DNA from: a virus | Virus record (IMG/VR): IMGVR_UViG_3300044627_004059 | Span: 1-54,978 of that record | DNA length: 54,978 nucleotides | Strand: one strand, 5' to 3' | Part shown: positions 1 through 54,978 of the stretch, in pieces | Numbering within the stretch: the first letter of the stretch is position 1 | How the letters are laid out: each line of letters opens with the position of its first letter | Made by a program: the position numbers and the translations under genes | Notes under the pieces: generated by a model | What the model saw: only the letters and a program-made list of their open reading frames with translations | Databases searched by the model: none | Told to the model about the DNA's origin: nothing

Positions 1-693
1 ACTACGGGACGTCCGAGTAATGCGTATCGAGGATTTAATTTTGCAGCCATGAACAAAGAAGATGGTACCCGTGATGCATTTTGTAGTCGATTTGATAATG
101 GCGCGTTAGTAGAAATGGATTTTGATGCATATCACGTTAGATTGATTGCACGTTTAATTGGATACGAATTGCCATCAGAATCTGTACATGAATATTTTGG
201 TCATTTTTATTTTGATACGGATACGTTAACTGAAGAACAGTATGAACAAAGCAAACAAATTACGTTTAGATTGTTATATGGAGGAATAGATCGAGAATTT
301 CTATCAATTCCATTTTTTGCAAAAATCAATGATTTTATTTATTCGTTATGGAATACTTGGAAAACTAAAAAATACATAGAAACTCCCATATTGCAAAGAC
401 GTATAACTTCAGAACAAATTACCAATCCTACGGCTAACAAAGTATTCAATTATTACTTACAGGCATTGGAAACTGAAGTATCTGTAAAAAAATTACAAGC
501 CATATCTGCATTATTAAAATCATACGAAACTAAATTAATATTGTATACGTATGATAGCGTTTTGTTAGATAGTAAATTTGAAGAAGCCAAAGATCTTATT
601 CCACAAATAAAAGAAACGTTGGAACAAGGCAATTTTCCGGTAAAAGTGAAAGTTGCCGATATTTATAGTAAAATGAAAACAGTCTCGTTATGA
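1..693 (+). CDS. Family A DNA polymerase, C-terminal part (5' truncated)
   Basis: The reading frame is open from base 1, so the true start lies upstream and the ATG at 49 is internal. The first residues read TTGRPSN, then NFAAMNKEDGTR, which matches the region before motif A of PolI-type polymerases. Motif A follows as DFDAYHVR (compare DYSQIELR), motif B as SKQITFRLLYGG (compare AKAINFGLIYG) and motif C as TYDSVLLD (compare VHDELVFE). Both catalytic aspartates and the motif B Lys, Phe and Tyr are kept. The motif A Glu, the motif B Arg, and the His and Glu of HDE are replaced. It would copy or repair phage DNA. It is odd because a full family B replicase lies at 14576-17080. It overlaps the next gene by 4 bases (ATGA). 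Confidence 0.8.
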   Translation, partial: TTGRPSNAYRGFNFAAMNKEDGTRDAFCSRFDNGALVEMDFDAYHVRLIARLIGYELPSESVHEYFGHFYFDTDTLTEEQYEQSKQITFRLLYGGIDREFLSIPFFAKINDFIYSLWNTWKTKKYIETPILQRRITSEQITNPTANKVFNYYLQALETEVSVKKLQAISALLKSYETKLILYTYDSVLLDSKFEEAKDLIPQIKETLEQGNFPVKVKVADIYSKMKTVSL

Positions 694-1940
694 ACATTGA
701 TATTGATTTAATATTAACAGAATGGTGTTATCGACTACCAAAAGGATATCCCACAACTTCCAGAGATTATGAAACATTGTATGATGTGTTACTTGAAGTT
801 GTAAATATATCCGCTGATGAAGCACGATTAATTGTAGAACGAGCTCGTGGAAACGTTAAACAGACAATTTCCGAATCCGTACAATTTGACTCGATTGAAA
901 ACCAATTATTAATCAATGCGATTCAACAAACAAATAAAACCAATGAATTTCGAGAATTCTTAAATTCATTGCCGACTGAAGCAGATGGTATAACGTTAAA
1001 CTTTTTAAATCAATTAAATTCAGAACAATCTGAAATGTTTGCATCTTTATTATATACGTTAAATGGCGTTAATGAAGATGAATTAAATACTATAAATTTT
1101 AGAACTGGTTTTTATTACGATTTATTTAAATTAGAAACCAAAGGTTTAGGAAAAGGAGAAATTTTATTAGCATCTCTAATAAAAGGATCTAAAATAAATG
1201 GAGGAGGCGTATCATTTGATATGACAGCAAATGGGCAATCCTACGAAATAAAAGATTATACCGGCGGTAAAGGAAATGCTAAATCAATCCGATTAGGTAC
1301 TAAAGGCAGCGTTACTAGATTTAAATTTTGGGATGAAATTGTAACAACTTTAAAAAGATTAGATCAATTACGAGGAACCATTGAAAATCCAAAATTTTCA
1401 TTTCATAAATATTTTAACGAAACTTTGTTAAATTGTATTGCATACTTAGATGAACGGAGAACATTTATTTTAGCCGGAAATTTAAATATGAAAGATAAAC
1501 AGTATTTAATGCAATTTTATCGAGAAGCAAATGCATTAAATTCTGAAATACAAGGTTATACTAACGTTATTTTACGCGGACCAAATGCGACGCCTATAGA
1601 AATGTCAATTCAACCATTAACTCAAGCAATCGATGGTTCTATAACTATAAAACCTATAGATGACGGTAGCCAAGATATTACATATATTAATACGGAACTT
1701 CGTCGATTGAAATACGTAAGAAATCCAGAAATGCTGGATGTTGATTTACAAGAAGCAGTTGATTCAATCATAGGCACTGATTTGCAATTTATCGTTTTCA
1801 GAAAAGATCGTATACGAGTTACAAATGAATTTAGATATGTAGTTATAGATGCCGGAAAAATACGTATAATAGAATCTGCAATTGGTTCAGATAAAATTGA
1901 TTTAAGTGATACGAATATAACTGAGGAATATGAACTTTGA
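690..1940 (+). CDS. Putative PD-(D/E)XK-type nuclease, 416 aa
   Basis: I do not recognise a named family. The middle of the protein (about residues 150-190) has the pattern GKGEILLASLIKG, then a strand containing FDM and, nine residues on, SYEIKDY. That is the E-(x)n-D-(x)n-ExK arrangement of the restriction-endonuclease-like fold. The N-terminal part, with LPKGYPTTSRDYETLYDVL, looks like a small helical domain. It overlaps the polymerase upstream (ATGA) and the next gene (TTGA), so the three are probably co-translated, which suggests a role in DNA processing. The nuclease call is inference from a short motif. A structural virion protein is an alternative. Confidence 0.4.
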   Translation: MNIDIDLILTEWCYRLPKGYPTTSRDYETLYDVLLEVVNISADEARLIVERARGNVKQTISESVQFDSIENQLLINAIQQTNKTNEFREFLNSLPTEADGITLNFLNQLNSEQSEMFASLLYTLNGVNEDELNTINFRTGFYYDLFKLETKGLGKGEILLASLIKGSKINGGGVSFDMTANGQSYEIKDYTGGKGNAKSIRLGTKGSVTRFKFWDEIVTTLKRLDQLRGTIENPKFSFHKYFNETLLNCIAYLDERRTFILAGNLNMKDKQYLMQFYREANALNSEIQGYTNVILRGPNATPIEMSIQPLTQAIDGSITIKPIDDGSQDITYINTELRRLKYVRNPEMLDVDLQEAVDSIIGTDLQFIVFRKDRIRVTNEFRYVVIDAGKIRIIESAIGSDKIDLSDTNITEEYEL

Positions 1941-2323
1941 AAACACAACTACTTTGCACATTTGCACATCGTACGGATTTAAATATTATAACTGACTACA
2001 TACAAACAAACTATGAAATTCCAGAACGCAGAATATTTGTATTTGCAAATGTAGACTTAACAGATAATTTGTATTGCACTTATAATGCAAATGAAACGGC
2101 ACGAAGAGGACAAAATACAATAAGCATACATCGTAAAAAAGAAACCAATACTTTGTATACGGTTAATGCACTTAACGAAGTTATTCGCAAAGTAAACAAT
2201 GGCATATTAGACAAAACATATCAGTTAGATTGGACGCGTTATCAAAATTCATTTATACTTACAGATGACGTTGGATACCGAGTTATCAATTTGGTTTTCT
2301 TTAAGAAAATTACCTGGAATTGA
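1937..2323 (+). CDS. Hypothetical protein, 128 aa, TTG start
   Basis: No family recognised. The protein is soluble, with alternating strands and helices, and no cysteine motif or membrane segment. I chose the TTG at 1937 because GAGGAA lies about eight bases upstream and the TTG overlaps the stop of the preceding gene (TTGA), as in other coupled pairs here. The nearby ATG at 1930 is in a different frame. It ends just before the promoter of the ssDNA-binding protein, so it closes the polymerase-nuclease operon. Confidence 0.55.
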   Translation: MKTQLLCTFAHRTDLNIITDYIQTNYEIPERRIFVFANVDLTDNLYCTYNANETARRGQNTISIHRKKETNTLYTVNALNEVIRKVNNGILDKTYQLDWTRYQNSFILTDDVGYRVINLVFFKKITWN

Positions 2324-2352
2324 TATTTATTTATATAAATTTAATTAATTAT

Positions 2353-2381
2353 TTTGATTTAACGATTTAATTACTTATATT
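2353..2381 (+). promoter_or_regulatory. Putative Bacteroidetes-type promoter for the ssDNA-binding protein
   Basis: TTTG at 2353-2356 is followed after 19 bases by TATATT at 2376-2381, in the 105-base AT-rich gap before the gp32 homologue. The same TTTG-N19/20-TATATT arrangement recurs before other genes in the window and resembles the Bacteroidetes TTTG / TAnnTTTG consensus. A strong AAGGAG ribosome site precedes the ATG at 2429. TATTTATT at 2324-2331 lies just upstream. Confidence 0.5.
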
Positions 2382-2428
2382 GTAATTAATATTTTATATT
2401 TTATTAACCATTTAAAAGGAGTTAACTA

Positions 2429-3208
2429 ATGGCACTTAATTTAGACGCTATTAAAGCAAAGCTTAATCAGTTGAACAAAGCTGATGACAAAAAACAAAAT
2501 TTGTGGAAACCTGAAGCAGGTAAGACACGTATCCGCATCGTACCGTATGTACATCGCAAAGAAAATCCATTTCTAGAATTGTATTTCCATTATGACATTG
2601 GTAAGCGTTCTATGCTTTCTCCAATAACTTTTGGCAATGCCGATCCAATCGTAGAGTTTTCAGACAAACTTAAAAAGACTGGCGATAAGGATGAATGGCT
2701 AATGGGTCGTAAGATTGAACCAAAAATGAGAACTTACGTTCCTGTAATCATTCGAGGAAAAGAATCTGAAGGTGTTAAGTTTTGGGGATTCGGAAAAACA
2801 ATTTACACAGAATTGCTTTCAATTATTTCAGATCCAGATTATGGAGACATTACGGATCTAATGAATGGACGTGATATCGATGTAGAATTTACTCCAGCAG
2901 ACGCACCGGGAGCATATCCTAAAACAGCAATTCGAGTTAAGCCTAACACACAGCCAGCTACCGAAGACAAATCAATTGCTGAAAAAATCATGAATCAACC
3001 AGAAATTACTGATTTGTTTCCAGAACCAACTTATGAAGAATTGGAACAAGCATTGGCTGAATGGATGAATCCAGAAAATGCAGATTCGGATGTAGCATCA
3101 AACGAAGAAGAAGAAACTCAAAGTGCTCCAGCTCCAGCAAAAGCATCTAAGCCTGTAGCAGGTAAAGTTGATGACGTTGCATCAGCATTCAATGATCTTT
3201 TCAATTAA
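2429..3208 (+). CDS. Single-stranded DNA-binding protein (T4 gp32-like)
   Basis: 259 residues. It would coat ssDNA during phage replication and recombination. The N-terminal LNQLNKADDKKQNLWKP, followed by GKTRIRIVPYVHRKENPF and a YFHYD strand, matches T4-like gp32 proteins, whose core opens with the same W-x-P-x2-G-x3-RIxP pattern. The zinc cysteines of T4 gp32 are absent, as in many distant members. The C-terminus is acidic, then has an Ala/Pro linker and ends in DDVASAFNDLFN, the usual partner-binding tail. It has a strong AAGGAG site and its own promoter, fitting high expression. The UvsX gene follows after 10 bases. Confidence 0.8.
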   Translation: MALNLDAIKAKLNQLNKADDKKQNLWKPEAGKTRIRIVPYVHRKENPFLELYFHYDIGKRSMLSPITFGNADPIVEFSDKLKKTGDKDEWLMGRKIEPKMRTYVPVIIRGKESEGVKFWGFGKTIYTELLSIISDPDYGDITDLMNGRDIDVEFTPADAPGAYPKTAIRVKPNTQPATEDKSIAEKIMNQPEITDLFPEPTYEELEQALAEWMNPENADSDVASNEEEETQSAPAPAKASKPVAGKVDDVASAFNDLFN

Positions 3209-3218
3209 GGAGTTGTAA

Positions 3219-4382
3219 ATGGCAAAGAGTAAAAGCAAACTAGAACTGGAAGATGCGTTAGCAAATACCTTGGCGGATAGCATTAACAAGCAATTCAAAG
3301 GTCAAGCATTAAAAACTGCATTCTTCTTAGATGGCGATGATGATGCGCCTAGCAATGTTAAAGATTGGATTTCATCAGGTTGCGACTCACTCGATTTAGC
3401 AATTTCAAATCGACCGAACGGAGGATTCCCAGTAGGTCGAATTACCGAAATTACCGGTTTAGAAGCTTCTGGAAAATCATTGTTGGCATCGCACGCATTA
3501 TCAGAAACTCAAAAGAAAGGCGGATTGGCAGTATATATCGATACAGAGTCTGCAACTAGTACAGAGTTTTTACAAGCTATCGGCGTTGATTTGAAAACGA
3601 TGTTATATGTTCCATTAGAAACCATTGAAGAGATTTTTGAAACCATCGAAACAATTGTAGAACAAGTACGTAAATCGAATAAAGATCGTTTAGTAACGAT
3701 TGTAGTGGATTCGGTAATGGGCGCATCTACAAAAATTGAAATGGCGGCAGAATATGATAAAGATGGTTATGCAACTAGTAAGTCAATCATTCTTTCAAAA
3801 GCAATGCGTAAAGTTACCAATTGGATTGCACGAGAAAATATATGTTTGATATTTACAAATCAGTTACGTACTAAATTAGGCGTTTCGTTCGGAGATGCTT
3901 GGACGACATCAGGAGGTAAAGCTATTCCATTCCACGCATCAGTTAGATTGCGATTGAAAAATACCGGAATGATTAAAGCAAAAATCAACGGAGTTGAACA
4001 AGTAGTCGGAAGCAAAACCGAAGTGCAAGTTGTTAAGAACAGAATGGGACCTCCACACCGCAAAGTGAATTACGATATCTATTATGATTCGGGTATTGAC
4101 AATCATGGCGGTTGGTTAGAAATCATGAAGAAGTTTGATTTAGTTAAACAAGCCGGCGCACATTATACATTGGATGATGTAGATATCGATACCGGTGAAG
4201 TATTTGGCGAAATTAAATTTCAATCAAAAAACTTTGTTGAAAAAGTAATTGACAACAAAGAAATTAAAGATCGATTGTATAAAAGAATTTGCGATGCATA
4301 CATTTTTAAATACCAAGCAGGTATTGATGGTGGCATTGACGATGTAATAATCGATGAAACAGTTATAGATGAAGAAGGCTAA
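3219..4382 (+). CDS. uvsX: RecA-like recombinase (T4 UvsX-like)
   Basis: 387 residues. An ATP-dependent strand-exchange protein that would act with the gp32 homologue in recombination-dependent replication. Walker A is GLEASGKS at residues 80-87. The Walker B strand is LVTIVVDSVMG near 157-167. The segment IFTNQLRTKLGVSFGD matches the L2 and ssDNA-binding region of RecA and UvsX. The N-terminal WISSGCDSLDLAISN and GGFPVGRITEI are typical of phage RecA cores. The stop overlaps the next start (TAATG). The ribosome site is AAGGAG, eight bases upstream. Confidence 0.9.
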   Translation: MAKSKSKLELEDALANTLADSINKQFKGQALKTAFFLDGDDDAPSNVKDWISSGCDSLDLAISNRPNGGFPVGRITEITGLEASGKSLLASHALSETQKKGGLAVYIDTESATSTEFLQAIGVDLKTMLYVPLETIEEIFETIETIVEQVRKSNKDRLVTIVVDSVMGASTKIEMAAEYDKDGYATSKSIILSKAMRKVTNWIARENICLIFTNQLRTKLGVSFGDAWTTSGGKAIPFHASVRLRLKNTGMIKAKINGVEQVVGSKTEVQVVKNRMGPPHRKVNYDIYYDSGIDNHGGWLEIMKKFDLVKQAGAHYTLDDVDIDTGEVFGEIKFQSKNFVEKVIDNKEIKDRLYKRICDAYIFKYQAGIDGGIDDVIIDETVIDEEG

Positions 4383-5446
4383 TGAATAAGTATCAAGAGC
4401 TGTTCAAAAAGTTACAACAAGAAAAAGTAAACGGTCCATCGGATGTCAATGATCATGTCATGGTATTCGATGGATTGAATACTTTCATTAGGGCTTTTGG
4501 AGCGACGCCATCCACAAATGAAGATGGTGACCATATTGGCGGTATTACGGGATTTTTATTTTCTATAGGAAAAGTAGTTCGAGATTTTCGTCCTAGTAGA
4601 TGCGTAATTGTATTTGACGGTCGCGGAGGGTCTGCACGACGTAAGAAAATTAACGGCGACTACAAAGCAAATAGAGCCAATAAAACTAGATTACGTAGAC
4701 ACGATCATCAACAATTTGCTACAATAGAAGATGAACAAGAAGCTATGCGTTGGCAATTTAGTAGATTGGTATCGTATTTAGATAATTTGCCAGTTACATT
4801 TTTAGCAATCGATGGCATTGAAGCAGATGACACAATTGCGTATATTGCGGATATGTATCAGGACGTTGCTAAAAAAATTACAATTGTATCTACGGATCGC
4901 GATTTTTATCAATTAATAGATAGCAAGTTACAAGTTTGGTCTCCCATTAAAAAGAAGATGTATGACGAAGCTGCAATAATAGAAGAATTTGGCGTTCATC
5001 CGATTAATTATGTAGTTTATAGAACATTTACGGGAGATGCATCTGATAATATTGCCGGCGTAGATGGAATTGGTCCAAAGACTATTTTAAAGACATTTCC
5101 AGAATTAGCAAATAATACGGAATTTACATTGGAAGATTTACGAAATAAATGCAATGATAAACGTGTATTAAAAGAAGGTAAATCTTATCAAAAAGTATTG
5201 GATAATTACGATACTATTGAAATGAATTATCGTTTAATGAACATTAAACTTTTAAATATTCCAGCACAAAATTGTAGTACTATACGAGGTATTATGCAAC
5301 AACCAATTCCAATGTTAAACAGACAAGAATTTCAAAGATTGTTTATGCAAGATAAAATGTGGAATACCATGAAAAATCTTCCGGAGTGGTTAACTAATAC
5401 TTGGCTTTCATTAAATGCATTTGCACAACAAACTCACAAAAAATAA
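4382..5446 (+). CDS. rnh: FEN-family 5'-3' exonuclease / RNase H (T4 Rnh-like)
   Basis: 354 residues. It would remove RNA primers and 5' flaps from lagging-strand fragments. The acidic metal ligands are visible in order: VFDGLNTF at the N-terminus, IVFDGRGGSARRK, GIEADDTIAY, STDRDFYQL, and the helix-hairpin-helix segment TGDASDNIAGVDGIGPKT. This is the standard order of the FEN/5'-nuclease family, and the length fits T4 RNase H (305 aa) plus a small extension. It is coupled to uvsX by TAATG. Confidence 0.9.
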   Translation: MNKYQELFKKLQQEKVNGPSDVNDHVMVFDGLNTFIRAFGATPSTNEDGDHIGGITGFLFSIGKVVRDFRPSRCVIVFDGRGGSARRKKINGDYKANRANKTRLRRHDHQQFATIEDEQEAMRWQFSRLVSYLDNLPVTFLAIDGIEADDTIAYIADMYQDVAKKITIVSTDRDFYQLIDSKLQVWSPIKKKMYDEAAIIEEFGVHPINYVVYRTFTGDASDNIAGVDGIGPKTILKTFPELANNTEFTLEDLRNKCNDKRVLKEGKSYQKVLDNYDTIEMNYRLMNIKLLNIPAQNCSTIRGIMQQPIPMLNRQEFQRLFMQDKMWNTMKNLPEWLTNTWLSLNAFAQQTHKK

Positions 5447-5476
5447 TTTGGATAATAAGTATCTTTTTAATATTAT
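5447..5476 (+). promoter_or_regulatory. Putative promoter upstream of the helicase
   Basis: TTTG at 5447-5450 and TATTAT at 5471-5476, separated by 20 bases, directly after the RNase H stop and six bases before the helicase ATG at 5483. The downstream box fits the TATATT pattern less well than the other sites. Confidence 0.35.
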
Positions 5477-5482
5477 TGTTAC

Positions 5483-6850
5483 ATGACAGATAAATTAAGT
5501 GAATATGGTTGGGGCTTTCAAGTAAAAGTAATAGCCGCTATGTTTACAGATAGAATATTTTTACAACAAATTGCAGATATTATTCGTCCGGATTATTTTG
5601 AATCAGACGCAAACAGCTGGTTATTAGAAATAATTTTAAATCATTTTAATGAATACAAGACGCCTCCATCAAAAGATGTATTAAAGGTTAAATTAACTGA
5701 ATTAAGTGATGATGGTCCAGAATCCATTTTAAAGACTGCAATATTAGAACAACTTAAAGATGTATTCCGATACATGGAATCGGATGATTTAACATTTGTA
5801 AAAGATGAAATTTTAAATTTTTGTAAGAATCAAGAAATCAAACGAGCAATAATGGATTCGGTAAATTTGCTTCAAAGAGGCAATTACGATGAAATTAAAA
5901 GTAAGATTGATACGGCAATGAAAGCTGGTGCAGATACCAATATTGGATTAGAATACAAAAGCAATATATCTGCACGTTATGCCGAAGCATCTAGACATAC
6001 TATTACTACAGGTTGGGATGTTATTGATGATTTAATGGATGGAGGATTAGCACCGGGAGAATTAGGTGTAGTAATGGCACCGGCTGGTATTGGTAAATCT
6101 TGGATGCTTATTAATATCGGTGCAAATGCAGTTAAAGCCGGACATTGCGTTATACATTATACATTAGAACTCAATGAAAATTACGTAGGTCAACGTTATG
6201 ATTCAGTATTAACCGGAATCAATGCACAGACTTTGAAACATCATCAAGATACCGTTGAAGAAAAAATGAAAACACTTCAAGGCGATTTGATTGTTAAATA
6301 TTTTCCAACTAAGTCAGTAGGAGTTATGGGACTCAAAGCTCATTTAGAAAAAACAATTATGCTAGGAAATAAACCTGCATTAGTAATTGTGGATTACGGC
6401 GATTTGTTGAAAATTAATGCAAAAAAGGACAAACACGAAGCATTAGAAGAGTTGTACGAAGAGTTACGAGGAATGGCAGGGGAATATGATATTCCGGTTT
6501 GGACCGCGTCACAAGCAGGTAGAAGTGCCTTAGAAGAAGACGTCATCGAAGCAGATAAAATTGCATCATCATACGGTAAAGTGATGGTGGCTGATTTCTT
6601 AATGTCACTTTCTAGAAAAGTAGAAGATAAAATGTCTGGTACTGGTAGAGGGCATGTTATTAAGAATAGATTCGGTCCAGATGGTATTACGTTACCTAGT
6701 AAAATTAATACTAATAATGGACAATTTCAATTCTTTGAACCGCAAACTAGTCAAGGTAAACAAACCACTCAAACTATGAAAACCGGTGAGAATATTTTAA
6801 AGAAAAATTTAGCACAAAGATTCAAAGATATGGGCGGAACTTTAGGCTAA
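5483..6850 (+). CDS. Replicative DNA helicase (DnaB / T4 gp41-like)
   Basis: 455 residues. A hexameric helicase that unwinds the fork ahead of the family B polymerase. There is an N-terminal helical domain (about 1-150), then the RecA-like motor: Walker A APAGIGKS near 199-206, Walker B LVIVDYGDL near 299-307, then WTASQAGRSA and the C-terminal KNRFGPDG arginine-finger region. Walker A is preceded by GGLAPGELGVVM, as in DnaB and gp41. The matching primase (gp61) is not in this window. A terminator follows at 6869-6900. Confidence 0.88.
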   Translation: MTDKLSEYGWGFQVKVIAAMFTDRIFLQQIADIIRPDYFESDANSWLLEIILNHFNEYKTPPSKDVLKVKLTELSDDGPESILKTAILEQLKDVFRYMESDDLTFVKDEILNFCKNQEIKRAIMDSVNLLQRGNYDEIKSKIDTAMKAGADTNIGLEYKSNISARYAEASRHTITTGWDVIDDLMDGGLAPGELGVVMAPAGIGKSWMLINIGANAVKAGHCVIHYTLELNENYVGQRYDSVLTGINAQTLKHHQDTVEEKMKTLQGDLIVKYFPTKSVGVMGLKAHLEKTIMLGNKPALVIVDYGDLLKINAKKDKHEALEELYEELRGMAGEYDIPVWTASQAGRSALEEDVIEADKIASSYGKVMVADFLMSLSRKVEDKMSGTGRGHVIKNRFGPDGITLPSKINTNNGQFQFFEPQTSQGKQTTQTMKTGENILKKNLAQRFKDMGGTLG

Positions 6851-6854
6851 AACA

Positions 6855-6862
6855 TATTTATA
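6855..6862 (+). promoter_or_regulatory. TATTTATA box
   Basis: TATTTATA five bases after the helicase stop. The same octamer recurs in other intergenic gaps. It is the reverse complement of the T4 late promoter box TATAAATA, so its working strand is uncertain. Confidence 0.25.
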
Positions 6863-6868
6863 CTAAAT

Positions 6869-6900
6869 AAGGTCCGGATGCTAAATTCGGTCCTTTTTTT
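6869..6900 (+). terminator. Rho-independent terminator after the helicase
   Basis: A stem AAGG-T-CCG (6869-6876) pairs with CGG-T-CCTT (6888-6895) with one central T-T mismatch and an 11-base loop. A run of T continues to 6900. It sits between the helicase stop (6850) and the ribonucleotide reductase start (6943) and separates the replication operon from the nucleotide genes. It is the only clear hairpin terminator I found in the window. Confidence 0.7.
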
Positions 6901-6942
6901 ATCTAAGAAACATTTATATTAATAACAAGGAGATTACAAAAA

Positions 6943-8799
6943 ATGGAGATTTCAAACAAAATTTTGAGTGAAATTACGGTGTATATGAAATATGCCAAGT
7001 ATGTTCCCGAACTCAATCGAAGAGAAACTTGGGAAGAATTAGTTACGAGAAACAAGCAAATGCACATTAAAAAATATCCGCAATTAACTGCAGAAATTGA
7101 AAATGCGTATCAGTTTGTATACAACAAAAAAGTCTTACCTTCAATGCGTAGTTTACAATTCGGAGGAAAACCAATTGAAATCTCCCCTAACCGAATTTAT
7201 AACTGTGCATATTTGCCAATTGACGATTATCGTGCATTTGGTGAAGCAATGTTCTTGTTATTAGGTGGTACTGGAGTAGGATATTCAGTACAAACACATC
7301 ACGTAGAAAAATTACCAGAAATACGTAAACCAAATCCAAAGAAAACTAGAAGATTCCTTATTGCAGATTCAATTGAAGGATGGGCAGATGCAGTAAAAGC
7401 ACTAGTTAAATCTTATTTTGAAGGCGGATCAACATTTACGTTTGATTTTTCGGATATTCGTGCTAAAGGTGCAAGATTGGTTACGTCAGGAGGAAAAGCT
7501 CCAGGTCCACAACCTTTAAAAGAATGTTTGATTAAATTAGCTGGTATTTTAGATGCAAAATCTGAAGGCGATAAATTAACGGCAATCGAAGTGCACGATA
7601 TGGTATGTCACGTTGCCGATGCTGTATTGGCAGGTGGTATTCGCAGAGCGGCTCTTATATCTTTGTTTTCGGCAGATGATGAAGAAATGATTGCGTGTAA
7701 ATCAGGCAATTGGTGGGAAACTAATCCACAACGAGGACGTGCTAATAATTCAGCAACTTTGATGCGACATAAACTCACTAAAGATTTTTTTATGGATCTT
7801 TGGAAACGAGTAGAATTATCAGGAGCAGGAGAACCAGGAATTTATCTTACAAATGATAAAGATTGGGGAACGAATCCATGTTGCGAAATTGCACTACGTC
7901 CATTCCAATTTTGTAACCTTTGTGAAGTAAATGCATCAGATATCGAATCGCAAGAAGATTTAGAAGCACGAGTGAAAGCTGCCGCATTTATCGGAACACT
8001 TCAAGCAGGTTACACTGATTTTCATTATCTACGTCCGGTATGGAAACGTACCACAGAAAAAGACGCACTTATCGGAGTATCAATGACAGGTATTGGATCT
8101 GGAACGGTATTGGGATATGATATGAAAGCTGCGGCTAAAACGGTTAAAGAAGAAAATGAACGAGTAGCAAATATCATTGGCATTAACAAATCAGCACGTA
8201 CTACGACAGTAAAACCGGCAGGAACTACATCATTAGCTTTAGGAACAAGTTCTGGAATACACGCATGGCACAATGATTATTATATTCGCAGAATACGAGT
8301 AGGAAAAAATGAAGCAATTTATTCTTATTTAGCAATCAATCATCCAGAACTAATTGAAGATGAATATTTCCGTCCACACGATACGGCTGTAATTTCTATT
8401 CCACAAAAAGCACCGGAAGGAGCTATCATGAGAACAGAATCTCCATTCCAATTATTGGATCGTATTAAAAAGGTTCATTTAGAATGGGTTAAACCAGGAC
8501 ACAGAAGCGGAAACAATACTCACAATGTATCTGCAACAGTTTCACTTAAAGCAGATGAATGGGAATTGGCTGGAGAATGGATGTGGACTAACAGAGACCA
8601 CTACAACGGATTGTCAGTTTTACCATATGATGGCGGTACATACACTCAAGCACCATTTGAAGATTGTAGCAAAGAAACATATGAAAACATGATGAAGTCT
8701 CTTCATAATATTGATTTGAGTCAAGTAATTGAATTAGATGATAACACCGATCTGTCAGGCGAATTAGCGTGTGCGGGTGGTGCGTGTGAGATTAAATAA
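6943..8799 (+). CDS. nrdJ: Class II (adenosylcobalamin-dependent) ribonucleoside-triphosphate reductase
   Basis: 618 residues. It would reduce ribonucleotides to deoxyribonucleotides for phage DNA synthesis using B12. The sequence matches the monomeric Lactobacillus-type enzyme: LPSMRSLQFGG, NCAYLPI, LLGGTGVGYSVQ, the radical-site segment NPCCEIALRPFQFCN starting at residue 311, and the C-terminal redox pair C610-AGGA-C615. A single chain without a small subunit fits class II. The thioredoxin at 13798 could be its reductant. An AAGGAG site lies upstream of the ATG. No B12 riboswitch is visible in the short leader. Confidence 0.9.
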   Translation: MEISNKILSEITVYMKYAKYVPELNRRETWEELVTRNKQMHIKKYPQLTAEIENAYQFVYNKKVLPSMRSLQFGGKPIEISPNRIYNCAYLPIDDYRAFGEAMFLLLGGTGVGYSVQTHHVEKLPEIRKPNPKKTRRFLIADSIEGWADAVKALVKSYFEGGSTFTFDFSDIRAKGARLVTSGGKAPGPQPLKECLIKLAGILDAKSEGDKLTAIEVHDMVCHVADAVLAGGIRRAALISLFSADDEEMIACKSGNWWETNPQRGRANNSATLMRHKLTKDFFMDLWKRVELSGAGEPGIYLTNDKDWGTNPCCEIALRPFQFCNLCEVNASDIESQEDLEARVKAAAFIGTLQAGYTDFHYLRPVWKRTTEKDALIGVSMTGIGSGTVLGYDMKAAAKTVKEENERVANIIGINKSARTTTVKPAGTTSLALGTSSGIHAWHNDYYIRRIRVGKNEAIYSYLAINHPELIEDEYFRPHDTAVISIPQKAPEGAIMRTESPFQLLDRIKKVHLEWVKPGHRSGNNTHNVSATVSLKADEWELAGEWMWTNRDHYNGLSVLPYDGGTYTQAPFEDCSKETYENMMKSLHNIDLSQVIELDDNTDLSGELACAGGACEIK

Positions 8800-9014
8800 T
8801 GATACAACCAGCAACAAAAGATTGGATACAACAATTATTCGTGAAGGAGTTTGGCAACAAGCTCCTTCCGAGTGATTTCTATTACGAAAATGGCAATCGA
8901 GTAATGACCGAATCATATCATGAAAGACGAGGTTCTTGTTGCGGTAACGGATGCCGGCATTGTCCATATGAACCCCGTCATGAAAAAGGTGTAAAAACTT
9001 TGAAAATTCAATAA
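8799..9014 (+). CDS. DUF5522-like cysteine-rich protein
   Basis: 71 residues. The segment YYENGNRVMTESYHERRG followed by CCGNGCRHCPYEP matches the DUF5522 pattern, a small family common in Bacteroidetes. The four cysteines suggest a bound metal or Fe-S cluster, which is inference. Function is unknown. Its ATG overlaps the reductase stop (TAATG), so it may support the reductase. Confidence 0.65.
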   Translation: MIQPATKDWIQQLFVKEFGNKLLPSDFYYENGNRVMTESYHERRGSCCGNGCRHCPYEPRHEKGVKTLKIQ

Positions 9015-9027
9015 AATATTCTATATT
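8999..9027 (+). promoter_or_regulatory. Putative promoter for folE
   Basis: TTTG at 8999-9002 and TATATT at 9022-9027, separated by 19 bases, overlapping the end of the DUF5522 gene. TATAAATA, the exact T4 late box, overlaps at 9027-9034, twelve bases before the folE ATG. Confidence 0.45.
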
Positions 9028-9045
9028 ATAAATAATATTCAAGTT

Positions 9046-9750
9046 ATGACAAAAAAACAAAGAAAAAATTTAGAGTTAGTACATCCTGGTTTTGCTAACG
9101 GCGTTTCGATTCAATTAGCAACGAAGCAGACATTAGAAGGTCCAGATGCAACATTAACTGCAGAAGAAAAGCAAGATATTATTGATAAAGCTGCATATCA
9201 TTACGGGTTATTCTTAACAGCATTAGGCGTAAATTGGGAATCGGATCCTAATTCTTCAGATACTCCGCGTCGAGTAGCAAAAGCATATGTAAATGATTTA
9301 TGGGCTGGACGTTATAATCCAATGTCTGGTATTACTGCGTTTCCTAGTGACGGATATGATGGCATCGTATTTGAAGGAGGTATTCCTTTGACATCGATGT
9401 GTAGTCATCATCACCAGACAATTATGGGTACGGTGCATGTTGCATATATTCCAGGAGATAATAGCAATGTTATCGGATTAAGCAAATTGAATCGAGTAGT
9501 AGAACATTTTGGAAGACGCGGTGCTATTCAAGAACAATTGACAGTAGCAATTCATCACGCAATTGACGAACTTATCGAAAACAATAAAGGTGTAGCAGTA
9601 ATGATTGAAGCTACTCATAATTGTGTACAATGTAGAGGCGTTAAGCACGGCGGAGCTTCAATGAAAACGGCAAAATTATCCGGAGCATTTATGTCTGAAC
9701 CTTCTACTAGAAATGAGTTTTATGAATTCATCAAAGGTTATGGCGGATAA
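9046..9750 (+). CDS. folE: GTP cyclohydrolase I
   Basis: 234 residues. It converts GTP to dihydroneopterin triphosphate, the first step of 7-deazaguanine synthesis. The zinc ligands map to C119 and H122 (in MCSHHHQ) and C193 (in THNCVQCRGV), at the same spacing as E. coli C110, H113 and C181. IPGDNSNVIGLSKLNRVV and IQEQLT are family motifs. Phages that carry folE with queD, queE and dpdA generally use it for DNA modification, not folate. The last 11 bases overlap the next gene. Confidence 0.92.
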   Translation: MTKKQRKNLELVHPGFANGVSIQLATKQTLEGPDATLTAEEKQDIIDKAAYHYGLFLTALGVNWESDPNSSDTPRRVAKAYVNDLWAGRYNPMSGITAFPSDGYDGIVFEGGIPLTSMCSHHHQTIMGTVHVAYIPGDNSNVIGLSKLNRVVEHFGRRGAIQEQLTVAIHHAIDELIENNKGVAVMIEATHNCVQCRGVKHGGASMKTAKLSGAFMSEPSTRNEFYEFIKGYGG

Positions 9751-10672
9751 AACAGTTTGCATAGTTGGATTAGGTATTGGTAAATTATACGTTTCGGCGT
9801 GTAAATATTACAATTGGGATGTAATTACTGTAGATCAAAACAAAGCATTGAACGCAGATTACTTAAATGTAGACGATATTCCAAAAGACGTTCATATTGA
9901 TTTAGCTGTTATATGTACTCCCAATTATACGCACGAACGAGTAGCACGGCAATTAGGTTCGAGATATGTAACCAATATTGTAGTAGAAAAACCTGGATTT
10001 CAACACGCCGGATCTTGGTTAGGATTTCAACAACAATATCCTAAGTCTCGGTTATGGATGGTTAAAAACAATCAATTTAGAACTTTATTTGCGGATTTGC
10101 AAGGCAAAGAAATTGAAAAGATACAATTGTTTTGGTTGAATAAAAATAGAATTCCAGGAGCAGGAAGCTGGTTTACAGATAAGTATAAATCGTATAGTGG
10201 AGTATCTAGAGACTTAATGCCGCACTTGTTAAGTGTAGCACAAAGAACTTTAGGACACCGCATTGCGACAGAAGAGTTTACGGCACAATGTTATCGACAA
10301 TATGATATGTCGCAACTACAAAATGATTCTACATATGGTAATTATGATGCAAACGGAATCTATGATGTAGACGATTGTGCGTATTTTAAAAGCAAAACAA
10401 ACAACGTCGATATTGAATGTTTTGCTAGTTGGAAATTAGATATCGATGTAGACATCGTAGAATGGAGATTCTTTATTAAAGGAGGTTCTAATTTAACATA
10501 TGGCGTTGGATTATGTCCAGAATCTGCATATGAAACCATGTTACACGAATATATGTATGCAGATGAAGCTACATATCAACAACATCAAAAATATGATGTG
10601 GAAATACATTCAATTATTGATCACTTTGTTGAATCGGAACAAGTTCCATTATTTGCTAAACTATCTATATGA
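9740..10672 (+). CDS. Gfo/Idh/MocA-type NAD(P)-dependent oxidoreductase
   Basis: 310 residues from the ATG at 9740. An in-frame ATG at 9713 lies deeper inside folE and is less likely. The N-terminus VCIVGLGIGKLYVSA is a dinucleotide-binding Rossmann start. VVEKPG carries the EKP motif of this family, and a C-terminal alpha/beta substrate domain follows. These enzymes oxidise or reduce sugars, imines or cyclitols. It lies between folE and queD and is coupled to the MDR dehydrogenase by ATGA, so the two probably act in sequence, perhaps on a modified base or sugar. The substrate cannot be read from the sequence. Confidence 0.7.
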   Translation: MADKTVCIVGLGIGKLYVSACKYYNWDVITVDQNKALNADYLNVDDIPKDVHIDLAVICTPNYTHERVARQLGSRYVTNIVVEKPGFQHAGSWLGFQQQYPKSRLWMVKNNQFRTLFADLQGKEIEKIQLFWLNKNRIPGAGSWFTDKYKSYSGVSRDLMPHLLSVAQRTLGHRIATEEFTAQCYRQYDMSQLQNDSTYGNYDANGIYDVDDCAYFKSKTNNVDIECFASWKLDIDVDIVEWRFFIKGGSNLTYGVGLCPESAYETMLHEYMYADEATYQQHQKYDVEIHSIIDHFVESEQVPLFAKLSI

Positions 10673-11565
10673 AAACACGAATATTGCATAGCTACGGAAA
10701 TCGAGAAATCGAAGAATATGATTTTGTTTTAGGCGAAATGTCTGCAAATCAAATGTTAATCGAATCCGTATATACCGGCATTTGTAGAAGTGACATAGAT
10801 CAATATACGGGAAAAATTGCAATACCGTTTGGCCATTTCGGACATGAATCTTTAGGACGAGTAGTTAAGGTTGGAAAAAACATAAAAGAATTCCACGTAG
10901 GAGACTTAGTTGCATCGCGATGCGATCCGGCATTTTCTAAATGGTTTTATGCAGATGAAGAAAATACAGTACATGTAGATTCTATTTCACCTAACAATAT
11001 CATTGAACCAATTGCATGTTCCGTTAACATAGCATTGCAAGTACTTAAAACGAAATCTAAAAAACAAAGAATTTTATTTGTAGGCACCGGATTTGTTTCT
11101 AACATTACCGCACAATACATAAAACAAGTAGCCCCGAATTTAGACGTTTACGTAATTGGTAGTCACAACAAAGAACAATGGAATCGTTTAGGTGCCAAAT
11201 TTGTTACGTTTGATGAAATAGATTTTAAGTTTAAAACGATTGTAGAATTAAGCGGTAAATCTGAAAATTACGAAAAAGTATTATCAGTAGCCGATGCGGA
11301 AGCTGTGATATGTTTAGCAGCATCCATGGATAAACCAGTTACTACCAATTTTTGGAATTCATTATGGCAAAATCATACATACATATTTCCATCTCCTAGA
11401 ACGTCAGATTTTAAACGAAGTATGCGTATTGCAGCTAATACCGAGTTTGATTTAGATTGGGTATGGACTCACGAATATGATGCTAAAGACTTTAAACGAG
11501 CTTTTGCAGAAACTGAAACGAGAACCGGAGAAGGTCCATTTATACGTAGTTATTTAAAATGGTAA
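10669..11565 (+). CDS. Zinc-type medium-chain alcohol dehydrogenase (MDR family)
   Basis: 298 residues. The N-terminal GroES-like fold carries GICRSDIDQYTG, PFGHFGHESLGRVVKVG and FHVGDLVA. These supply the catalytic Cys, His and Glu expected of zinc dehydrogenases. The Rossmann start is ILFVGTGFVSNITAQY. The four-cysteine structural zinc lobe is missing and the protein is shorter than typical members (about 340 aa). It is translationally coupled to the Gfo/Idh/MocA gene, which suggests a two-step redox conversion. Confidence 0.75.
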   Translation: MKTRILHSYGNREIEEYDFVLGEMSANQMLIESVYTGICRSDIDQYTGKIAIPFGHFGHESLGRVVKVGKNIKEFHVGDLVASRCDPAFSKWFYADEENTVHVDSISPNNIIEPIACSVNIALQVLKTKSKKQRILFVGTGFVSNITAQYIKQVAPNLDVYVIGSHNKEQWNRLGAKFVTFDEIDFKFKTIVELSGKSENYEKVLSVADAEAVICLAASMDKPVTTNFWNSLWQNHTYIFPSPRTSDFKRSMRIAANTEFDLDWVWTHEYDAKDFKRAFAETETRTGEGPFIRSYLKW

Positions 11566-11595
11566 CTTGGAATTTTTTAATTATTTCTTTATATT
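11566..11595 (+). promoter_or_regulatory. Putative promoter before the queD operon
   Basis: CTTG at 11566-11569 (followed by G) and TATATT at 11590-11595, with 20 bases between, in the 41-base gap before the gene at 11607. Same geometry as the other promoters in the window. Confidence 0.45.
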
Positions 11596-11606
11596 AAAAT
11601 AAAACG

Positions 11607-12026
11607 ATGTTTGGAGAAAAATACTTTTATGGCAAAGAAGTAGAAGGTCCGTTAGCGGATGTTGATACTTGCTTTGTTCGCACCGAAATTCCCGGTAATT
11701 TTAAAGCATATCCCCACGTATACATGTGTATTAGTTATGTTGATATACTGATAAAGGAAGCGGATTGGAATAAAATAAACGACATCTTAGACACCAAAGC
11801 GATAGTTACATTAGAAATAACTCCGGAGCAATACAAAAAGATTCCTCCTACGATATTTAATCGTTGCAAAGTAATGTTATCATTAGATTGTCCAGAATTA
11901 GAATTTTTAAAGCAAAATGACATTGTAAAGATAGTTACAAGACCTTTTACTACTTACAATGTAACGAAATGCAATATGCAAACGTCGACAGCAGATGATT
12001 ATAAATTTGATACTAAACAAGGATAA
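11607..12026 (+). CDS. Hypothetical protein, 139 aa
   Basis: No family recognised. The protein is soluble, with a central alpha/beta stretch (SYVDILIKEADWNKIN, then AIVTLEITPEQYKKI) and four scattered cysteines. It follows its own promoter and leads the queD-queE block, so it may serve 7-deazaguanine synthesis. That is context only. Confidence 0.5.
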   Translation: MFGEKYFYGKEVEGPLADVDTCFVRTEIPGNFKAYPHVYMCISYVDILIKEADWNKINDILDTKAIVTLEITPEQYKKIPPTIFNRCKVMLSLDCPELEFLKQNDIVKIVTRPFTTYNVTKCNMQTSTADDYKFDTKQG

Positions 12027-12029
12027 TAT

Positions 12030-12170
12030 ATGGCTAAAAAAACAATTACATTTTGCACTGGAGTAGGATTGAACATGTTCTTTCCGGAATATGTTACAAT
12101 TGAAGTTCCTATTAAAACAGATACAGAAATTAAAAAACCTAAAAAATCAAAGAAAAATGGCAATATTTAA
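12030..12170 (+). CDS. Small lysine-rich protein, 46 aa
   Basis: The frame opens with MAKKTITFCTGVGLNMFF and ends in a basic, proline- and lysine-rich tail. It starts three bases after the preceding stop and overlaps queD by 14 bases, so it fills what would otherwise be a gap. Codon use looks like its neighbours. Function unknown. Confidence 0.5.
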   Translation: MAKKTITFCTGVGLNMFFPEYVTIEVPIKTDTEIKKPKKSKKNGNI

Positions 12171-12621
12171 ATCAACAAAATTATTTGATGGATACTCAAC
12201 GTGTTTCCGTCAATGGCGAGCAGATGGTACGCATTGTCAGTATCTTCACGGATATGCTGTATCGTTTAGAGTATGGTTTGAAGGAGAATTAGATCATAGA
12301 AATTGGGTATGGGATTTTGGTGGTATGAAACGAGCAAAAACTAAAATACTTGGAATGTCTCCAAAAGACTATTTTGCTTGGTTGCTAGATCATACAACAG
12401 TTGTAGCTAGCGATGACCCATACTTGGAGAATTTTCATCAAATGAATGACAATGGTATCATACAATTACGCATACTTCCAGCAACGGGATGTGAAAAATT
12501 TGCAGAGCATTTGTACAAAATAATCAACAAATTTTTAAAAGAAGAAACCGAAGGCAGAGTTAGAGCTATTAAAGTAGAAGTATACGAACACGAAAGAAAT
12601 TCGGCAAGTTATGAAGAGTAA
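12157..12621 (+). CDS. queD: QueD-like 6-carboxy-tetrahydropterin synthase
   Basis: 154 residues from the ATG at 12157, where the conserved MAIFKSTKLFDGYST begins. It would convert dihydroneopterin triphosphate to 6-carboxytetrahydropterin, the second step to 7-deazaguanine. Family marks are C27-x2-LHG, WVWDFGGMK, LLDHTTVVASDDP, GCEKFAEHLY and KVEVYEHERNSASY. It is unusual that two of the three canonical zinc histidines appear replaced: the FDxxH position is S14 and the second His of HGH is Y33. C16 or H26 may substitute. The ORF continues upstream to 12091, but that part overlaps the 46-aa gene. Confidence 0.82.
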   Translation: MAIFKSTKLFDGYSTCFRQWRADGTHCQYLHGYAVSFRVWFEGELDHRNWVWDFGGMKRAKTKILGMSPKDYFAWLLDHTTVVASDDPYLENFHQMNDNGIIQLRILPATGCEKFAEHLYKIINKFLKEETEGRVRAIKVEVYEHERNSASYEE

Positions 12622-12955
12622 TGAACAATACATGTCCTTATATGATTATCGAGGTATATCATCGCGAGAAACCGGATTAGGTCAAAAAGTCTATGAATCT
12701 GCTAAGAAAAAAGATGTTCATGTTATATACACCGATTTACCTCAGGAACGAGCAACGACAGAATATAATCGAGTAGCTACATATCCTAAATCGTTTTTAG
12801 ATGAATATTTTGGTAAAACTATTAATACTAATATGTCTATAAACGATGTATATTTACAACTAGTTGAATTGAAGAACCAGTTTGATCAATTAATTTCTAA
12901 TTTAGAATCCGATGCTGCCGATAACGTTGAGCAAGATGATGACTTACCATTTTAA
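12611..12955 (+). CDS. Hypothetical protein with SSB-like acidic tail, 114 aa
   Basis: No family recognised. The C-terminus ends EQDDDLPF, very close to the DDDIPF tip with which bacterial single-stranded DNA-binding proteins recruit partners. A likely helical, weakly coiled-coil segment (INDVYLQLVELKNQFDQLIS) lies just before it. There is no visible OB fold. It lies between queD and queE, overlapping queD by 11 bases. Confidence 0.55.
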   Translation: MKSNEQYMSLYDYRGISSRETGLGQKVYESAKKKDVHVIYTDLPQERATTEYNRVATYPKSFLDEYFGKTINTNMSINDVYLQLVELKNQFDQLISNLESDAADNVEQDDDLPF

Positions 12956-12962
12956 GGAATTT

Positions 12963-13739
12963 ATGAAACCAGGAAGAATTACAGACTACAACAAAGTCTT
13001 ACCAATTGTTGAATTATATAGATGTGTACAGAGTGAAGGTTCTCGCTTCGGAAGACCTACAATTGCGGTAAGAACTACCGGATGCACTCATCGATGCTAC
13101 TTTGGAGAAGGAGGATGGTGCGACTCTTGGTATACAAGCATTCATCCGGAAAAAGGAACATTTACATTTAATGATATTGTAGATATTTATAATAAAAATC
13201 CACATATCAAAGAAATGATGTTAACGGGAGGTTCTCCTACAATGCATCCCGCTTTGGTTAATGAGTTGACGCATTTTGCACATGAAAGAGGCATTCTTAT
13301 TACTATTGAAACTGAAGGTTCGCATTTTATTGAGACTGATTATCCTATTGGGGTTATCTCTCTTAGCCCTAAGTTTAGCAATAGCGTTCCCGTTGTGGGC
13401 ATTTCTACGCCACAAGGCACGATTACGGATGAAAAAATGGTTACGCAACATAATAAATTTAGGTTGAACTATGACGCAATTGAAAAAATGATTGCATATC
13501 ATGCAGATTATCATTATAAACCAGTATGGGATGGTTCTTTAGAAAATTTACATGAAATTGAAGAATTTCGAGTAAAGTTAAATATTCCAAAAGATAAAAC
13601 ATATGTAATGCCGGCGGGAGATACAAGAGAAGAATTAATTAAAATGTATCCGTTAGTATTTGAAATGTGCGCACAATTTGGATATAACATGACAGGACGA
13701 GATCATATCATTGCATTTGATACTAAACGAGGAGTATAA
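12963..13739 (+). CDS. queE: QueE-like 7-carboxy-7-deazaguanine synthase (radical SAM)
   Basis: 258 residues from the ATG at 12963, behind an AAGGAAT ribosome site. It would turn 6-carboxytetrahydropterin into 7-carboxy-7-deazaguanine with an Fe-S cluster and SAM. YRCVQSEGSRFGRP, the cluster cysteines C41, C45 and C53, the WCDSWYT turn, MLTGGSPTMHP and TIETEGS are typical of QueE. The cluster motif is CX3CX7C, not CX3CX2C, because of a short Gly-rich insertion before WCD. The upstream in-frame ATG at 12912 lies inside the preceding gene. Confidence 0.88.
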   Translation: MKPGRITDYNKVLPIVELYRCVQSEGSRFGRPTIAVRTTGCTHRCYFGEGGWCDSWYTSIHPEKGTFTFNDIVDIYNKNPHIKEMMLTGGSPTMHPALVNELTHFAHERGILITIETEGSHFIETDYPIGVISLSPKFSNSVPVVGISTPQGTITDEKMVTQHNKFRLNYDAIEKMIAYHADYHYKPVWDGSLENLHEIEEFRVKLNIPKDKTYVMPAGDTREELIKMYPLVFEMCAQFGYNMTGRDHIIAFDTKRGV

Positions 13740-13801
13740 TGAATTGGACAACGACAACGACATTTGGCAATTACGAAATTAAATACATTATAACAAAATG
13801 A
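13739..13801 (+). CDS. Possible 20-residue coupling peptide
   Basis: A tiny frame that starts inside the queE stop (TAATG) and ends inside the thioredoxin start (ATGA), encoding a Thr-rich peptide. It exactly bridges the two genes, as expected for a translational coupler, but it is too short to support by itself. Confidence 0.25.
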   Translation: MNWTTTTTFGNYEIKYIITK

Positions 13802-14046
13802 AACAAGTACTTTATTTTTCAGCAGAATGGTGCGGACCATGCAAAATGATAAAACCGCAAATGCAACAATTACAGTCTCAAATGACAATTACATTTATCG
13901 ATGCTGATACTAGTCCAGATACGTGTAGCAAATACAACGTAAGAAATGTTCCTACATTGTTGGTAATTAAAAATGGTATGGAAGCAGGTCGATTAGTAGG
14001 CACTGCAATAACCAAAGATGCAGTAATAAATTTGTATAATAAATAA
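13798..14046 (+). CDS. Thioredoxin
   Basis: 82 residues. It carries the redox active site W11-CGPC-15, then DADTSPDTCSKYNVRNVPT with the conserved cis-proline, and ends soon after the last helix, so it is a minimal thioredoxin. It would supply electrons to the class II ribonucleotide reductase, which needs a dithiol reductant. It overlaps the tiny upstream frame by four bases. Confidence 0.88.
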   Translation: MKQVLYFSAEWCGPCKMIKPQMQQLQSQMTITFIDADTSPDTCSKYNVRNVPTLLVIKNGMEAGRLVGTAITKDAVINLYNK

Positions 14047-14058
14047 AAGGAATAAGTT

Positions 14059-14358
14059 ATGAATTGGAAACCAATTGGAGATCAAGTACTCCTTAAAGAA
14101 CTAGAAAAACAAGAAAAAACTAAAAGTGGTATCATCATGATGGCAGGTATGGATGAATACATTGAATGCGATGTGATGGCAGTAGGCGATGGGTTGTTTA
14201 CTCAAACTGGTAATAAAATACCAATGACAGTAAAAGTAGGAGACCGAGTAAAAATCTATTCCGGAAATTTAGGTTCGCAAAAGAAAGTACAATTAGAGTC
14301 CGACGAATTTGTTTTAGTTCGTGAACATGAAATTGCAATGATAAATACGCGTCCATGA
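14059..14358 (+). CDS. GroES-like co-chaperonin
   Basis: 99 residues. WKPIGDQVLLKELEKQEKT at the N-terminus, then KSGIIM (mobile loop region), VGDGLFTQTGNKIPMTVKVGDRVKIYSG and EFVLVREHEI match the GroES beta-barrel. It probably replaces or modifies host GroES when the host chaperonin folds phage proteins such as the capsid, as T4 gp31 does. An AAGGAAT ribosome site lies upstream. Confidence 0.85.
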   Translation: MNWKPIGDQVLLKELEKQEKTKSGIIMMAGMDEYIECDVMAVGDGLFTQTGNKIPMTVKVGDRVKIYSGNLGSQKKVQLESDEFVLVREHEIAMINTRP

Positions 14359-14591
14359 TTGAGACGTTAGGATGGGTCTGTACGGCATTGGTATTGATTG
14401 GTTTCATTGTCAATGCCAACGGACGTTTTCTTCCAGCATTAATTTGGTGGATTGTAGGCGATATTGGTTGGATTATATATGATATTTACATACATAATAT
14501 TAGCCATATGGTTTTAGGATTAGTTATAATAGCAATAAATAGTTACGGTATCATACGATACTATAAAAATAAACGATGTATCAAGCAATAA
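14355..14591 (+). CDS. Small membrane protein, 78 aa
   Basis: Three hydrophobic segments (about residues 5-21, 27-46 and 50-66) are followed by a basic tail, so the protein should be inserted in the inner membrane. I cannot name the family with confidence. It resembles short integral membrane proteins found in marine phages and bacteria. It overlaps groES by four bases and the polymerase by sixteen. Confidence 0.6.
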   Translation: MIETLGWVCTALVLIGFIVNANGRFLPALIWWIVGDIGWIIYDIYIHNISHMVLGLVIIAINSYGIIRYYKNKRCIKQ

Positions 14592-17080
14592 ATTACGATA
14601 AAAAAACAGGCACGATGCACGTCTGGGATGATGAAATTGGGCATCAAAAGTTTGCATTTAAACCATATGCATTTTTACCAGACGATAACGGTCAATATCA
14701 ATCATTAGATGGAACTAAACTCTCTAAAGTTTCAGGAAATCATAAAGACAATTCAAAAGCATTTGAATCGGATTTAAATGAAGAAGTTCGAACGCTTATT
14801 GATTTGTATTACGATTCAGATTTAGTTTCAAAAGGACATCGCGATTTCTTTTTTGATATTGAAACGGAACGAGATGAAAACGGATATTCTACTGCTGAAG
14901 AAGCACGTGCACGTATAACATCGATTGCATATTTCGATAAAGCCGGTAAAAGAAAAGGCGTATTGCTATTAGACGAAGAACGCAGACTTACACAAAAAAT
15001 ATCAGTTGATAATGTAGAAGTATTTGACAATGAGTCGAACATGTTAACTCGATTTATTAATTTATTTGCAGAAATACAACCTACCGTTATAACGGGATGG
15101 AATACGGATAATTACGATATTCCGTACATGGTTAATCGCATTAAAAAATTATTAGGATCTGGTGCTGTTAAAAAACTATCTCCTGCAGGTATTGTAGAAT
15201 GGAATAAACATCGAGAACGATACAAAATATTTGGAGTATCTAGTTTAGATTATTTAACATTATACAAGAAATTTACATATACAGAACTTGCAAATTATCG
15301 TTTAGATACGGTTGCTAAAAAAGAATTGGGTCGAGGTAAAGTTGAATACGAAGGAGATTTAAATTATTTGTTTGCAACTGACATTGAAAAATTCGTAGAA
15401 TATAACATGACCGACGTTGATTTGGTTTATGAATTAGACGAAAAGTTACAAATGCTTAATCTTGCAAGAACTATATGCCATAAAGGACACGTTCCGTATG
15501 AAGATGTATATTATGCATCTAAATACTTGGATGGTGCTGCTATTGTAGATTTAAAACGTAAAGGATTGGTTGCTCCACCTAAAGCATTTAGATTTGTTGA
15601 AGATGAATCAATCGAAGATTTAGCAGGTGCATATGTAATGGCTCCCGTTCCTGGATTGTATAAATGGATATATGACTTAGATTTAACTTCTCTGTATCCA
15701 AGCATCATCATGACATTAAATATATCTCCGGAAACTAAAGTAGGAGTAATAGAAAAATGGAATCAAGAAGTATTGTTAAAGCCAGAACCGCAACAAGTTA
15801 AATTTACAGATGGAACGTTTGTACAAAACGTTAAACAATGGTTAACCGATAATAAATATACAGTAGCTAGTAACGGTACAGTGTATCGAACCGATATTAA
15901 AGGATTTTTACCGGCAATATTAGAAACATGGTTTGATGAACGCGTTACATATAAAAATAAACGCGATGAATATGAAGTTGGTTCTGAAGATTATAAATTT
16001 TACGATGCATTACAAAATACACAAAAAGTATTGCTTAATTCATTTTATGGAGTATTAGGATTAAAAACGTTTCGTTTTCACGATTTAGATAACGCAGGTG
16101 CTATTACGGCAACTGGACAAAATGTTATTAAATTTTCACAACGAGTAATCAATTCGTATTATACTAAAGAAATTGGTAAGTCGCATTTTATTAATGCAAC
16201 CGGAGGACAAGCAGAATTTGCATTTTATACAGATACAGATTCCGCATTTATTTCGGCTCTTCCTTTGATACAACATAGATATCCGAATTGCGATGAATCC
16301 GATGAAAAGTTCATGGTAGATAAAACCAATGAAATTGCATCCGAAATACAACGTCATGTAAATCGTATGTATGATCAATATGCTTTGGCATTTCATAACA
16401 CCGCAACACATCGTTGGCAAATTAAACAAGAATATGTTGCAAAATCTGGTTTATGGATTGCCAAGAAACGATATGCACAATGGGTAATTTACAAAGAAGG
16501 AAAACCTACGGATAAATTAGATATAAAAGGTTTAGATGTAGTTCGTTCATCATTTCCAGAAGATTTCAAAATGATAATGAAAGAAACACTTTGGCATATT
16601 CTTAAAGAAAAAGATAAAACAGAAACATCGAATATGATTCATGCATTTAAAAAACAAATACAATCTTCCGATGTATTAAATGTAATGAAAAACTCCGGAG
16701 TAAAAGAAATATCAAAATTCATAAAAGGACGAAAGCCATTCACCGGATATCTTAAAGGAACTCCCGCACATGTTAAGGCTGCAATTAATTTTAACGATTT
16801 CTTGCATATGTACGAAGTTAAAGATGTAACTGCTATACAAAATGGAGAAAAGGTGAAATGGGCATATTTAGCAGATAATCCATATGGAATGGATACGATG
16901 GCACTTCGAGGATATCAAGATCCTAAACCTATCATAGAATTTGTAGAACAATACATAGACAGAAATAAAATCTTTGAAAAAGAATTGAAAAATAAATTGG
17001 ATGATTTTTATGCGGCTATGAATTGGGGCGCATTTCCAGAAAATAATTCAGTTGCAAAGTTTTTTAGTTTTGGAAAATAA
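14576..17080 (+). CDS. Family B DNA polymerase (T4 gp43-like)
   Basis: 834 residues, close to T4 gp43 (898). The main replicase. The 3'-5' exonuclease motif FFDIETERD is near residue 92, with later exo motifs TGWNTDNYDIPY and YNMTDVDLVYELD. Polymerase motif A is DLTSLYPSIIM near 368, motif B is KVLLNSFYGVLG, motif C is YTDTDSAF near 551, and KKRYAQ follows. All expected catalytic aspartates are present. It would work with the clamp (20119) and clamp loader (21267, 22622). The start overlaps the upstream membrane protein gene by 16 bases. Confidence 0.93.
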   Translation: MYQAINYDKKTGTMHVWDDEIGHQKFAFKPYAFLPDDNGQYQSLDGTKLSKVSGNHKDNSKAFESDLNEEVRTLIDLYYDSDLVSKGHRDFFFDIETERDENGYSTAEEARARITSIAYFDKAGKRKGVLLLDEERRLTQKISVDNVEVFDNESNMLTRFINLFAEIQPTVITGWNTDNYDIPYMVNRIKKLLGSGAVKKLSPAGIVEWNKHRERYKIFGVSSLDYLTLYKKFTYTELANYRLDTVAKKELGRGKVEYEGDLNYLFATDIEKFVEYNMTDVDLVYELDEKLQMLNLARTICHKGHVPYEDVYYASKYLDGAAIVDLKRKGLVAPPKAFRFVEDESIEDLAGAYVMAPVPGLYKWIYDLDLTSLYPSIIMTLNISPETKVGVIEKWNQEVLLKPEPQQVKFTDGTFVQNVKQWLTDNKYTVASNGTVYRTDIKGFLPAILETWFDERVTYKNKRDEYEVGSEDYKFYDALQNTQKVLLNSFYGVLGLKTFRFHDLDNAGAITATGQNVIKFSQRVINSYYTKEIGKSHFINATGGQAEFAFYTDTDSAFISALPLIQHRYPNCDESDEKFMVDKTNEIASEIQRHVNRMYDQYALAFHNTATHRWQIKQEYVAKSGLWIAKKRYAQWVIYKEGKPTDKLDIKGLDVVRSSFPEDFKMIMKETLWHILKEKDKTETSNMIHAFKKQIQSSDVLNVMKNSGVKEISKFIKGRKPFTGYLKGTPAHVKAAINFNDFLHMYEVKDVTAIQNGEKVKWAYLADNPYGMDTMALRGYQDPKPIIEFVEQYIDRNKIFEKELKNKLDDFYAAMNWGAFPENNSVAKFFSFGK

Positions 17081-17098
17081 GATTTATTTTCTTATATT
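17069..17098 (+). promoter_or_regulatory. Putative promoter before the 17104 gene
   Basis: TTTG at 17069-17072 (followed by G) and TATATT at 17093-17098 with 20 bases between. The first box is inside the last codons of the polymerase gene. It drives the nucleotidyltransferase, QueD-fold, glycosyltransferase and dpdA block. Confidence 0.5.
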
Positions 17099-17103
17099 AT
17101 AGT

Positions 17104-17517
17104 ATGAAACAAGGAGTTATAGCTGGCAATTTTGATGTAATACATCCGGGTTATATTAAAATGTTTAAAGAATGTAAAGAAAATTGCGACGATCTTGTAG
17201 TATTATTACATACCGATCCGACAATAGAACGACCGGAAAAATGTAAACCTATTTTATCCGTTGAAGAACGGCAAGAAATGTTATTTGAATTAGGTATTTC
17301 GGCAGTTATTCCATACACATATGAAAATGAATTATATGAATTACTTAAACATGGAAATTACGATGTTAGATTCTTAGGAGACGATTATATAGGAAAGTCG
17401 TTTACAGGGGATGATTTAGATATTCCAATACATTACTTAAATAGAGACCACGGTTGGTCTACAACTAAATTTAAAAAGTTAATAGCAGATGAAGTACAGC
17501 GTAGTAGTAACATTTAG
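17104..17517 (+). CDS. Cytidylyltransferase-like nucleotidyltransferase (TagD-type)
   Basis: 137 residues. GNFDVIHPGYIKMF holds the HxGH signature as H14-P-G-Y17, and HGWSTTKFKK at the end corresponds to the RSSTxxK motif. The length fits glycerol-3-phosphate cytidylyltransferases. It would activate a small phosphorylated alcohol or sugar as a CDP- or ADP-adduct. It leads the operon with the QueD-fold protein, glycosyltransferase and DpdA, so it may supply an activated group for DNA or surface modification. The last HxGH His is replaced by Tyr. Confidence 0.72.
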   Translation: MKQGVIAGNFDVIHPGYIKMFKECKENCDDLVVLLHTDPTIERPEKCKPILSVEERQEMLFELGISAVIPYTYENELYELLKHGNYDVRFLGDDYIGKSFTGDDLDIPIHYLNRDHGWSTTKFKKLIADEVQRSSNI

Positions 17518-17839
17518 TATCGAAGGGTTTCATTGTTGGCCAGATGCCAAAGATGTATTTCCAGAAGTAGCATTTTTATCATACAGGCATCGGCATATGT
17601 TTGGATTTCGATGTTATGCATCCGTAACACATACAGATCGCGATGAGGAATTTATCTTGTTGAATCGCAAAATACAAAAAGCATTGCGAATTGGGTTTAC
17701 ATCTCCAATAACTAATGTATTAGAATTTGATTCAATGTCATGTGAAATGATCGGAGAATGGTTGTTAAATGAATTTCCTGCATTATACAAAGTTGAAGTT
17801 TGGGAAGATTGGGAAAATGGAGCAATTGTAGAAAAATGA
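17489..17839 (+). CDS. QueD/PTPS-fold (T-fold) protein of unknown function
   Basis: 116 residues. The pattern is that of a tunnelling-fold protein: H15 in FSIEGFHCW, H34 and H36 in YRHRHMFGF, then SCEMIGEWLLNEF and KVEVWEDWENGAIVE. These align with PTSE and the C-terminal VxVxET region of QueD. The three histidines match the QueD zinc triad, but the catalytic cysteine before LHGH is absent. It is therefore probably metal-binding, but not a standard QueD. Similar uncharacterised proteins occur in many phages. It overlaps the preceding gene by 29 bases and the next by four. Confidence 0.55.
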   Translation: MKYSVVVTFSIEGFHCWPDAKDVFPEVAFLSYRHRHMFGFRCYASVTHTDRDEEFILLNRKIQKALRIGFTSPITNVLEFDSMSCEMIGEWLLNEFPALYKVEVWEDWENGAIVEK

Positions 17840-18864
17840 AAATATTTTTAGTAGACATAGAATCGGTACCGACTCGTTATACTTGCGAATGGAAAACTCA
17901 TGTACCACAATTGCTTCGCAATAACGGATTTGATGTTGTAGTTGTAGAAGGAGATAATTCAATTCCGGAAGCAACAACTCCAGGAGCCTTTTTAAACTTT
18001 GGCGGTACTAATATGTATAAAGCAACGCAAGTACATCAATTATCGGAAATGTTTACCAAAGGCGAAATTGAAGCAGGCGATCATATTATTTTTACAGATG
18101 CTTGGCATCCAGGCATTATCAATGTAAAATACATGAGTGAACTCCTAAATATTCCCGTTGTACTGCATGGACTTTGGCACGCGGGTTCATATGACCCGTA
18201 TGACTTTTTAGGGCGTCTCGTGGGAAGTAAACCATGGATTCGCCATGCTGAAACATCGATGATGGAATGTTATAACTACAATTGGATAGCAACTCGAGCA
18301 CATTATGACTTAATCGATAAAACGTATGATGTTATATTTGATACGAGATGGCATAGAACCGGTTGGCCAATGGAATATACAAAAGATTTAATTGCACCGA
18401 AACTTTGGACTCTTAAAGAAAACATTATAGTATTTCCACACCGAATTGCTCCAGAGAAGCGTTTAGATTTATTTCAAAGATTAGCAAAGCATCCAGATTT
18501 GCAACATTATCAATTTTGTGTTGCTATGGAAATGAATTTAAACAAACAAGAATATCATGAATTGCTTCAGCGAGCTAAATTTGCAGTATCATTTGCAGAT
18601 CAAGAAACATTGGGAATATCAATGTATGAGTCAGCGTGTGCAGGAGCATGTCCCATAGTTCCTAATCGGTTATCATATACGGAAATGTATGATCCGATGT
18701 TTAAGAGAGCTGACAGCGTTGCTAGTGCAGCAAATGCAATATTAGAATACGAAGACCAAGCAATGGATCAACCAATAGCACAATTGGTCGAAACATTACA
18801 TGAAAACTTTTTTTCAGCAACACAATTAATTAATAAACTAAAGGAATACGATGAGCGAAGCTAA
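17836..18864 (+). CDS. GT-B-fold glycosyltransferase next to dpdA
   Basis: 342 residues from the ATG at 17836 (ATGA overlap). The C-terminal half has the retaining GT4-like pattern: IIVFPHRIAPEKRLDLFQRL, then FADQETLGISMYESACAGACPIVPN with the E-x7-E type donor-binding motif (ETLGISMYE). The N-terminal half contains an acceptor-side Rossmann fold. It transfers a sugar from a nucleotide donor. Its 3' end overlaps dpdA by 14 bases, so the pair is co-translated, which raises the possibility that it glycosylates the modified base. A surface-glycan role is the alternative. Confidence 0.75.
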   Translation: MKIFLVDIESVPTRYTCEWKTHVPQLLRNNGFDVVVVEGDNSIPEATTPGAFLNFGGTNMYKATQVHQLSEMFTKGEIEAGDHIIFTDAWHPGIINVKYMSELLNIPVVLHGLWHAGSYDPYDFLGRLVGSKPWIRHAETSMMECYNYNWIATRAHYDLIDKTYDVIFDTRWHRTGWPMEYTKDLIAPKLWTLKENIIVFPHRIAPEKRLDLFQRLAKHPDLQHYQFCVAMEMNLNKQEYHELLQRAKFAVSFADQETLGISMYESACAGACPIVPNRLSYTEMYDPMFKRADSVASAANAILEYEDQAMDQPIAQLVETLHENFFSATQLINKLKEYDERS

Positions 18865-20107
18865 AAGATTCATATACTTTCCATCTTTATCTGCAGGATC
18901 TATGGTATCTGCATTTAAGAAAGATATGAAATTTGCAAATGGAGATCCAGTTAAGTTTTTTGATTCCCGTTATCCAAAAGAATGGAGACATCCGTATTTT
19001 TTGATTACAGCGGGACATCATTACAAAAAAATGGATTTTCGAGATCAACTAGGATTAGAAAAAGATGTATTAGTATTTGGAGATTCGGGAGGATACCAAA
19101 TAGCAACTGGGGCTTTGCCTTATAGCAATGAATTACGAGAAAAGATTTTTCATTGGTTAGAAGCTAATAGCGATGTAGCAGCTAATTTAGATATTCCACC
19201 TAAAACGAAATATAGAAATAAATTTGCAGAATGTGCGGATATTAGTTTTGATAACTTTGCTTGGTTTGAAAAGCATCAAAGTGGTAAGACTAAATTCTTA
19301 AACATGTTGCAAGGATCTAACTCAGCAGAGTATGCGTGGTGGTACAATAAATTTAAGCATTTTGATTTTCAAGGATGGGCAATTGGAGGTCCGCAACGAT
19401 TAGTAGATTTTATGTTTGCTATTTCATTGCTTCTTAAAGAAAAAGAATTTGAAAATAAAAGAAACCAATACGTTCACTTATTAGGTATTAGTAAGATTTC
19501 GGATTTCTTTATTTTAGCAACATTGCAAAAATTAATGAACAAATATTATGGAAATAGAATCTATATAACTACGGATTCATCGTCTCCAGGACAATATCCG
19601 GTGTTTGGAACATATTTGCATTCTACTAATTATAAAACGCAAACATTCTCGGAATTATATTTTCCAAAGAATGCGGAATATCGAAGAAAGAATCATGTTA
19701 AACAAGGACGAGTAGGAATCGATATGGATTTGACTCAACATGTTCCGTGTAGCTTAGGATGTCCTGCTTGTAGCGATTTTACTTATGAATTGTTAGGTGG
19801 ACAAACTCCGACAGGATTAGATAGATATTCGCAAGAAGCTATGCCAAGAATGGTGGTTCATAATACGCATTTATATGTAGATGCGGCAAATGAAATCAAT
19901 CAAATGGTAGATAGTCACGTTGAATTGTTAGAAACGGTGGTACCTAAAGATTTGTATGATGTAATATTATCATTGCATGAAATGTTTGCAGATCCAGATG
20001 CAGCTCCGCATATCTACGAAAAATACATTAAAACATATAAAAAATTCGGCGGTGATAGTATATCTACTACGGATGCTGAAAACTTTAATAAATTCTTTAA
20101 ATTTTAA
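18851..20107 (+). CDS. dpdA: DpdA-like DNA guanine transglycosylase (TGT superfamily)
   Basis: 418 residues. It would swap guanine in DNA for a free 7-deazaguanine base. The catalytic and binding loop GDSGGYQ is at 77-83 (D78), GWAIGG at 175-180 matches the substrate loop of tRNA-guanine transglycosylases, D242 in TTDSSSPGQY is a candidate nucleophile, and C300, C304 and C307 form the zinc site with a later His. The family is the phage and genomic-island DpdA group, not bacterial Tgt. It completes the folE-queD-queE set at 9046-13739. Confidence 0.85.
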   Translation: MSEAKRFIYFPSLSAGSMVSAFKKDMKFANGDPVKFFDSRYPKEWRHPYFLITAGHHYKKMDFRDQLGLEKDVLVFGDSGGYQIATGALPYSNELREKIFHWLEANSDVAANLDIPPKTKYRNKFAECADISFDNFAWFEKHQSGKTKFLNMLQGSNSAEYAWWYNKFKHFDFQGWAIGGPQRLVDFMFAISLLLKEKEFENKRNQYVHLLGISKISDFFILATLQKLMNKYYGNRIYITTDSSSPGQYPVFGTYLHSTNYKTQTFSELYFPKNAEYRRKNHVKQGRVGIDMDLTQHVPCSLGCPACSDFTYELLGGQTPTGLDRYSQEAMPRMVVHNTHLYVDAANEINQMVDSHVELLETVVPKDLYDVILSLHEMFADPDAAPHIYEKYIKTYKKFGGDSISTTDAENFNKFFKF

Positions 20108-20118
20108 TCAGGATAAAA

Positions 20119-20829
20119 ATGGAAAAAAGTAAATTACAATCATTAATCAATCGTTATTATTTAGCAGGTAATTGTGAAGCTGTTAAATTGAAAGAAAATG
20201 CAGAAGGAATTAATTGCGAATTGATTGATATGGATCAAACGGTTGTAGGAAAAATACAATGGAAAACAACTCCGTTCATGAAAGGTGAATTAGGAATCAA
20301 TCATACCGGAGCATTAATTAAAATGTTGTCTGCATTAGGCGAAAACATAGAAATTGATGTAAAAGATGCAGCAGGTAAAAATTATGCAATGAAAATTAGC
20401 GAAGGTAAAACAGAAGCGACGTTCATGTTAGCAGATACAACGGTTATTCCTGCAGTTCCATCAATCAATGCAGAACCTGCATATCAAATTGAAATTCCAG
20501 TTAATGAAGAATTTATAACTAGATTTATCAAAGCAAAAAATGCGTTACCTGATGCAAAGAATTTTGCAGTACAAGTAAAAAGCGGAACAATTCGTTTTAT
20601 TATTAATTATAGCACGGTTAATGCGGATAATATTACATTTGAAGTAGGATCAACAACAGCAGCTGATATGGAACCTGTTTGTTTCTCTGCAGATAAATTG
20701 AAAGAAGTACTTGTAGCAAACAGAGGTGATTCTGGTAAGCTTCACGTATCTCCAGATGGGTTAGCTCGTATTGAATTTACTGGAGCTGATTTTGATTCGG
20801 CATATTGGTTAGTAATGTTGCAAAATTAA
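20119..20829 (+). CDS. Sliding clamp (T4 gp45-like)
   Basis: 236 residues, like T4 gp45 (228). It tethers the family B polymerase to DNA. The protein has repeated PCNA-like strands (for example MKISEGKTEATFMLAD, then VQVKSGTIRFIINY) and a C-terminal FDSAYWLVMLQN. Position just upstream of dUTPase and the gp44 homologue repeats the T4 45-44-62 order. The identification rests on length, strand pattern and synteny, as clamps have few motifs. Confidence 0.78.
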   Translation: MEKSKLQSLINRYYLAGNCEAVKLKENAEGINCELIDMDQTVVGKIQWKTTPFMKGELGINHTGALIKMLSALGENIEIDVKDAAGKNYAMKISEGKTEATFMLADTTVIPAVPSINAEPAYQIEIPVNEEFITRFIKAKNALPDAKNFAVQVKSGTIRFIINYSTVNADNITFEVGSTTAADMEPVCFSADKLKEVLVANRGDSGKLHVSPDGLARIEFTGADFDSAYWLVMLQN

Positions 20830-20831
20830 TT

Positions 20832-21260
20832 ATGATAGTAGCTGTAGTAAATAAATCAGACAATGCACTTCCTGAATATGAAACACCGGGAAGTGCCGGT
20901 TTAGATGTTCGATGTACCCATGCATTTGCGATTGATCCGACAGGACGTACATTAGTACCAACCGGATTGTTTGTAGAAATACCAAAAGGTTATGAAATAC
21001 AAGTAAGACCTAGAAGTGGTTTAGCACTTAAGCATGGCATTACGGTATTAAATACGCCAGGAACTATCGATGCAGATTATCGTGGAGAAATTGGAGTAAT
21101 TTTAATTAATCATGGTCCTAGGACAGTTGAATTTGCAAAAGGAGATCGCATCGCACAATTGGTTTTATGCAAAGTAGAACATATCGAATGGTTGCCAACG
21201 GGAGCATTAACTGGAACAAAGCGAGGAGAAAAAGGATTCGGTTCAACGGGAGGAAAATAA
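20832..21260 (+). CDS. dut: dUTP pyrophosphatase
   Basis: 142 residues from the ATG at 20832, two bases after the clamp stop. It hydrolyses dUTP to keep uracil out of DNA and provides dUMP. Motifs are in order: PGSAGLDV, PRSGLALKHG, GTIDADYRGEIGV, FAKGDRIAQLVL and the C-terminal KRGEKGFGSTGG. All five dUTPase motifs are intact. It is inserted between the clamp and clamp-loader genes. Confidence 0.92.
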   Translation: MIVAVVNKSDNALPEYETPGSAGLDVRCTHAFAIDPTGRTLVPTGLFVEIPKGYEIQVRPRSGLALKHGITVLNTPGTIDADYRGEIGVILINHGPRTVEFAKGDRIAQLVLCKVEHIEWLPTGALTGTKRGEKGFGSTGGK

Positions 21261-21266
21261 ATATTT

Positions 21267-22193
21267 ATGTTTAATACACAAGAAAACACACTTTGGGTTG
21301 AATCGTTTCGCCCAGATACATTAGAAGGATACATTGGTAATGAACACATCATTGAAAAGGTTCGTATTTTTATTAATAACGGTGACGTACCTCATTTGTT
21401 GTTTTATGGTACCGCCGGCACTGGCAAGACCACGTTGGCAAAAATTATCGCCAATAGTGTGGATGCCGATGTCATGTATATAAACGCATCCGATGAAAAC
21501 TCAGTTGATGCAGTACGAGATAAAATTAAACGTTATGCATCGACAGTTGGATTTCGTCGTTGGAAGATTATCATTTTAGATGAAGCAGATTATTTGACTC
21601 CAAATGCACAAGCAGCATTGCGTAATCTTATGGAGACTTATAGCAAAACTACGCGTTTCATATTAACATGTAATTATGTTGAAAAGATTATTGATCCAAT
21701 TCAATCTCGTTGTCAGACATTTGCAATTACGCCTCCTAATAAAACGGATGTAGCAAAACGATTAGTGCAAGTATTAGAAGAAAATCAAGTTCAATACGAT
21801 ATCAAAGATATTGCTGCAATTATCAATGCATCATATCCAGACATTCGCCGTGCTATTAATGCATCGCAAGCATCCGTAGTTAATGGAGTATTGCAATTAG
21901 ATAAAGCAAGTGCAATTCAAGCAAATTACATGACTGAAATATTGGATGTTTTAAAAAATCCAAAAGACAAAAAAGCATCATTTGGTAAAATTAGACAAAT
22001 TATCGCGGATAGCAAAGTTAGAGATTTTACTCCAATGTATACTTTTTTATTTGATAATCTAGATGAATTTGCACATGGCCATATTGCTCCTTGTATATTA
22101 ATTATCGCAGAATCGCAATACAAAGATGCTAGTGTAGTTGATAAAGAAATTAACATAATGGCAATGTTTGTCAATATTTTAGGAGAAATATGA
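21267..22193 (+). CDS. Clamp-loader large subunit (T4 gp44-like, RFC-small type AAA+)
   Basis: 308 residues. ATP-dependent loading of the clamp. The sequence opens LWVESFRPDTLEGYIGNEH, then Walker A GTAGTGKTT near 48-56, Walker B ILDEADYLT near 105, sensor FILTCNY and the SRC arginine-finger motif near 147. The length is near that of T4 gp44 (319). It overlaps the next gene by four bases. Confidence 0.92.
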   Translation: MFNTQENTLWVESFRPDTLEGYIGNEHIIEKVRIFINNGDVPHLLFYGTAGTGKTTLAKIIANSVDADVMYINASDENSVDAVRDKIKRYASTVGFRRWKIIILDEADYLTPNAQAALRNLMETYSKTTRFILTCNYVEKIIDPIQSRCQTFAITPPNKTDVAKRLVQVLEENQVQYDIKDIAAIINASYPDIRRAINASQASVVNGVLQLDKASAIQANYMTEILDVLKNPKDKKASFGKIRQIIADSKVRDFTPMYTFLFDNLDEFAHGHIAPCILIIAESQYKDASVVDKEINIMAMFVNILGEI

Positions 22194-22408
22194 GTAAATT
22201 AAATGTAAATATCGGTCCAAACGATATGCAACCGATACAATGCAAAGAATGTGACGGATTATACTTTCGTCAAGTAATGGCAATCAACAAAGTATCAAAA
22301 TTCTTAACCGGTGGCGATAAAGATACAATGGTACCGGTACCAGTATTTAGATGCGACGATTGTGGTGCTATTCCGGAAGAGTTTCAACCGATTAAAATGA
22401 AGAAATAA
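22190..22408 (+). CDS. Small zinc-ribbon protein, 72 aa
   Basis: Two cysteine pairs, CKEC and CDDC, about 34 residues apart, form a likely zinc ribbon. The rest is short strands. No named family. It sits between the two clamp-loader subunit genes with ATGA and TAATG overlaps, so it may act with the replisome. Confidence 0.6.
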   Translation: MSKLNVNIGPNDMQPIQCKECDGLYFRQVMAINKVSKFLTGGDKDTMVPVPVFRCDDCGAIPEEFQPIKMKK

Positions 22409-22620
22409 TGTCCATACCATATCATAAGTCTAATATAACTATAGTATTTAAGACATCAAATCGTAGCAATGCAAAAACAAAAATGAAAACTCTTAGAAAC
22501 AAGAGTATCGATGATGTATTAGAACGAAAGATACCAGGAATTCCGGATAATGCAGTTATTTTGGAAATTGCTATGGGAGAATTATTCGAAACCAAATTGA
22601 AACACAAATATAAACTATAA
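22408..22620 (+). CDS. Hypothetical protein, 70 aa
   Basis: A small basic protein without cysteine motifs or membrane segments. No family recognised. Coupled to the zinc-ribbon gene upstream (TAATG) and one base before the gp62-like gene. Confidence 0.5.
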   Translation: MSIPYHKSNITIVFKTSNRSNAKTKMKTLRNKSIDDVLERKIPGIPDNAVILEIAMGELFETKLKHKYKL

Positions 22621-22621
22621 A

Positions 22622-23074
22622 ATGGCAGAAGAAAAAAAGAGTGCAACTATTTTTGATTTAATCAACGGAGTAACTAGCAAAAAACGAGAATGGTCGAAAT
22701 GGTCCGAAACGGATCAATCAAAGTTTTCGGTTTATATGGTTAATCGTTACTTGTCAATGCGGCAGGATCTGATAGACGTAATTAATGAGTTACAGAAATA
22801 TACAATTGGAGTATTACGTCCCAAAGAAACATATCGCCTTTATCATGATTTATTACCTACAAACAATAACTTTGCAAAGTATGTTAAAGGCAAGAAAGAA
22901 GACAAATTTTCAGATAAATTGGTTGAACAAATTGCAGAACATTATAAAGTTGGCAAATCTGAAGCAATCGATTACGCCGATTTATTAAATCAAGATCAAT
23001 GTGCTCATCTTCTGTCACTTTATGGTTATACCGAAAAAGAAATAAAAACAATGATTAAAGGAGTACGTAAATGA
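22622..23074 (+). CDS. Clamp-loader small subunit (T4 gp62-like)
   Basis: 150 residues. It would bridge the gp44 ring to the clamp. The segment FSVYMVNRYLSM matches the PF(I/M)VNR core of gp62 proteins, and NNFAKYVKGKKED, then HYKVGKSEAIDYADLL and a final LSLYGY, match the C-terminal helical part. It is shorter than T4 gp62 (187 aa). Synteny with the gp45 and gp44 homologues supports the call. It overlaps the next gene by four bases. Confidence 0.72.
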   Translation: MAEEKKSATIFDLINGVTSKKREWSKWSETDQSKFSVYMVNRYLSMRQDLIDVINELQKYTIGVLRPKETYRLYHDLLPTNNNFAKYVKGKKEDKFSDKLVEQIAEHYKVGKSEAIDYADLLNQDQCAHLLSLYGYTEKEIKTMIKGVRK

Positions 23075-23307
23075 GTGTGAATACTCAATCTCATTATAAA
23101 GGCAAAGATAGTTTGTATAAATTTGCAGAAGATTGGAAATTAAACAGTTATGAATTTGATATCATTAAAAGAATTGTTAGATGTCGACATAAAGGATCAT
23201 TTTCGGAAGATTTAGAAAAAACCAAAGATTTAATCGATATCTACTTGCAAGAACAAGTTCATAATTACGTAAAATTTGAACCTGATTACTTGGAACTTAA
23301 AAAATAA
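23071..23307 (+). CDS. DUF3310-like protein, 78 aa
   Basis: HYKGKDSLYKFAEDW, then FDIIKRIVRCRHKGSFSEDLEKTKDLIDIYL matches the DUF3310 pattern HY..G...(E)..KYl.RyrhKG...DL.KA..YL.r found in many phages. Function is not established. It ends 17 bases before the nuclease gene and carries the first promoter box in its last codons. Confidence 0.6.
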   Translation: MSVNTQSHYKGKDSLYKFAEDWKLNSYEFDIIKRIVRCRHKGSFSEDLEKTKDLIDIYLQEQVHNYVKFEPDYLELKK

Positions 23308-23318
23308 ATTCATATATT
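23289..23318 (+). promoter_or_regulatory. Putative promoter before the RecB-like nuclease
   Basis: CTTG at 23289-23292 (followed by G) and TATATT at 23313-23318, 20 bases apart, seven bases before the ATG at 23325. Same geometry as the other sites. Confidence 0.45.
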
Positions 23319-23324
23319 TAATGT

Positions 23325-24284
23325 ATGAAATCTGGAAATTATATCAATCCTGTATACAAGCTATCATTACGAGATGCTAATACGGTACCTAGAAAAATAT
23401 CTTATTCGCAATGGTCAATGTATGATCGTTGTCCGTTATCTTGGAAATTAGCATATATCGACGGATTGGCTCCATTTCAAGCATCAATTGATACTTGCTT
23501 CGGCACGGCATTTCATGAAACGTTTCAATACTTTATTGAAGTTATGTATACTGATTCAGTTAAACGTGCTGAAGCATTAGATTTACGTGGCATATTAACT
23601 AACAAGCTTCGCGAAGAATATGCTAAATGCGTACAAGAAACCGGAGGACATTTTTCCAATCCATTACAGTTAGCAGAATATTTAGAAGATGGTGTTGCTA
23701 TATTGGAATGGTTTAAGAAACGTCGAAAACAATATTTTTCAACTAAGGATTGGGAATTAATAGGTATCGAAGTTGAACTATGTACTCCGGCATCGACAAA
23801 CAATCCTTCAGTATATCTTTACGGATTTATAGATTTGGTTATACGTCACGTACCTACTAATACGATACATGTATTTGATATTAAAACGAGCAGATCTGGT
23901 TGGAATAAATATCAAAAAGCAGATCCTACAAAAGCAGCACAATTGGTAATTTATAAAAATAAATTTTCTGAACAATTTGGTATTCCAAAAGAAAATATTG
24001 TAGTTGAATTCTTCATCGTTAAACGAAAAATGGTTGAAGAGTCAATGTTTCCACAAAAACGCATTCAATTATTCAAACCTAGTTCAGGTACCGTTACACA
24101 ACGCAAAGTTCAGCGCCAAATAGATGATTTTGTAGAACATTGTTTCGATTCAGAAGGCAATAAACTTGCAGATAAACCATATATGGCCATTTCTGGAAAG
24201 GGTGATAAAAATTGCAAGTATTGTCCATTTAAAACTGATTACGTAAATTGTCCTCGCGAAAATAGGATTCGTACGGAAAAATAA
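23325..24284 (+). CDS. RecB/Cas4-like PD-(D/E)XK nuclease with Fe-S cysteines
   Basis: 319 residues. The nuclease core is GTAFHETFQ (conserved His), GFIDLVIRH (Asp) and VFDIKTSRSGW (D-x-K). Four cysteines, C36 in the N-terminal YDRCPLSW and C297, C300 and C309 near the C-terminus, have the split arrangement of the 4Fe-4S cluster in AddB, Cas4 and related exonucleases. It would trim DNA ends in recombination or degrade host DNA. It follows the clamp-loader genes under its own promoter. Confidence 0.82.
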   Translation: MKSGNYINPVYKLSLRDANTVPRKISYSQWSMYDRCPLSWKLAYIDGLAPFQASIDTCFGTAFHETFQYFIEVMYTDSVKRAEALDLRGILTNKLREEYAKCVQETGGHFSNPLQLAEYLEDGVAILEWFKKRRKQYFSTKDWELIGIEVELCTPASTNNPSVYLYGFIDLVIRHVPTNTIHVFDIKTSRSGWNKYQKADPTKAAQLVIYKNKFSEQFGIPKENIVVEFFIVKRKMVEESMFPQKRIQLFKPSSGTVTQRKVQRQIDDFVEHCFDSEGNKLADKPYMAISGKGDKNCKYCPFKTDYVNCPRENRIRTEK

Positions 24285-24296
24285 TTATAATATAGT

Positions 24297-24515
24297 ATGA
24301 TTGAATTTAAACATAAACACACATACGTATATAAGTTTGAACTACAAAAACGTAGTCCGTTTGTAGGGTGGGAACAATGTGAATATGTTTTATTAACTGA
24401 TATTAGCGATCCCAATCACAAAGAAAATCGAAAACTATTAGAAACTGGATTGCGCCTTGCATATAATAATCACGTTCCAAAAGGTGTTAGATTTTCATAC
24501 GAGAAAACCAAATGA
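24297..24515 (+). CDS. Hypothetical protein, 72 aa
   Basis: A small protein with alternating strands, KHTYVYKFELQKR and EYVLLTDI. No family recognised. It follows a TATAATATAGT box at 24286 and overlaps the next gene by four bases. Confidence 0.5.
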   Translation: MIEFKHKHTYVYKFELQKRSPFVGWEQCEYVLLTDISDPNHKENRKLLETGLRLAYNNHVPKGVRFSYEKTK

Positions 24516-24916
24516 CAAAAGTAGCAGTTATAGGAAATACGGGTTGGCAAAATAAACGCAAAGTACAAGAAACGTTGCAAATGTTAAAACGTAAATTTCC
24601 GGAAGATTTAATTATTATCGGTGCTGGAGGCAATGAAGGTGCTAATAGCATGGTTCGCAAATATGCATTAGAATTCGGAATGGATTATCATGAATATAAT
24701 CCTTCATTTTCTGGATATAATTTATATTCAGCAATGCCAGAATCATATTACGGCAAAGCATATCATTTTAGTCAACTTCATCATCGCATGAAACTAATTG
24801 CACAACATTGTGATTACATGATGATTATGACAAATGAAGATGCATTAGATCCTGTGTTAAAAACAGCATATACCAATGTTAACAAGTTAAAAAAGCCAGT
24901 AGTTATACTAGGCTGA
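24512..24916 (+). CDS. SLOG / DUF2493-like nucleotide-binding protein
   Basis: 134 residues. KVAVIGNTGWQNKRKVQETL, then LIIIGAGGNEGANSMVRKYA and FGMDYHEYNP match the SLOG (DprA/YspA-like) pattern: strand, Gly-rich GGNxGAN loop, helix, then the second strand. Members bind nucleotides or ADP-ribose-type ligands. In phages their role is unclear. The last gene before the glycan cassette. Confidence 0.6.
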   Translation: MTKVAVIGNTGWQNKRKVQETLQMLKRKFPEDLIIIGAGGNEGANSMVRKYALEFGMDYHEYNPSFSGYNLYSAMPESYYGKAYHFSQLHHRMKLIAQHCDYMMIMTNEDALDPVLKTAYTNVNKLKKPVVILG

Positions 24917-24924
24917 TATTTATA
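24917..24924 (+). promoter_or_regulatory. TATTTATA box before the glycan cassette
   Basis: TATTTATA directly after the stop of the SLOG gene and 23 bases before the first glycosyltransferase. An AAGGAAT ribosome site follows. It is one of several such octamers in intergenic positions. Confidence 0.3.
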
Positions 24925-24946
24925 ATAAAGTTATAAGGAATAATAA

Positions 24947-26434
24947 ATGGAGTTACCAAAGTTACAAAAAATCGATCCAAACAAGCCTAAGAAAAAGAAA
25001 ATTTTATTGTTATCTGATGATTTTCGCCTCCCGTCGGGTATTGGTACAATTAGCAAAGAAATTATCTACAATACGGTTAAAGAATTTGACTGGGTGCAAT
25101 TGGGTGCAGCAATTAATCATCCCGATGCGGGAAAAGCATTTGATTTATCTCAAGAAGTATCAAAAGAAACGGGAGTTCATGATGTTTCGGTAAAATTGAT
25201 TCCGTGGAACGGATATGGCGATAGAAACATTTTATTCGCAATATTGAATCAAGAACAACCAGATGCGATTCTTCATTTTACAGATCCAAGATATTGGGTT
25301 TGGTTATATCAATTAGAACATGAAATAAAAACTACGTTCCGAGTTCCAATTACGTATTATTCAATTTGGGATGATTTACCATATCCAATGTGGAACGCTC
25401 CTTTTTACGGTAGTTGTGATATGATCATGGGCATTAGTAAGCAATCCGATAATATCCACAGAGAAGTACTTAAACAGAACGGATTTGGCGTTGTAGATTA
25501 CGATAACGGAGTAGTTTCAAAAAATTTAAAATGGAATCAGGTAGTTACCGGATTCGTACCGCACGGATTAAATCATAACACGTTTAAACCTATACCAAAA
25601 GACGATTCTGTATATCAAACAATGCATGATAAAATTAAAACTGCGAATGGAGTTGATTTTGTAGTATTTTGGAATAACAGAAACATCAGAAGAAAACAAC
25701 CAGGAGATTTAATTATTGCATTCAAGCATTTTGTAGATCAACTTCCTGCAGAAAAACAAAGTAGCGTAGCATTACTAATGCATACCCAAGCAATTGACGA
25801 AAATGGAACGGATTTACGTGCGGTAGCAAAAACATTGGCACCTAATTGTAAAATATTGTTTTCGGAACAAAAATTAAATGCACAAGATTTAAATGCAATG
25901 TACAACGTTGCTGATGTTGTAGTAAATATTGGTAGCAACGAAGGTTGGGGACTTAGTTCAACCGAAGCAATGCTAACCGGTACTCCAATCATTAACAACG
26001 TAACTGGAGGATTGCAAGATCAATGCGGGTTTACGGATGAAAATGGCGAATGGATTCGTTTCAATGGCGAATTTTCAACTAATCATAACGGTAAATACAC
26101 AAAACATGGTAAATGGGCATATCCAGTATTTCCTAGCAACAGATCGCTTCAAGGATCGCCACAAACTCCGTATATTTTTGATGATAGAGTGCGGTTTGAA
26201 GATGTATCTAAAGCAATCATGTATTGGTATAGCATTGTTGAAGATCAACGCACCGAATATGGTTTAGCAGGTAGAGAATTTTGTTTGAATAACGGATTAA
26301 CTGCAGAATCGATGGGTAATAAAATGATTGAAATGTTTAATTATTTATTCAATACCAATAAACAATCTAGAGCATTATACACCGTAACAAAAGTAGAACA
26401 ACCAAAATACGAACAAACAGGAATAGTAGCATAA
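24947..26434 (+). CDS. GT4-like glycosyltransferase, 495 aa
   Basis: A GT-B enzyme. The N-terminus is basic, then a Rossmann strand KKILLLSDDFRLPSGIGTIS typical of GT4 enzymes. The C-terminal donor domain has VVFWNNRNIRRKQPGDL and NIGSNEGWGLSSTEAMLTGTPII, with the E-x7-E motif EGWGLSSTE. It transfers a sugar from a nucleotide donor. Residues 3-9 are LPKLQKI, a motif repeated at the C-terminus of the next protein. The first gene of the cassette, coupled to the next by TAATG. Confidence 0.85.
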   Translation: MELPKLQKIDPNKPKKKKILLLSDDFRLPSGIGTISKEIIYNTVKEFDWVQLGAAINHPDAGKAFDLSQEVSKETGVHDVSVKLIPWNGYGDRNILFAILNQEQPDAILHFTDPRYWVWLYQLEHEIKTTFRVPITYYSIWDDLPYPMWNAPFYGSCDMIMGISKQSDNIHREVLKQNGFGVVDYDNGVVSKNLKWNQVVTGFVPHGLNHNTFKPIPKDDSVYQTMHDKIKTANGVDFVVFWNNRNIRRKQPGDLIIAFKHFVDQLPAEKQSSVALLMHTQAIDENGTDLRAVAKTLAPNCKILFSEQKLNAQDLNAMYNVADVVVNIGSNEGWGLSSTEAMLTGTPIINNVTGGLQDQCGFTDENGEWIRFNGEFSTNHNGKYTKHGKWAYPVFPSNRSLQGSPQTPYIFDDRVRFEDVSKAIMYWYSIVEDQRTEYGLAGREFCLNNGLTAESMGNKMIEMFNYLFNTNKQSRALYTVTKVEQPKYEQTGIVA

Positions 26435-27720
26435 TGAGAAAAGTAGTTATAGCGTCGCCGGTAGCGACACAATCGGGTTATGGTCATCATGCACGTGAAA
26501 TCATAACTAATATCATAGAACAACGAGGATCCGACTGGGATGTTAAATTAGTATCATTGCCGTGGGGCGGAACTCCGATGACTTATCCAATTCCTGTGGA
26601 TTGGCAATTAAGAATCATTCCGTTGCCTTTACAATATCAACCAGACATATGGATTCAAATTTCAGTACCAAATGAACTTCAAGCAGTAGGTAAATACAAT
26701 ATTGGAGTAACGGCAGGCACTGAAGGTGATATATGTCCGGAAAAATGGATTGACAATTTAAATGCAATGCAATTAGTAATTGTACCAAGCGAATTCACTA
26801 AAAAAGCATTTGAAGATACGGCTCGACAAAAAAATAAATCGCTCACTACGAGAATTGAAGTAATTCCTGAATATTTTGACGAAACGGTATACAATAACAC
26901 AAACATAACTACGGAAATTGCTGAATTAAATGATATCTCAGAATCATTTGCATTTTTAGCGGTAGGACATTGGTTGCAAGGTGTTATTGGTGAAGACAGA
27001 AAGAATTTAAGCGGATTGATTCATTGTTTTTTCAATACATATAAAAATACAAAAAACACTCCCGCATTAATCATGAAAACGAGTGGTGCAACTTATAGCA
27101 TTGTAGATCGTATGGAGATTGAAAATAAAATTGGACAAATCCGGGAGATGTTCGGTGACGCAAAACTTCCTAATGTGTATTTAATCCATGGAGAATTAAC
27201 AGATGCAGAAATGAATGCTATGTATAATCATTCTAAAATTAAAGCTATGGTATCGTTTACTAAAGCAGAAGGATTCGGAAGACCTTTATTAGAATTTGCA
27301 ACAACCGGAAAACCAATTATTGCACCACATTATTCGGGTCAGGCAGATTTCTTGAAAAAAGATTTTATTTGTGCATTATTAGGTGGATTAACAAACATAC
27401 ATGATTCAGCAAAAAATGACTGGTTGATTAAGGAAGCTAAATGGTTTACTCCGGATTATGGATATGCTAGCAAAATGCTAAAAGATGTTCAAAAGAATTA
27501 CAAGAAATATGTAGATTTAGCTAAACGTCAACGTTATTTTGTAAATTCTGAATTTACTAAAACTGCAATTGCATCAGTATATGAAAAAGTATTAAACATA
27601 GTAGATGGTTCATTAACATCGGTACCGCAACAAGTACAACTTCAACTTCCTAAATTGAAAAAAGCGAAAACGGAAACACCAAAAATTACATTGCCAAAAT
27701 TGAAAAAAATAGAAGCATGA
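26434..27720 (+). CDS. GT4-like glycosyltransferase, 428 aa
   Basis: A GT-B enzyme. It opens VVIASPVATQSGYGHHAREI (GxGxxxR-type acceptor loop), and the C-terminal donor domain carries KAMVSFTKAEGFGRPLLEFATTGKPII with the E-x7-E motif EGFGRPLLE. The last 25 residues contain LPKLKKA (405-411) and LPKLKKI (420-426) in a basic tail, which repeat the N-terminal motif of the preceding enzyme. It overlaps the next gene by four bases. Confidence 0.85.
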   Translation: MRKVVIASPVATQSGYGHHAREIITNIIEQRGSDWDVKLVSLPWGGTPMTYPIPVDWQLRIIPLPLQYQPDIWIQISVPNELQAVGKYNIGVTAGTEGDICPEKWIDNLNAMQLVIVPSEFTKKAFEDTARQKNKSLTTRIEVIPEYFDETVYNNTNITTEIAELNDISESFAFLAVGHWLQGVIGEDRKNLSGLIHCFFNTYKNTKNTPALIMKTSGATYSIVDRMEIENKIGQIREMFGDAKLPNVYLIHGELTDAEMNAMYNHSKIKAMVSFTKAEGFGRPLLEFATTGKPIIAPHYSGQADFLKKDFICALLGGLTNIHDSAKNDWLIKEAKWFTPDYGYASKMLKDVQKNYKKYVDLAKRQRYFVNSEFTKTAIASVYEKVLNIVDGSLTSVPQQVQLQLPKLKKAKTETPKITLPKLKKIEA

Positions 27721-28346
27721 AAATAAGTTATGCAATTACAGTATGTAATGAGTTCATTGAAATTCAACGACTCATTACATTTCTTCTAGAACGCAAAAGA
27801 CCACAAGATGAGATTGTAGTATTAGTTGATACGACAAAGGCAGTACCTGAGTTAATATCCTACCTAGCGCATTGCGAAAGACACCATGAAGGTCATATGA
27901 CAACATGGAAGGATGAATTTAAAGGTAATTTTGCAGATTGGAAAAATAAACTAACGTCATATTGCAACGGAGACTATATTTTTCAAATTGATGCCGATGA
28001 GATGCCATGCACTCCTATTATGGAAGCATTACCGGGTATATTAAGTGCAAATGATGGCGTTGATATGATATGGGTGCCAAGAGTTAACACGGTGCCTGAT
28101 ATAACCGTAGACCACATTAAAAAGTGGGGGTGGCGTGTTAATAGCGAGGGTTGGATTAATTGGCCGGATTGGCAAGGACGAATCTATAAGAATCATCCAT
28201 CAATTCAGTGGGAGAATAAGGTACACGAAAAGTTAACTGGCATTAAAACATTTGCACAGTTACCAATGGAAGAAGATTATTCTTTATATCATCCAAAAAC
28301 AATTGAACGTCAAGTAAAACAAAACGAATATTACGATACATTATAA
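27717..28346 (+). CDS. GT2-like glycosyltransferase, 209 aa
   Basis: A GT-A fold. ISYAITVCNEFIEIQRLITF opens the nucleotide-binding half, and QIDADEMPC holds the DxD metal motif. The later IQWENKVHEKLTG is typical of GT2 members that read WxxxVHE. It is short, so it is probably a minimal domain. Coupled by ATGA upstream and TAATG downstream. Confidence 0.78.
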   Translation: MKISYAITVCNEFIEIQRLITFLLERKRPQDEIVVLVDTTKAVPELISYLAHCERHHEGHMTTWKDEFKGNFADWKNKLTSYCNGDYIFQIDADEMPCTPIMEALPGILSANDGVDMIWVPRVNTVPDITVDHIKKWGWRVNSEGWINWPDWQGRIYKNHPSIQWENKVHEKLTGIKTFAQLPMEEDYSLYHPKTIERQVKQNEYYDTL

Positions 28347-29782
28347 TGGCAACTTTTTGGAGAACATACAACAATAAATTATATGATATTGGTCAAACTG
28401 ATCAACTAGGATTTTCAATATCAGATCCTTCTTATATTCCAGATGAATATTTAGAACAACAAAATTTTGTAATATTACGTACATGTTTTGGCATTGGTGA
28501 TTGGGGTATTATATCAGCTATGCCTAGAAAATTAAAAGAACGTTATCCGGATTGCAAAGTTTGGATACCTTCTCCTAAATTATTAAAATCCATGTTCGAA
28601 CATTTAGAACAAAATTGGTCATCGTGGGATGATCCATTTCAAGTAGTTCATACTATATTTGATAACAATCCATGGATCGATGGTTTTATTGATTCTTTCG
28701 AAGAGGATGTGTTTAACGATCATTATCGGATATATTCGGATAATGATGAACCATTATTAGAACAAATTTTAAGATTTTGGCAGTTTAATGATATTAATGA
28801 TATTCAGCCCGAATTGTATTTTTCTAAACAAGAACAAGAATTAGGAAATTCGATAATTAAACACCATGTCGGCAATTCGGAATTTGGTTGTTTTTTGTTA
28901 TCTAATCGATATAATTACGAATCCGATAACGTTTTGATAAATGAATTAAATAAATTTGATGTTCCTTATTTTTATTGGACAAAAGATCCTATAGAAATGA
29001 CGCGTTTTAATTTTATTAATAAAGCGTTAAACATGAGAAACATTGATACTCGTATTCAATTGTATATTAAATCTAAAGCTAAAGTCAACATAGGAAATCA
29101 AACAGGTATGACACAATTAGTAACTAGATATTCGCAAGTAATTGAATTGCAACGGCAATTTCCAATTGGCTCTAATATAATAGAAAATGAAATTTTAATA
29201 TCGGATCCTTTAAAGGTAAAATTATTAAAAAATGTTCCGGATAAATGGGAATCTAAAACTACTACATCTTTAAAATTTAAATCAGAATTAATAGATTTCT
29301 TTAATAAATCTGAATATAAAAATTTAACCGCATTGGAAGTAGGGTCGTCTACGGGGTATACTACAAGAATATTAAGTAATTTATTTAATCGAGTTACTGC
29401 AGTTGACGTATTACCCGATCGACATGAATATTCAAGAAACAACGTAAATTTTGAAAATTCAAATATTACTTATGTAATAGCAGATGTATACAACGAAAAA
29501 TGGATGTTTGGACATCATGATATCGTATTAATCGATTGCATTCATACATATCAACATGTTAAACAAGATATACTTAATGCAATTGAACTTTGTAATAAAC
29601 CAATATTGGTGTTTGATGACTACGGCTTATTTCCAGATATTAAACAAGCTATTGATGAATTTATTGATAATGGCACTTTTGAAGTACTTCAATATATAGG
29701 TCATGCTTTAGGAACGATTATTCCTAAAACGCAAAATAAAATTTTAAAACATTATGAAGGTATAATATGTCAAGTAAAATAG
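28346..29782 (+). CDS. GT9-like domain fused to a SAM methyltransferase, 478 aa
   Basis: The N-terminal half (about 1-300) resembles heptosyltransferase-type GT-B proteins: TCFGIGDWGIISAMPRKLKE and VNIGNQTGMTQLVTRYSQVIEL near the end of the domain. The C-terminal half (about 310-478) is a class I methyltransferase: LEVGSSTGYTTRILSN near 330-345, then VTAVDVLPDRHEYS and DIVLIDCIHTYQHVKQD. A natural fusion of transfer and methylation of a sugar. The call for the first half is weaker than for the second. The gene looks more AT-rich than the two GT4 genes before it. Confidence 0.65.
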   Translation: MATFWRTYNNKLYDIGQTDQLGFSISDPSYIPDEYLEQQNFVILRTCFGIGDWGIISAMPRKLKERYPDCKVWIPSPKLLKSMFEHLEQNWSSWDDPFQVVHTIFDNNPWIDGFIDSFEEDVFNDHYRIYSDNDEPLLEQILRFWQFNDINDIQPELYFSKQEQELGNSIIKHHVGNSEFGCFLLSNRYNYESDNVLINELNKFDVPYFYWTKDPIEMTRFNFINKALNMRNIDTRIQLYIKSKAKVNIGNQTGMTQLVTRYSQVIELQRQFPIGSNIIENEILISDPLKVKLLKNVPDKWESKTTTSLKFKSELIDFFNKSEYKNLTALEVGSSTGYTTRILSNLFNRVTAVDVLPDRHEYSRNNVNFENSNITYVIADVYNEKWMFGHHDIVLIDCIHTYQHVKQDILNAIELCNKPILVFDDYGLFPDIKQAIDEFIDNGTFEVLQYIGHALGTIIPKTQNKILKHYEGIICQVK

Positions 29783-30489
29783 CAATATATACATCCATAT
29801 TTGGAGGATACGATAATTTAATTGAACATGAAATTAAATTTCCTGGCATTGATTTTATTTGTTTTTCAGATCGACAATTTGAATCAAAAACATGGAACGT
29901 AATACAATATCCTAAAATTTATTCGGATTCAAATAGAAATGCAAAAAAATTTAAAATACTTCCGCATCGATATTTAAAAGAATATGATTATAGTATATGG
30001 ATTGACGGAAATATGATAGTTAAAGAAAATCCAATTGAATTAATAAATTTATATTTATCTGATTCAAATGTAGCATTTTTTAGTCATGCTAATAATGTAT
30101 TAGATTCAAGAAATTGTATATATCAAGAAGCTCAATATATTTTAGATATAGGTCATAAAAATTATCAACAACGTCCGGATAGAGGAAATCTTTGTTATAA
30201 AGATAATCCTGCTTTAATTACGAAACAAATGGAAAACTATATACATGCTGGATATCCTTCAAATAATGGATTAATAACTGGAATGGTTATTGCGAGACGT
30301 CACAACGAAACAGACTGTATACAAGCTATGGAAGATTGGTGGACGGAGATTTGCTACAATTCTAAACGAGATCAATTAAGTTTTAATTATTGTGCATGGA
30401 AAAATAATTTAAAATTTAATTACATACCAGGAGATTCTCGAGACAATATCTTTTTTAAGAATTTAGGAAAACATATAGGAAAACAATAA
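29767..30489 (+). CDS. DUF616-like putative glycosyltransferase, 240 aa
   Basis: IAIYTSIFGGYDNLIE, then IDFICFSDRQF and YSIWIDGNMIVK match the DUF616/TOD1 group of putative GT-A glycosyltransferases, with WIDGN in the DxD position. The remaining helical part has several Trp and His. It overlaps the previous gene by 16 bases. Confidence 0.68.
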   Translation: MSSKIAIYTSIFGGYDNLIEHEIKFPGIDFICFSDRQFESKTWNVIQYPKIYSDSNRNAKKFKILPHRYLKEYDYSIWIDGNMIVKENPIELINLYLSDSNVAFFSHANNVLDSRNCIYQEAQYILDIGHKNYQQRPDRGNLCYKDNPALITKQMENYIHAGYPSNNGLITGMVIARRHNETDCIQAMEDWWTEICYNSKRDQLSFNYCAWKNNLKFNYIPGDSRDNIFFKNLGKHIGKQ

Positions 30490-30499
30490 TAAAAATAAT

Positions 30500-31210
30500 A
30501 TGATACAAATAGAACAATTAATTAAAACATATCATGAAGATGATATGGGCGGACATGATGTTAATATATTACATATGTCTGAAATACACACGAATTTCGT
30601 TCAGCCTGATTTGAACAAATTTACGTATAATCCAAATGATGATAACGATCAATCTGAATGGTATACAAAACAAAATTTTAATTACGATAATGCTAGAAAG
30701 GAAGAACATAGATTACGTAAATTTAGAATTTTTCATACGTATATGAAAAAGTATAATTGCAAATCTGTTTTAGACGTAGGGTTCGGTAGCGGATATTATA
30801 CTTGGAATTCTGCTATTAATGGATATGATACATTAGGAGCTGACTTTGAAAATGGTGCATATTATACTATGAAAAATATGTTAGAGACTAGTAATATTAA
30901 AAATTTAAGATTGTATAGTTTAAATTCAAATAGTATAGATAATTTAAATGAAACATTCGATGCAGTACTATCTATAGAAGTATTAGAACATATTTTAGAT
31001 CCTATGCCTTTACATGAAAGTCAAATTAAATTATGTAATAAGGTATTTTTTCTTGAAGAGTATTGTGGAGATCGTACAGTCACGGGACATATCGCACCCG
31101 AAGCAGCAAAAAAGCAAATTGTTGAAATGTGTTATGATTATGGTTTTGTAGAAGTACCGATGACATATGGATATCCTCCTCAAATATTTATTAAAAAAGA
31201 ATTACTGTAA
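30500..31210 (+). CDS. Class I SAM methyltransferase, 236 aa
   Basis: KSVLDVGFGSGYYTWNSA is motif I of Rossmann methyltransferases. TLGADFENGA (acidic residue at the end of strand 2) and FDAVLSIEVLEHILDPMPLH (motif post-II/III, VLEHxxDP) follow. Probably methylates a sugar or glycan. Linked to the next gene by TAATG. Confidence 0.8.
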   Translation: MIQIEQLIKTYHEDDMGGHDVNILHMSEIHTNFVQPDLNKFTYNPNDDNDQSEWYTKQNFNYDNARKEEHRLRKFRIFHTYMKKYNCKSVLDVGFGSGYYTWNSAINGYDTLGADFENGAYYTMKNMLETSNIKNLRLYSLNSNSIDNLNETFDAVLSIEVLEHILDPMPLHESQIKLCNKVFFLEEYCGDRTVTGHIAPEAAKKQIVEMCYDYGFVEVPMTYGYPPQIFIKKELL

Positions 31211-32016
31211 TGAAAAATATAGTTTTTATACCTTTTATTAAACGAGAAGATTCATTTACAACAAGATCTGGTATAGGTAAAGCGGGTCGTACTGACGGAT
31301 ATGAATATGGAATTGATTCATGGAAACAATGGTGTAAAAAACACGATTGCGAATTAGTTATAATGGATCAACTACTTATGCCAGAATCTGAAATGTTAAT
31401 AACTTGGCAACGTTGGTGTGTATTAGATATATTAGAACATAATGAAATTGAATATGACCAAGTTTTAGTAGTAGATGCCGATTCAATTGTACACCCAGAT
31501 TGTCCTAATTTTTTCGAATTAACTGATAATAAATTTTCAAGTCCGTTAACGGATGGAGATTATGAATGGGTATGTCGCGCCATTAATGGATATTCTAAAA
31601 TGTTTTTTAATAAAGAATATTGTTTGCCATCATATGAATTTTTTATGACTGGTTTCGTAATCGTTAATAAAACACATAAAGAATTTTTATCCAAAGTAAC
31701 AAATTGGTATTTAGAAAATAAAGATGCGGTTAAACAATCATATGATATTTTATTAACTGGTAGTGATATTGCTTTAATGAATTGTTTACGTAAAGAATTT
31801 GATATCGAATTAAATATACTTCCTAGAGAATACGGAGTAATGGATTTACATCGTAAAAATTTATTGTATGTATCGAACCAATGTTGGTGGAAAGACGATT
31901 TAACTAATTTATACAATTCCGGATGGGTATATCAATTTAATGCAATACCACAAAACGAACTAGGAAGAACTAGAGCATATTTTATGCAACGTATATACAA
32001 TGATTTATATAAATAA
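31210..32016 (+). CDS. Putative GT-A glycosyltransferase, 268 aa
   Basis: ITWQRWCVLDILEHNE followed by VLVVDADSIVHPDCPNFF gives a DxD-type metal motif after a hydrophobic strand, as in GT8 and related GT-A enzymes. YEFFMTGFVIVNKTH and TGSDIALMNCL are also typical late elements. The exact family is uncertain. Confidence 0.62.
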   Translation: MKNIVFIPFIKREDSFTTRSGIGKAGRTDGYEYGIDSWKQWCKKHDCELVIMDQLLMPESEMLITWQRWCVLDILEHNEIEYDQVLVVDADSIVHPDCPNFFELTDNKFSSPLTDGDYEWVCRAINGYSKMFFNKEYCLPSYEFFMTGFVIVNKTHKEFLSKVTNWYLENKDAVKQSYDILLTGSDIALMNCLRKEFDIELNILPREYGVMDLHRKNLLYVSNQCWWKDDLTNLYNSGWVYQFNAIPQNELGRTRAYFMQRIYNDLYK

Positions 32017-32046
32017 TTTGGTTAACTGTAAAAAAATGATTATATT
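32017..32046 (+). promoter_or_regulatory. Putative promoter inside the glycan cassette
   Basis: TTTG at 32017-32020 (followed by G), directly after a stop codon, and TATATT at 32041-32046 with 20 bases between, seven bases before the ATG at 32053. It separates the deoxysugar part of the cassette from the first transferases. Confidence 0.5.
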
Positions 32047-32052
32047 CATAAT

Positions 32053-33231
32053 ATGAAAAAAAATAAAATAGAATTTTTAAATTTAGGCAAACAGCCAATA
32101 GCTAATAAATTTATTGAAAAAACAGATATTGATAATGAGTTTTTCTACAATTTATCAGTTGGCTTTGATAATGAAACCAATTTAATAACTCATATGGAAT
32201 ATGTAGATCCGCCATTAATGTTTAACGAAACTTATGCATACAGAGGGTCTATGTCTAAAACAATGCAAACACATTTTAAAAATTTTAGTAAAATGTTAAA
32301 TTTAGACTCAAATAGTAAAGTATTAGAAATTGGAAGTAATGATGGAGTTTTTTTAAAAAATTGGAATCCGTTAACAACATTTGCAGTTGAACCATGTAGT
32401 AATTTTGCAAAAGAAACAAATGACATGGGATACAAAACATATTCAGAATTCTGGACTACTAACTTAGCTAATCGTATTAAATCGGAACATGGTACCATGG
32501 ATTTAATTTTTGCGGCTAATTGTATATGTCATATTCCGGATTTAGATGAAACGTTTAAAGCGGTACATACTTTATTATCCGATACAGGCTTGTTTATTTT
32601 TGAAGACCCATCGTTAGCTCAAATGATAAACACTAATTCATATGATCAGATATATGACGAACATCCTCATATTTTTTCAGTAATAGCATTACGTAATTTA
32701 CTATCAAGAAATGGTTTAACAATTGTTAAAGTAGATAATATACCCGTACATGGCGGTTCTAATCGTATATACGTAATGAAATCTGAATTTGCAAATGTAG
32801 ATTCTAGTGTAGAAAATAATATTCAATTTGAATTAATGTTAGGGTTAGATAAGTTAGAAACGTTTCAAAATTTCGCAAACAGGGTAGCTCAATCAAAAAC
32901 AGATTTAATTGAATTGTTAACTAGATGTAAACGATTAGGTAAAAAAATTATTAGTTATGGAGCAACTTCAAAATCTACTACCGTATTTAATTATTGCGAA
33001 ATCGATACATCATTAATTGATTATGTAATTGATACTACTCCAGAAAAAATAAGAAAATTAACTCCCGGATCGCATATTCCAATTAAAAATTCAAACGGAA
33101 TTGATTCCGATGTTGATGTAGTATATTTAGGTGCATGGAATTTTGCAACAGAAATTATGAATAAAGAATCAGAATTCATCGAACGCGGTGGTAAATTCAT
33201 TACACACGTTCCAATAGTAAAATTTATATAA
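32053..33231 (+). CDS. Sugar C-methyltransferase (NovU/TylC3-like)
   Basis: 392 residues. FLNLGKQPIANKF at the N-terminus is the tail of the zinc-binding domain of this family, but the usual leading CxxC pairs are absent. The methyltransferase core has KVLEIGSNDGVFLKN and DLIFAANCICHIPDLDETF. IYDEHPHIFSV, VHGGSNRIYVMKS and KIISYGATSKSTTVFNY are signature segments of the C-methyltransferases that act on dTDP-keto-deoxysugars. It suggests a branched deoxysugar. The first gene of the cupin, isomerase and aminotransferase group. Confidence 0.82.
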   Translation: MKKNKIEFLNLGKQPIANKFIEKTDIDNEFFYNLSVGFDNETNLITHMEYVDPPLMFNETYAYRGSMSKTMQTHFKNFSKMLNLDSNSKVLEIGSNDGVFLKNWNPLTTFAVEPCSNFAKETNDMGYKTYSEFWTTNLANRIKSEHGTMDLIFAANCICHIPDLDETFKAVHTLLSDTGLFIFEDPSLAQMINTNSYDQIYDEHPHIFSVIALRNLLSRNGLTIVKVDNIPVHGGSNRIYVMKSEFANVDSSVENNIQFELMLGLDKLETFQNFANRVAQSKTDLIELLTRCKRLGKKIISYGATSKSTTVFNYCEIDTSLIDYVIDTTPEKIRKLTPGSHIPIKNSNGIDSDVDVVYLGAWNFATEIMNKESEFIERGGKFITHVPIVKFI

Positions 33232-33241
33232 TATAGAATAT

Positions 33242-33625
33242 ATGACATTTCATGAAGATGACAGAGCGCAACGATTTCTGGATGTTTTTAACAACATTGA
33301 CGGGCAGATTAACGTGTCATATGTTAATTCTATAGAACATATAGTAGCGTGGCATAAACATAAAATACAAACAGATTATTGGATTTGTTTAAAAGGATCG
33401 TTTAAGGTTGGATTAGCATATGAAGATGGCACAGTTAAATGGGAATATCTGTCAGATAAAAATCCAAGAGTATTAGAAATTACACCAGGTATTTATCATG
33501 GATATAAAGCATTAGAACCAGGATCGATTTTATTATATTATTTAACAAAAAAATATAATCCCGATGACGAAATGCGCGCTGCGGTCGGTGCATTCAATGA
33601 AAGTTGGGATACTATAAATAAATAA
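33242..33625 (+). CDS. RmlC-like cupin, putative dTDP-sugar epimerase
   Basis: 127 residues. A short beta-barrel protein: VAWHKHKIQTDYWICLKGSFKVGLAY, EITPGIYHGYKAL and SILLYYLTKKYNPDDE read like a dTDP-4-dehydrorhamnose 3,5-epimerase (final YN..DE), with His and Lys/Tyr positions in place. It is shorter than RmlC (about 180 aa). It sits between a C-methyltransferase and a ketoisomerase, fitting sugar-nucleotide remodelling. Confidence 0.68.
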   Translation: MTFHEDDRAQRFLDVFNNIDGQINVSYVNSIEHIVAWHKHKIQTDYWICLKGSFKVGLAYEDGTVKWEYLSDKNPRVLEITPGIYHGYKALEPGSILLYYLTKKYNPDDEMRAAVGAFNESWDTINK

Positions 33626-33628
33626 CTT

Positions 33629-34042
33629 ATGGTTACATTAAATAACGTTTTAACATTTAGGCTGCGACAATACGTCGAACAGAATGGTAATTTATTGCCG
33701 ATAGAATTCGATAAGACTATTCCATTTAAACCTAAACGTACTTTTTTTGTATGTAATGTCCCTGATCAACAAATACGTGGTTGTCATGCACATTATAAAA
33801 CAAAACAATTAATAATATGTCTTAACGGTGAAATAACAGTTAAATTACATGATGGTAATAATGCACGATCATATGTATTAACAAGTGGCGATGCTATTTA
33901 CATACCAAATTTAATTTGGGACGAACAGATGTATCATTCAGTAGATACCGTGTTAGTATCGTTATGTAGTACACACTACGATACGGATGATTATATTCAT
34001 AATTTCGACGAGTTTGTAAAATTAAAAAAAAATAAAAAATGA
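33629..34042 (+). CDS. dTDP-4-keto-6-deoxyglucose 3,4-ketoisomerase (FdtA/QdtA-like)
   Basis: 137 residues. GNLLPIEFDKTIPFKPKR, then RGCHAHYKTKQLIICLNGE, and IYIPNLIWDEQMYHS, CSTHYDTDDYIHNFDEF match the FdtA/QdtA (WxcM-like) cupins that shift the keto group from C4 to C3 of dTDP-6-deoxyhexose. The following aminotransferase would then make a 3-amino sugar. Starts four bases after the previous stop. Confidence 0.82.
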   Translation: MVTLNNVLTFRLRQYVEQNGNLLPIEFDKTIPFKPKRTFFVCNVPDQQIRGCHAHYKTKQLIICLNGEITVKLHDGNNARSYVLTSGDAIYIPNLIWDEQMYHSVDTVLVSLCSTHYDTDDYIHNFDEFVKLKKNKK

Positions 34043-34058
34043 ATTTTTTAGAAGAATT

Positions 34059-34700
34059 ATGAATAAATGTAAAATACCGCATCTATCAATAGATAATTTT
34101 ATTCCATCAAATGCATTAGTACGAGCAGCTGCTAATAGTTTCCATCACGGTATGGATTGGGTTAAGTATGATGCTAGTGATAATCAAATACAATATTGTT
34201 CTAAGCTCGGCAGAGAAAACTTACCACTGGCTGCAGCACTTTGTTTGGATTACATAGCAACTAATTTTGACCCTAATACAGCTTTTAACGGTCTGACAAC
34301 AAATGCATTTCCAGACTTAACACATTATGGGGGAGGAATGATGATAACTCCTAATTCAAATAATGAGGGTGGATTCTTAGGAATGCATATAGATGCAGAA
34401 GTCCATGGACTGCATAACGATTGGAAACGAGAATATAGTGCTATACTTTGTTTATCTGAAGAATTTGACGAATCTTTTGATCTTAGACTACATGATGGCG
34501 TAAACCATACTCGAGTACCTTATAAGTTTAATACATTAAATATTTTTAAGTGTAGTGAATATTCATGGCACGGATTTCCAGAAATAACAAACGGCATGGA
34601 TCGTAAAACGTTAGGAGTTATGTTTTGGTCTAAAATGACTGATGAAGATAAAAAGAGAGAGAAGATAAAAGCTAGATTTAATAATAATTTACAGTTTTAG
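34059..34700 (+). CDS. 2-oxoglutarate/Fe(II)-dependent oxygenase
   Basis: 213 residues. The iron-binding facial triad is H110-x-D112 (in GMHIDAEVH) and H171 (in YSWHGFP), with R182 about eleven residues later as the 2-oxoglutarate-binding arginine. This is the double-stranded beta-helix pattern of prolyl hydroxylase-like enzymes. The substrate could be a sugar, glycan-linked side chain or protein. A GAAGAAT ribosome site precedes the ATG. Confidence 0.78.
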   Translation: MNKCKIPHLSIDNFIPSNALVRAAANSFHHGMDWVKYDASDNQIQYCSKLGRENLPLAAALCLDYIATNFDPNTAFNGLTTNAFPDLTHYGGGMMITPNSNNEGGFLGMHIDAEVHGLHNDWKREYSAILCLSEEFDESFDLRLHDGVNHTRVPYKFNTLNIFKCSEYSWHGFPEITNGMDRKTLGVMFWSKMTDEDKKREKIKARFNNNLQF

Positions 34701-34710
34701 TATTACTACA

Positions 34711-35418
34711 ATGAAAATTCTTATCTCAGGTGGCGACGGTAAGTTTGCAAAAGAATTGCAAATTCAGAATTCGAATTTTGAATTAATTTTATTGTCTAAA
34801 ACCAAAATGGATATTACTAATTTATCATCGATAAATAATGCTATTGATAAGTATAAGCCTGATGTCTTTATTCATACAGCTGCATTATCTCGTCCAATGA
34901 TAGTACATGATACGAATCCAGATAAAAGTATTCAGTTAAATATCATAGGTACTTCTAATTGTGTATTAGCATGCATGCAGCATAACATTAAAATAGTATA
35001 CATCTCTACCGATTTTATTTATCCTGGGATTAATGGAAATTACAAAGAAACTGATCCGATATATCCCGTCAATAAGTATGCTTGGTCAAAGTTAGGCGGA
35101 GAATGTTCTTGTATGTTGTATGAAAATTCTTTAATATTACGTATAGCAATGTTTGTTAAACCATTTCCGCACGATAAAGCATTTGTAGATAGTTTTAAAA
35201 GTCCTTTATGGAATGATGAAGCTGCAAAAATACTACTAAGATTAATTGAATTAAATGCTACCGGAATTTATAATATCGGAGGAGAAAAAAAATCAATATA
35301 TGATTTTGTAATACGAGAAAATTTCAATATATTAAAAGAAAATAAAGCTAATATCAAAGAAAACGTGCCAACAGATGTTAGTATGAATCTTACTAAATTA
35401 AATGATATTTTGTTATGA
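34711..35418 (+). CDS. RmlD-like NAD(P)-dependent sugar reductase/epimerase
   Basis: 235 residues. ILISGGDGKFAKEL gives the N-terminal GxxGxxA-type dinucleotide site, DVFIHTAALSRPM and VYISTDFIYPG are family segments, and YAWSK (about 122-126) is the YxxxK catalytic pair. Shorter than RmlD (about 290 aa), with a reduced C-terminal substrate domain. Probably reduces the 4-keto group of a dTDP-deoxysugar. Overlaps the aminotransferase by four bases. Confidence 0.75.
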   Translation: MKILISGGDGKFAKELQIQNSNFELILLSKTKMDITNLSSINNAIDKYKPDVFIHTAALSRPMIVHDTNPDKSIQLNIIGTSNCVLACMQHNIKIVYISTDFIYPGINGNYKETDPIYPVNKYAWSKLGGECSCMLYENSLILRIAMFVKPFPHDKAFVDSFKSPLWNDEAAKILLRLIELNATGIYNIGGEKKSIYDFVIRENFNILKENKANIKENVPTDVSMNLTKLNDILL

Positions 35419-36338
35419 TACAATTATTTAACATTCCAAATTATACAATCGATACTTCGAAGTTTTCGCATTATTTGCATGGCACTAATGTAACAGATTT
35501 TGAACAACGTTTTGCAGAATATGTAGGTGCAAAATATGCAGTTAGCGTTAATAGTGCAACAAATGCTATTTTTTTAATGTTTTTAAACAAAAACTTAACT
35601 ATTAATGTTCCGTCAATGATTCCTCCGGTTGTACTAAATGCGTTAATTACATCTGGAAATAAAATTAATTTTATAGACGATACTGAGTGGATTGGCGGAT
35701 CGTATACATTGCATAAATTTGAAGATTATAAAATTATTGATTCTGCGCAACGAGTAGATGCAAATCAGTTTAAAATAGAAGCTAATGAAAATGATTTAAT
35801 GTTTTTTAGTTTTTATCCTACAAAACCAGTAGGCAGTACGGATGGTGGTATTATAGTTAGTAACGATAAACAAAAAATCGATTATTTACGAATGTTATCA
35901 TTTAACGGAATGTCGTTTGCTGAAAACAATTGGGATAGGAAAATATGTATGCCTGGTTATAAGTTTTATATGAATAGTATTCAAGCATATATTGCAAATG
36001 AAAATTTATCTAAATTAGAACATAAAAAACAACGATTATTTGAAGTACGACATATTTATAATAAAGAATTAGGTTATAATAATACAAGCGAACATTTGTA
36101 TAGAATTAATGTTAAAGATCGCGATGAGTTTATAAAACATATGAAATCCGTCGGTATATTATGTGGTATTCATTACGAATCGCAACATTGCAATGATGTT
36201 TATACTAAATCTGTAAAATTTATTTGTCCAAATTCTGAATTAGAATCATTAACTACCGTCAGTATTCCATTTCACGAATCTTTAACTAAAAACGAAGTAA
36301 TCCACATTATTAAAAATATTAAGTATGCGACTATGTGA
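35415..36338 (+). CDS. DegT/DnrJ/EryC1-type sugar aminotransferase
   Basis: 307 residues. FEQRFAEYVGAKYAVSVNSATNAIFL is the PLP-binding start, and FFSFYPTKPVGSTDGG holds the catalytic Lys near residue 137 before the conserved GG. The C-terminal half includes YKFYMNSIQAYIANENL, typical of this family. It is about 60 residues shorter than usual. It would aminate the 3-keto sugar made by the FdtA-like isomerase. Overlaps the next gene by 14 bases. Confidence 0.8.
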   Translation: MIQLFNIPNYTIDTSKFSHYLHGTNVTDFEQRFAEYVGAKYAVSVNSATNAIFLMFLNKNLTINVPSMIPPVVLNALITSGNKINFIDDTEWIGGSYTLHKFEDYKIIDSAQRVDANQFKIEANENDLMFFSFYPTKPVGSTDGGIIVSNDKQKIDYLRMLSFNGMSFAENNWDRKICMPGYKFYMNSIQAYIANENLSKLEHKKQRLFEVRHIYNKELGYNNTSEHLYRINVKDRDEFIKHMKSVGILCGIHYESQHCNDVYTKSVKFICPNSELESLTTVSIPFHESLTKNEVIHIIKNIKYATM

Positions 36339-36855
36339 ACAACATAAATATCAAGAAAATGAACGATGTATTCATGAATTTGTAAAAACACATCAACCTA
36401 AAACAATTGTTGAATTAGGCTACGGCTCTGGTGCATTAACGGTTGCTATGAGTTATGCTTGTAGAGAATACAATGGTTTGATTTTTTCTTATGATATGAT
36501 ATCTCCAAATTTAGCTATTTCTAGATTAACGGAACGAAATTTATATGATTTATGTACTATAACTCAAGGAAACGTTTACAAAACGTATTTAGTTGACCCA
36601 ATACCATTTGATATGATATTGATAGATATTGATAATACATGGGAACTGATATTTGATGTTGTTATTAACAATGAATTTATCAATAAACAAATTAAACAAG
36701 GTTCTAAAGTGATTATCGAAGGCGGTGCTGATTTACATCCTCGAATAAATAAAACTACATTGAAACATTTTCATAATACAATTGGAAAAGACGTATTCGA
36801 ATTTACACACATATCAGGCCCTCGAACTAGTTTATCTATTTTAAATTTATTATGA
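36325..36855 (+). CDS. SAM methyltransferase-like protein, 176 aa
   Basis: TIVELGYGSGALTVAMSYA is a motif I-like Gly-rich loop, and FDMILIDIDNTWELI follows at the motif III position. The protein is short. The rest, with IIEGGADLHPRINK, does not point to a known substrate. Probably a sugar or glycan methyltransferase. Coupled to the next gene by ATGA. Confidence 0.6.
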   Translation: MRLCEQHKYQENERCIHEFVKTHQPKTIVELGYGSGALTVAMSYACREYNGLIFSYDMISPNLAISRLTERNLYDLCTITQGNVYKTYLVDPIPFDMILIDIDNTWELIFDVVINNEFINKQIKQGSKVIIEGGADLHPRINKTTLKHFHNTIGKDVFEFTHISGPRTSLSILNLL

Positions 36856-37718
36856 AAAAATTAGCAGTTATAGCCTCCGGCTGGCATTATGCATATCAAT
36901 TTTATGAAGGCATCGCTTCGCAGAGTATTCCAGCTGATTTACATGTTGATTTATTTGTTATTAGTCATAGAAAACCTGATGATTTTAATACGATAAATGA
37001 AAAAGAATACATCAGACAGTATAACGGCGATAATTTACTTTATAAATTAGATAAAGAGTTGTATAAAAAAGTTATTACGAAACAAGATTTATCTAATATG
37101 GGTTGGAAATATCTCGAAAAGCCTAATACTATCGGAGATATGGAAGTTTTTAACCAATGGTCAGAAGATTATGATTTTAAAGATTACGATATATTTCTTA
37201 TCACGCACGATGATAATTTAATTTTATCTGACCAACTGTTCGTTGATATTTTTAGTAATGAAATTAAATTATTTAAACCTATATACGAATCTAGATATGG
37301 ATCTACGGGACATCAATTTAAAACCCATATGGTACAAAATGAATTGGATTGGATGTTTTTAGATAATGGATATTCCGAATATATTCCTAAAGCATATACT
37401 CCACGTGGTTCTTTTAGTTTTTATACAAAAGAACTTATAAATTTATTACCAGAACATAAATTTCCAATGGATAATATATCATTAACTAGAGTCGGGTTAA
37501 CTAATTCGGGTGAATACAAAGATTTAACCGAATGGAATACAAATGCTGGAAATTTTAGAAATTTTTTATATAAAGATTCGTTAGTAGAAAAAACTCGATG
37601 GTTATCGGAAACTAAACGAGTTAGTAAATATTGTATCGAAGGCGAACGAGGATTCATTCATAATAACAATAGCAATGAATTTCATTATGAAAACGCCGTT
37701 AAAAACATTATATCATGA
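36852..37718 (+). CDS. Hypothetical protein of the glycan cassette, 288 aa
   Basis: No family I can name. The start KLAVIASGWHYAYQFYEGI, then DLFVISHRKPDDFN, and DYDIFLITHDDN near residue 115-125 look like a GT-A-type nucleotide-sugar site (hydrophobic strand before THDD). A role as a glycosyltransferase is inference from that and from context. ATGA overlaps on both sides. Confidence 0.5.
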   Translation: MKKLAVIASGWHYAYQFYEGIASQSIPADLHVDLFVISHRKPDDFNTINEKEYIRQYNGDNLLYKLDKELYKKVITKQDLSNMGWKYLEKPNTIGDMEVFNQWSEDYDFKDYDIFLITHDDNLILSDQLFVDIFSNEIKLFKPIYESRYGSTGHQFKTHMVQNELDWMFLDNGYSEYIPKAYTPRGSFSFYTKELINLLPEHKFPMDNISLTRVGLTNSGEYKDLTEWNTNAGNFRNFLYKDSLVEKTRWLSETKRVSKYCIEGERGFIHNNNSNEFHYENAVKNIIS

Positions 37719-38446
37719 TAACAAATCCTATAATACATGACAGACACATAGTTAAAAACTATTTTGAAAATATGGTTTTTAATAATATACACAAAAATAA
37801 ATTTATTACGCCAAAAGATCTTACAATTGTAACATGTAGAAACTTAGGTACTATGGAAGATAGAATTATCAATTCTTTATCTGGATATGAACATAAATCA
37901 ATATTAGAATGTAATTTAGAATATTTAGGAATTAATGATTTAGTTGTATTGACTGACAATCGATTGCCATGGCGAAATACTTTTAAAATTGAAATGATTT
38001 ATAATTATCTTCAATCTGGTAAGTGTACTACAAAATACATTATGTATTGCGATGCAATTGATGTAATTTTTATTGACGATCCGAATCGCGTAATAGATAT
38101 TTTTAAAGCACATGAATGTAAAATGTTATTCATGTCAACGCCAGCTAAACATGGTTATGCACTTATGCCACAAATAAAACAATGGGCAGATAAACTTAGT
38201 ACTAGATATTTAAATTCTGGCGTATGGATAGGTGAAACTGATTTCGTATACGATGTATTTCATGAAGCACGTAACTATATAACTCCACATGGTGCTACAA
38301 TGGATAAGTTATCCGAATATTGGAATTCGAAACCAGAAAATTTTCCAATTGGGTCTGATGATCAAGATATACTAAGATTTATTCAACCTAAATTTCATCC
38401 AGAACTTAAAGTTGATTATGATAATATAATAGCATATAGAAATTAA
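37715..38446 (+). CDS. Putative procollagen-galactosyltransferase-like protein, 243 aa
   Basis: YIMYCDAIDVIFIDDPNRVID holds a DxxD-type metal site after a hydrophobic strand. RYLNSGVWIGETDFV and IGSDDQDILRFIQ resemble the late elements of PLOD-type glycosyltransferases. The N-terminus TIVTCRNLGTMEDRI is unlike theirs. Coupled to the preceding gene by ATGA. Very AT-rich gap of 28 bases after it. Confidence 0.55.
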   Translation: MITNPIIHDRHIVKNYFENMVFNNIHKNKFITPKDLTIVTCRNLGTMEDRIINSLSGYEHKSILECNLEYLGINDLVVLTDNRLPWRNTFKIEMIYNYLQSGKCTTKYIMYCDAIDVIFIDDPNRVIDIFKAHECKMLFMSTPAKHGYALMPQIKQWADKLSTRYLNSGVWIGETDFVYDVFHEARNYITPHGATMDKLSEYWNSKPENFPIGSDDQDILRFIQPKFHPELKVDYDNIIAYRN

Positions 38447-38474
38447 AAAAAAATTTTTTTATTTTAAAAAATAA

Positions 38475-39413
38475 ATGAAAATAGCATTTTTTACAGAAAT
38501 GGGATTTTCTGGTAAAATACCAAGAACCCATGATAACATGAGAACGGAATTTGCATGGATGTGTGCGTTGAATTCTGATCATATTAACATAAATCACGCA
38601 TTGACTGAATTTGAATATATAGAAGCACCAGTTTATGATTTAGGTATAGTTATTATTCCTAAACATGTTAAAGAATTTGATATCAATAAATTAAAAACGA
38701 TTTGTAATAAAATTGCAGTAATGCAAGAAGGTCCAAATTGGCTTTGGCAAGACTATTCATTAGAACAACAAATTTGGTATTTCAATACATTAACATCTGC
38801 AGATATTATTTTTACACACAATGAAACGGATCGAAAATATTATCAAGGATTAACGACTCATCCGGATGTACGCGTATTGCCTAGTTTGATGATTGAAGAT
38901 TCTATAGGAGAATTAAAAATTGAAGAACGCCAAGATGTTATTATAGGTGGAAATTTTGTGTCTTGGTATGGTGGATTCGATTCTATGATTATAGCTAAAG
39001 AACTAGGAGATGTAGTATATGCGCCATCAATGGGTCGAAAACAACCCCTCGAAGACCAATTGGTTACGCATCTTCCATATATGAATTGGAAACAATGGAT
39101 CCATGAATTAAATAAGTTTAAATATGGTATTCATTTAATGCGAACTCACGCTGCCGGTACATTTGCATTGAATTGTTCGTATTTAGGAATTCCGTGTATA
39201 GGATACAAAGGATTAGATACTCAAGAACAACTTCATCCGGATTTAACAGTTGAATTAGGAGACTTAACATCTGCTAGAAAACTTGCGGCAAAACTTAGGA
39301 CGAATGAAGAATTTTATTTATATTGTAGTAATATAACAAAAAGATTATACGAAGAAAAATATCATGAAAATAAGTTTTATACAACCTTCACGGAACAATT
39401 TAAAGTATCTTAA
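38475..39413 (+). CDS. GT-B-like glycosyltransferase, 312 aa
   Basis: KIAFFTEMGFSGKIPRTHDN opens the protein, VMQEGPNWLWQD and DVIIGGNFVSWYGGFDS lie in the middle, and FKYGIHLMRTHAAGTFALNCSYLGIPCIGY is a donor-domain segment of GT-B enzymes (glycine-rich turn, then strand). The protein is smaller than the GT4 members at 24947 and 26434. Its 3' end overlaps the next gene by 50 bases. Confidence 0.65.
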   Translation: MKIAFFTEMGFSGKIPRTHDNMRTEFAWMCALNSDHININHALTEFEYIEAPVYDLGIVIIPKHVKEFDINKLKTICNKIAVMQEGPNWLWQDYSLEQQIWYFNTLTSADIIFTHNETDRKYYQGLTTHPDVRVLPSLMIEDSIGELKIEERQDVIIGGNFVSWYGGFDSMIIAKELGDVVYAPSMGRKQPLEDQLVTHLPYMNWKQWIHELNKFKYGIHLMRTHAAGTFALNCSYLGIPCIGYKGLDTQEQLHPDLTVELGDLTSARKLAAKLRTNEEFYLYCSNITKRLYEEKYHENKFYTTFTEQFKVS

Positions 39414-40572
39414 ATGGTCTTACGACGCAATCAGAAAAAATCAAGGCAATCATGAAGTAGAAATTTGCGTTGCAGATGATTTCAGCGATAAAGATGGTAC
39501 TTGGGATTGGTGTGTAGAAATGATGGAAAAAGATCCATTATTCAGAGCAATTCGTAATGAAGGTCCAGCTCGCCTAGGACATACAATATTGTATGATCGT
39601 TTAGTTAATGAAGTAGCATCATTCGATATTTGTATGATATATCATGCGGATATGTATCTATGTCCTGGAGCTTTGGATGCGATTGAAAAACATATTGGTT
39701 CCAAAAAAATTGTATCATTAACACGAATCGAACCTCCATTACATCCACCTGGACCAGAAAAGGTATTATTAAATTGTGGAGTTGAACCGGAACAATTTAA
39801 TGAAGATAAATTACTACATCATTTAGAAATGGAGTATGATATCGTATACGATGATAAAACAACTGAAGGTATATTTGCTCCATGGGCATTCATGAAATAC
39901 GATTTCCAAGAGATAGGAGGACACGATCCATTATATGCTCCGCAGTCAAAGGAAGATTCGGATATATTCAATCGATTTCAATTAAATGGAGTTTCATTCA
40001 TACAAACATGGGAAGGGTTTGTTTATCATATGACTTGCAGAGGTAGTAGATTTAATCCTACGTTAACAACCCCAGGACAAAATTCTCCGGAATGGGAAGC
40101 TCAGAATATAAGATCAACTCGAAACTTTATTCGTAAATGGGGACACTTTTGTAAACACGATACATTAATGAAACCTATAATACCGCCAAAATATAACATA
40201 GCATTTGTTGTTAAAAATTGCAATTCATATTTATTAGAAGCATTAGAACCATGGTGTGATAGAATATACATAGAAGATGATATGCAAGTATTAACGACGC
40301 ATTACATTGATAAGGAACAATCTAACACGGCATTTGACTTAACAAAACGAGTATTTTGTATCGGATACAACGATCCAAATGCAGAAAATGATATCGTTAT
40401 TGAAATCGATAGAAATCGGTTTTCGGAACAAGATTTTCAATACATTCAAATGATGTCAGAAATCATACAAAGTTCCGGAGAAGTAGGAGACTTTAAATTA
40501 GAAAATTTAAAAGTAACAATTAATCATTTAGAAACATACGAAAAAGATTTAATAATATGCGAAATGCAATAG
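39364..40572 (+). CDS. GT2-like glycosyltransferase, 402 aa
   Basis: ISFIQPSRNNLKYLKWSYDA is the N-terminal strand and helix of GT2 enzymes, EICVADDFSDKDGT supplies the base-binding Asp pair, ICMIYHADMYLCPGALDAI the DxD-type metal site, and PWAFMKYDFQEIGGHDPLYAPQSKEDSDIFNRF the downstream catalytic acidic motif. The start at 39364 is deep inside the previous gene, but the conserved fold begins right there, so the 50-base overlap is real. The last 150 residues are of unknown type. Confidence 0.78.
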   Translation: MKISFIQPSRNNLKYLKWSYDAIRKNQGNHEVEICVADDFSDKDGTWDWCVEMMEKDPLFRAIRNEGPARLGHTILYDRLVNEVASFDICMIYHADMYLCPGALDAIEKHIGSKKIVSLTRIEPPLHPPGPEKVLLNCGVEPEQFNEDKLLHHLEMEYDIVYDDKTTEGIFAPWAFMKYDFQEIGGHDPLYAPQSKEDSDIFNRFQLNGVSFIQTWEGFVYHMTCRGSRFNPTLTTPGQNSPEWEAQNIRSTRNFIRKWGHFCKHDTLMKPIIPPKYNIAFVVKNCNSYLLEALEPWCDRIYIEDDMQVLTTHYIDKEQSNTAFDLTKRVFCIGYNDPNAENDIVIEIDRNRFSEQDFQYIQMMSEIIQSSGEVGDFKLENLKVTINHLETYEKDLIICEMQ

Positions 40573-41465
40573 TAACAGGCGGTGCTGGATTTATAGGATC
40601 TACCATGACCGATCGTTTAATAAACGAAGGATACCATGTATTAGTAATTGATAATTTATCAACCGGCAAAGCTGAGAACGTTAATGATTTAGCTGAATTT
40701 CATAGAAAAGATTTAGCAGAAATTGATATACATGAATTAACGGTATTATTCGGAGGAGCGGATGTAGTTTTTCATTTTGCAGCATTAGCACGCGTACAAC
40801 CTTCAATTGAAGATCCGATTACATTTAATACAGCGAATGTACAAGGTACTTTAAAAGTATTATTAGCAGCACATCGTGCAAAAGTTAGACGTGTAGTTTA
40901 CAGTGCATCATCTTCTGCATATGGGAATACTGTTATTTTTCCGACTCCAGAAACCCATGGCACCAATCCGTTGTCCCCATATGGTTTACAAAAATTAATT
41001 GGCGAACAATATTGTAAAATGTTTAGCGAAGTATATGGATTAGATACGGTATCATTGCGTTATTTTAATGTTTATGGCGAACGTATGTCTACCGAAGGTG
41101 CTTATTGTTTGGTTATGGGAATATTTGCAAAACAATTGTTAAACGGGCAACCATTAACAATTACCAATGATGGCAATCAACGAAGAGACTTTACTTATGT
41201 AGATGATGTAGTTGAAGCCAATTGGTTAGCTGCCAATTATTCGGAATCATTAAATGGAGAAATTTTCAACATCGGAAATGGAAGTAACTATTCAGTTAAT
41301 GAAGTAGCAGATATGATGGGTGGAGAAAAAACTTACGGCAATCCTCGTATAGAACCATTTGCAACATTAGCTGATAATTCTAAGGCAAAAGAAATTTTAG
41401 GATGGATTCCAAAAGGACACTTACCTACCTGGATTGAAAAATATAAAGAACAACTAGGTCTTTAA
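40557..41465 (+). CDS. GalE-like NAD-dependent sugar-nucleotide epimerase
   Basis: 302 residues. VTGGAGFIGSTMTDRL is the NAD-binding loop, FHFAALARVQPSIEDP and VVYSASSSAYGN follow, and SPYGLQKLIGE holds the YxxxK pair (Y about 142). RYFNVYGERMS and RRDFTYVDDVVEAN complete the extended short-chain dehydrogenase pattern. It interconverts UDP-hexoses or acts on a related nucleotide sugar. The last gene of the cassette. Confidence 0.85.
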   Translation: MRNAIVTGGAGFIGSTMTDRLINEGYHVLVIDNLSTGKAENVNDLAEFHRKDLAEIDIHELTVLFGGADVVFHFAALARVQPSIEDPITFNTANVQGTLKVLLAAHRAKVRRVVYSASSSAYGNTVIFPTPETHGTNPLSPYGLQKLIGEQYCKMFSEVYGLDTVSLRYFNVYGERMSTEGAYCLVMGIFAKQLLNGQPLTITNDGNQRRDFTYVDDVVEANWLAANYSESLNGEIFNIGNGSNYSVNEVADMMGGEKTYGNPRIEPFATLADNSKAKEILGWIPKGHLPTWIEKYKEQLGL

Positions 41466-41477
41466 TTAGTAGTACCA

Positions 41478-41485
41478 TATTTATA
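41478..41485 (+). promoter_or_regulatory. TATTTATA box before the lysis region
   Basis: TATTTATA in the 76-base gap between the epimerase and the first small membrane protein. Same octamer as at 24917 and 46972. Confidence 0.3.
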
Positions 41486-41488
41486 TTA

Positions 41489-41523
41489 AAGTTACAAGTT
41501 TTTAAAAAGTTACGCCAAGTTAC
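41489..41523 (+). repeat. Three AAGTTAC direct repeats
   Basis: AAGTTAC occurs at 41489-41495, 41507-41513 and 41517-41523 in the leader before 41542, between the TATTTATA box and the ribosome site AAAGGAAAAG. Start-to-start distances are 18 and 10 bases. Could be a binding site for a regulator of the lysis and late block. Chance in AT-rich DNA cannot be excluded. Confidence 0.35.
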
Positions 41524-41541
41524 TAACTAAAAAGGAAAAGT

Positions 41542-41814
41542 ATGGCATTTCAAAACTTTAAACAAATCTTTAAAAACTCTAACGATTACAACGAAAAAAC
41601 TATTATCGGATTCATGTCTTTTGCTGTAATGGCAATTGCTATGATAGTTGATTTAGTTACCGGCGCATTTGGAAACGAACTTCGTTTAAATGAATACATT
41701 TACAATTCATTTGTAATTGTTACATTGGGAAGTTTAGGTATAGCTGGTCTAGAAAAATTTGCTAAAGGCGGAGGAGAAACTAAACAAAATAATAATGACG
41801 AAGAAATAGGTTAA
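41542..41814 (+). CDS. Small membrane protein, holin-like, 90 aa
   Basis: Two hydrophobic segments (about 24-42 and 53-70) are separated by a short charged loop, and a Gly-rich, acidic, Asn-rich tail follows. This two-helix layout fits a class II holin or an accessory lysis protein. The ribosome site is AAAGGAAAAG. It leads the lysis region directly upstream of the PAS protein. Confidence 0.5.
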   Translation: MAFQNFKQIFKNSNDYNEKTIIGFMSFAVMAIAMIVDLVTGAFGNELRLNEYIYNSFVIVTLGSLGIAGLEKFAKGGGETKQNNNDEEIG

Positions 41815-41843
41815 TTTGAAGTAAAATTGAAAGGACTATCGCA

Positions 41844-42962
41844 ATGAAAAACCTATCAAAAGAAGAGTTATTAAGCAGGATAGAAGCAATTAATAGGAGT
41901 AATGCTCTTATTTATTTCGATCTTAATGGTATTATATTAGGCGTTAATGACATTTTTTTGGAAGCAATGGGTTATGGTATAGGCAATCACGAAGAACTTA
42001 TCGGTAAACATCATAGCATTTTTGTATGTGAAGATTATTCAAAATCATATGAGTATGAAAAGTTTTGGGATATCTTAAGAAGCGGAAAGTATTATCAAGG
42101 TGAGTTTGAACGACGAAGAAAAGATGGAAGTCTTATCAATCTGCAAGCAACTTATAACCCTATTTTTGATGAAAGTGGTAAAATAACCAAAATAATGAAA
42201 GTTGCGACTGACATTAGTGCAATTGTCAATAGTAAAAAACAAATAGATGCAATCAACAGAAGTACAGCTCTTATTAGTTTTAACACAGATGGTTTTATAA
42301 CAGAGGTTAATTCTATATTTTTAGAAACGATGGGATACAAAGCCAATGAAAAAGCTAAAGTTATTGGTAAGCATCACAGTGTTTTTGTAAGCTATGAGTA
42401 TTCTAAATCTGACGAGTATGCCAAGTTTTGGGAAAATCTAAGAAAGGGTAAATACTTTGATGGAGTATTTGAAAGAAGAAAAGTAGATGGCTCTATTGTA
42501 TATCTACAAGCATCTTATAACCCCGTACTTGATAGTAAAGGGAATATTACAGATGTAGTTAAGATTGCAACTGATATAACAGAAGCTGTAAATAATAAAA
42601 CAAAAATAGAGGCTCTTACAAAGAATTTACAGGCAGAACTAGACAATTCACAAAAGCTAAAGAATGCAATAGAATTAGAAAAGGATGCAGCTTTGAATGA
42701 CTTAGATGTAATGATGAAAAAAAGTCAGAGTGAGCTAATAAAAATCATTGTAAAAGTTGCCTTGTCTGTTATAGTTGGAGTTGGGCTTGTAACAACACTA
42801 TTATATTGGGTTGCAATTATAACAGAGCAAGACACGCAAATAATAGGATCAACTTGGAGTAATATGTTTAGTGTATTACTAACAAACGCATTTTCAATAG
42901 TAGGTACGATCATGGGTATCAAGTATGCTACTCATGAGCCTGGAAGTAAACAAAAAAAATAA
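41844..42962 (+). CDS. Tandem-PAS sensor protein with C-terminal membrane domain, 372 aa
   Basis: Two PAS domains (about 16-125 and 137-250) are near copies: INRSNALIYFDLNGIIL against INRSTALISFNTDGFIT, and IGKHHSIFVCEDYSKS against IGKHHSVFVSYEYSKS. They match the PAS domains of methyl-accepting chemotaxis proteins such as BdlA and Aer-like receptors. A charged coiled-coil stretch (about 250-298) follows, then two membrane segments (about 302-326 and 338-362). No kinase, chemotaxis signalling or cyclase domain is present. The wording of codons, with more CTT and AGG, looks unlike the neighbours and suggests recent transfer. Its place between a holin-like gene and the endolysin suggests control of lysis, which is inference. 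Confidence 0.8.
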   Translation: MKNLSKEELLSRIEAINRSNALIYFDLNGIILGVNDIFLEAMGYGIGNHEELIGKHHSIFVCEDYSKSYEYEKFWDILRSGKYYQGEFERRRKDGSLINLQATYNPIFDESGKITKIMKVATDISAIVNSKKQIDAINRSTALISFNTDGFITEVNSIFLETMGYKANEKAKVIGKHHSVFVSYEYSKSDEYAKFWENLRKGKYFDGVFERRKVDGSIVYLQASYNPVLDSKGNITDVVKIATDITEAVNNKTKIEALTKNLQAELDNSQKLKNAIELEKDAALNDLDVMMKKSQSELIKIIVKVALSVIVGVGLVTTLLYWVAIITEQDTQIIGSTWSNMFSVLLTNAFSIVGTIMGIKYATHEPGSKQKK

Positions 42963-42993
42963 ACATGGTAATAACAAAGAAAAAAGATTGATT

Positions 42994-43797
42994 ATGGTAC
43001 TAAAAAGAGGTGACAACAACGAACTAGTTAAAAAAGTTCAAGCAGTTTTAGGAGTAGAACAAGTAGGTAATTTTGGACCTAAAACGGAAGAAGCAGTTAA
43101 AGCGTGGCAAACTAAAAATGGTTTAACTCCCGATGGAGTAGTTGGACCAGCTACGTTAGCTAAAATGGGAATAGTAGTAGAAACGAAAGCTGCAGCTCCT
43201 GCAAAAGCTACTAAGTTTACTAGAGAACAAATCGAGACTGCAATCAAAGCTAAAGGATATAAATGGTTCGGTGATAAAGATTATGAATTGAATATCATCG
43301 GAATACGAAATGCAGATACCGGACAAAAAGTAACAAATTTGTTTGATGATTGGTTAACGTTATCTTATAAACTAGAAGGAGTTTGGAAATTTCATATATG
43401 GCCAGCAACTACCGATCCTGGAACGAAAGGTGTTATGCAATATGGTAACAAAGCTGGAGTTGCTAGACTAGTAGAAGGACAATATATCGGGTCACACATC
43501 ATGAGACTTCATGCCGGCAAATACGAAGCTTTAGGACAAAATAAACCAGTTAAAGTATTTAGAGATCCAAACAAAGATATGAAGTACGATGAAACCAAAA
43601 TCCAAGAAGGAGTATTTGGTATCAATATTCATAAAGCCGGCGCGGATTCGACATATGTAGAAAATTGGTCAGAAGGATGTCAAGTATTTAAACGTTCAGC
43701 AGACTTCGAAGAGTTTATGGCTATTTGTCGCAAAGCTAAAGCAGCACATGGAAATACATTTAACTATACATTGTTAAAATCAACAGATATTAAATAA
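42994..43797 (+). CDS. Endolysin: peptidoglycan-binding domain plus YkuD-like domain
   Basis: 267 residues from the ATG at 42994. The frame stays open to 42925, inside the PAS gene. An N-terminal PG_binding_1 domain (about 1-65; VKKVQAVLGVEQVGNFGPKT, VKAWQTKNGLTPDGVVGP) is followed by an Ala/Lys-rich linker. The C-terminal part (about 75-267) ends with GINIHKAGAD and WSEGCQVFKRS, the His and SxGC residues of L,D-transpeptidase-like enzymes in several phages. It would cut or remodel the cell wall. Its stop overlaps the holin start (TAATG). Confidence 0.72.
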   Translation: MVLKRGDNNELVKKVQAVLGVEQVGNFGPKTEEAVKAWQTKNGLTPDGVVGPATLAKMGIVVETKAAAPAKATKFTREQIETAIKAKGYKWFGDKDYELNIIGIRNADTGQKVTNLFDDWLTLSYKLEGVWKFHIWPATTDPGTKGVMQYGNKAGVARLVEGQYIGSHIMRLHAGKYEALGQNKPVKVFRDPNKDMKYDETKIQEGVFGINIHKAGADSTYVENWSEGCQVFKRSADFEEFMAICRKAKAAHGNTFNYTLLKSTDIK

Positions 43798-44219
43798 TGA
43801 AAACAACAGTACTTGCAATATATTTTTCGTTATCGACTATGTTAACTTTTATTTGTACTTATTTCTTTAACCTAACAATGAATCATTATGATCAATACTT
43901 GGCATTGATTTCTGTAGTATTCATCGATGGTTTTTTTGGCGTGATTGCAGGAATAAAACGCGAAGGATTTCAAACTCGTAAAGCAATTAAAGTTTTAAAA
44001 ACAGCAGCAGTATGGTGTGCATTCTTAACAGTACTGTTGTCAGTTGAAGATGCATATAAAGGTACTGGTTGGTTAAGTGAAACTATATTGATACCTTTTA
44101 TTGTATTTCAAATCATGAGTGCATTAAAAAATGCATCGATGGCTGGATTTATTAAAGCAAAATTGTTGAATCAAATTCTAGATAAATTTGACGACCATAA
44201 AGGCGTACGAGATAAATAA
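43797..44219 (+). CDS. Phage holin family protein, 140 aa
   Basis: Four hydrophobic segments (about 5-25, 34-52, 66-84 and 92-110) with FIDGFFGVIAGIKREGFQTRK between the second and third. This DxxxGxxxGxKxxG pattern is that of the phage_holin_4-type family. It would release or permeabilise the membrane for the endolysin. Coupled to the endolysin by TAATG. Confidence 0.72.
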   Translation: MKTTVLAIYFSLSTMLTFICTYFFNLTMNHYDQYLALISVVFIDGFFGVIAGIKREGFQTRKAIKVLKTAAVWCAFLTVLLSVEDAYKGTGWLSETILIPFIVFQIMSALKNASMAGFIKAKLLNQILDKFDDHKGVRDK

Positions 44220-44221
44220 TC

Positions 44222-44536
44222 ATGTATAAAGCTGGCGGAATTGTAATGATAGCAGGAGTGATACTGTCGCTCCTGTTTATTGCCGCATTCGTTTGGTATG
44301 TTAATCGACATATCGGCGAAAAATTAAAAACAAAAGTATGGTTAACACGTTACGTATCTTTGTTATTAACGGCACTAGTTGGATTATTCATCGTTGACAA
44401 AGTAGTTAGTTTTCAAACAAAACTTCTTACCGACGAAATGAGTAATGGGTTATTTGAACTTATCAAAAGTATTGTACTAGTTATATTTGGTTATGAATTC
44501 GGCGGTAGCATAAAAAAAGATAACGATTCCGAATAA
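44222..44536 (+). CDS. Small membrane protein, 104 aa
   Basis: Three hydrophobic stretches: about 5-25, then 42-58 and 80-95, with a charged tail. No named family. Two base pairs separate it from the holin stop, so it belongs to the lysis operon and may be an antiholin or a spanin-like accessory. Its paired helices before a GYEFGGSIKKDND tail resemble the C-terminal layout of the PAS protein. Confidence 0.5.
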   Translation: MYKAGGIVMIAGVILSLLFIAAFVWYVNRHIGEKLKTKVWLTRYVSLLLTALVGLFIVDKVVSFQTKLLTDEMSNGLFELIKSIVLVIFGYEFGGSIKKDNDSE

Positions 44537-44537
44537 T

Positions 44538-44566
44538 TTTGATTCTTATTTTATTTTTTATATCAT
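44538..44566 (+). promoter_or_regulatory. Weak putative promoter before 44572
   Basis: TTTG at 44538-44541 and TATCAT at 44561-44566 separated by 19 bases. The second box fits TATATT poorly. The ATG at 44572 is six bases on. Confidence 0.3.
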
Positions 44567-44571
44567 ATAGT

Positions 44572-44919
44572 ATGAACTATAAATACATCTTGTTATCCTT
44601 TTCGTTATTTTTGTTAGGACAGATATTAGTTTGGATACAAGTTAATGGCCCATTAATATGGCCATGGGCAAAAGAATGGCGTTGGGCTCTAATGATACTC
44701 GGAGTTCCTATAACTTGGTTATTCATGGAAGCTACTAGCTATGTTGTACAAGGATTTGGTGGACTTTTCTGGCCAGGACGATTCATATCATTTTGTGCAG
44801 GTATATTCATATTCACTTTGATGACATATATTTTTCGAGATGAAGCTATCAATGTAAAAACTGCAGTATCATTGACATTAGCATTTGCTTTAATTTTAGT
44901 TCAATTGTTTTGGAAATGA
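44572..44919 (+). CDS. Membrane protein, 115 aa
   Basis: Four hydrophobic segments. NGPLIWPWAKEWRWALMILGVPITWLFMEAT and GLFWPGRFISFCAGIFIF are the most recognisable parts and are Trp-rich. The ATG at 44572 is preferred to the TTG at 44539 because of the box just upstream and the hydrophobic start. Function unknown. I associate it with the lysis region only by position. Confidence 0.5.
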   Translation: MNYKYILLSFSLFLLGQILVWIQVNGPLIWPWAKEWRWALMILGVPITWLFMEATSYVVQGFGGLFWPGRFISFCAGIFIFTLMTYIFRDEAINVKTAVSLTLAFALILVQLFWK

Positions 44920-44922
44920 TGA

Positions 44923-44930
44923 TATTTATT
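44923..44930 (+). promoter_or_regulatory. TATTTATT box before 44935
   Basis: TATTTATT starts three bases after the preceding stop and ends four bases before the ATG at 44935, so there is no room for a ribosome site, which suggests a leaderless or near-leaderless start if it is a promoter. Confidence 0.25.
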
Positions 44931-44934
44931 ATAT

Positions 44935-46284
44935 ATGATCCAAGAATACATTACACAGAAAACACTTAATCCAAAGCTTTGGAGCAATGGTAAACTTCGT
45001 AAGAAACTTCGTGCTGGATTCTTAAAAATTGCCAATGAATTTTACAAGTTTCTAGATGTCGATGCAGCTGTAAAAGACATCATAATCATTGGTAGTAGTG
45101 CCAATTACAATTGGACAGAACATAGTGATATAGATTTGCATGTAGTTATTAATTACGGTCAAGTTGGAGACAATTTGCATTTGGTTAAAAATTACATGCA
45201 CGCTAAAAAAAGCATATGGAATGAAAATTATCCATTATCATTAAAAGGCATGAACATTGAATTGTATGCACAAGATGTTAACGAAAAACTACATTCTACA
45301 GTAGCATCTTATTCTTTGATGCAAAATAAATGGTTAACGAAACCAACGGCTGATATGATTTCAATTGATGATGCTATCATACAACAAAAGGCAGAACCGT
45401 ATGAATATGAAATTGATGAATTAAAAGATACAGACCCGCATATCGAAAAGAAAATACAAAGTCTTAAAACCAGACTACGTCATTTACGACAAACCGGATT
45501 AGATGCGGAAGGAGAATATTCTATAGAAAATATGGCGTATAAACATCTACGTAATAAAGGCTATTTAGAACGTTTAAACCGTCTTGAACAAAAGGTTACA
45601 ATGGGTCGCCTTTCTGTAGAAGAAGCTGTAAATGAATTCAATATACCCCAAATGATAGACAAAGGCAAGTCTCAAGTAAAAACTTTCGTGTCAGCCATGA
45701 AAAATGAAACTTTAGAGACAAAACACGCATTAAAAATGATTCTAGATCATTTAAATGGAGAAAAATTAACTCCCGAAGAATGGTCATGGGTTCGTGGCCA
45801 AATGAAAGATGTCGTTAAAATGCTAGGATTAACTACGATGGCAGTAGCTCCAGGAGGAAGTTTAGTAGCACTATTAGCAAAAGCACTTAAGGCCGATAAA
45901 TACATTTTGCCGTCTTCATTTCAAAAACAAGATGAAAAAGAAGTTACCGAATCTTTAGTAATGCACGTTACTGGTAAGAAAACTTTAGATACGGATGGGT
46001 GGGATGATATAATTAAAAAAACCGGGGCTGTTACAACGCATCGGGGACAATGGGATCACCCCGGTCAATGCACAATGATTCCTGGTAATCAAATTACAAT
46101 GAAGAACGTTGCATATCCAGTAATGGGAATAGATGACACCGGACACGCACAAATGATGCACCCGGAACAAGATTATGATTATCCCGGTACTAAAGTTTTT
46201 GAAATACCACATACAGCACAATGGCAAACTATGTTAATGCGGCTTCAAAATGTAATACGTAATGGAACAAACTATGCAAAGTAA
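44935..46284 (+). CDS. Nucleotidyltransferase fused to a LETM1-like segment, 449 aa
   Basis: The N-terminal part is an MNT/KNTase-type nucleotidyltransferase: IIIGSSANYNWTEHSDIDLHVVI gives G53-S54 and the metal aspartates D65 and D67. About residues 279-332 read LTPEEWSWVRGQMKDVV, then VAPGGSLVALLAKALKADKYILPSSF. This matches the LETM1 signature (KDVxKxL..LPGG..L......LLPSSF). The final ~100 residues are of unknown type. The enzyme would transfer a nucleotide to an alcohol, protein or RNA. The next gene starts inside its 3' end. Confidence 0.62.
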   Translation: MIQEYITQKTLNPKLWSNGKLRKKLRAGFLKIANEFYKFLDVDAAVKDIIIIGSSANYNWTEHSDIDLHVVINYGQVGDNLHLVKNYMHAKKSIWNENYPLSLKGMNIELYAQDVNEKLHSTVASYSLMQNKWLTKPTADMISIDDAIIQQKAEPYEYEIDELKDTDPHIEKKIQSLKTRLRHLRQTGLDAEGEYSIENMAYKHLRNKGYLERLNRLEQKVTMGRLSVEEAVNEFNIPQMIDKGKSQVKTFVSAMKNETLETKHALKMILDHLNGEKLTPEEWSWVRGQMKDVVKMLGLTTMAVAPGGSLVALLAKALKADKYILPSSFQKQDEKEVTESLVMHVTGKKTLDTDGWDDIIKKTGAVTTHRGQWDHPGQCTMIPGNQITMKNVAYPVMGIDDTGHAQMMHPEQDYDYPGTKVFEIPHTAQWQTMLMRLQNVIRNGTNYAK

Positions 46285-46468
46285 AGGATTAGGCGACGAT
46301 ATTAAACGAATAACTTCGGCAACTGGATTGGATCAACTTGCTAAAAAAATAGCACATCTTCTAGATGAAGATTGTGGATGTGATGACAGACAAGCTTGGT
46401 TAAACGAACAAACAAAAGATTGGTGGCCTTACAAAAAAAGGAATATAGAAAATGGCGATAATAAATAA
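46262..46468 (+). CDS. Hypothetical phage protein, 68 aa
   Basis: GLGDDIKRITSATGLDQLAKKIAHLL followed by CGCDDRQAWLN resembles small proteins repeated in phage genomes near tail genes. I do not know a name. It overlaps the preceding gene by 23 bases, and the ATG at 46274 is a possible alternative start. Confidence 0.5.
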   Translation: MEQTMQSKGLGDDIKRITSATGLDQLAKKIAHLLDEDCGCDDRQAWLNEQTKDWWPYKKRNIENGDNK

Positions 46469-46967
46469 AACGGGTATTACCAATGGCGGTACTATTCAAG
46501 CAGAACATGTTACAAGAGCAATTGATGCATTAAGTGGAGGTAGTACAGATACTGTAGTAGCAACTGGATCGTTTTCGGGTTCATTAACTGGAGAAGTATT
46601 AGGTAGTTCGACATCTACATTAACTGTTAATACCGCTGCGGGATCTGATAATAGTACACATTATGTATTATTTGGTGACGCAACAACCGGACAACAAACA
46701 CCATTAACTGATACTACATTTACATATAATCCGTCTACAAATACATTAACGTTAACAGGATCATTAAATGTTAGCGGAAGTACTAACTCAAACATATCAG
46801 CAACGGCTACATCTAAAATTAATTTAAGTGCAATAAGTTCAAGTGGATATTTTGCATTACCATTATCTCAACCTAGCAATCCGGTTACTGGATCTGTATA
46901 TGTTGATTTTACTGCTGGAAATTTTGCAATATGGGATGGGGTTACGTGGAGACTTATATCTTTTTAA
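46452..46967 (+). CDS. Tail-fibre-like structural protein, 171 aa
   Basis: Low complexity and rich in Ser, Thr and Gly: GSFSGSLTGEVLGSSTSTLT, then FTYNPSTNTLTLTGSLNVSGST, and a final PVTGSVYVDFTAGNFAIWDG. This matches short, collagen-like-free tail-fibre and receptor-binding tip proteins of Bacteroidetes phages, which end in strands with aromatic residues. No chaperone or intein. Confidence 0.6.
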   Translation: MAIINKTGITNGGTIQAEHVTRAIDALSGGSTDTVVATGSFSGSLTGEVLGSSTSTLTVNTAAGSDNSTHYVLFGDATTGQQTPLTDTTFTYNPSTNTLTLTGSLNVSGSTNSNISATATSKINLSAISSSGYFALPLSQPSNPVTGSVYVDFTAGNFAIWDGVTWRLISF

Positions 46968-46971
46968 TTGA

Positions 46972-46979
46972 TATTTATA
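46972..46979 (+). promoter_or_regulatory. TATTTATA box before the 46998 gene
   Basis: TATTTATA lies four bases after the fibre gene stop, 18 bases before the ATG at 46998. An AAAGGAAA ribosome site follows. Confidence 0.3.
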
Positions 46980-46997
46980 ATAAAATAAAGGAAAATT

Positions 46998-47165
46998 ATG
47001 AAACTTACAAAAGAACAAATTTTAGGAATCGTTCGTCATGCATTAACATTTGTTGGGGGTATCTTTGTGATGAAAGGATTAATCGAAGAAACCGTAGTAA
47101 CAGAAATCGTAGGTGGTGCAATGACACTTACCGGCGCTATTTGGTCTATCATAGAAAAGGCATAA
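46998..47165 (+). CDS. Pam3-gp28-like putative holin, 55 aa
   Basis: A short frame encoding a 55-residue protein: ILGIVRHALTFVGGIFVMKG, then ETVVTEIVGGAMTLTGAIWSI and a lysine end. Two membrane helices with the RxxLxxxGG...KG...G...GaxWS pattern match the Pam3-gp28 holin group. It is the real gene here. A longer out-of-phase frame overlapping it is not coding. The ribosome site is AAAGGAAA. Confidence 0.7.
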   Translation: MKLTKEQILGIVRHALTFVGGIFVMKGLIEETVVTEIVGGAMTLTGAIWSIIEKA

Positions 47166-47166
47166 C

Positions 47167-47637
47167 ATGGCACACTTGAATGAATGTGGTTGTAATTCAG
47201 AAATGGATCATAGCAATACTGATAACTACATGTTTTTTCAAAATTTAAAAACTATTAAGAAAATGGTAGATGCCATGTTGAAGATGGATCCTGCACATGT
47301 AGATCAAATACTTTCAAATGGACATGGTTGGGCAGCAGATCATATTGCAACATCAAAAGATGATGTAGAAGAAGTTGGCGGATTTTTAATGAACTCCGAA
47401 CATACAGATTACGGTCATATGTCTAATGACATTGCATACAATTCACAACAACCACAATTCGTTCCTGTTGGATTTAAGGATCAATTAAAAACTGTCATGC
47501 ATGAAAAAATTCAAAAAGTCGATGGGGGTTGGGCAGTATATCCTAGTAAAGGCGGAAAACGTTTAGGTACGCATCCTACTAAAAAAGCTGCATTGAAACA
47601 ATTAGCAGCAATTGAAATTTCAAAAATGAAAAAATAA
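47167..47637 (+). CDS. Hypothetical phage protein, 156 aa
   Basis: The first half has His, Cys and acidic residues, with GHGWAADHIATSKDDVEEVGGFLM. The second half, KIQKVDGGWAVYPSKGGKRL followed by GTHPTKKAALKQLAAIE, resembles a short C-terminal domain found in many environmental T4-like phages. It could be virion-associated. Starts one base after the preceding stop. Confidence 0.5.
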   Translation: MAHLNECGCNSEMDHSNTDNYMFFQNLKTIKKMVDAMLKMDPAHVDQILSNGHGWAADHIATSKDDVEEVGGFLMNSEHTDYGHMSNDIAYNSQQPQFVPVGFKDQLKTVMHEKIQKVDGGWAVYPSKGGKRLGTHPTKKAALKQLAAIEISKMKK

Positions 47638-47640
47638 AGT

Positions 47641-48042
47641 ATGTTTGAACAAATTGTACATAGTATTAATTGCTATGGCAAAACAAAATTAGCTCCGTCG
47701 CTTGTATGTGACGGAGTTGGTGTTTTCGCAATAACAGAAATCGATTCCAATTATGTACTATTTGATGATGTTGAGCCGGATACCATCCATATTCCGTATG
47801 AAATGATTACAGATATATCAGTACGAAAACATTTAACATCTACATGTAATTCAGATGAATTTGGAATTTGGCTTTCTAGAACATATAATAATATTAATAT
47901 GTCTTACTATATAAATCATTCAGACACGCCTAACGTATATCACGATTTAAAACAAGATAAATATGTTACAATACGTAGTATATTGCCAGGCGAAGAATTA
48001 ACTTGTACTTATACTAAAGAGGAGATCGATTGGCTTACTTAA
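47641..48042 (+). CDS. Stand-alone SET domain protein, 133 aa
   Basis: The short SET fold is visible in order: CDGVGVFAITEI (SAM-loop GxG type), SYYINHSDTPNVYHD (the NHSxxPN pseudoknot motif) and ILPGEELTCTYTKEE (the GEELxxxY motif). SET proteins methylate lysine in proteins such as ribosomal or histone-like targets. Without a pre-SET or post-SET domain, the substrate is unclear. It is coupled to the next gene through TTG over its last codons. Confidence 0.8.
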   Translation: MFEQIVHSINCYGKTKLAPSLVCDGVGVFAITEIDSNYVLFDDVEPDTIHIPYEMITDISVRKHLTSTCNSDEFGIWLSRTYNNINMSYYINHSDTPNVYHDLKQDKYVTIRSILPGEELTCTYTKEEIDWLT

Positions 48043-48668
48043 ACGCAAACATACCGACAATAACTTGTTACATACGAAACGAGTTTTTATTTAATCATGA
48101 AAAAGGCCATGGCGATTTTACTGCAGCCGATGTGCATTCAGTGGCTTCTATTCAGAAACGATCGCCATTGTTTGAAGCATTTCTAGAAAATGGGGTAAAT
48201 TGGACAAGACGTCCTATACATGCATTTGCTTGGAAGAAAGATGCTGAACGATTACCATTAACAGAACATGTATATTGGGATTGTTTTTCATCATATATTG
48301 ATGTACAAGTTCGAGAAAGAATGGCAGGATTACGGGCTGATTTAATTTCTATAACAGGAGTTAAACGACAAGGAGTATACATGTTTACATTGGATTGGTC
48401 ACATGAAAATCGAAATGTACTGGATACTAATTTTTCAGAAACACCAGAACATAAGTGTGGACATGTATTCAAAATGGATAATGGTAATTATTTTATTTAT
48501 CCTAACAATCGTATTATATGGATGGATAATGCATGGACATATAATAGAATAGAAAAAAATCCAGGTTATCAAATTGATATGACAGTTTATTCGGTTGAAG
48601 GTAAAGCTGGATATGAAACGGATTATTCATATATGACTGAGTTTAACAAAGATAAATCTACTAAGTAA
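48030..48668 (+). CDS. Hypothetical protein, 212 aa, TTG start
   Basis: The conserved start reads AYLNANIPTITCYIRNEFLF, then NHEKGHGDF. I chose TTG at 48030 because GAGGAGA lies a few bases upstream and the first in-frame ATG would remove this segment. Similar proteins occur in environmental phages. No named domain is visible, although the many Trp and His suggest an enzyme or adhesin. Overlaps the SET gene by 13 bases. Confidence 0.55.
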   Translation: MAYLNANIPTITCYIRNEFLFNHEKGHGDFTAADVHSVASIQKRSPLFEAFLENGVNWTRRPIHAFAWKKDAERLPLTEHVYWDCFSSYIDVQVRERMAGLRADLISITGVKRQGVYMFTLDWSHENRNVLDTNFSETPEHKCGHVFKMDNGNYFIYPNNRIIWMDNAWTYNRIEKNPGYQIDMTVYSVEGKAGYETDYSYMTEFNKDKSTK

Positions 48669-48679
48669 TATATATTAAT

Positions 48680-49009
48680 ATGAAACTAATAAATTTACTA
48701 TTCGAATCCAAACAAACTAACAATAAGTTTGAGGAATTTGCAGAGACTCGAGGAAAGGGTGCTGCCAAGATAGCTGCGACTGCTGAAGAAAAAGGCGGGT
48801 TAGCATTATTAACATGGCATCACTTTAAAGTAAAAGCTCCATACTATAAACGAGCTACCGCCGGTAAATTTGATATTGATTCTGCAAAAAAAGAATTTGA
48901 TGAAACACTTAAAAAGATTTCATTGGATATGACTGCAATTGAATTTCAACGAGAAGTAGGACGTTTAGAAGTTTTAGGCGAATTGATTATACGAGAACAG
49001 TCTAAGTAG
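48680..49009 (+). CDS. Hypothetical protein with capsid-targeting-like leader, 109 aa
   Basis: The N-terminus MKLINLLFES fits a short leader with an (L/I)-x-E cut site (LFE) like T4 capsid-targeting sequences. The body has FAETRGKGAAKIAATAEEKG and LLTWHHFKVKAPYYKRA, a segment I have seen in other environmental T4-like phages. Possibly an internal head protein. Seven bases before the lysozyme gene. Confidence 0.5.
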   Translation: MKLINLLFESKQTNNKFEEFAETRGKGAAKIAATAEEKGGLALLTWHHFKVKAPYYKRATAGKFDIDSAKKEFDETLKKISLDMTAIEFQREVGRLEVLGELIIREQSK

Positions 49010-49016
49010 GAACGGT

Positions 49017-49904
49017 ATGATACGGTTAAAGTCGTTGTTGAATGAAGATGTCGATTGGTACATAAGAGAAGATGGAGATTGGAATTATTCTAAAATCGAA
49101 TCAAGTAAAAGTGCACGGGATATTGCGCAATTGCTTAGACGTTCCAGAGGCATATTCAACGATGACGAAGCTGTAGCAGAGGCTGCATTTATTGCAATGA
49201 CTAAATCTAATATTTATGATGCAGTAAAAAAGTCATTAAGCCGAGATCCATATGGATATGTTTCATCTTTTATATCAACTGGTAACATGTATCACAAACA
49301 ATCAATTGATACTTCCTATAGAAAAATTCTAGCCAACAAAAAGAAAGCTAGTACTACAGCTGCCGCAACTACTACACCCGCTCCATCCGGTAATCCCATG
49401 ACTCAAAGTTTTAAAAATTTAATTAAAAGTTGGGAAAATAGCAAATCATATAAACCGGGAGGATGGAATCCAAAAAAAGAAAAATGGTATCCACATAAAA
49501 GTCCCGAAGGTGGAACTCCTACTATTGCATATGGACACAAATTAACAGAACAAGATGTACTCACCGGTAAATTTAAAAACGGATTAACTGACAGTGAAGC
49601 ATTGAGATTGTTTGATTCGGATCTATTAACAGCACAAAACAAAGCAATGAAGTTAATTCCAAAATTTGCAAAACTTCCAACAGCAACAAAACAAGCATTG
49701 ATTAATTCATGTTATCGAGGCGAGATGTCTAACGAAAAAATGCCGAAAACATTGAAATTGATGCGCGATGGGAAATGGAAAGAAGCTGCAGCTGAATATT
49801 TAGATAATGAAGAGTATCGCGAAGCTGGTGCTAACGTTCGTGGCAGAATGGAATGGAATGCACGTCAATTTGCGGCAACTAGTAAATTTGGATTCGTTTC
49901 ATAA
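49017..49904 (+). CDS. Virion-type GH24 lysozyme, 295 aa
   Basis: N-terminal MIRLKSLLNED ends in the L-N-E pattern of a prohead-protease site. A helical domain (about 20-105), then an Ala/Thr linker, then the lysozyme domain (about 125-295): SFKNLIKSWENSK with the catalytic Glu near 139, and TPTIAYGHKLTEQDVL with the Tyr-Gly-His and Thr triad positions. GH24 enzymes cut peptidoglycan. The leader suggests packaging in the head and injection with DNA, not lysis from within. A baseplate role is the alternative. Confidence 0.72.
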   Translation: MIRLKSLLNEDVDWYIREDGDWNYSKIESSKSARDIAQLLRRSRGIFNDDEAVAEAAFIAMTKSNIYDAVKKSLSRDPYGYVSSFISTGNMYHKQSIDTSYRKILANKKKASTTAAATTTPAPSGNPMTQSFKNLIKSWENSKSYKPGGWNPKKEKWYPHKSPEGGTPTIAYGHKLTEQDVLTGKFKNGLTDSEALRLFDSDLLTAQNKAMKLIPKFAKLPTATKQALINSCYRGEMSNEKMPKTLKLMRDGKWKEAAAEYLDNEEYREAGANVRGRMEWNARQFAATSKFGFVS

Positions 49905-49916
49905 AATACTTATTAT
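49887..49916 (+). promoter_or_regulatory. Putative promoter before the UVR/ClpS genes
   Basis: TTTG at 49887-49890 (followed by G) inside the last codons of the lysozyme gene, and TATTAT at 49911-49916 with 20 bases between. The ATG at 49922 is five bases on. Confidence 0.42.
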
Positions 49917-49921
49917 AAGTT

Positions 49922-50122
49922 ATGGAAACAGAAAATTTTATTAACAAGCTATTGATATCATCTATCAATCACATGAAAACCAATTCTTGGGAATGGCCCG
50001 AACATTGGGACATGTCTCGCAAATTGCGTTTTCTAGATCAATGTTTGAAATATGCTGAACAAAATGAGTTTTATGAACAATGCGCAATTATCCGGGATGT
50101 CCAAAAAACAATCAACATCTAA
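49922..50122 (+). CDS. UVR-motif-like protein, 66 aa
   Basis: LDQCLKYAEQNEFYEQCAIIRDVQK resembles the UVR motif of UvrB, UvrC, McsA and ClpC (AxxxxYExAAxxRDxxxxL). The rest is a basic N-terminal helix and a Trp-rich segment. Since UVR motifs bind Clp ATPases in some bacteria, and ClpS overlaps its 3' end by 26 bases, a Clp-related role is possible. Confidence 0.5.
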   Translation: METENFINKLLISSINHMKTNSWEWPEHWDMSRKLRFLDQCLKYAEQNEFYEQCAIIRDVQKTINI

Positions 50123-50369
50123 ACGAGGTCAATGGCAAATAATATTGCATGACGATGATCGTAATACATTTGATCATGTAATCGATTGTTTAGTTGAAGT
50201 TTGCGGCCATAATTATTATCAGGCAGTTCAATGTGCTACAATCACTCACAACAACAATCAATGTTCTATATTTGTAGATGATTGGTATACTTGTGAAGAT
50301 GTCGGTGATATGCTGCAACGAAATGGCTTAACGATATCAGTTACAAAATTTAAAAACAAAAAACGATGA
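50097..50369 (+). CDS. clpS: ClpS adaptor protein
   Basis: 90 residues from the ATG at 50097. QWQIILHDDDRNTFDHVIDC holds the N-degron-binding DDD (19-21) and N23/T24, and ATITHNNNQCSIFVDDWYT the conserved His (H51) of the ClpS fold. ClpS delivers N-end-rule substrates to ClpA. A phage copy could redirect host proteolysis. The frame extends upstream to 50052, inside the UVR gene. Its stop overlaps the next start (ATGA). Confidence 0.82.
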   Translation: MSKKQSTSKRGQWQIILHDDDRNTFDHVIDCLVEVCGHNYYQAVQCATITHNNNQCSIFVDDWYTCEDVGDMLQRNGLTISVTKFKNKKR

Positions 50370-50542
50370 ATTGGTTTCGTAAGATTAGAATCGGAATGCT
50401 TCATGCAACGTACCACAGAAACATGAAACGTGCTGAAGGTGCAAGACAACAGCAAGATGTCTTGCGTTTTAAAAAATACATTTACCGGGCCGAAGATGCT
50501 TGGAAACGATTGGTTATATTAACAGAAAAAATAAAAAAATAA
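50366..50542 (+). CDS. Small basic protein, 58 aa
   Basis: A short frame starting inside the ClpS stop (ATGA) and ending in TAATG with the next gene. It reads MNWFRKIRIGMLHATYHRN, then a helical, Arg- and Lys-rich stretch. The tight coupling on both sides supports it. Function unknown. Confidence 0.5.
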   Translation: MNWFRKIRIGMLHATYHRNMKRAEGARQQQDVLRFKKYIYRAEDAWKRLVILTEKIKK

Positions 50543-50928
50543 TGGGAAAAAAATCAGCATATTCTGGCGAGTCAGCCAAAGATAGATCCATCAACGCGAT
50601 GGATAAATTTATTTCAAAAAATGCTGCTAAAAAGGCACATGAACAAATGTTACCGGGACGAAGAAAAGATCCTAACATTGCAATGGAATTGTGGCCTTTG
50701 AAAGACCAACTTGAATATTGGGAAAACAGAACCGATGCAGATCGTTTTGATGAAATGTATTCAGCCTATTCTACGTGGTATGCTGAAGTAAAACAACGAA
50801 GCGGAGTATATCATGCAACCTTTTTAGACTTTACAAGCAAGTTAAAAACCGAAATGAAAACGATGTGGGAGACTAAAACAACTCCTAAAGATGCGGTATT
50901 AATGTTGAGAAAACACGGAGTATATTAA
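50542..50928 (+). CDS. Hypothetical protein, 128 aa
   Basis: Helical and basic, with SAKDRSINAMDKFISKNAAK and PLKDQLEYWENRTDADRFD. No family recognised. The start at 50542 is preferred over 50500 because of the TAATG coupling. Its stop overlaps the HNH gene (TAATG). Confidence 0.5.
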   Translation: MGKKSAYSGESAKDRSINAMDKFISKNAAKKAHEQMLPGRRKDPNIAMELWPLKDQLEYWENRTDADRFDEMYSAYSTWYAEVKQRSGVYHATFLDFTSKLKTEMKTMWETKTTPKDAVLMLRKHGVY

Positions 50929-51479
50929 TGAGCCAACAGTATAAATACGTTTATGGACGAGGTCGATCTGCTTTTGATTTACCGGAATCTGATATTCGTT
51001 ATGCTATGGCTAATACTAAATCAAATGCAGAAGCGGCTAGGTTTTTAAAGATATCATTTACTACCTACAAGAAATATGCTAAGATGTACGTTGATTCGGA
51101 AACGGGACGTACGCTGTATGATTTGCATACCAATCAAGCCGGTGTTGGAATAACAAAGGATGTATGCAAAGCATCGTCAGGCCCTTATTCTATAGACCAA
51201 ATACTTCAAGGAAAATATCCAAACTATCCTACATGGAAACTGCGTAATCGATTATTAGCATTAAACATTTTTCCGGAAGCGTGTGCTTGTTGCGGATATG
51301 CAGAACGCCGAGTAACTGATGATACAGTTCCTTTGTTATTGGATCATATAGATGGAGATGATACTAATCATCGCGTAGAAAATTTGCAAATGCTTTGCTT
51401 GAATTGTTACTATCAACAAGTAGCAAATCCATTTAAACGAGACAAAGAATTGTTTTGGAATTATAATATGTTGGGTTGA
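50928..51479 (+). CDS. HNH endonuclease, 183 aa
   Basis: An N-terminal helix-turn-helix-like segment (about 25-60; AMANTKSNAEAARFLKISF) is followed by the nuclease: ACACCGYAERRVTDDTVPL with zinc cysteines, LLLDHIDGDDTNHRVENLQ with the catalytic DH and Asn, and MLCLNCYYQQ with the second Cys pair. This is the HNH layout of phage homing-type enzymes. It could be a freestanding homing endonuclease or act in packaging. No intron or intein is seen beside it. Confidence 0.78.
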   Translation: MSQQYKYVYGRGRSAFDLPESDIRYAMANTKSNAEAARFLKISFTTYKKYAKMYVDSETGRTLYDLHTNQAGVGITKDVCKASSGPYSIDQILQGKYPNYPTWKLRNRLLALNIFPEACACCGYAERRVTDDTVPLLLDHIDGDDTNHRVENLQMLCLNCYYQQVANPFKRDKELFWNYNMLG

Positions 51480-51487
51480 TATTTATT
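51480..51487 (+). promoter_or_regulatory. TATTTATT box before 51491
   Basis: TATTTATT begins at the last base of the HNH stop codon, three bases before the ATG at 51491. Confidence 0.22.
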
Positions 51488-51490
51488 AAT

Positions 51491-52240
51491 ATGATATCAA
51501 TGAAAACTCTTATAATTGAAGGACGTTACGATAGCATAGTGTCGGATTTATCTAACCGATTACTAAGAATCGTAAAAGACAGTTACAGTGCCGTTAATCA
51601 ACGCAATGGAGAGTTTTCCGGACAAAAGATATATTTTAAACGAGGTGAATCTGTACCTAGCATAGATGACGATACAGCATTTCCTCACGTTTATTTTGAA
51701 GAAGTAGAAAACGCTACAATACCATTAGAATTCTATTTGCAATTCAAAATACAATGGATACAAGGATTTGATGATTATCGTGTCGGTGGAGATGCATACA
51801 ACGAAACCAAACGAACTTCGGATGATATGCCTTTGATAGAAATACGATTGGAAATGGATCCGGCAGATTATCCTAAAATACTAAGCACGGTTGCAATGGA
51901 TCTGCGTGACACTTTGCGTCATGAAATAGAACACACAACGCAATCCGGATGGAATACAATTGATAGCAAATACATTCCATCAGATCAAGCACTACGTAAA
52001 AAGATTCAATCAGGCCAATTGCCACCATCGCGATACTTTACATTGCCAAAAGAAACGCCGGCAATGATTCAAGGTTTATACACCAAAGCCAAAAAAAGCA
52101 AACGTCCATTCGCACAAGTAGTGAATGACTATTTGAACTTGTGGGTTAGCAACGGAACTATTACGGAAACGGAAAAACAAAACATACTTAAAACTTGGAA
52201 GACATATCTTCCTAAAATGGGAATACGTCAGGAGTTGTAA
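51491..52240 (+). CDS. Zinc metallopeptidase-like protein with capsid-targeting-like leader, 249 aa
   Basis: LRDTLRHEIEHTTQSGWN carries the HExxH motif (H144, E145, H148) of zinc peptidases, with Glu and Asp residues nearby that could be the third ligand. The start MISMKTLIIEGRY reads like the (L/I)-x-E leader of T4 head proteins. The ATG at 51500 is an alternative start that keeps the same leader. Function is unproven, perhaps an injected protease. Its last bases overlap the next gene (TAATG). Confidence 0.5.
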   Translation: MISMKTLIIEGRYDSIVSDLSNRLLRIVKDSYSAVNQRNGEFSGQKIYFKRGESVPSIDDDTAFPHVYFEEVENATIPLEFYLQFKIQWIQGFDDYRVGGDAYNETKRTSDDMPLIEIRLEMDPADYPKILSTVAMDLRDTLRHEIEHTTQSGWNTIDSKYIPSDQALRKKIQSGQLPPSRYFTLPKETPAMIQGLYTKAKKSKRPFAQVVNDYLNLWVSNGTITETEKQNILKTWKTYLPKMGIRQEL

Positions 52241-52962
52241 TGACATTAGATGAATTTTTTAAAAACGAAGATTTACGACGTTGGGTCAAAGAAAAATGGG
52301 TTGACCAACATGGCAGACCTTGTGGCAATGACAAAACCAAAGGCGTAAAAAAATGTCGTCCTAGTCGCAAAGTTTCTAAGGATACTCCTAAAACATGGAG
52401 TTCATTTGATAAAAAAGAAAAAGATGCTCTCGTACGGCAAAAGCGTCGTGTTGGAATGGGTAAACGAACTCCGAAGGCTGAGGAAGTGTCATTAGAAGAA
52501 AAGAAAAAAGCAAAACGAGATGCGTGTTATCACAAAGTAAAGGCTCGTTACGATGTTTGGCCATCTGCATATGGATCATTAGCTTTATCAAAATGTCGTA
52601 ATGTCGGAGCAAAAAATTGGGGAAATAAAACAAAGGAATCTATGGAAGAAATGTCAATATGCAATGGATGTGCAATTGCAATGTTAGAAGATATTAAAGC
52701 TGGTAAATTTGATGTAATCTCAGAGGCTAAGTATCAAGGACGTACCGTTAAATTAGGTAAACCAATGCAAGGTGATGTTAAGAAGTTTAAAGTTTATGTT
52801 AAGAATGACAAAGGCAACGTTGTAAAGGTTAACTTTGGTGACCCTAATATGAGAATCCGTAAAAGCAATCCAGCACGTAGACGTTCATTTAGAGCCAGAC
52901 ACCGTTGTGATACTCCAGGACCAAGATGGAAAGCAAGATATTGGTCTTGTAGAAAATGGTAA
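52240..52962 (+). CDS. DUF5872-like modular protein, 240 aa
   Basis: The N-terminal part, WVKEKWVDQHGRPCGNDKTK followed by CRPSRKVSKDTPKTW, matches the DUF5872 pattern (WV...G.PCG....CRPS..VS..TP). The middle, ACYHKVKARYDVWPSAYGSL, resembles a domain common in large phages. The C-terminal segment KKFKVYVKNDKGNVVKVNFG, then ParRxSFRARH and PGPRWKARYWSC, is also widespread in T4-like phages. Three modules in one protein, rich in Cys, Arg and Lys, perhaps DNA-binding or virion-associated. Confidence 0.62.
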   Translation: MTLDEFFKNEDLRRWVKEKWVDQHGRPCGNDKTKGVKKCRPSRKVSKDTPKTWSSFDKKEKDALVRQKRRVGMGKRTPKAEEVSLEEKKKAKRDACYHKVKARYDVWPSAYGSLALSKCRNVGAKNWGNKTKESMEEMSICNGCAIAMLEDIKAGKFDVISEAKYQGRTVKLGKPMQGDVKKFKVYVKNDKGNVVKVNFGDPNMRIRKSNPARRRSFRARHRCDTPGPRWKARYWSCRKW

Positions 52963-52992
52963 TTTGGAATTTAAATTGTTTATTATTATAAT
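52963..52992 (+). promoter_or_regulatory. Putative promoter before 52998
   Basis: TTTG at 52963-52966 (followed by G), directly after a stop codon, and TATAAT at 52987-52992, 20 bases apart. The ATG at 52998 is five bases on. Confidence 0.48.
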
Positions 52993-52997
52993 AGGAT

Positions 52998-53180
52998 ATG
53001 GATATGGCAGATCAAATTGAAGAAATAATGATGGAAGCGTACGCGTACGGAATCCATAATGAAGTATTAGATACGGTAACTCAACTACAGCATCAATTCC
53101 TACATGATCGAGTTGCATTGTATGAAACTGCATTTCAACAAACTATGTCACGTTATGAACAACCAAACTCTGAAAATTAA
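52998..53180 (+). CDS. Hypothetical protein, 60 aa
   Basis: A helical, acidic protein (AYAYGIHNEVLDTVTQLQH). No family. The ATG at 53004 is a possible alternative start. A perfect 12-bp palindrome CGTACGCGTACG at 53038-53049 falls in its coding sequence. Confidence 0.45.
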   Translation: MDMADQIEEIMMEAYAYGIHNEVLDTVTQLQHQFLHDRVALYETAFQQTMSRYEQPNSEN

Positions 53181-53307
53181 TTTAGCGGCTTCAAGAGAGT
53201 CACAACGACAACAAGGTTACTTCGATGGCCGGTTTGTTCCGAGAGTCGAACAATCTAAAAAAACATACACCCGCAAACACAAACACAAAAAACATGCACA
53301 TGAATAA
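53155..53307 (+). CDS. Small basic protein, 50 aa
   Basis: It starts at ATG 53155 in the last codons of the gene above and ends in KHKHKKHAHE, very basic and His-rich. Its stop overlaps the secreted protein's start. Possibly an RNA- or DNA-binding peptide; no family. Confidence 0.4.
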   Translation: MNNQTLKINLAASRESQRQQGYFDGRFVPRVEQSKKTYTRKHKHKKHAHE

Positions 53308-54364
53308 GATATTACTAGTATTTCTATTTTTAACTGGATTTGCAAATGCACAAACAGTTATTCGTTATGATTACATGGAAACATGGAATTGGGCAGGGCT
53401 ATGGTGGACTCCAGCAGCTACAGCCAATTGGTTTACTAATGCATCAGTTACTCCAACTGAAAGTGCTGTGTTGTATGGAATTGGCTCTGGTACTAGTGCT
53501 ATAGAACAAGATTGGTATTCATTACCCAATGTCACCGGATTGGATGCTACAAAACAATATCAATTTAAATTTAGATTAGCTTCATATACATTTTCAAATC
53601 CAACAGCTACGACCCGTGGAGCTGATGTAGCTGACTATGTTTCCGTGCAAGTATCTACCAATGGCGGCGTATCTTACGTTAACGAAATGAGAATAACGGG
53701 AAACAGCAACGCAACATGGCCATACACTGCAACGGGTACTATTACGCATACAGCAAATGGAACATTTACAAATTCAGCAGCACCCGTTGGCGATGTGTAT
53801 CAAGCACCAAGCGGCGCATCCACTACCGGACCATCAACCATTACACTCAATTTACCTGCCGGCATTACGCAGGTTGCAGTTGATTTGTATTGCAGAGCCA
53901 ATTCGGCAGGAGAAGAATGGTGGATTGACAACGTAGAACTAATTGAAGTTATTGCATTGCCGGTTGAGATGATATCATATGAAGCACGAAGCACCAGCTT
54001 AGGCAATTTGTTAATTTGGAAAACTGCTTCCGAACACAACACATCTCATTACGAAATACAAAGAATGCAAGATGGTGACTTTAAAACCATATCGCAAATA
54101 CCTGCGGCAGGTAATAGTACTGAACTTCTTACATATACATTTGTAGACAATGAATTTGATTCGCAAATCAATTACTATCAAATTGTGCAATACGATAATG
54201 ATGGATACTTTGAAATCTATGGACCAATATCAGTTGACAATAGCAAACAACGAGTAGTTGTAAAAGTCGTAAACATGTTAGGACAAACTATCGATCCGCA
54301 ATTTGAATCTGGAGCATACATTGAAATTTATGACGACGGTACCATGAAAAAAGTTATCAAATAA
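53300..54364 (+). CDS. Secreted Bacteroidetes-type protein with T9SS-like C-terminus, 354 aa
   Basis: A signal peptide MNKILLVFLFLTGFANA ends at a likely cut after Ala 17, followed by a mature start QTVIRYDYMETWNW. The body (about 20-230) is a Ser/Thr/Asn-rich beta protein with a carbohydrate-binding-like or jelly-roll look. Residues about 230-320 (LPVEMISYEARSTSLGNLLI, WKTASEHNTSHYEIQRM) are the fibronectin-like region found in many Bacteroidetes proteins before the sorting domain. The last 35 residues (VVKVVNMLGQTIDP, then GAYIEIYDDGTMKKVIK) match the type A T9SS C-terminal signal. It is probably exported and displayed on the host surface. A virion adhesin is the alternative. An ATG at 53294 adds two residues. 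Confidence 0.72.
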   Translation: MNKILLVFLFLTGFANAQTVIRYDYMETWNWAGLWWTPAATANWFTNASVTPTESAVLYGIGSGTSAIEQDWYSLPNVTGLDATKQYQFKFRLASYTFSNPTATTRGADVADYVSVQVSTNGGVSYVNEMRITGNSNATWPYTATGTITHTANGTFTNSAAPVGDVYQAPSGASTTGPSTITLNLPAGITQVAVDLYCRANSAGEEWWIDNVELIEVIALPVEMISYEARSTSLGNLLIWKTASEHNTSHYEIQRMQDGDFKTISQIPAAGNSTELLTYTFVDNEFDSQINYYQIVQYDNDGYFEIYGPISVDNSKQRVVVKVVNMLGQTIDPQFESGAYIEIYDDGTMKKVIK

Positions 54365-54394
54365 TTTGGTTTCGAACAAATAATTCATTATATT
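54365..54394 (+). promoter_or_regulatory. Putative promoter before cobS
   Basis: TTTG at 54365-54368 (followed by G), directly after the preceding stop codon, and TATATT at 54389-54394, 20 bases apart. TATTTATA overlaps it at 54391-54398. Confidence 0.48.
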
Positions 54395-54414
54395 TATAGT
54401 ATAAAAAATGAGTT

Positions 54415-54978
54415 ATGAAAAGAAAGATTTTTGGTATTGTTAGAGATAACAAGGTATTTGAAGTGGGAACAGGCAGAGACATTTCAGCAATGTTCCGAGA
54501 TGTTATGATTAAAGCCGCAGTTGAAAACGGCAAAGCATTAGCATTCGATGAAGAAACAGGTCGTGCAAGACAAGTAGAATTGTCAGAAGTACCAACCGAA
54601 CCTATGCAACCTCAACAGAAAGCTGAACCCGTAGAAATGGATCCGGTGATGGCTCTTATTACCAATGCTGCTAACATTAAGCCCAATGATTTAGAAATGT
54701 CTGACATCAAATGGAAGTATCTTGTTAGGTCGGCAGTTCGAGGCAAGAACATCATGATGGTTGGTCCTGCAGGATGTGGTAAGACACAAGCAGCAAAGGC
54801 ACTTCCCGTTGCAACGGATCGTCCATTCTTTTATTTTAACTTGGGTGCGACTCAAGATCCTAGAGCCACTCTTATTGGTAATACGCATTTCAAATCCGGA
54901 GAGACTACCTTTGATGAATCTTCATTTGTTAAAGCAATTCAAACGGAGAATGCAGTTATTCTTCTAGATGAATTGTCC
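54415..54978 (+). CDS. CobS/MoxR-type AAA+ ATPase, 3' truncated by the window
   Basis: 188 codons, running off the end with no stop. A variable N-terminal part (about 1-95, with a proline- and glutamine-rich stretch PTEPMQPQQKAEPVEM) precedes the ATPase: Walker A MMVGPAGCGKTQ near residues 118-130 and Walker B ILLDELS at the last residues. NLGATQDPRATLIGN follows. T4-like environmental phages often carry a CobS-like ATPase of this type, whose function is unclear and not tied to cobalamin. The ATG at 54408 is out of frame, so 54415 is the start. Confidence 0.72.
   Translation, partial: MKRKIFGIVRDNKVFEVGTGRDISAMFRDVMIKAAVENGKALAFDEETGRARQVELSEVPTEPMQPQQKAEPVEMDPVMALITNAANIKPNDLEMSDIKWKYLVRSAVRGKNIMMVGPAGCGKTQAAKALPVATDRPFFYFNLGATQDPRATLIGNTHFKSGETTFDESSFVKAIQTENAVILLDELS

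Follow-up and report, generated by a model that had tools for sequence, protein, structure and literature searches.

The 372-aa protein discussed here is, we propose, a signal-gated membrane effector that sets the time of lysis, a reading to which we give a probability of about 0.6. The proposal draws on features read directly from the sequences: the domain make-up, membership of a lysis cassette, a C-terminal membrane hairpin shared with other phage proteins, the swapping of the sensors attached to it, and an operon for a kinase and response regulator that accompanies one form of the protein exclusively. The gene was found in a stretch of viral DNA of 54,978 nucleotides (IMG/VR record IMGVR_UViG_3300044627_004059), which is referred to throughout as the window.

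The time of lysis is usually described as the point at which holin has built up to a threshold, and the classic cue that is sensed is superinfection. A hairpin that is driven by a built-in PAS or GAF domain, or by an adjacent relay, suggests that these phages time lysis by intracellular conditions. We put at even odds the broader view that phages encode complete one- and two-component circuits with an invariant membrane effector, that lysis timing thereby depends on the host's redox, energy or metabolite state, and that the sensors are exchanged in cassette fashion. Hundreds of environmental phage contigs combine a dedicated sensor, one- or two-component, with one membrane effector encoded among the lysis genes or close to them, and this effector, the near-invariant hairpin, is new. 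If the proposal is correct, host killing and the release of cell contents depend on the physiology of the host, and because the sensors can be swapped, the cue is open to test.

Structure of the protein and its surroundings

The sequence-only reading had described two near-copy PAS domains, a coiled coil and two C-terminal membrane helices, encoded between a holin-like protein and a peptidoglycan-binding endolysin, and our analysis agrees on both counts (Table 1). Pfam identifies two PAS stretches (PAS_3 3e-25, PAS_9 6e-21), the PAS_3 match being at 88.7 bits for a gathering score of 25.6, and the two domains are 58% identical over 118 aa. An AlphaFold model (mean pLDDT 72; weak alignment depth) has a PAS fold in each half, then a single helix from residue 246 to 327 that continues into the first transmembrane helix (TM1), with the second (TM2) at 331-362. 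There are 4 K/R residues on either side of the membrane helix pair and 0 in the short loop, and the PAS domains are therefore placed in the cytoplasm, with an N-in/C-in topology. Pfam gave no MCPsignal match and the protein is not a methyl-accepting chemotaxis protein; there were 0 matches to any holin family in Pfam or PHROGs.

Table 1. Features of the hairpin gene and of the lysis genes around it in the window
Feature	Position	Strand	Basis
sTM, 90-aa two-helix membrane protein, candidate holin	41542..41814	+	Relatives' loci; homologue in Flavobacterium phage immuto
PAS-PAS-hairpin protein, 372 aa	41844..42962	+	ORF, Pfam, IMG/VR relatives, AlphaFold model
PAS domain 1, residues ~16-127, invariant W75, H56/H57	41889..42224	+	Pfam, model, invariant columns
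PAS domain 2, residues ~135-250, invariant W196, H177/H178	42246..42593	+	Pfam, model, invariant columns
Long signalling helix/coiled coil, residues 251-301	42594..42746	+	Model; homologous to helix of two-component form
Transmembrane helix 1, residues ~302-326	42747..42821	+	Sequence, model, charge pattern
Invariant loop and transmembrane helix 2, the shared effector hairpin, residues 331-363, TQIIGSTWSNMFSVLLTNAFSIVGTIMGIKYAT	42834..42932	+	Conservation
Endolysin, PG_binding_1 and phrog_3000 domain	42994..43797	+	Pfam, PHROGs
Holin, Phage_holin_4_1 (PF05105)	43797..44219	+	Pfam 2.6e-6; 58% identical to annotated holin of immuto
Holin, Phage_holin_10 (PF23987, Pam3 gp28 family)	46998..47165	+	Pfam 1.4e-16

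The small membrane protein sTM has no Pfam match. The Phage_holin_10 gene is the second Pfam holin of the window, 3 kb downstream of the PF05105 holin, and the phage may thus hold several holin-type genes. Kinship of the hairpin with a 104-aa membrane protein encoded at 44222 was tested and no homology was found.

Conservation and distribution

When the whole protein was used to search IMG/VR, relatives came up on at least 218 contigs, the best 80 of which are 82-100% identical to it across the full length; with the C-terminal 86 residues as query, the number rose to at least 587 contigs. The loci that we discuss are a sample, comprising the best 80 per scan and including copies of the same contig.

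For the relatives the median pS is 0.51 and the median pN 0.063, so that the conservation is due to purifying selection on the protein, and recent transfer or copying is ruled out as its cause. The pN of neighbouring genes is 0.09-0.40, with sTM the most variable partner considered (pN 0.40, about 40% identity). The most conserved part of the protein is the hairpin, residues 331-363 (TQIIGSTWSNMFSVLLTNAFSIVGTIMGIKYAT, 33 residues), which is identical in 50/50 non-redundant PAS-PAS relatives. Synonymous codons vary across this segment as often as in the rest of the gene, and the constraint therefore acts on the amino acids of the hairpin; a cause at the RNA or DNA level for the invariant C-terminus is ruled out on the same grounds.

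One might see in the gene no more than an ordinary fragment of a bacterial chemoreceptor or kinase, captured by the phage and without phage function, and the PAS pair is indeed about 40% identical to PAS domains of bacterial MCPs and hybrid kinases. However, purifying selection over the full length and the invariance of the hairpin refute this reading. Furthermore, no bacterial hairpin protein was found in a scan, made without a positive control, of 395 Bacteroidota genomes or among the bacterial matches, and the PAS domains form a clade that groups with phage kinases (below). We consider capture without function extremely improbable. The form with an N90 domain, described below, was likewise not found in 198 Bacteroidota genomes, again scanned without a positive control.

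PAS proteins had been said to be rare in phages, but they are not rare in this phage group. The phage collection had no record matching the hairpin or the N90 form. Its Listeria phage matches and MT836939, in which PAS domains are with bacterial-type outputs or are unannotated, were set aside; MT836939.1 (our locus L082) is filed as a bacteriophage, has a PAS protein with a chemoreceptor-like C-terminus and may be a bacterial fragment.

Place in the lysis cassette

The contigs of 71 close relatives continue for more than 1.5 kb downstream, and in 70 of them there is an endolysin-type gene within 2.6 kb of the hairpin gene; these endolysins belong to four unrelated families: GH24 lysozyme, GH19 chitinase, M15 peptidase and the PG_binding/phrog_3000 type. 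A stricter recount of unique proteins, taking 3 kb on both sides and including more distant members, found an endolysin nearby for 40/47 PAS-PAS, 6/6 single-PAS, 2/2 GAF and 22/45 N90 proteins. Three near-whole contigs of 116-120 kb and the window have matches to endolysin-family profiles solely beside the hairpin gene, and each has one hairpin gene and one sTM gene. The earlier assignment of the gene to a lysis cassette is thus well supported, both by the four kinds of endolysin beside the relatives and by the whole contigs, where this is the sole cassette. The genes upstream in the window are scarcely shared among the relatives, with the exception of two near-identical contigs. The commonest partner of the hairpin gene is sTM, which is upstream or downstream and adjacent in most loci, and in some loci a PF05105 holin was not detected nearby.

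Some of the N90 forms adjoin other late genes, and as fewer than half have a recognised endolysin within 3 kb, lysis may not be the sole outcome. This bears on the suggestion that the protein has another role at the host membrane late in infection, for instance in excluding superinfection or in adjusting the energy or ion balance of the host, and that it is among lysis genes simply because these are late membrane genes. Such a role would accommodate the half of the N90 forms with no recognised endolysin nearby, as well as the invariance of the hairpin, which might bind some conserved protein of the host. Against this, endolysins of four kinds stay near the PAS and GAF forms almost without exception, however much the rest of the neighbourhood changes, and we think a role apart from lysis unlikely.

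The cultured Flavobacterium phage vB_FspM_immuto_2-6A has the gene order sTM, GH19 chitinase, PF05105 holin. Its cassette is closely related to those of loci L027, L044, L048, L059, L062 and L067 (sTM 72-78%, GH19 80-83% and holin 77-88% identical), and it lacks the PAS gene that in those six separates sTM from GH19; L044 has one additional small gene in the same interval. The PAS-hairpin gene is therefore an added regulator and not a core lysis gene.

The presence or absence of the gene between otherwise similar cassettes, together with the frequent adjacency of sTM on either side, would suit an antiholin-type brake, a special case of the effector model in which the protein holds the cassette holin until a signal, for example failing respiration or a declining host, lets it go. 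Known antiholins are commonly encoded beside holins and are non-essential (PMC7182436). However, if the protein were a brake shaped to sTM, the two should vary together, and the hairpin is invariant while sTM is only about 40% identical, so that we regard a brake as rather improbable. Invariance of the hairpin alongside a variable sTM favours self-assembly, or a conserved host partner, over a contact tailored to sTM.

One hairpin with exchangeable sensors

A pattern scan for the hairpin, and a second with a hairpin variant, gave four architectures with the same hairpin, in which it follows two PAS domains, a single PAS domain, a GAF domain or a domain of about 90 aa that we call N90. Contig copies being counted, there are 165 complete PAS-PAS-hairpin ORFs, 120 N90-hairpin ORFs and 21 single-PAS-hairpin ORFs of about 248 aa by our first rule, with a few more of the last scored as "other". 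The GAF-hairpin form is represented by three different proteins (Pfam GAF 2e-17). N90 is in no Pfam family, and a guess that it corresponds to phrog_1544 failed.

Comparison of the PAS and N90 family profiles by hhalign gave a probability of 100 and E of 6e-47, with 54% identity over the 117 columns of helix and hairpin, and when 204 unique proteins from the four architectures are compared, the hairpin columns remain nearly invariant. It had been argued from the sequence that the membrane domain is the output, and an invariant hairpin common to proteins with very different sensors bears this out. As the same hairpin comes either with a built-in sensor or with a kinase relay, we conclude that there is one membrane effector, with one- and two-component versions.

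The small and polar residues of TM2 cluster on one face of the helix (R 0.73, p 0.0004), an arrangement that would suit packed helices or a pore. The Eisenberg moment calculated for TM2 was not significant. A second special case of the effector model is that hairpins themselves form a pore gated by the signal, in the manner of a holin or pinholin, and that their assembly collapses the membrane potential and fires lysis. Its attractions are the small/polar stripe, the long dimer-type helix, the loci with no PF05105 holin detected nearby, and an invariance beyond what a variable sTM explains and which fits self-assembly. However, the window already has two Pfam holins and sTM, immuto manages without the hairpin gene, there is no homology to holins and the moment test failed to reach significance. 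A pore is possible, but we hold it to be doubtful. The proposal of the sequence-only reading that this is a sensor-coupled holin or antiholin is less well supported than its other points: there is no match to a holin family, candidate holins are already in place, and a cultured phage has the cassette but not the gene.

In a tree of PAS domains all those fused to the hairpin are in one clade (99/81), and their neighbours are PAS domains of the kinases of these phages. Bacterial PAS domains fall outside, with support that is not strong (92/69; few columns). The tree would fit fusion within phages followed by duplication of the PAS domain.

The two-component form

Directly upstream of the N90 genes are a gene for a receiver protein of 143-145 aa (Pfam Response_reg) and one for a sensor histidine kinase (Pfam HATPase_c) that has membrane helices and PAS domains and, in some cases, GAF domains. 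In loci with sufficient upstream sequence the pair is present at 63/65 for N90, as against 0/80 for the PAS and GAF forms (Fisher p 2e-39). The full relay is therefore found beside those hairpin proteins that lack a sensor of their own. As a rule the N90 gene starts where the receiver gene ends or just inside it (a gap of 0 or -3 in 42 cases).

The H, N and G boxes are present in 71-79 of 80 kinases, and the phospho-acceptor D and the K of the receiver in 69-72 of 72 regulators. With these residues and with adjacent genes, the N90 sister form has the marks of a two-component system. The earlier statement that there is no kinase holds for the genome in the window but not for the sister form, in which histidine kinase and response regulator are phage-encoded. 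At the N90 loci L295 and L297 the kinase and regulator are absent and a gene for a 427-aa protein is in their place. On large phage contigs there are also, read from translations, apparent DnaK and NusG genes near the two-component form (L339 5117-7003; L310 1472-2017).

The cue sensed by the PAS form

The PAS domains had been likened to those of bacterial chemoreceptors, and they are indeed of the chemoreceptor-type class. The best PDB match of the pair, by sequence (6e-12) and by fold (1e-15), is the tandem PAS of MmoS (3EWK), an FAD redox sensor. After MmoS, the sequence search gave Aer and NifL, likewise FAD PAS proteins. Trp75 and Trp196 align with the Trp of AerC and Aer and are invariant among the relatives; where Aer has its second Trp, this family has Tyr or Phe. 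AerC, of the PAS_FAD2 class, has two cytoplasmic PAS domains and holds its FAD by means of a Trp that Aer also has (PMC13401364).

By analogy with this class we infer that the PAS pair binds FAD. Given the kinship to MmoS, Aer and NifL and the invariant Trp residues, redox or energy state would be the likeliest cue of the PAS form. The GAF forms should read another cue.

A model for the function

As to the ligand, the direction of the effect (trigger or delay), the way the protein acts physically and its role in lysis timing, we infer the following. The cytoplasmic PAS pair would read an intracellular state, most likely redox or energy through bound FAD, and the signal would travel along the long dimer-type helix to the invariant two-helix hairpin, which would change state. 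The hairpin would then set the time of holin triggering, either by its own effect on membrane permeability or by acting on the holin. In the sister phages the signal would pass from histidine kinase to response regulator, to the adaptor domain of about 90 aa and so to the same hairpin. In models of both the PAS and N90 forms the sensor, long helix and hairpin are in one rigid line, resembling other signalling helices.

Comparison with known systems

With regard to bacterial proteins, the AerC/BdlA-type tandem-PAS chemoreceptors and MmoS also have two similar PAS domains in tandem with an invariant Trp in each. The 372-aa protein differs in having no MCP, kinase or GGDEF output and in ending in a hairpin that we have not seen in bacteria; whereas AerC-type outputs act on motility, its output is that membrane hairpin. 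Bacterial two-component systems resemble the N90 loci in having kinase and regulator, with their catalytic residues, in one operon. However, the N90 relay is phage-encoded, its regulator has no DNA-binding domain and the gene that follows, within the lysis cassette or close to it, encodes a membrane effector.

Among phage proteins, the antiholin-holin pairs RI/T of T4 and ArrA/TeaA of ICP1 bring about a lysis inhibition that has been termed the first environmental sensing by phages (PMC7182436). They too have a phage membrane protein that tunes lysis time to a condition, as we propose for the hairpin protein, but they sense superinfection, lack PAS, GAF and phospho-relay, and no sequence kinship to the hairpin protein was found. 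The Phage_holin_4_1 (PF05105) and Phage_holin_10 (PF23987) proteins are also small membrane proteins of the same cassette, but they are not homologous to the hairpin and are separate genes of the window.

VqmA has a PAS domain, and its phage counterpart is a DNA-binding transcription factor for the lysogeny decision, in contrast to the hairpin protein with its membrane output beside an endolysin. VqmA-phage, from vibriophage VP882, is a phage-encoded sensor that feeds into lysis of the host (PMC8284805). Our search of the literature on PAS with holins, on phage two-component systems and on lysis sensors found no description of such a protein, a weak absence as the search covered few subscription journals and preprints.

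Host and other genes of the window

The host of the phages with the hairpin gene is probably a member of the Bacteroidota. In the window sTM and the holin match a Flavobacterium phage and the endolysin matches Bacteroides phages. The replication genes are T4-like (UvsX, a DnaB-type helicase and DNA polymerase), and the nearest relative of the DNA polymerase (14576-17080) is in Microcystis phage Mel-JY01 (43.6%). With lysis genes and polymerase nearest to different phages, the host of the window phage is less certain and its origin may be mosaic.

Ahead of the lysis cassette is a long series of glycosyltransferase-like and NAD-epimerase-like genes (24947-41465). Directly past the lysis genes is a gene (44935-46284) for a 449-aa protein with an N-terminal nucleotidyltransferase domain (NTP_transf_2, phrog_36119).

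Follow-up and report, generated by a model that had tools for sequence, protein, structure and literature searches.

Phage-encoded cargo of the type IX secretion system (T9SS) has already been published. Cryophage encodes genes with the T9SS sorting domain of its host, and its type A cargos are an endoglucanase, a GH39 protein and a PA14 protein, with superinfection exclusion proposed there too (PMC7468147, 2020). Meanwhile, gut phages of 'cluster 2' encode BACON-domain proteins with T9SS sorting domains near their head section, and the passages of the article that deal with these proteins describe no class of short C-terminal sorting domains, or short CTDs (PMC6949934, 2019). On the bacterial side, the short CTDs of Prevotella intermedia are 40-51 aa long and predicted to form three strands, with motifs B and D lying close together. 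For some of these cargos the cleavage sites and glycosylation were determined experimentally, and P. intermedia was reported as the only species observed with short CTDs (PMC11969387, 2025).

Here, we describe a gene in a virus record of IMG/VR that is 54,978 bases long (the window, by which we mean this whole stretch of DNA), which also encodes the T4-type genes UvsX, DNA polymerase and ribonucleotide reductase (RNR). We consider it very likely that an infected Bacteroidota cell exports the product of this gene through its own T9SS, a statement that concerns the cargo and not the benefit derived from it. More tentatively, and at a little short of an even chance, we postulate that a widespread phage family with a compact Crocinitomicaceae-type T9SS signal coats infected cells in a lectin-like domain, and that phage lineages exchange the gene and fit it with the CTD class of their current host. 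Unlike the Cryophage cargos, this jelly-roll/FN3 family has no recognised enzyme domain, carries a short CTD that falls outside TIGR04183, and occurs in many phage lineages. What is new relative to the open-access literature is the family itself, its spread over phage lineages, the short CTD beyond Prevotella, and the occurrence of two CTD classes on a single domain. The features of the gene and its neighbour are given in Table 1.

Table 1 Features of the candidate T9SS cargo gene and its downstream neighbour in the window
Feature	Positions	Strand	Basis
Whole gene, candidate phage-encoded T9SS cargo, putatively secreted, 354 aa	53300..54364	+	Start ATG 53300, stop ends 54364
Predicted Sec signal peptide, residues 1-17 (MNKILLVFLFLTGFANA), cleavage probably before QT	53300..53350	+	Hydropathy and charge pattern, 31 relatives
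Predicted jelly-roll (MAM / cleaved-adhesin-like) domain (N-domain), residues 18-219	53351..53956	+	AlphaFold model, VIA-align, conservation
FN3-like beta-sandwich, typical of Bacteroidota T9SS cargo, residues 220-314	53957..54241	+	Bacteroidota matches in 84,980 genomes; pLDDT mostly 85-94
Short T9SS-type C-terminal sorting tail, residues 315-354 (VNMLGQ...GAYIEIYDDGTMKKVIK)	54242..54361	+	Bacterial-only tail HMM, hhalign, modelled strands
Neighbouring AAA_5 (MoxR/CobS-like) ATPase, truncated by the window end	54415..54978	+	Cluster represented in 16 sources out of those compared (the window plus 53 loci)

An earlier note on this DNA had delimited the open reading frame correctly, and the gene is real. 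An in-frame ATG is also open upstream at 53225; this start is unlikely, because the relatives align from position 53300. The same note had proposed an N-terminal signal peptide, and the pattern is indeed conserved. All 31 aligned relatives preserve the signal-peptide-like character of the N-terminus (MNKILLVFLFLTGFANAQ) despite an identity of 36% in this part. By a composition test, every one of these N-termini has a K or R within the first six residues and a 10-residue hydropathy peak of 2.2-3.8, and all but one (30/31) lack acidic residues among the first 20.

The ending of the protein had been read in the earlier note as a type A sorting signal, with a search against TIGR04183-type models named as the check and a missing hit as grounds for rejection. 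The window protein matched neither TIGR04183 nor PF18962 nor any NCBIfam model, so that this check formally came out against the reading, and the remaining Pfam models and PHROGs gave no relevant match. The sorting-type character of the ending stood, in a shortened form that these type A models do not match. An HMM built solely from 11 bacterial short tails (A4) matched the full window protein at 41.6 bits (E=1.3e-11, Z=4000). With the last 45 residues in isolation the score was 47.1 bits, against 10.9 for the best among 5000 shuffles, and no other ORF of the window was significant with this HMM.

The architecture of the tail is consistent with this assignment. Whereas a type A CTD is a seven-strand Ig-like domain of ~70-80 residues, the window tail has ~38 residues (the CTD start being approximate) and three predicted strands (320-325, 339-344 and 349-353), in a block with pLDDT of 78-90. 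Aligned with hhalign against long type A CTDs, the phage short-tail profile reached a probability of 84.6; between LGQ and GxY the alignment had a gap of 18 columns, which suggests the same kind of shortening as in the published short CTDs. The length, the three strands and the short B-D distance that characterise short CTDs are all found in the window tail, given the approximate CTD start. So are their motifs: NMLGQ (motif B, assigned by eye), G-A-Y (the GxY motif D) and KKVIK (the basic motif E), with G328 of LGQ invariant in 31/31 aligned sequences. The window tail thus looks like a short CTD, in which three predicted strands are what is left of a type A CTD. With the P. intermedia short CTDs it shares a basic ending and a motif B that contains Gly and lies near the GxY motif D; those CTDs belong to bacterial Prevotella proteins, whereas here the short class occurs in Crocinitomicaceae and phages.

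The distribution of this tail in bacteria provided insights into its probable use. The C-terminal part of a phage relative (138 aa of L028, query A3) was searched against 84,980 genomes, and the matches listed were Bacteroidota as far as they were named. The FN3-like region of the window protein (LPVE...YDNDG) also matches Bacteroidota proteins, which bears out the Bacteroidetes-type fibronectin-like region of the earlier note. Bacterial proteins that share this FN3-like part fall into two types: some have a canonical long type A CTD at their end, others a short tail resembling that of the window protein. The short tail was found up to 12 times per genome in 12 genomes, on ORFs of ~200-2100 aa with otherwise different bodies. 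In the intact ORFs examined, 0-4 residues follow the tail up to the C-terminus, while the frame of one match (L142) is interrupted. The short-tailed bacterial proteins with a visible start open with signal-peptide-like sequences. Judged from these sequences, the short tail has in bacteria the character of a sorting signal, a C-terminal tag placed on many different host-type secreted proteins. All 12 of these genomes encode SprA above the cut-off, with TIGR04183 matches ranging from 42 to at least 150 per genome.

Brumimicrobium belongs to the Crocinitomicaceae. The short tail was present in 55/100 genomes of the family of a Brumimicrobium genome (G002), and in 3/296 genomes sampled across the phylum, namely the query genome G002 itself and two partial matches. 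This distribution also hints at the host group of the phage, because the tails behind the HMM were those of the nearest relatives of the phage tail. A freshwater member of the Crocinitomicaceae (Fluviicola/Brumimicrobium group) is the likely host; the earlier note had assumed a flavobacterium, and Flavobacterium is not supported. Since annotation models miss the short class of putative T9SS signals, Crocinitomicaceae secretomes are probably undercounted.

Relatives of the gene were detected at 53 IMG/VR loci, with 34 distinct full-length proteins; 31 relatives entered the alignment, and 49 members with a complete C-terminus were counted, the window protein included. The short-tail HMM matched 41 of these 49. 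In six others (L043, L052, L044 and L046-L048) the same N-domain is combined with a long type A tail, and two (L036 and L037) match neither tail model. All three long-tailed members tested against TIGR04183 passed its cut-off of 23 bits (L043 with 40.1, L047 and L048 with 38.7 each). A single N-domain family thus carries two classes of T9SS CTD, which is otherwise hard to explain and suggests that the ending works as a sorting signal. The central proposal of the earlier note, a phage protein with the sorting signal of its host, is well supported by the TIGR04183-positive phage relatives, the bacterial tail class and a chromosomal homologue described below. Among 948 ORFs of the window and the phage flanks, the short-tail and canonical-tail profiles detected no second T9SS-tailed protein. 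Other proteins with short or TIGR04183 tails are encoded in the huge-phage records LR745206 (L164), LR756502 (L165) and LR756500 (L166), of 462-642 kb. These matches begin at 3001 onward in LR745206.1, LR756502.1 and LR756500.1, and the ending in LR756500.1 matched TIGR04183 at 32.7 bits.

From these features we infer the following route. The Sec signal peptide would bring the protein across the inner membrane, and the host T9SS (PorV/PorU) would then read the short CTD of ~38 aa and bring the protein across the outer membrane, probably attaching it to surface polysaccharide. The part displayed would be, according to the predicted fold, a MAM/cleaved-adhesin-like jelly roll on an FN3-like stalk.

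A search of the PDB with the sequence of the window protein returned nothing useful, and fold searches with the model of the entire protein yielded low TM-scores; the N-domain was therefore modelled alone (pTM 0.77, mean pLDDT 75, residues 9-37 unreliable). With VIA-align this model matched the meprin MAM domain (Z 11.2, rmsd 3.1, 143 aligned residues) and the K3 cleaved-adhesin domain of Kgp (3m1h; Z 10.8, rmsd 3.1, 146 aligned, target of 176), followed by CBM61 and CBM16 (Z 8.4-9.9). Pfam had no family match for the N-domain, though the fold matches reach Z of about 11. Kgp of P. gingivalis is itself a T9SS cargo, and its K3 domain is a jelly roll like the N-domain; however, their identity is about 10%, and MAM domains score equally well. 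A common fold is no proof of function, and the model suggests that the N-domain may bind a glycan or a protein.

The most likely benefit, although speculative and in our view possible rather than probable, is that the protein would mask the receptor used by the phage, or a surface glycan, on infected cells and so block superinfection or the re-adsorption of progeny. Adhesion or aggregation is the next candidate. This leads to an explanation that overlaps with ours and differs in the benefit only, namely that the protein is exported through the T9SS for adhesion, carbohydrate foraging or competition, as a moron-like gain in host fitness. The match of the N-domain fold to CBMs, MAM and cleaved-adhesin domains is compatible with it, as are the glycoside hydrolases among the Cryophage cargos (PMC7468147) and the strong purifying selection on the N-domain, which would be expected for binding a conserved target. 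We nevertheless regard it as unlikely: no enzyme fold was found for the window protein, and long-term gains in host fitness bring a phage little when it appears, like that of the window (UvsX, DNA polymerase, RNR), to be a lytic T4-type virus.

Selection on the gene could be estimated from informative pairs of relatives. The whole gene has a dN/dS of about 0.10-0.23, indicative of purifying selection, and the N-domain, with about 0.05-0.27, is under strong purifying selection, which suggests that its putative target is conserved. Receptor-type diversifying selection on the N-domain was rejected on the same values. Mean identity is highest in the N-domain (68%), followed by the FN3-like part (43%), the tail (38%) and the signal peptide, so that the tail and the FN3-like part are the least conserved mature parts of the family. 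Within the window-type context the gene diverges more than its neighbours, mainly through these two parts. The loci L032 and L033 have flanks that are 96-98% identical around a gene that differs (around 7950-9030; N-domain dS 0.66), and with such near-identical flanks and a divergent gene the alleles appear to have been swapped, as if recombination had exchanged the core of the gene.

The gene occupies at least six different neighbourhoods across the phage loci and is best seen as a mobile accessory gene. The window-type neighbourhood displays an AAA ATPase, a CobT-like protein and a GroEL-like gene. The GroEL-like chaperonin gene, recognised by sequence only, lies downstream of the T9SS-tailed gene (L013, 12566-14191, with relatives in ten loci). 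In one lineage the major head protein cluster (phrog_138) precedes the gene; elsewhere it is found near the portal gene in L038 and near the large terminase gene in L041. T9SS sorting domains that adjoin phage head genes are reminiscent of gut phage 'cluster 2', as far as PMC6949934 describes it. Adjacency to head, portal and terminase genes in several lineages fits late expression, and it also fits a role in the virion.

If the product were a virion protein, such as a head decoration or a fibre, the Bacteroidota-like ending would be merely a structural strand. Phage virions commonly contain jelly-roll and FN3 domains, which together with these neighbourhoods speaks for such a role. Nevertheless, we judge it very improbable. 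The signal-peptide-like N-terminus of every aligned relative indicates that the product would leave the cytoplasm, where virions are assembled; two different T9SS CTD classes sit on the same N-domain; and in the lineage of the window the gene lies beside an AAA ATPase rather than virion genes. That the protein reaches the periplasm only, or is released by lysis, with its tail a disused legacy of a host protein, would agree with the low identity of the tail and FN3-like part relative to the N-domain and with the two members that match neither tail model, but it is equally remote given the recognisable short tail in 41/49 complete members, the type A tail in six, and a dN/dS below 1 in the FN3 and tail part.

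The evolutionary origin of the putatively exported family appears to involve the hosts themselves. A profile search detected relatives of the N-domain in 17/200 genomes of the family of G002 and in 5/296 genomes across the phylum. The notion of a phage-only domain, suggested by a whole-protein scan that found no bacterial relative, was rejected on the 17 family genomes; the initial lack of bacterial relatives is explained by the limits of a pattern search with a whole-protein alignment. One bacterial contig (L182), which by inspection carries recA and other ordinary bacterial genes, encodes a protein with the signal peptide, the N-domain, the FN3-like region and a TIGR04183 match of 44.6 bits. 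Contamination by phage contigs was checked for the three bacterial genomes whose N-domain matches scored best, and the genes on their contigs look, by inspection, like ordinary bacterial ones. In the phylogenetic tree two bacterial rows are placed within the phage rows; support is moderate, and one branch is long. Taken together, the sequences point to a likely repeated exchange of the gene with hosts. The acquisition from the host proposed in the earlier note is upheld as far as shared ancestry with host proteins goes (L182 and the tree), whichever the direction of transfer.

If our reading is correct, T9SS-dependent remodelling of the cell surface is a common strategy among phages of freshwater Bacteroidota. 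The use of the outer-membrane export of the host, so far reported for few phages, is suggested to be common by a single family, spread over many freshwater phage lineages, with two interchangeable sorting signals.

Other genes of the window provide further observations on this virus. A 295-aa protein (49017-49904) displays a phage lysozyme domain (PF00959) in its C-terminal part; no signal peptide is evident. The protein at 41844-42962 matches the PAS fold twice (PF08447, E=3.1e-25), which gives this phage a domain of the sensor type. A 133-aa SET-domain protein (PF00856, E=2.6e-8, above the Pfam cut-off) at 47641-48042 is a possible protein-lysine methyltransferase. Finally, positions 24947-40572 hold a long run of genes, large for a phage, that includes glycosyltransferase, sugar C-methyltransferase (PF08484) and nucleotide-sugar epimerase genes and could modify surface or virion glycans.
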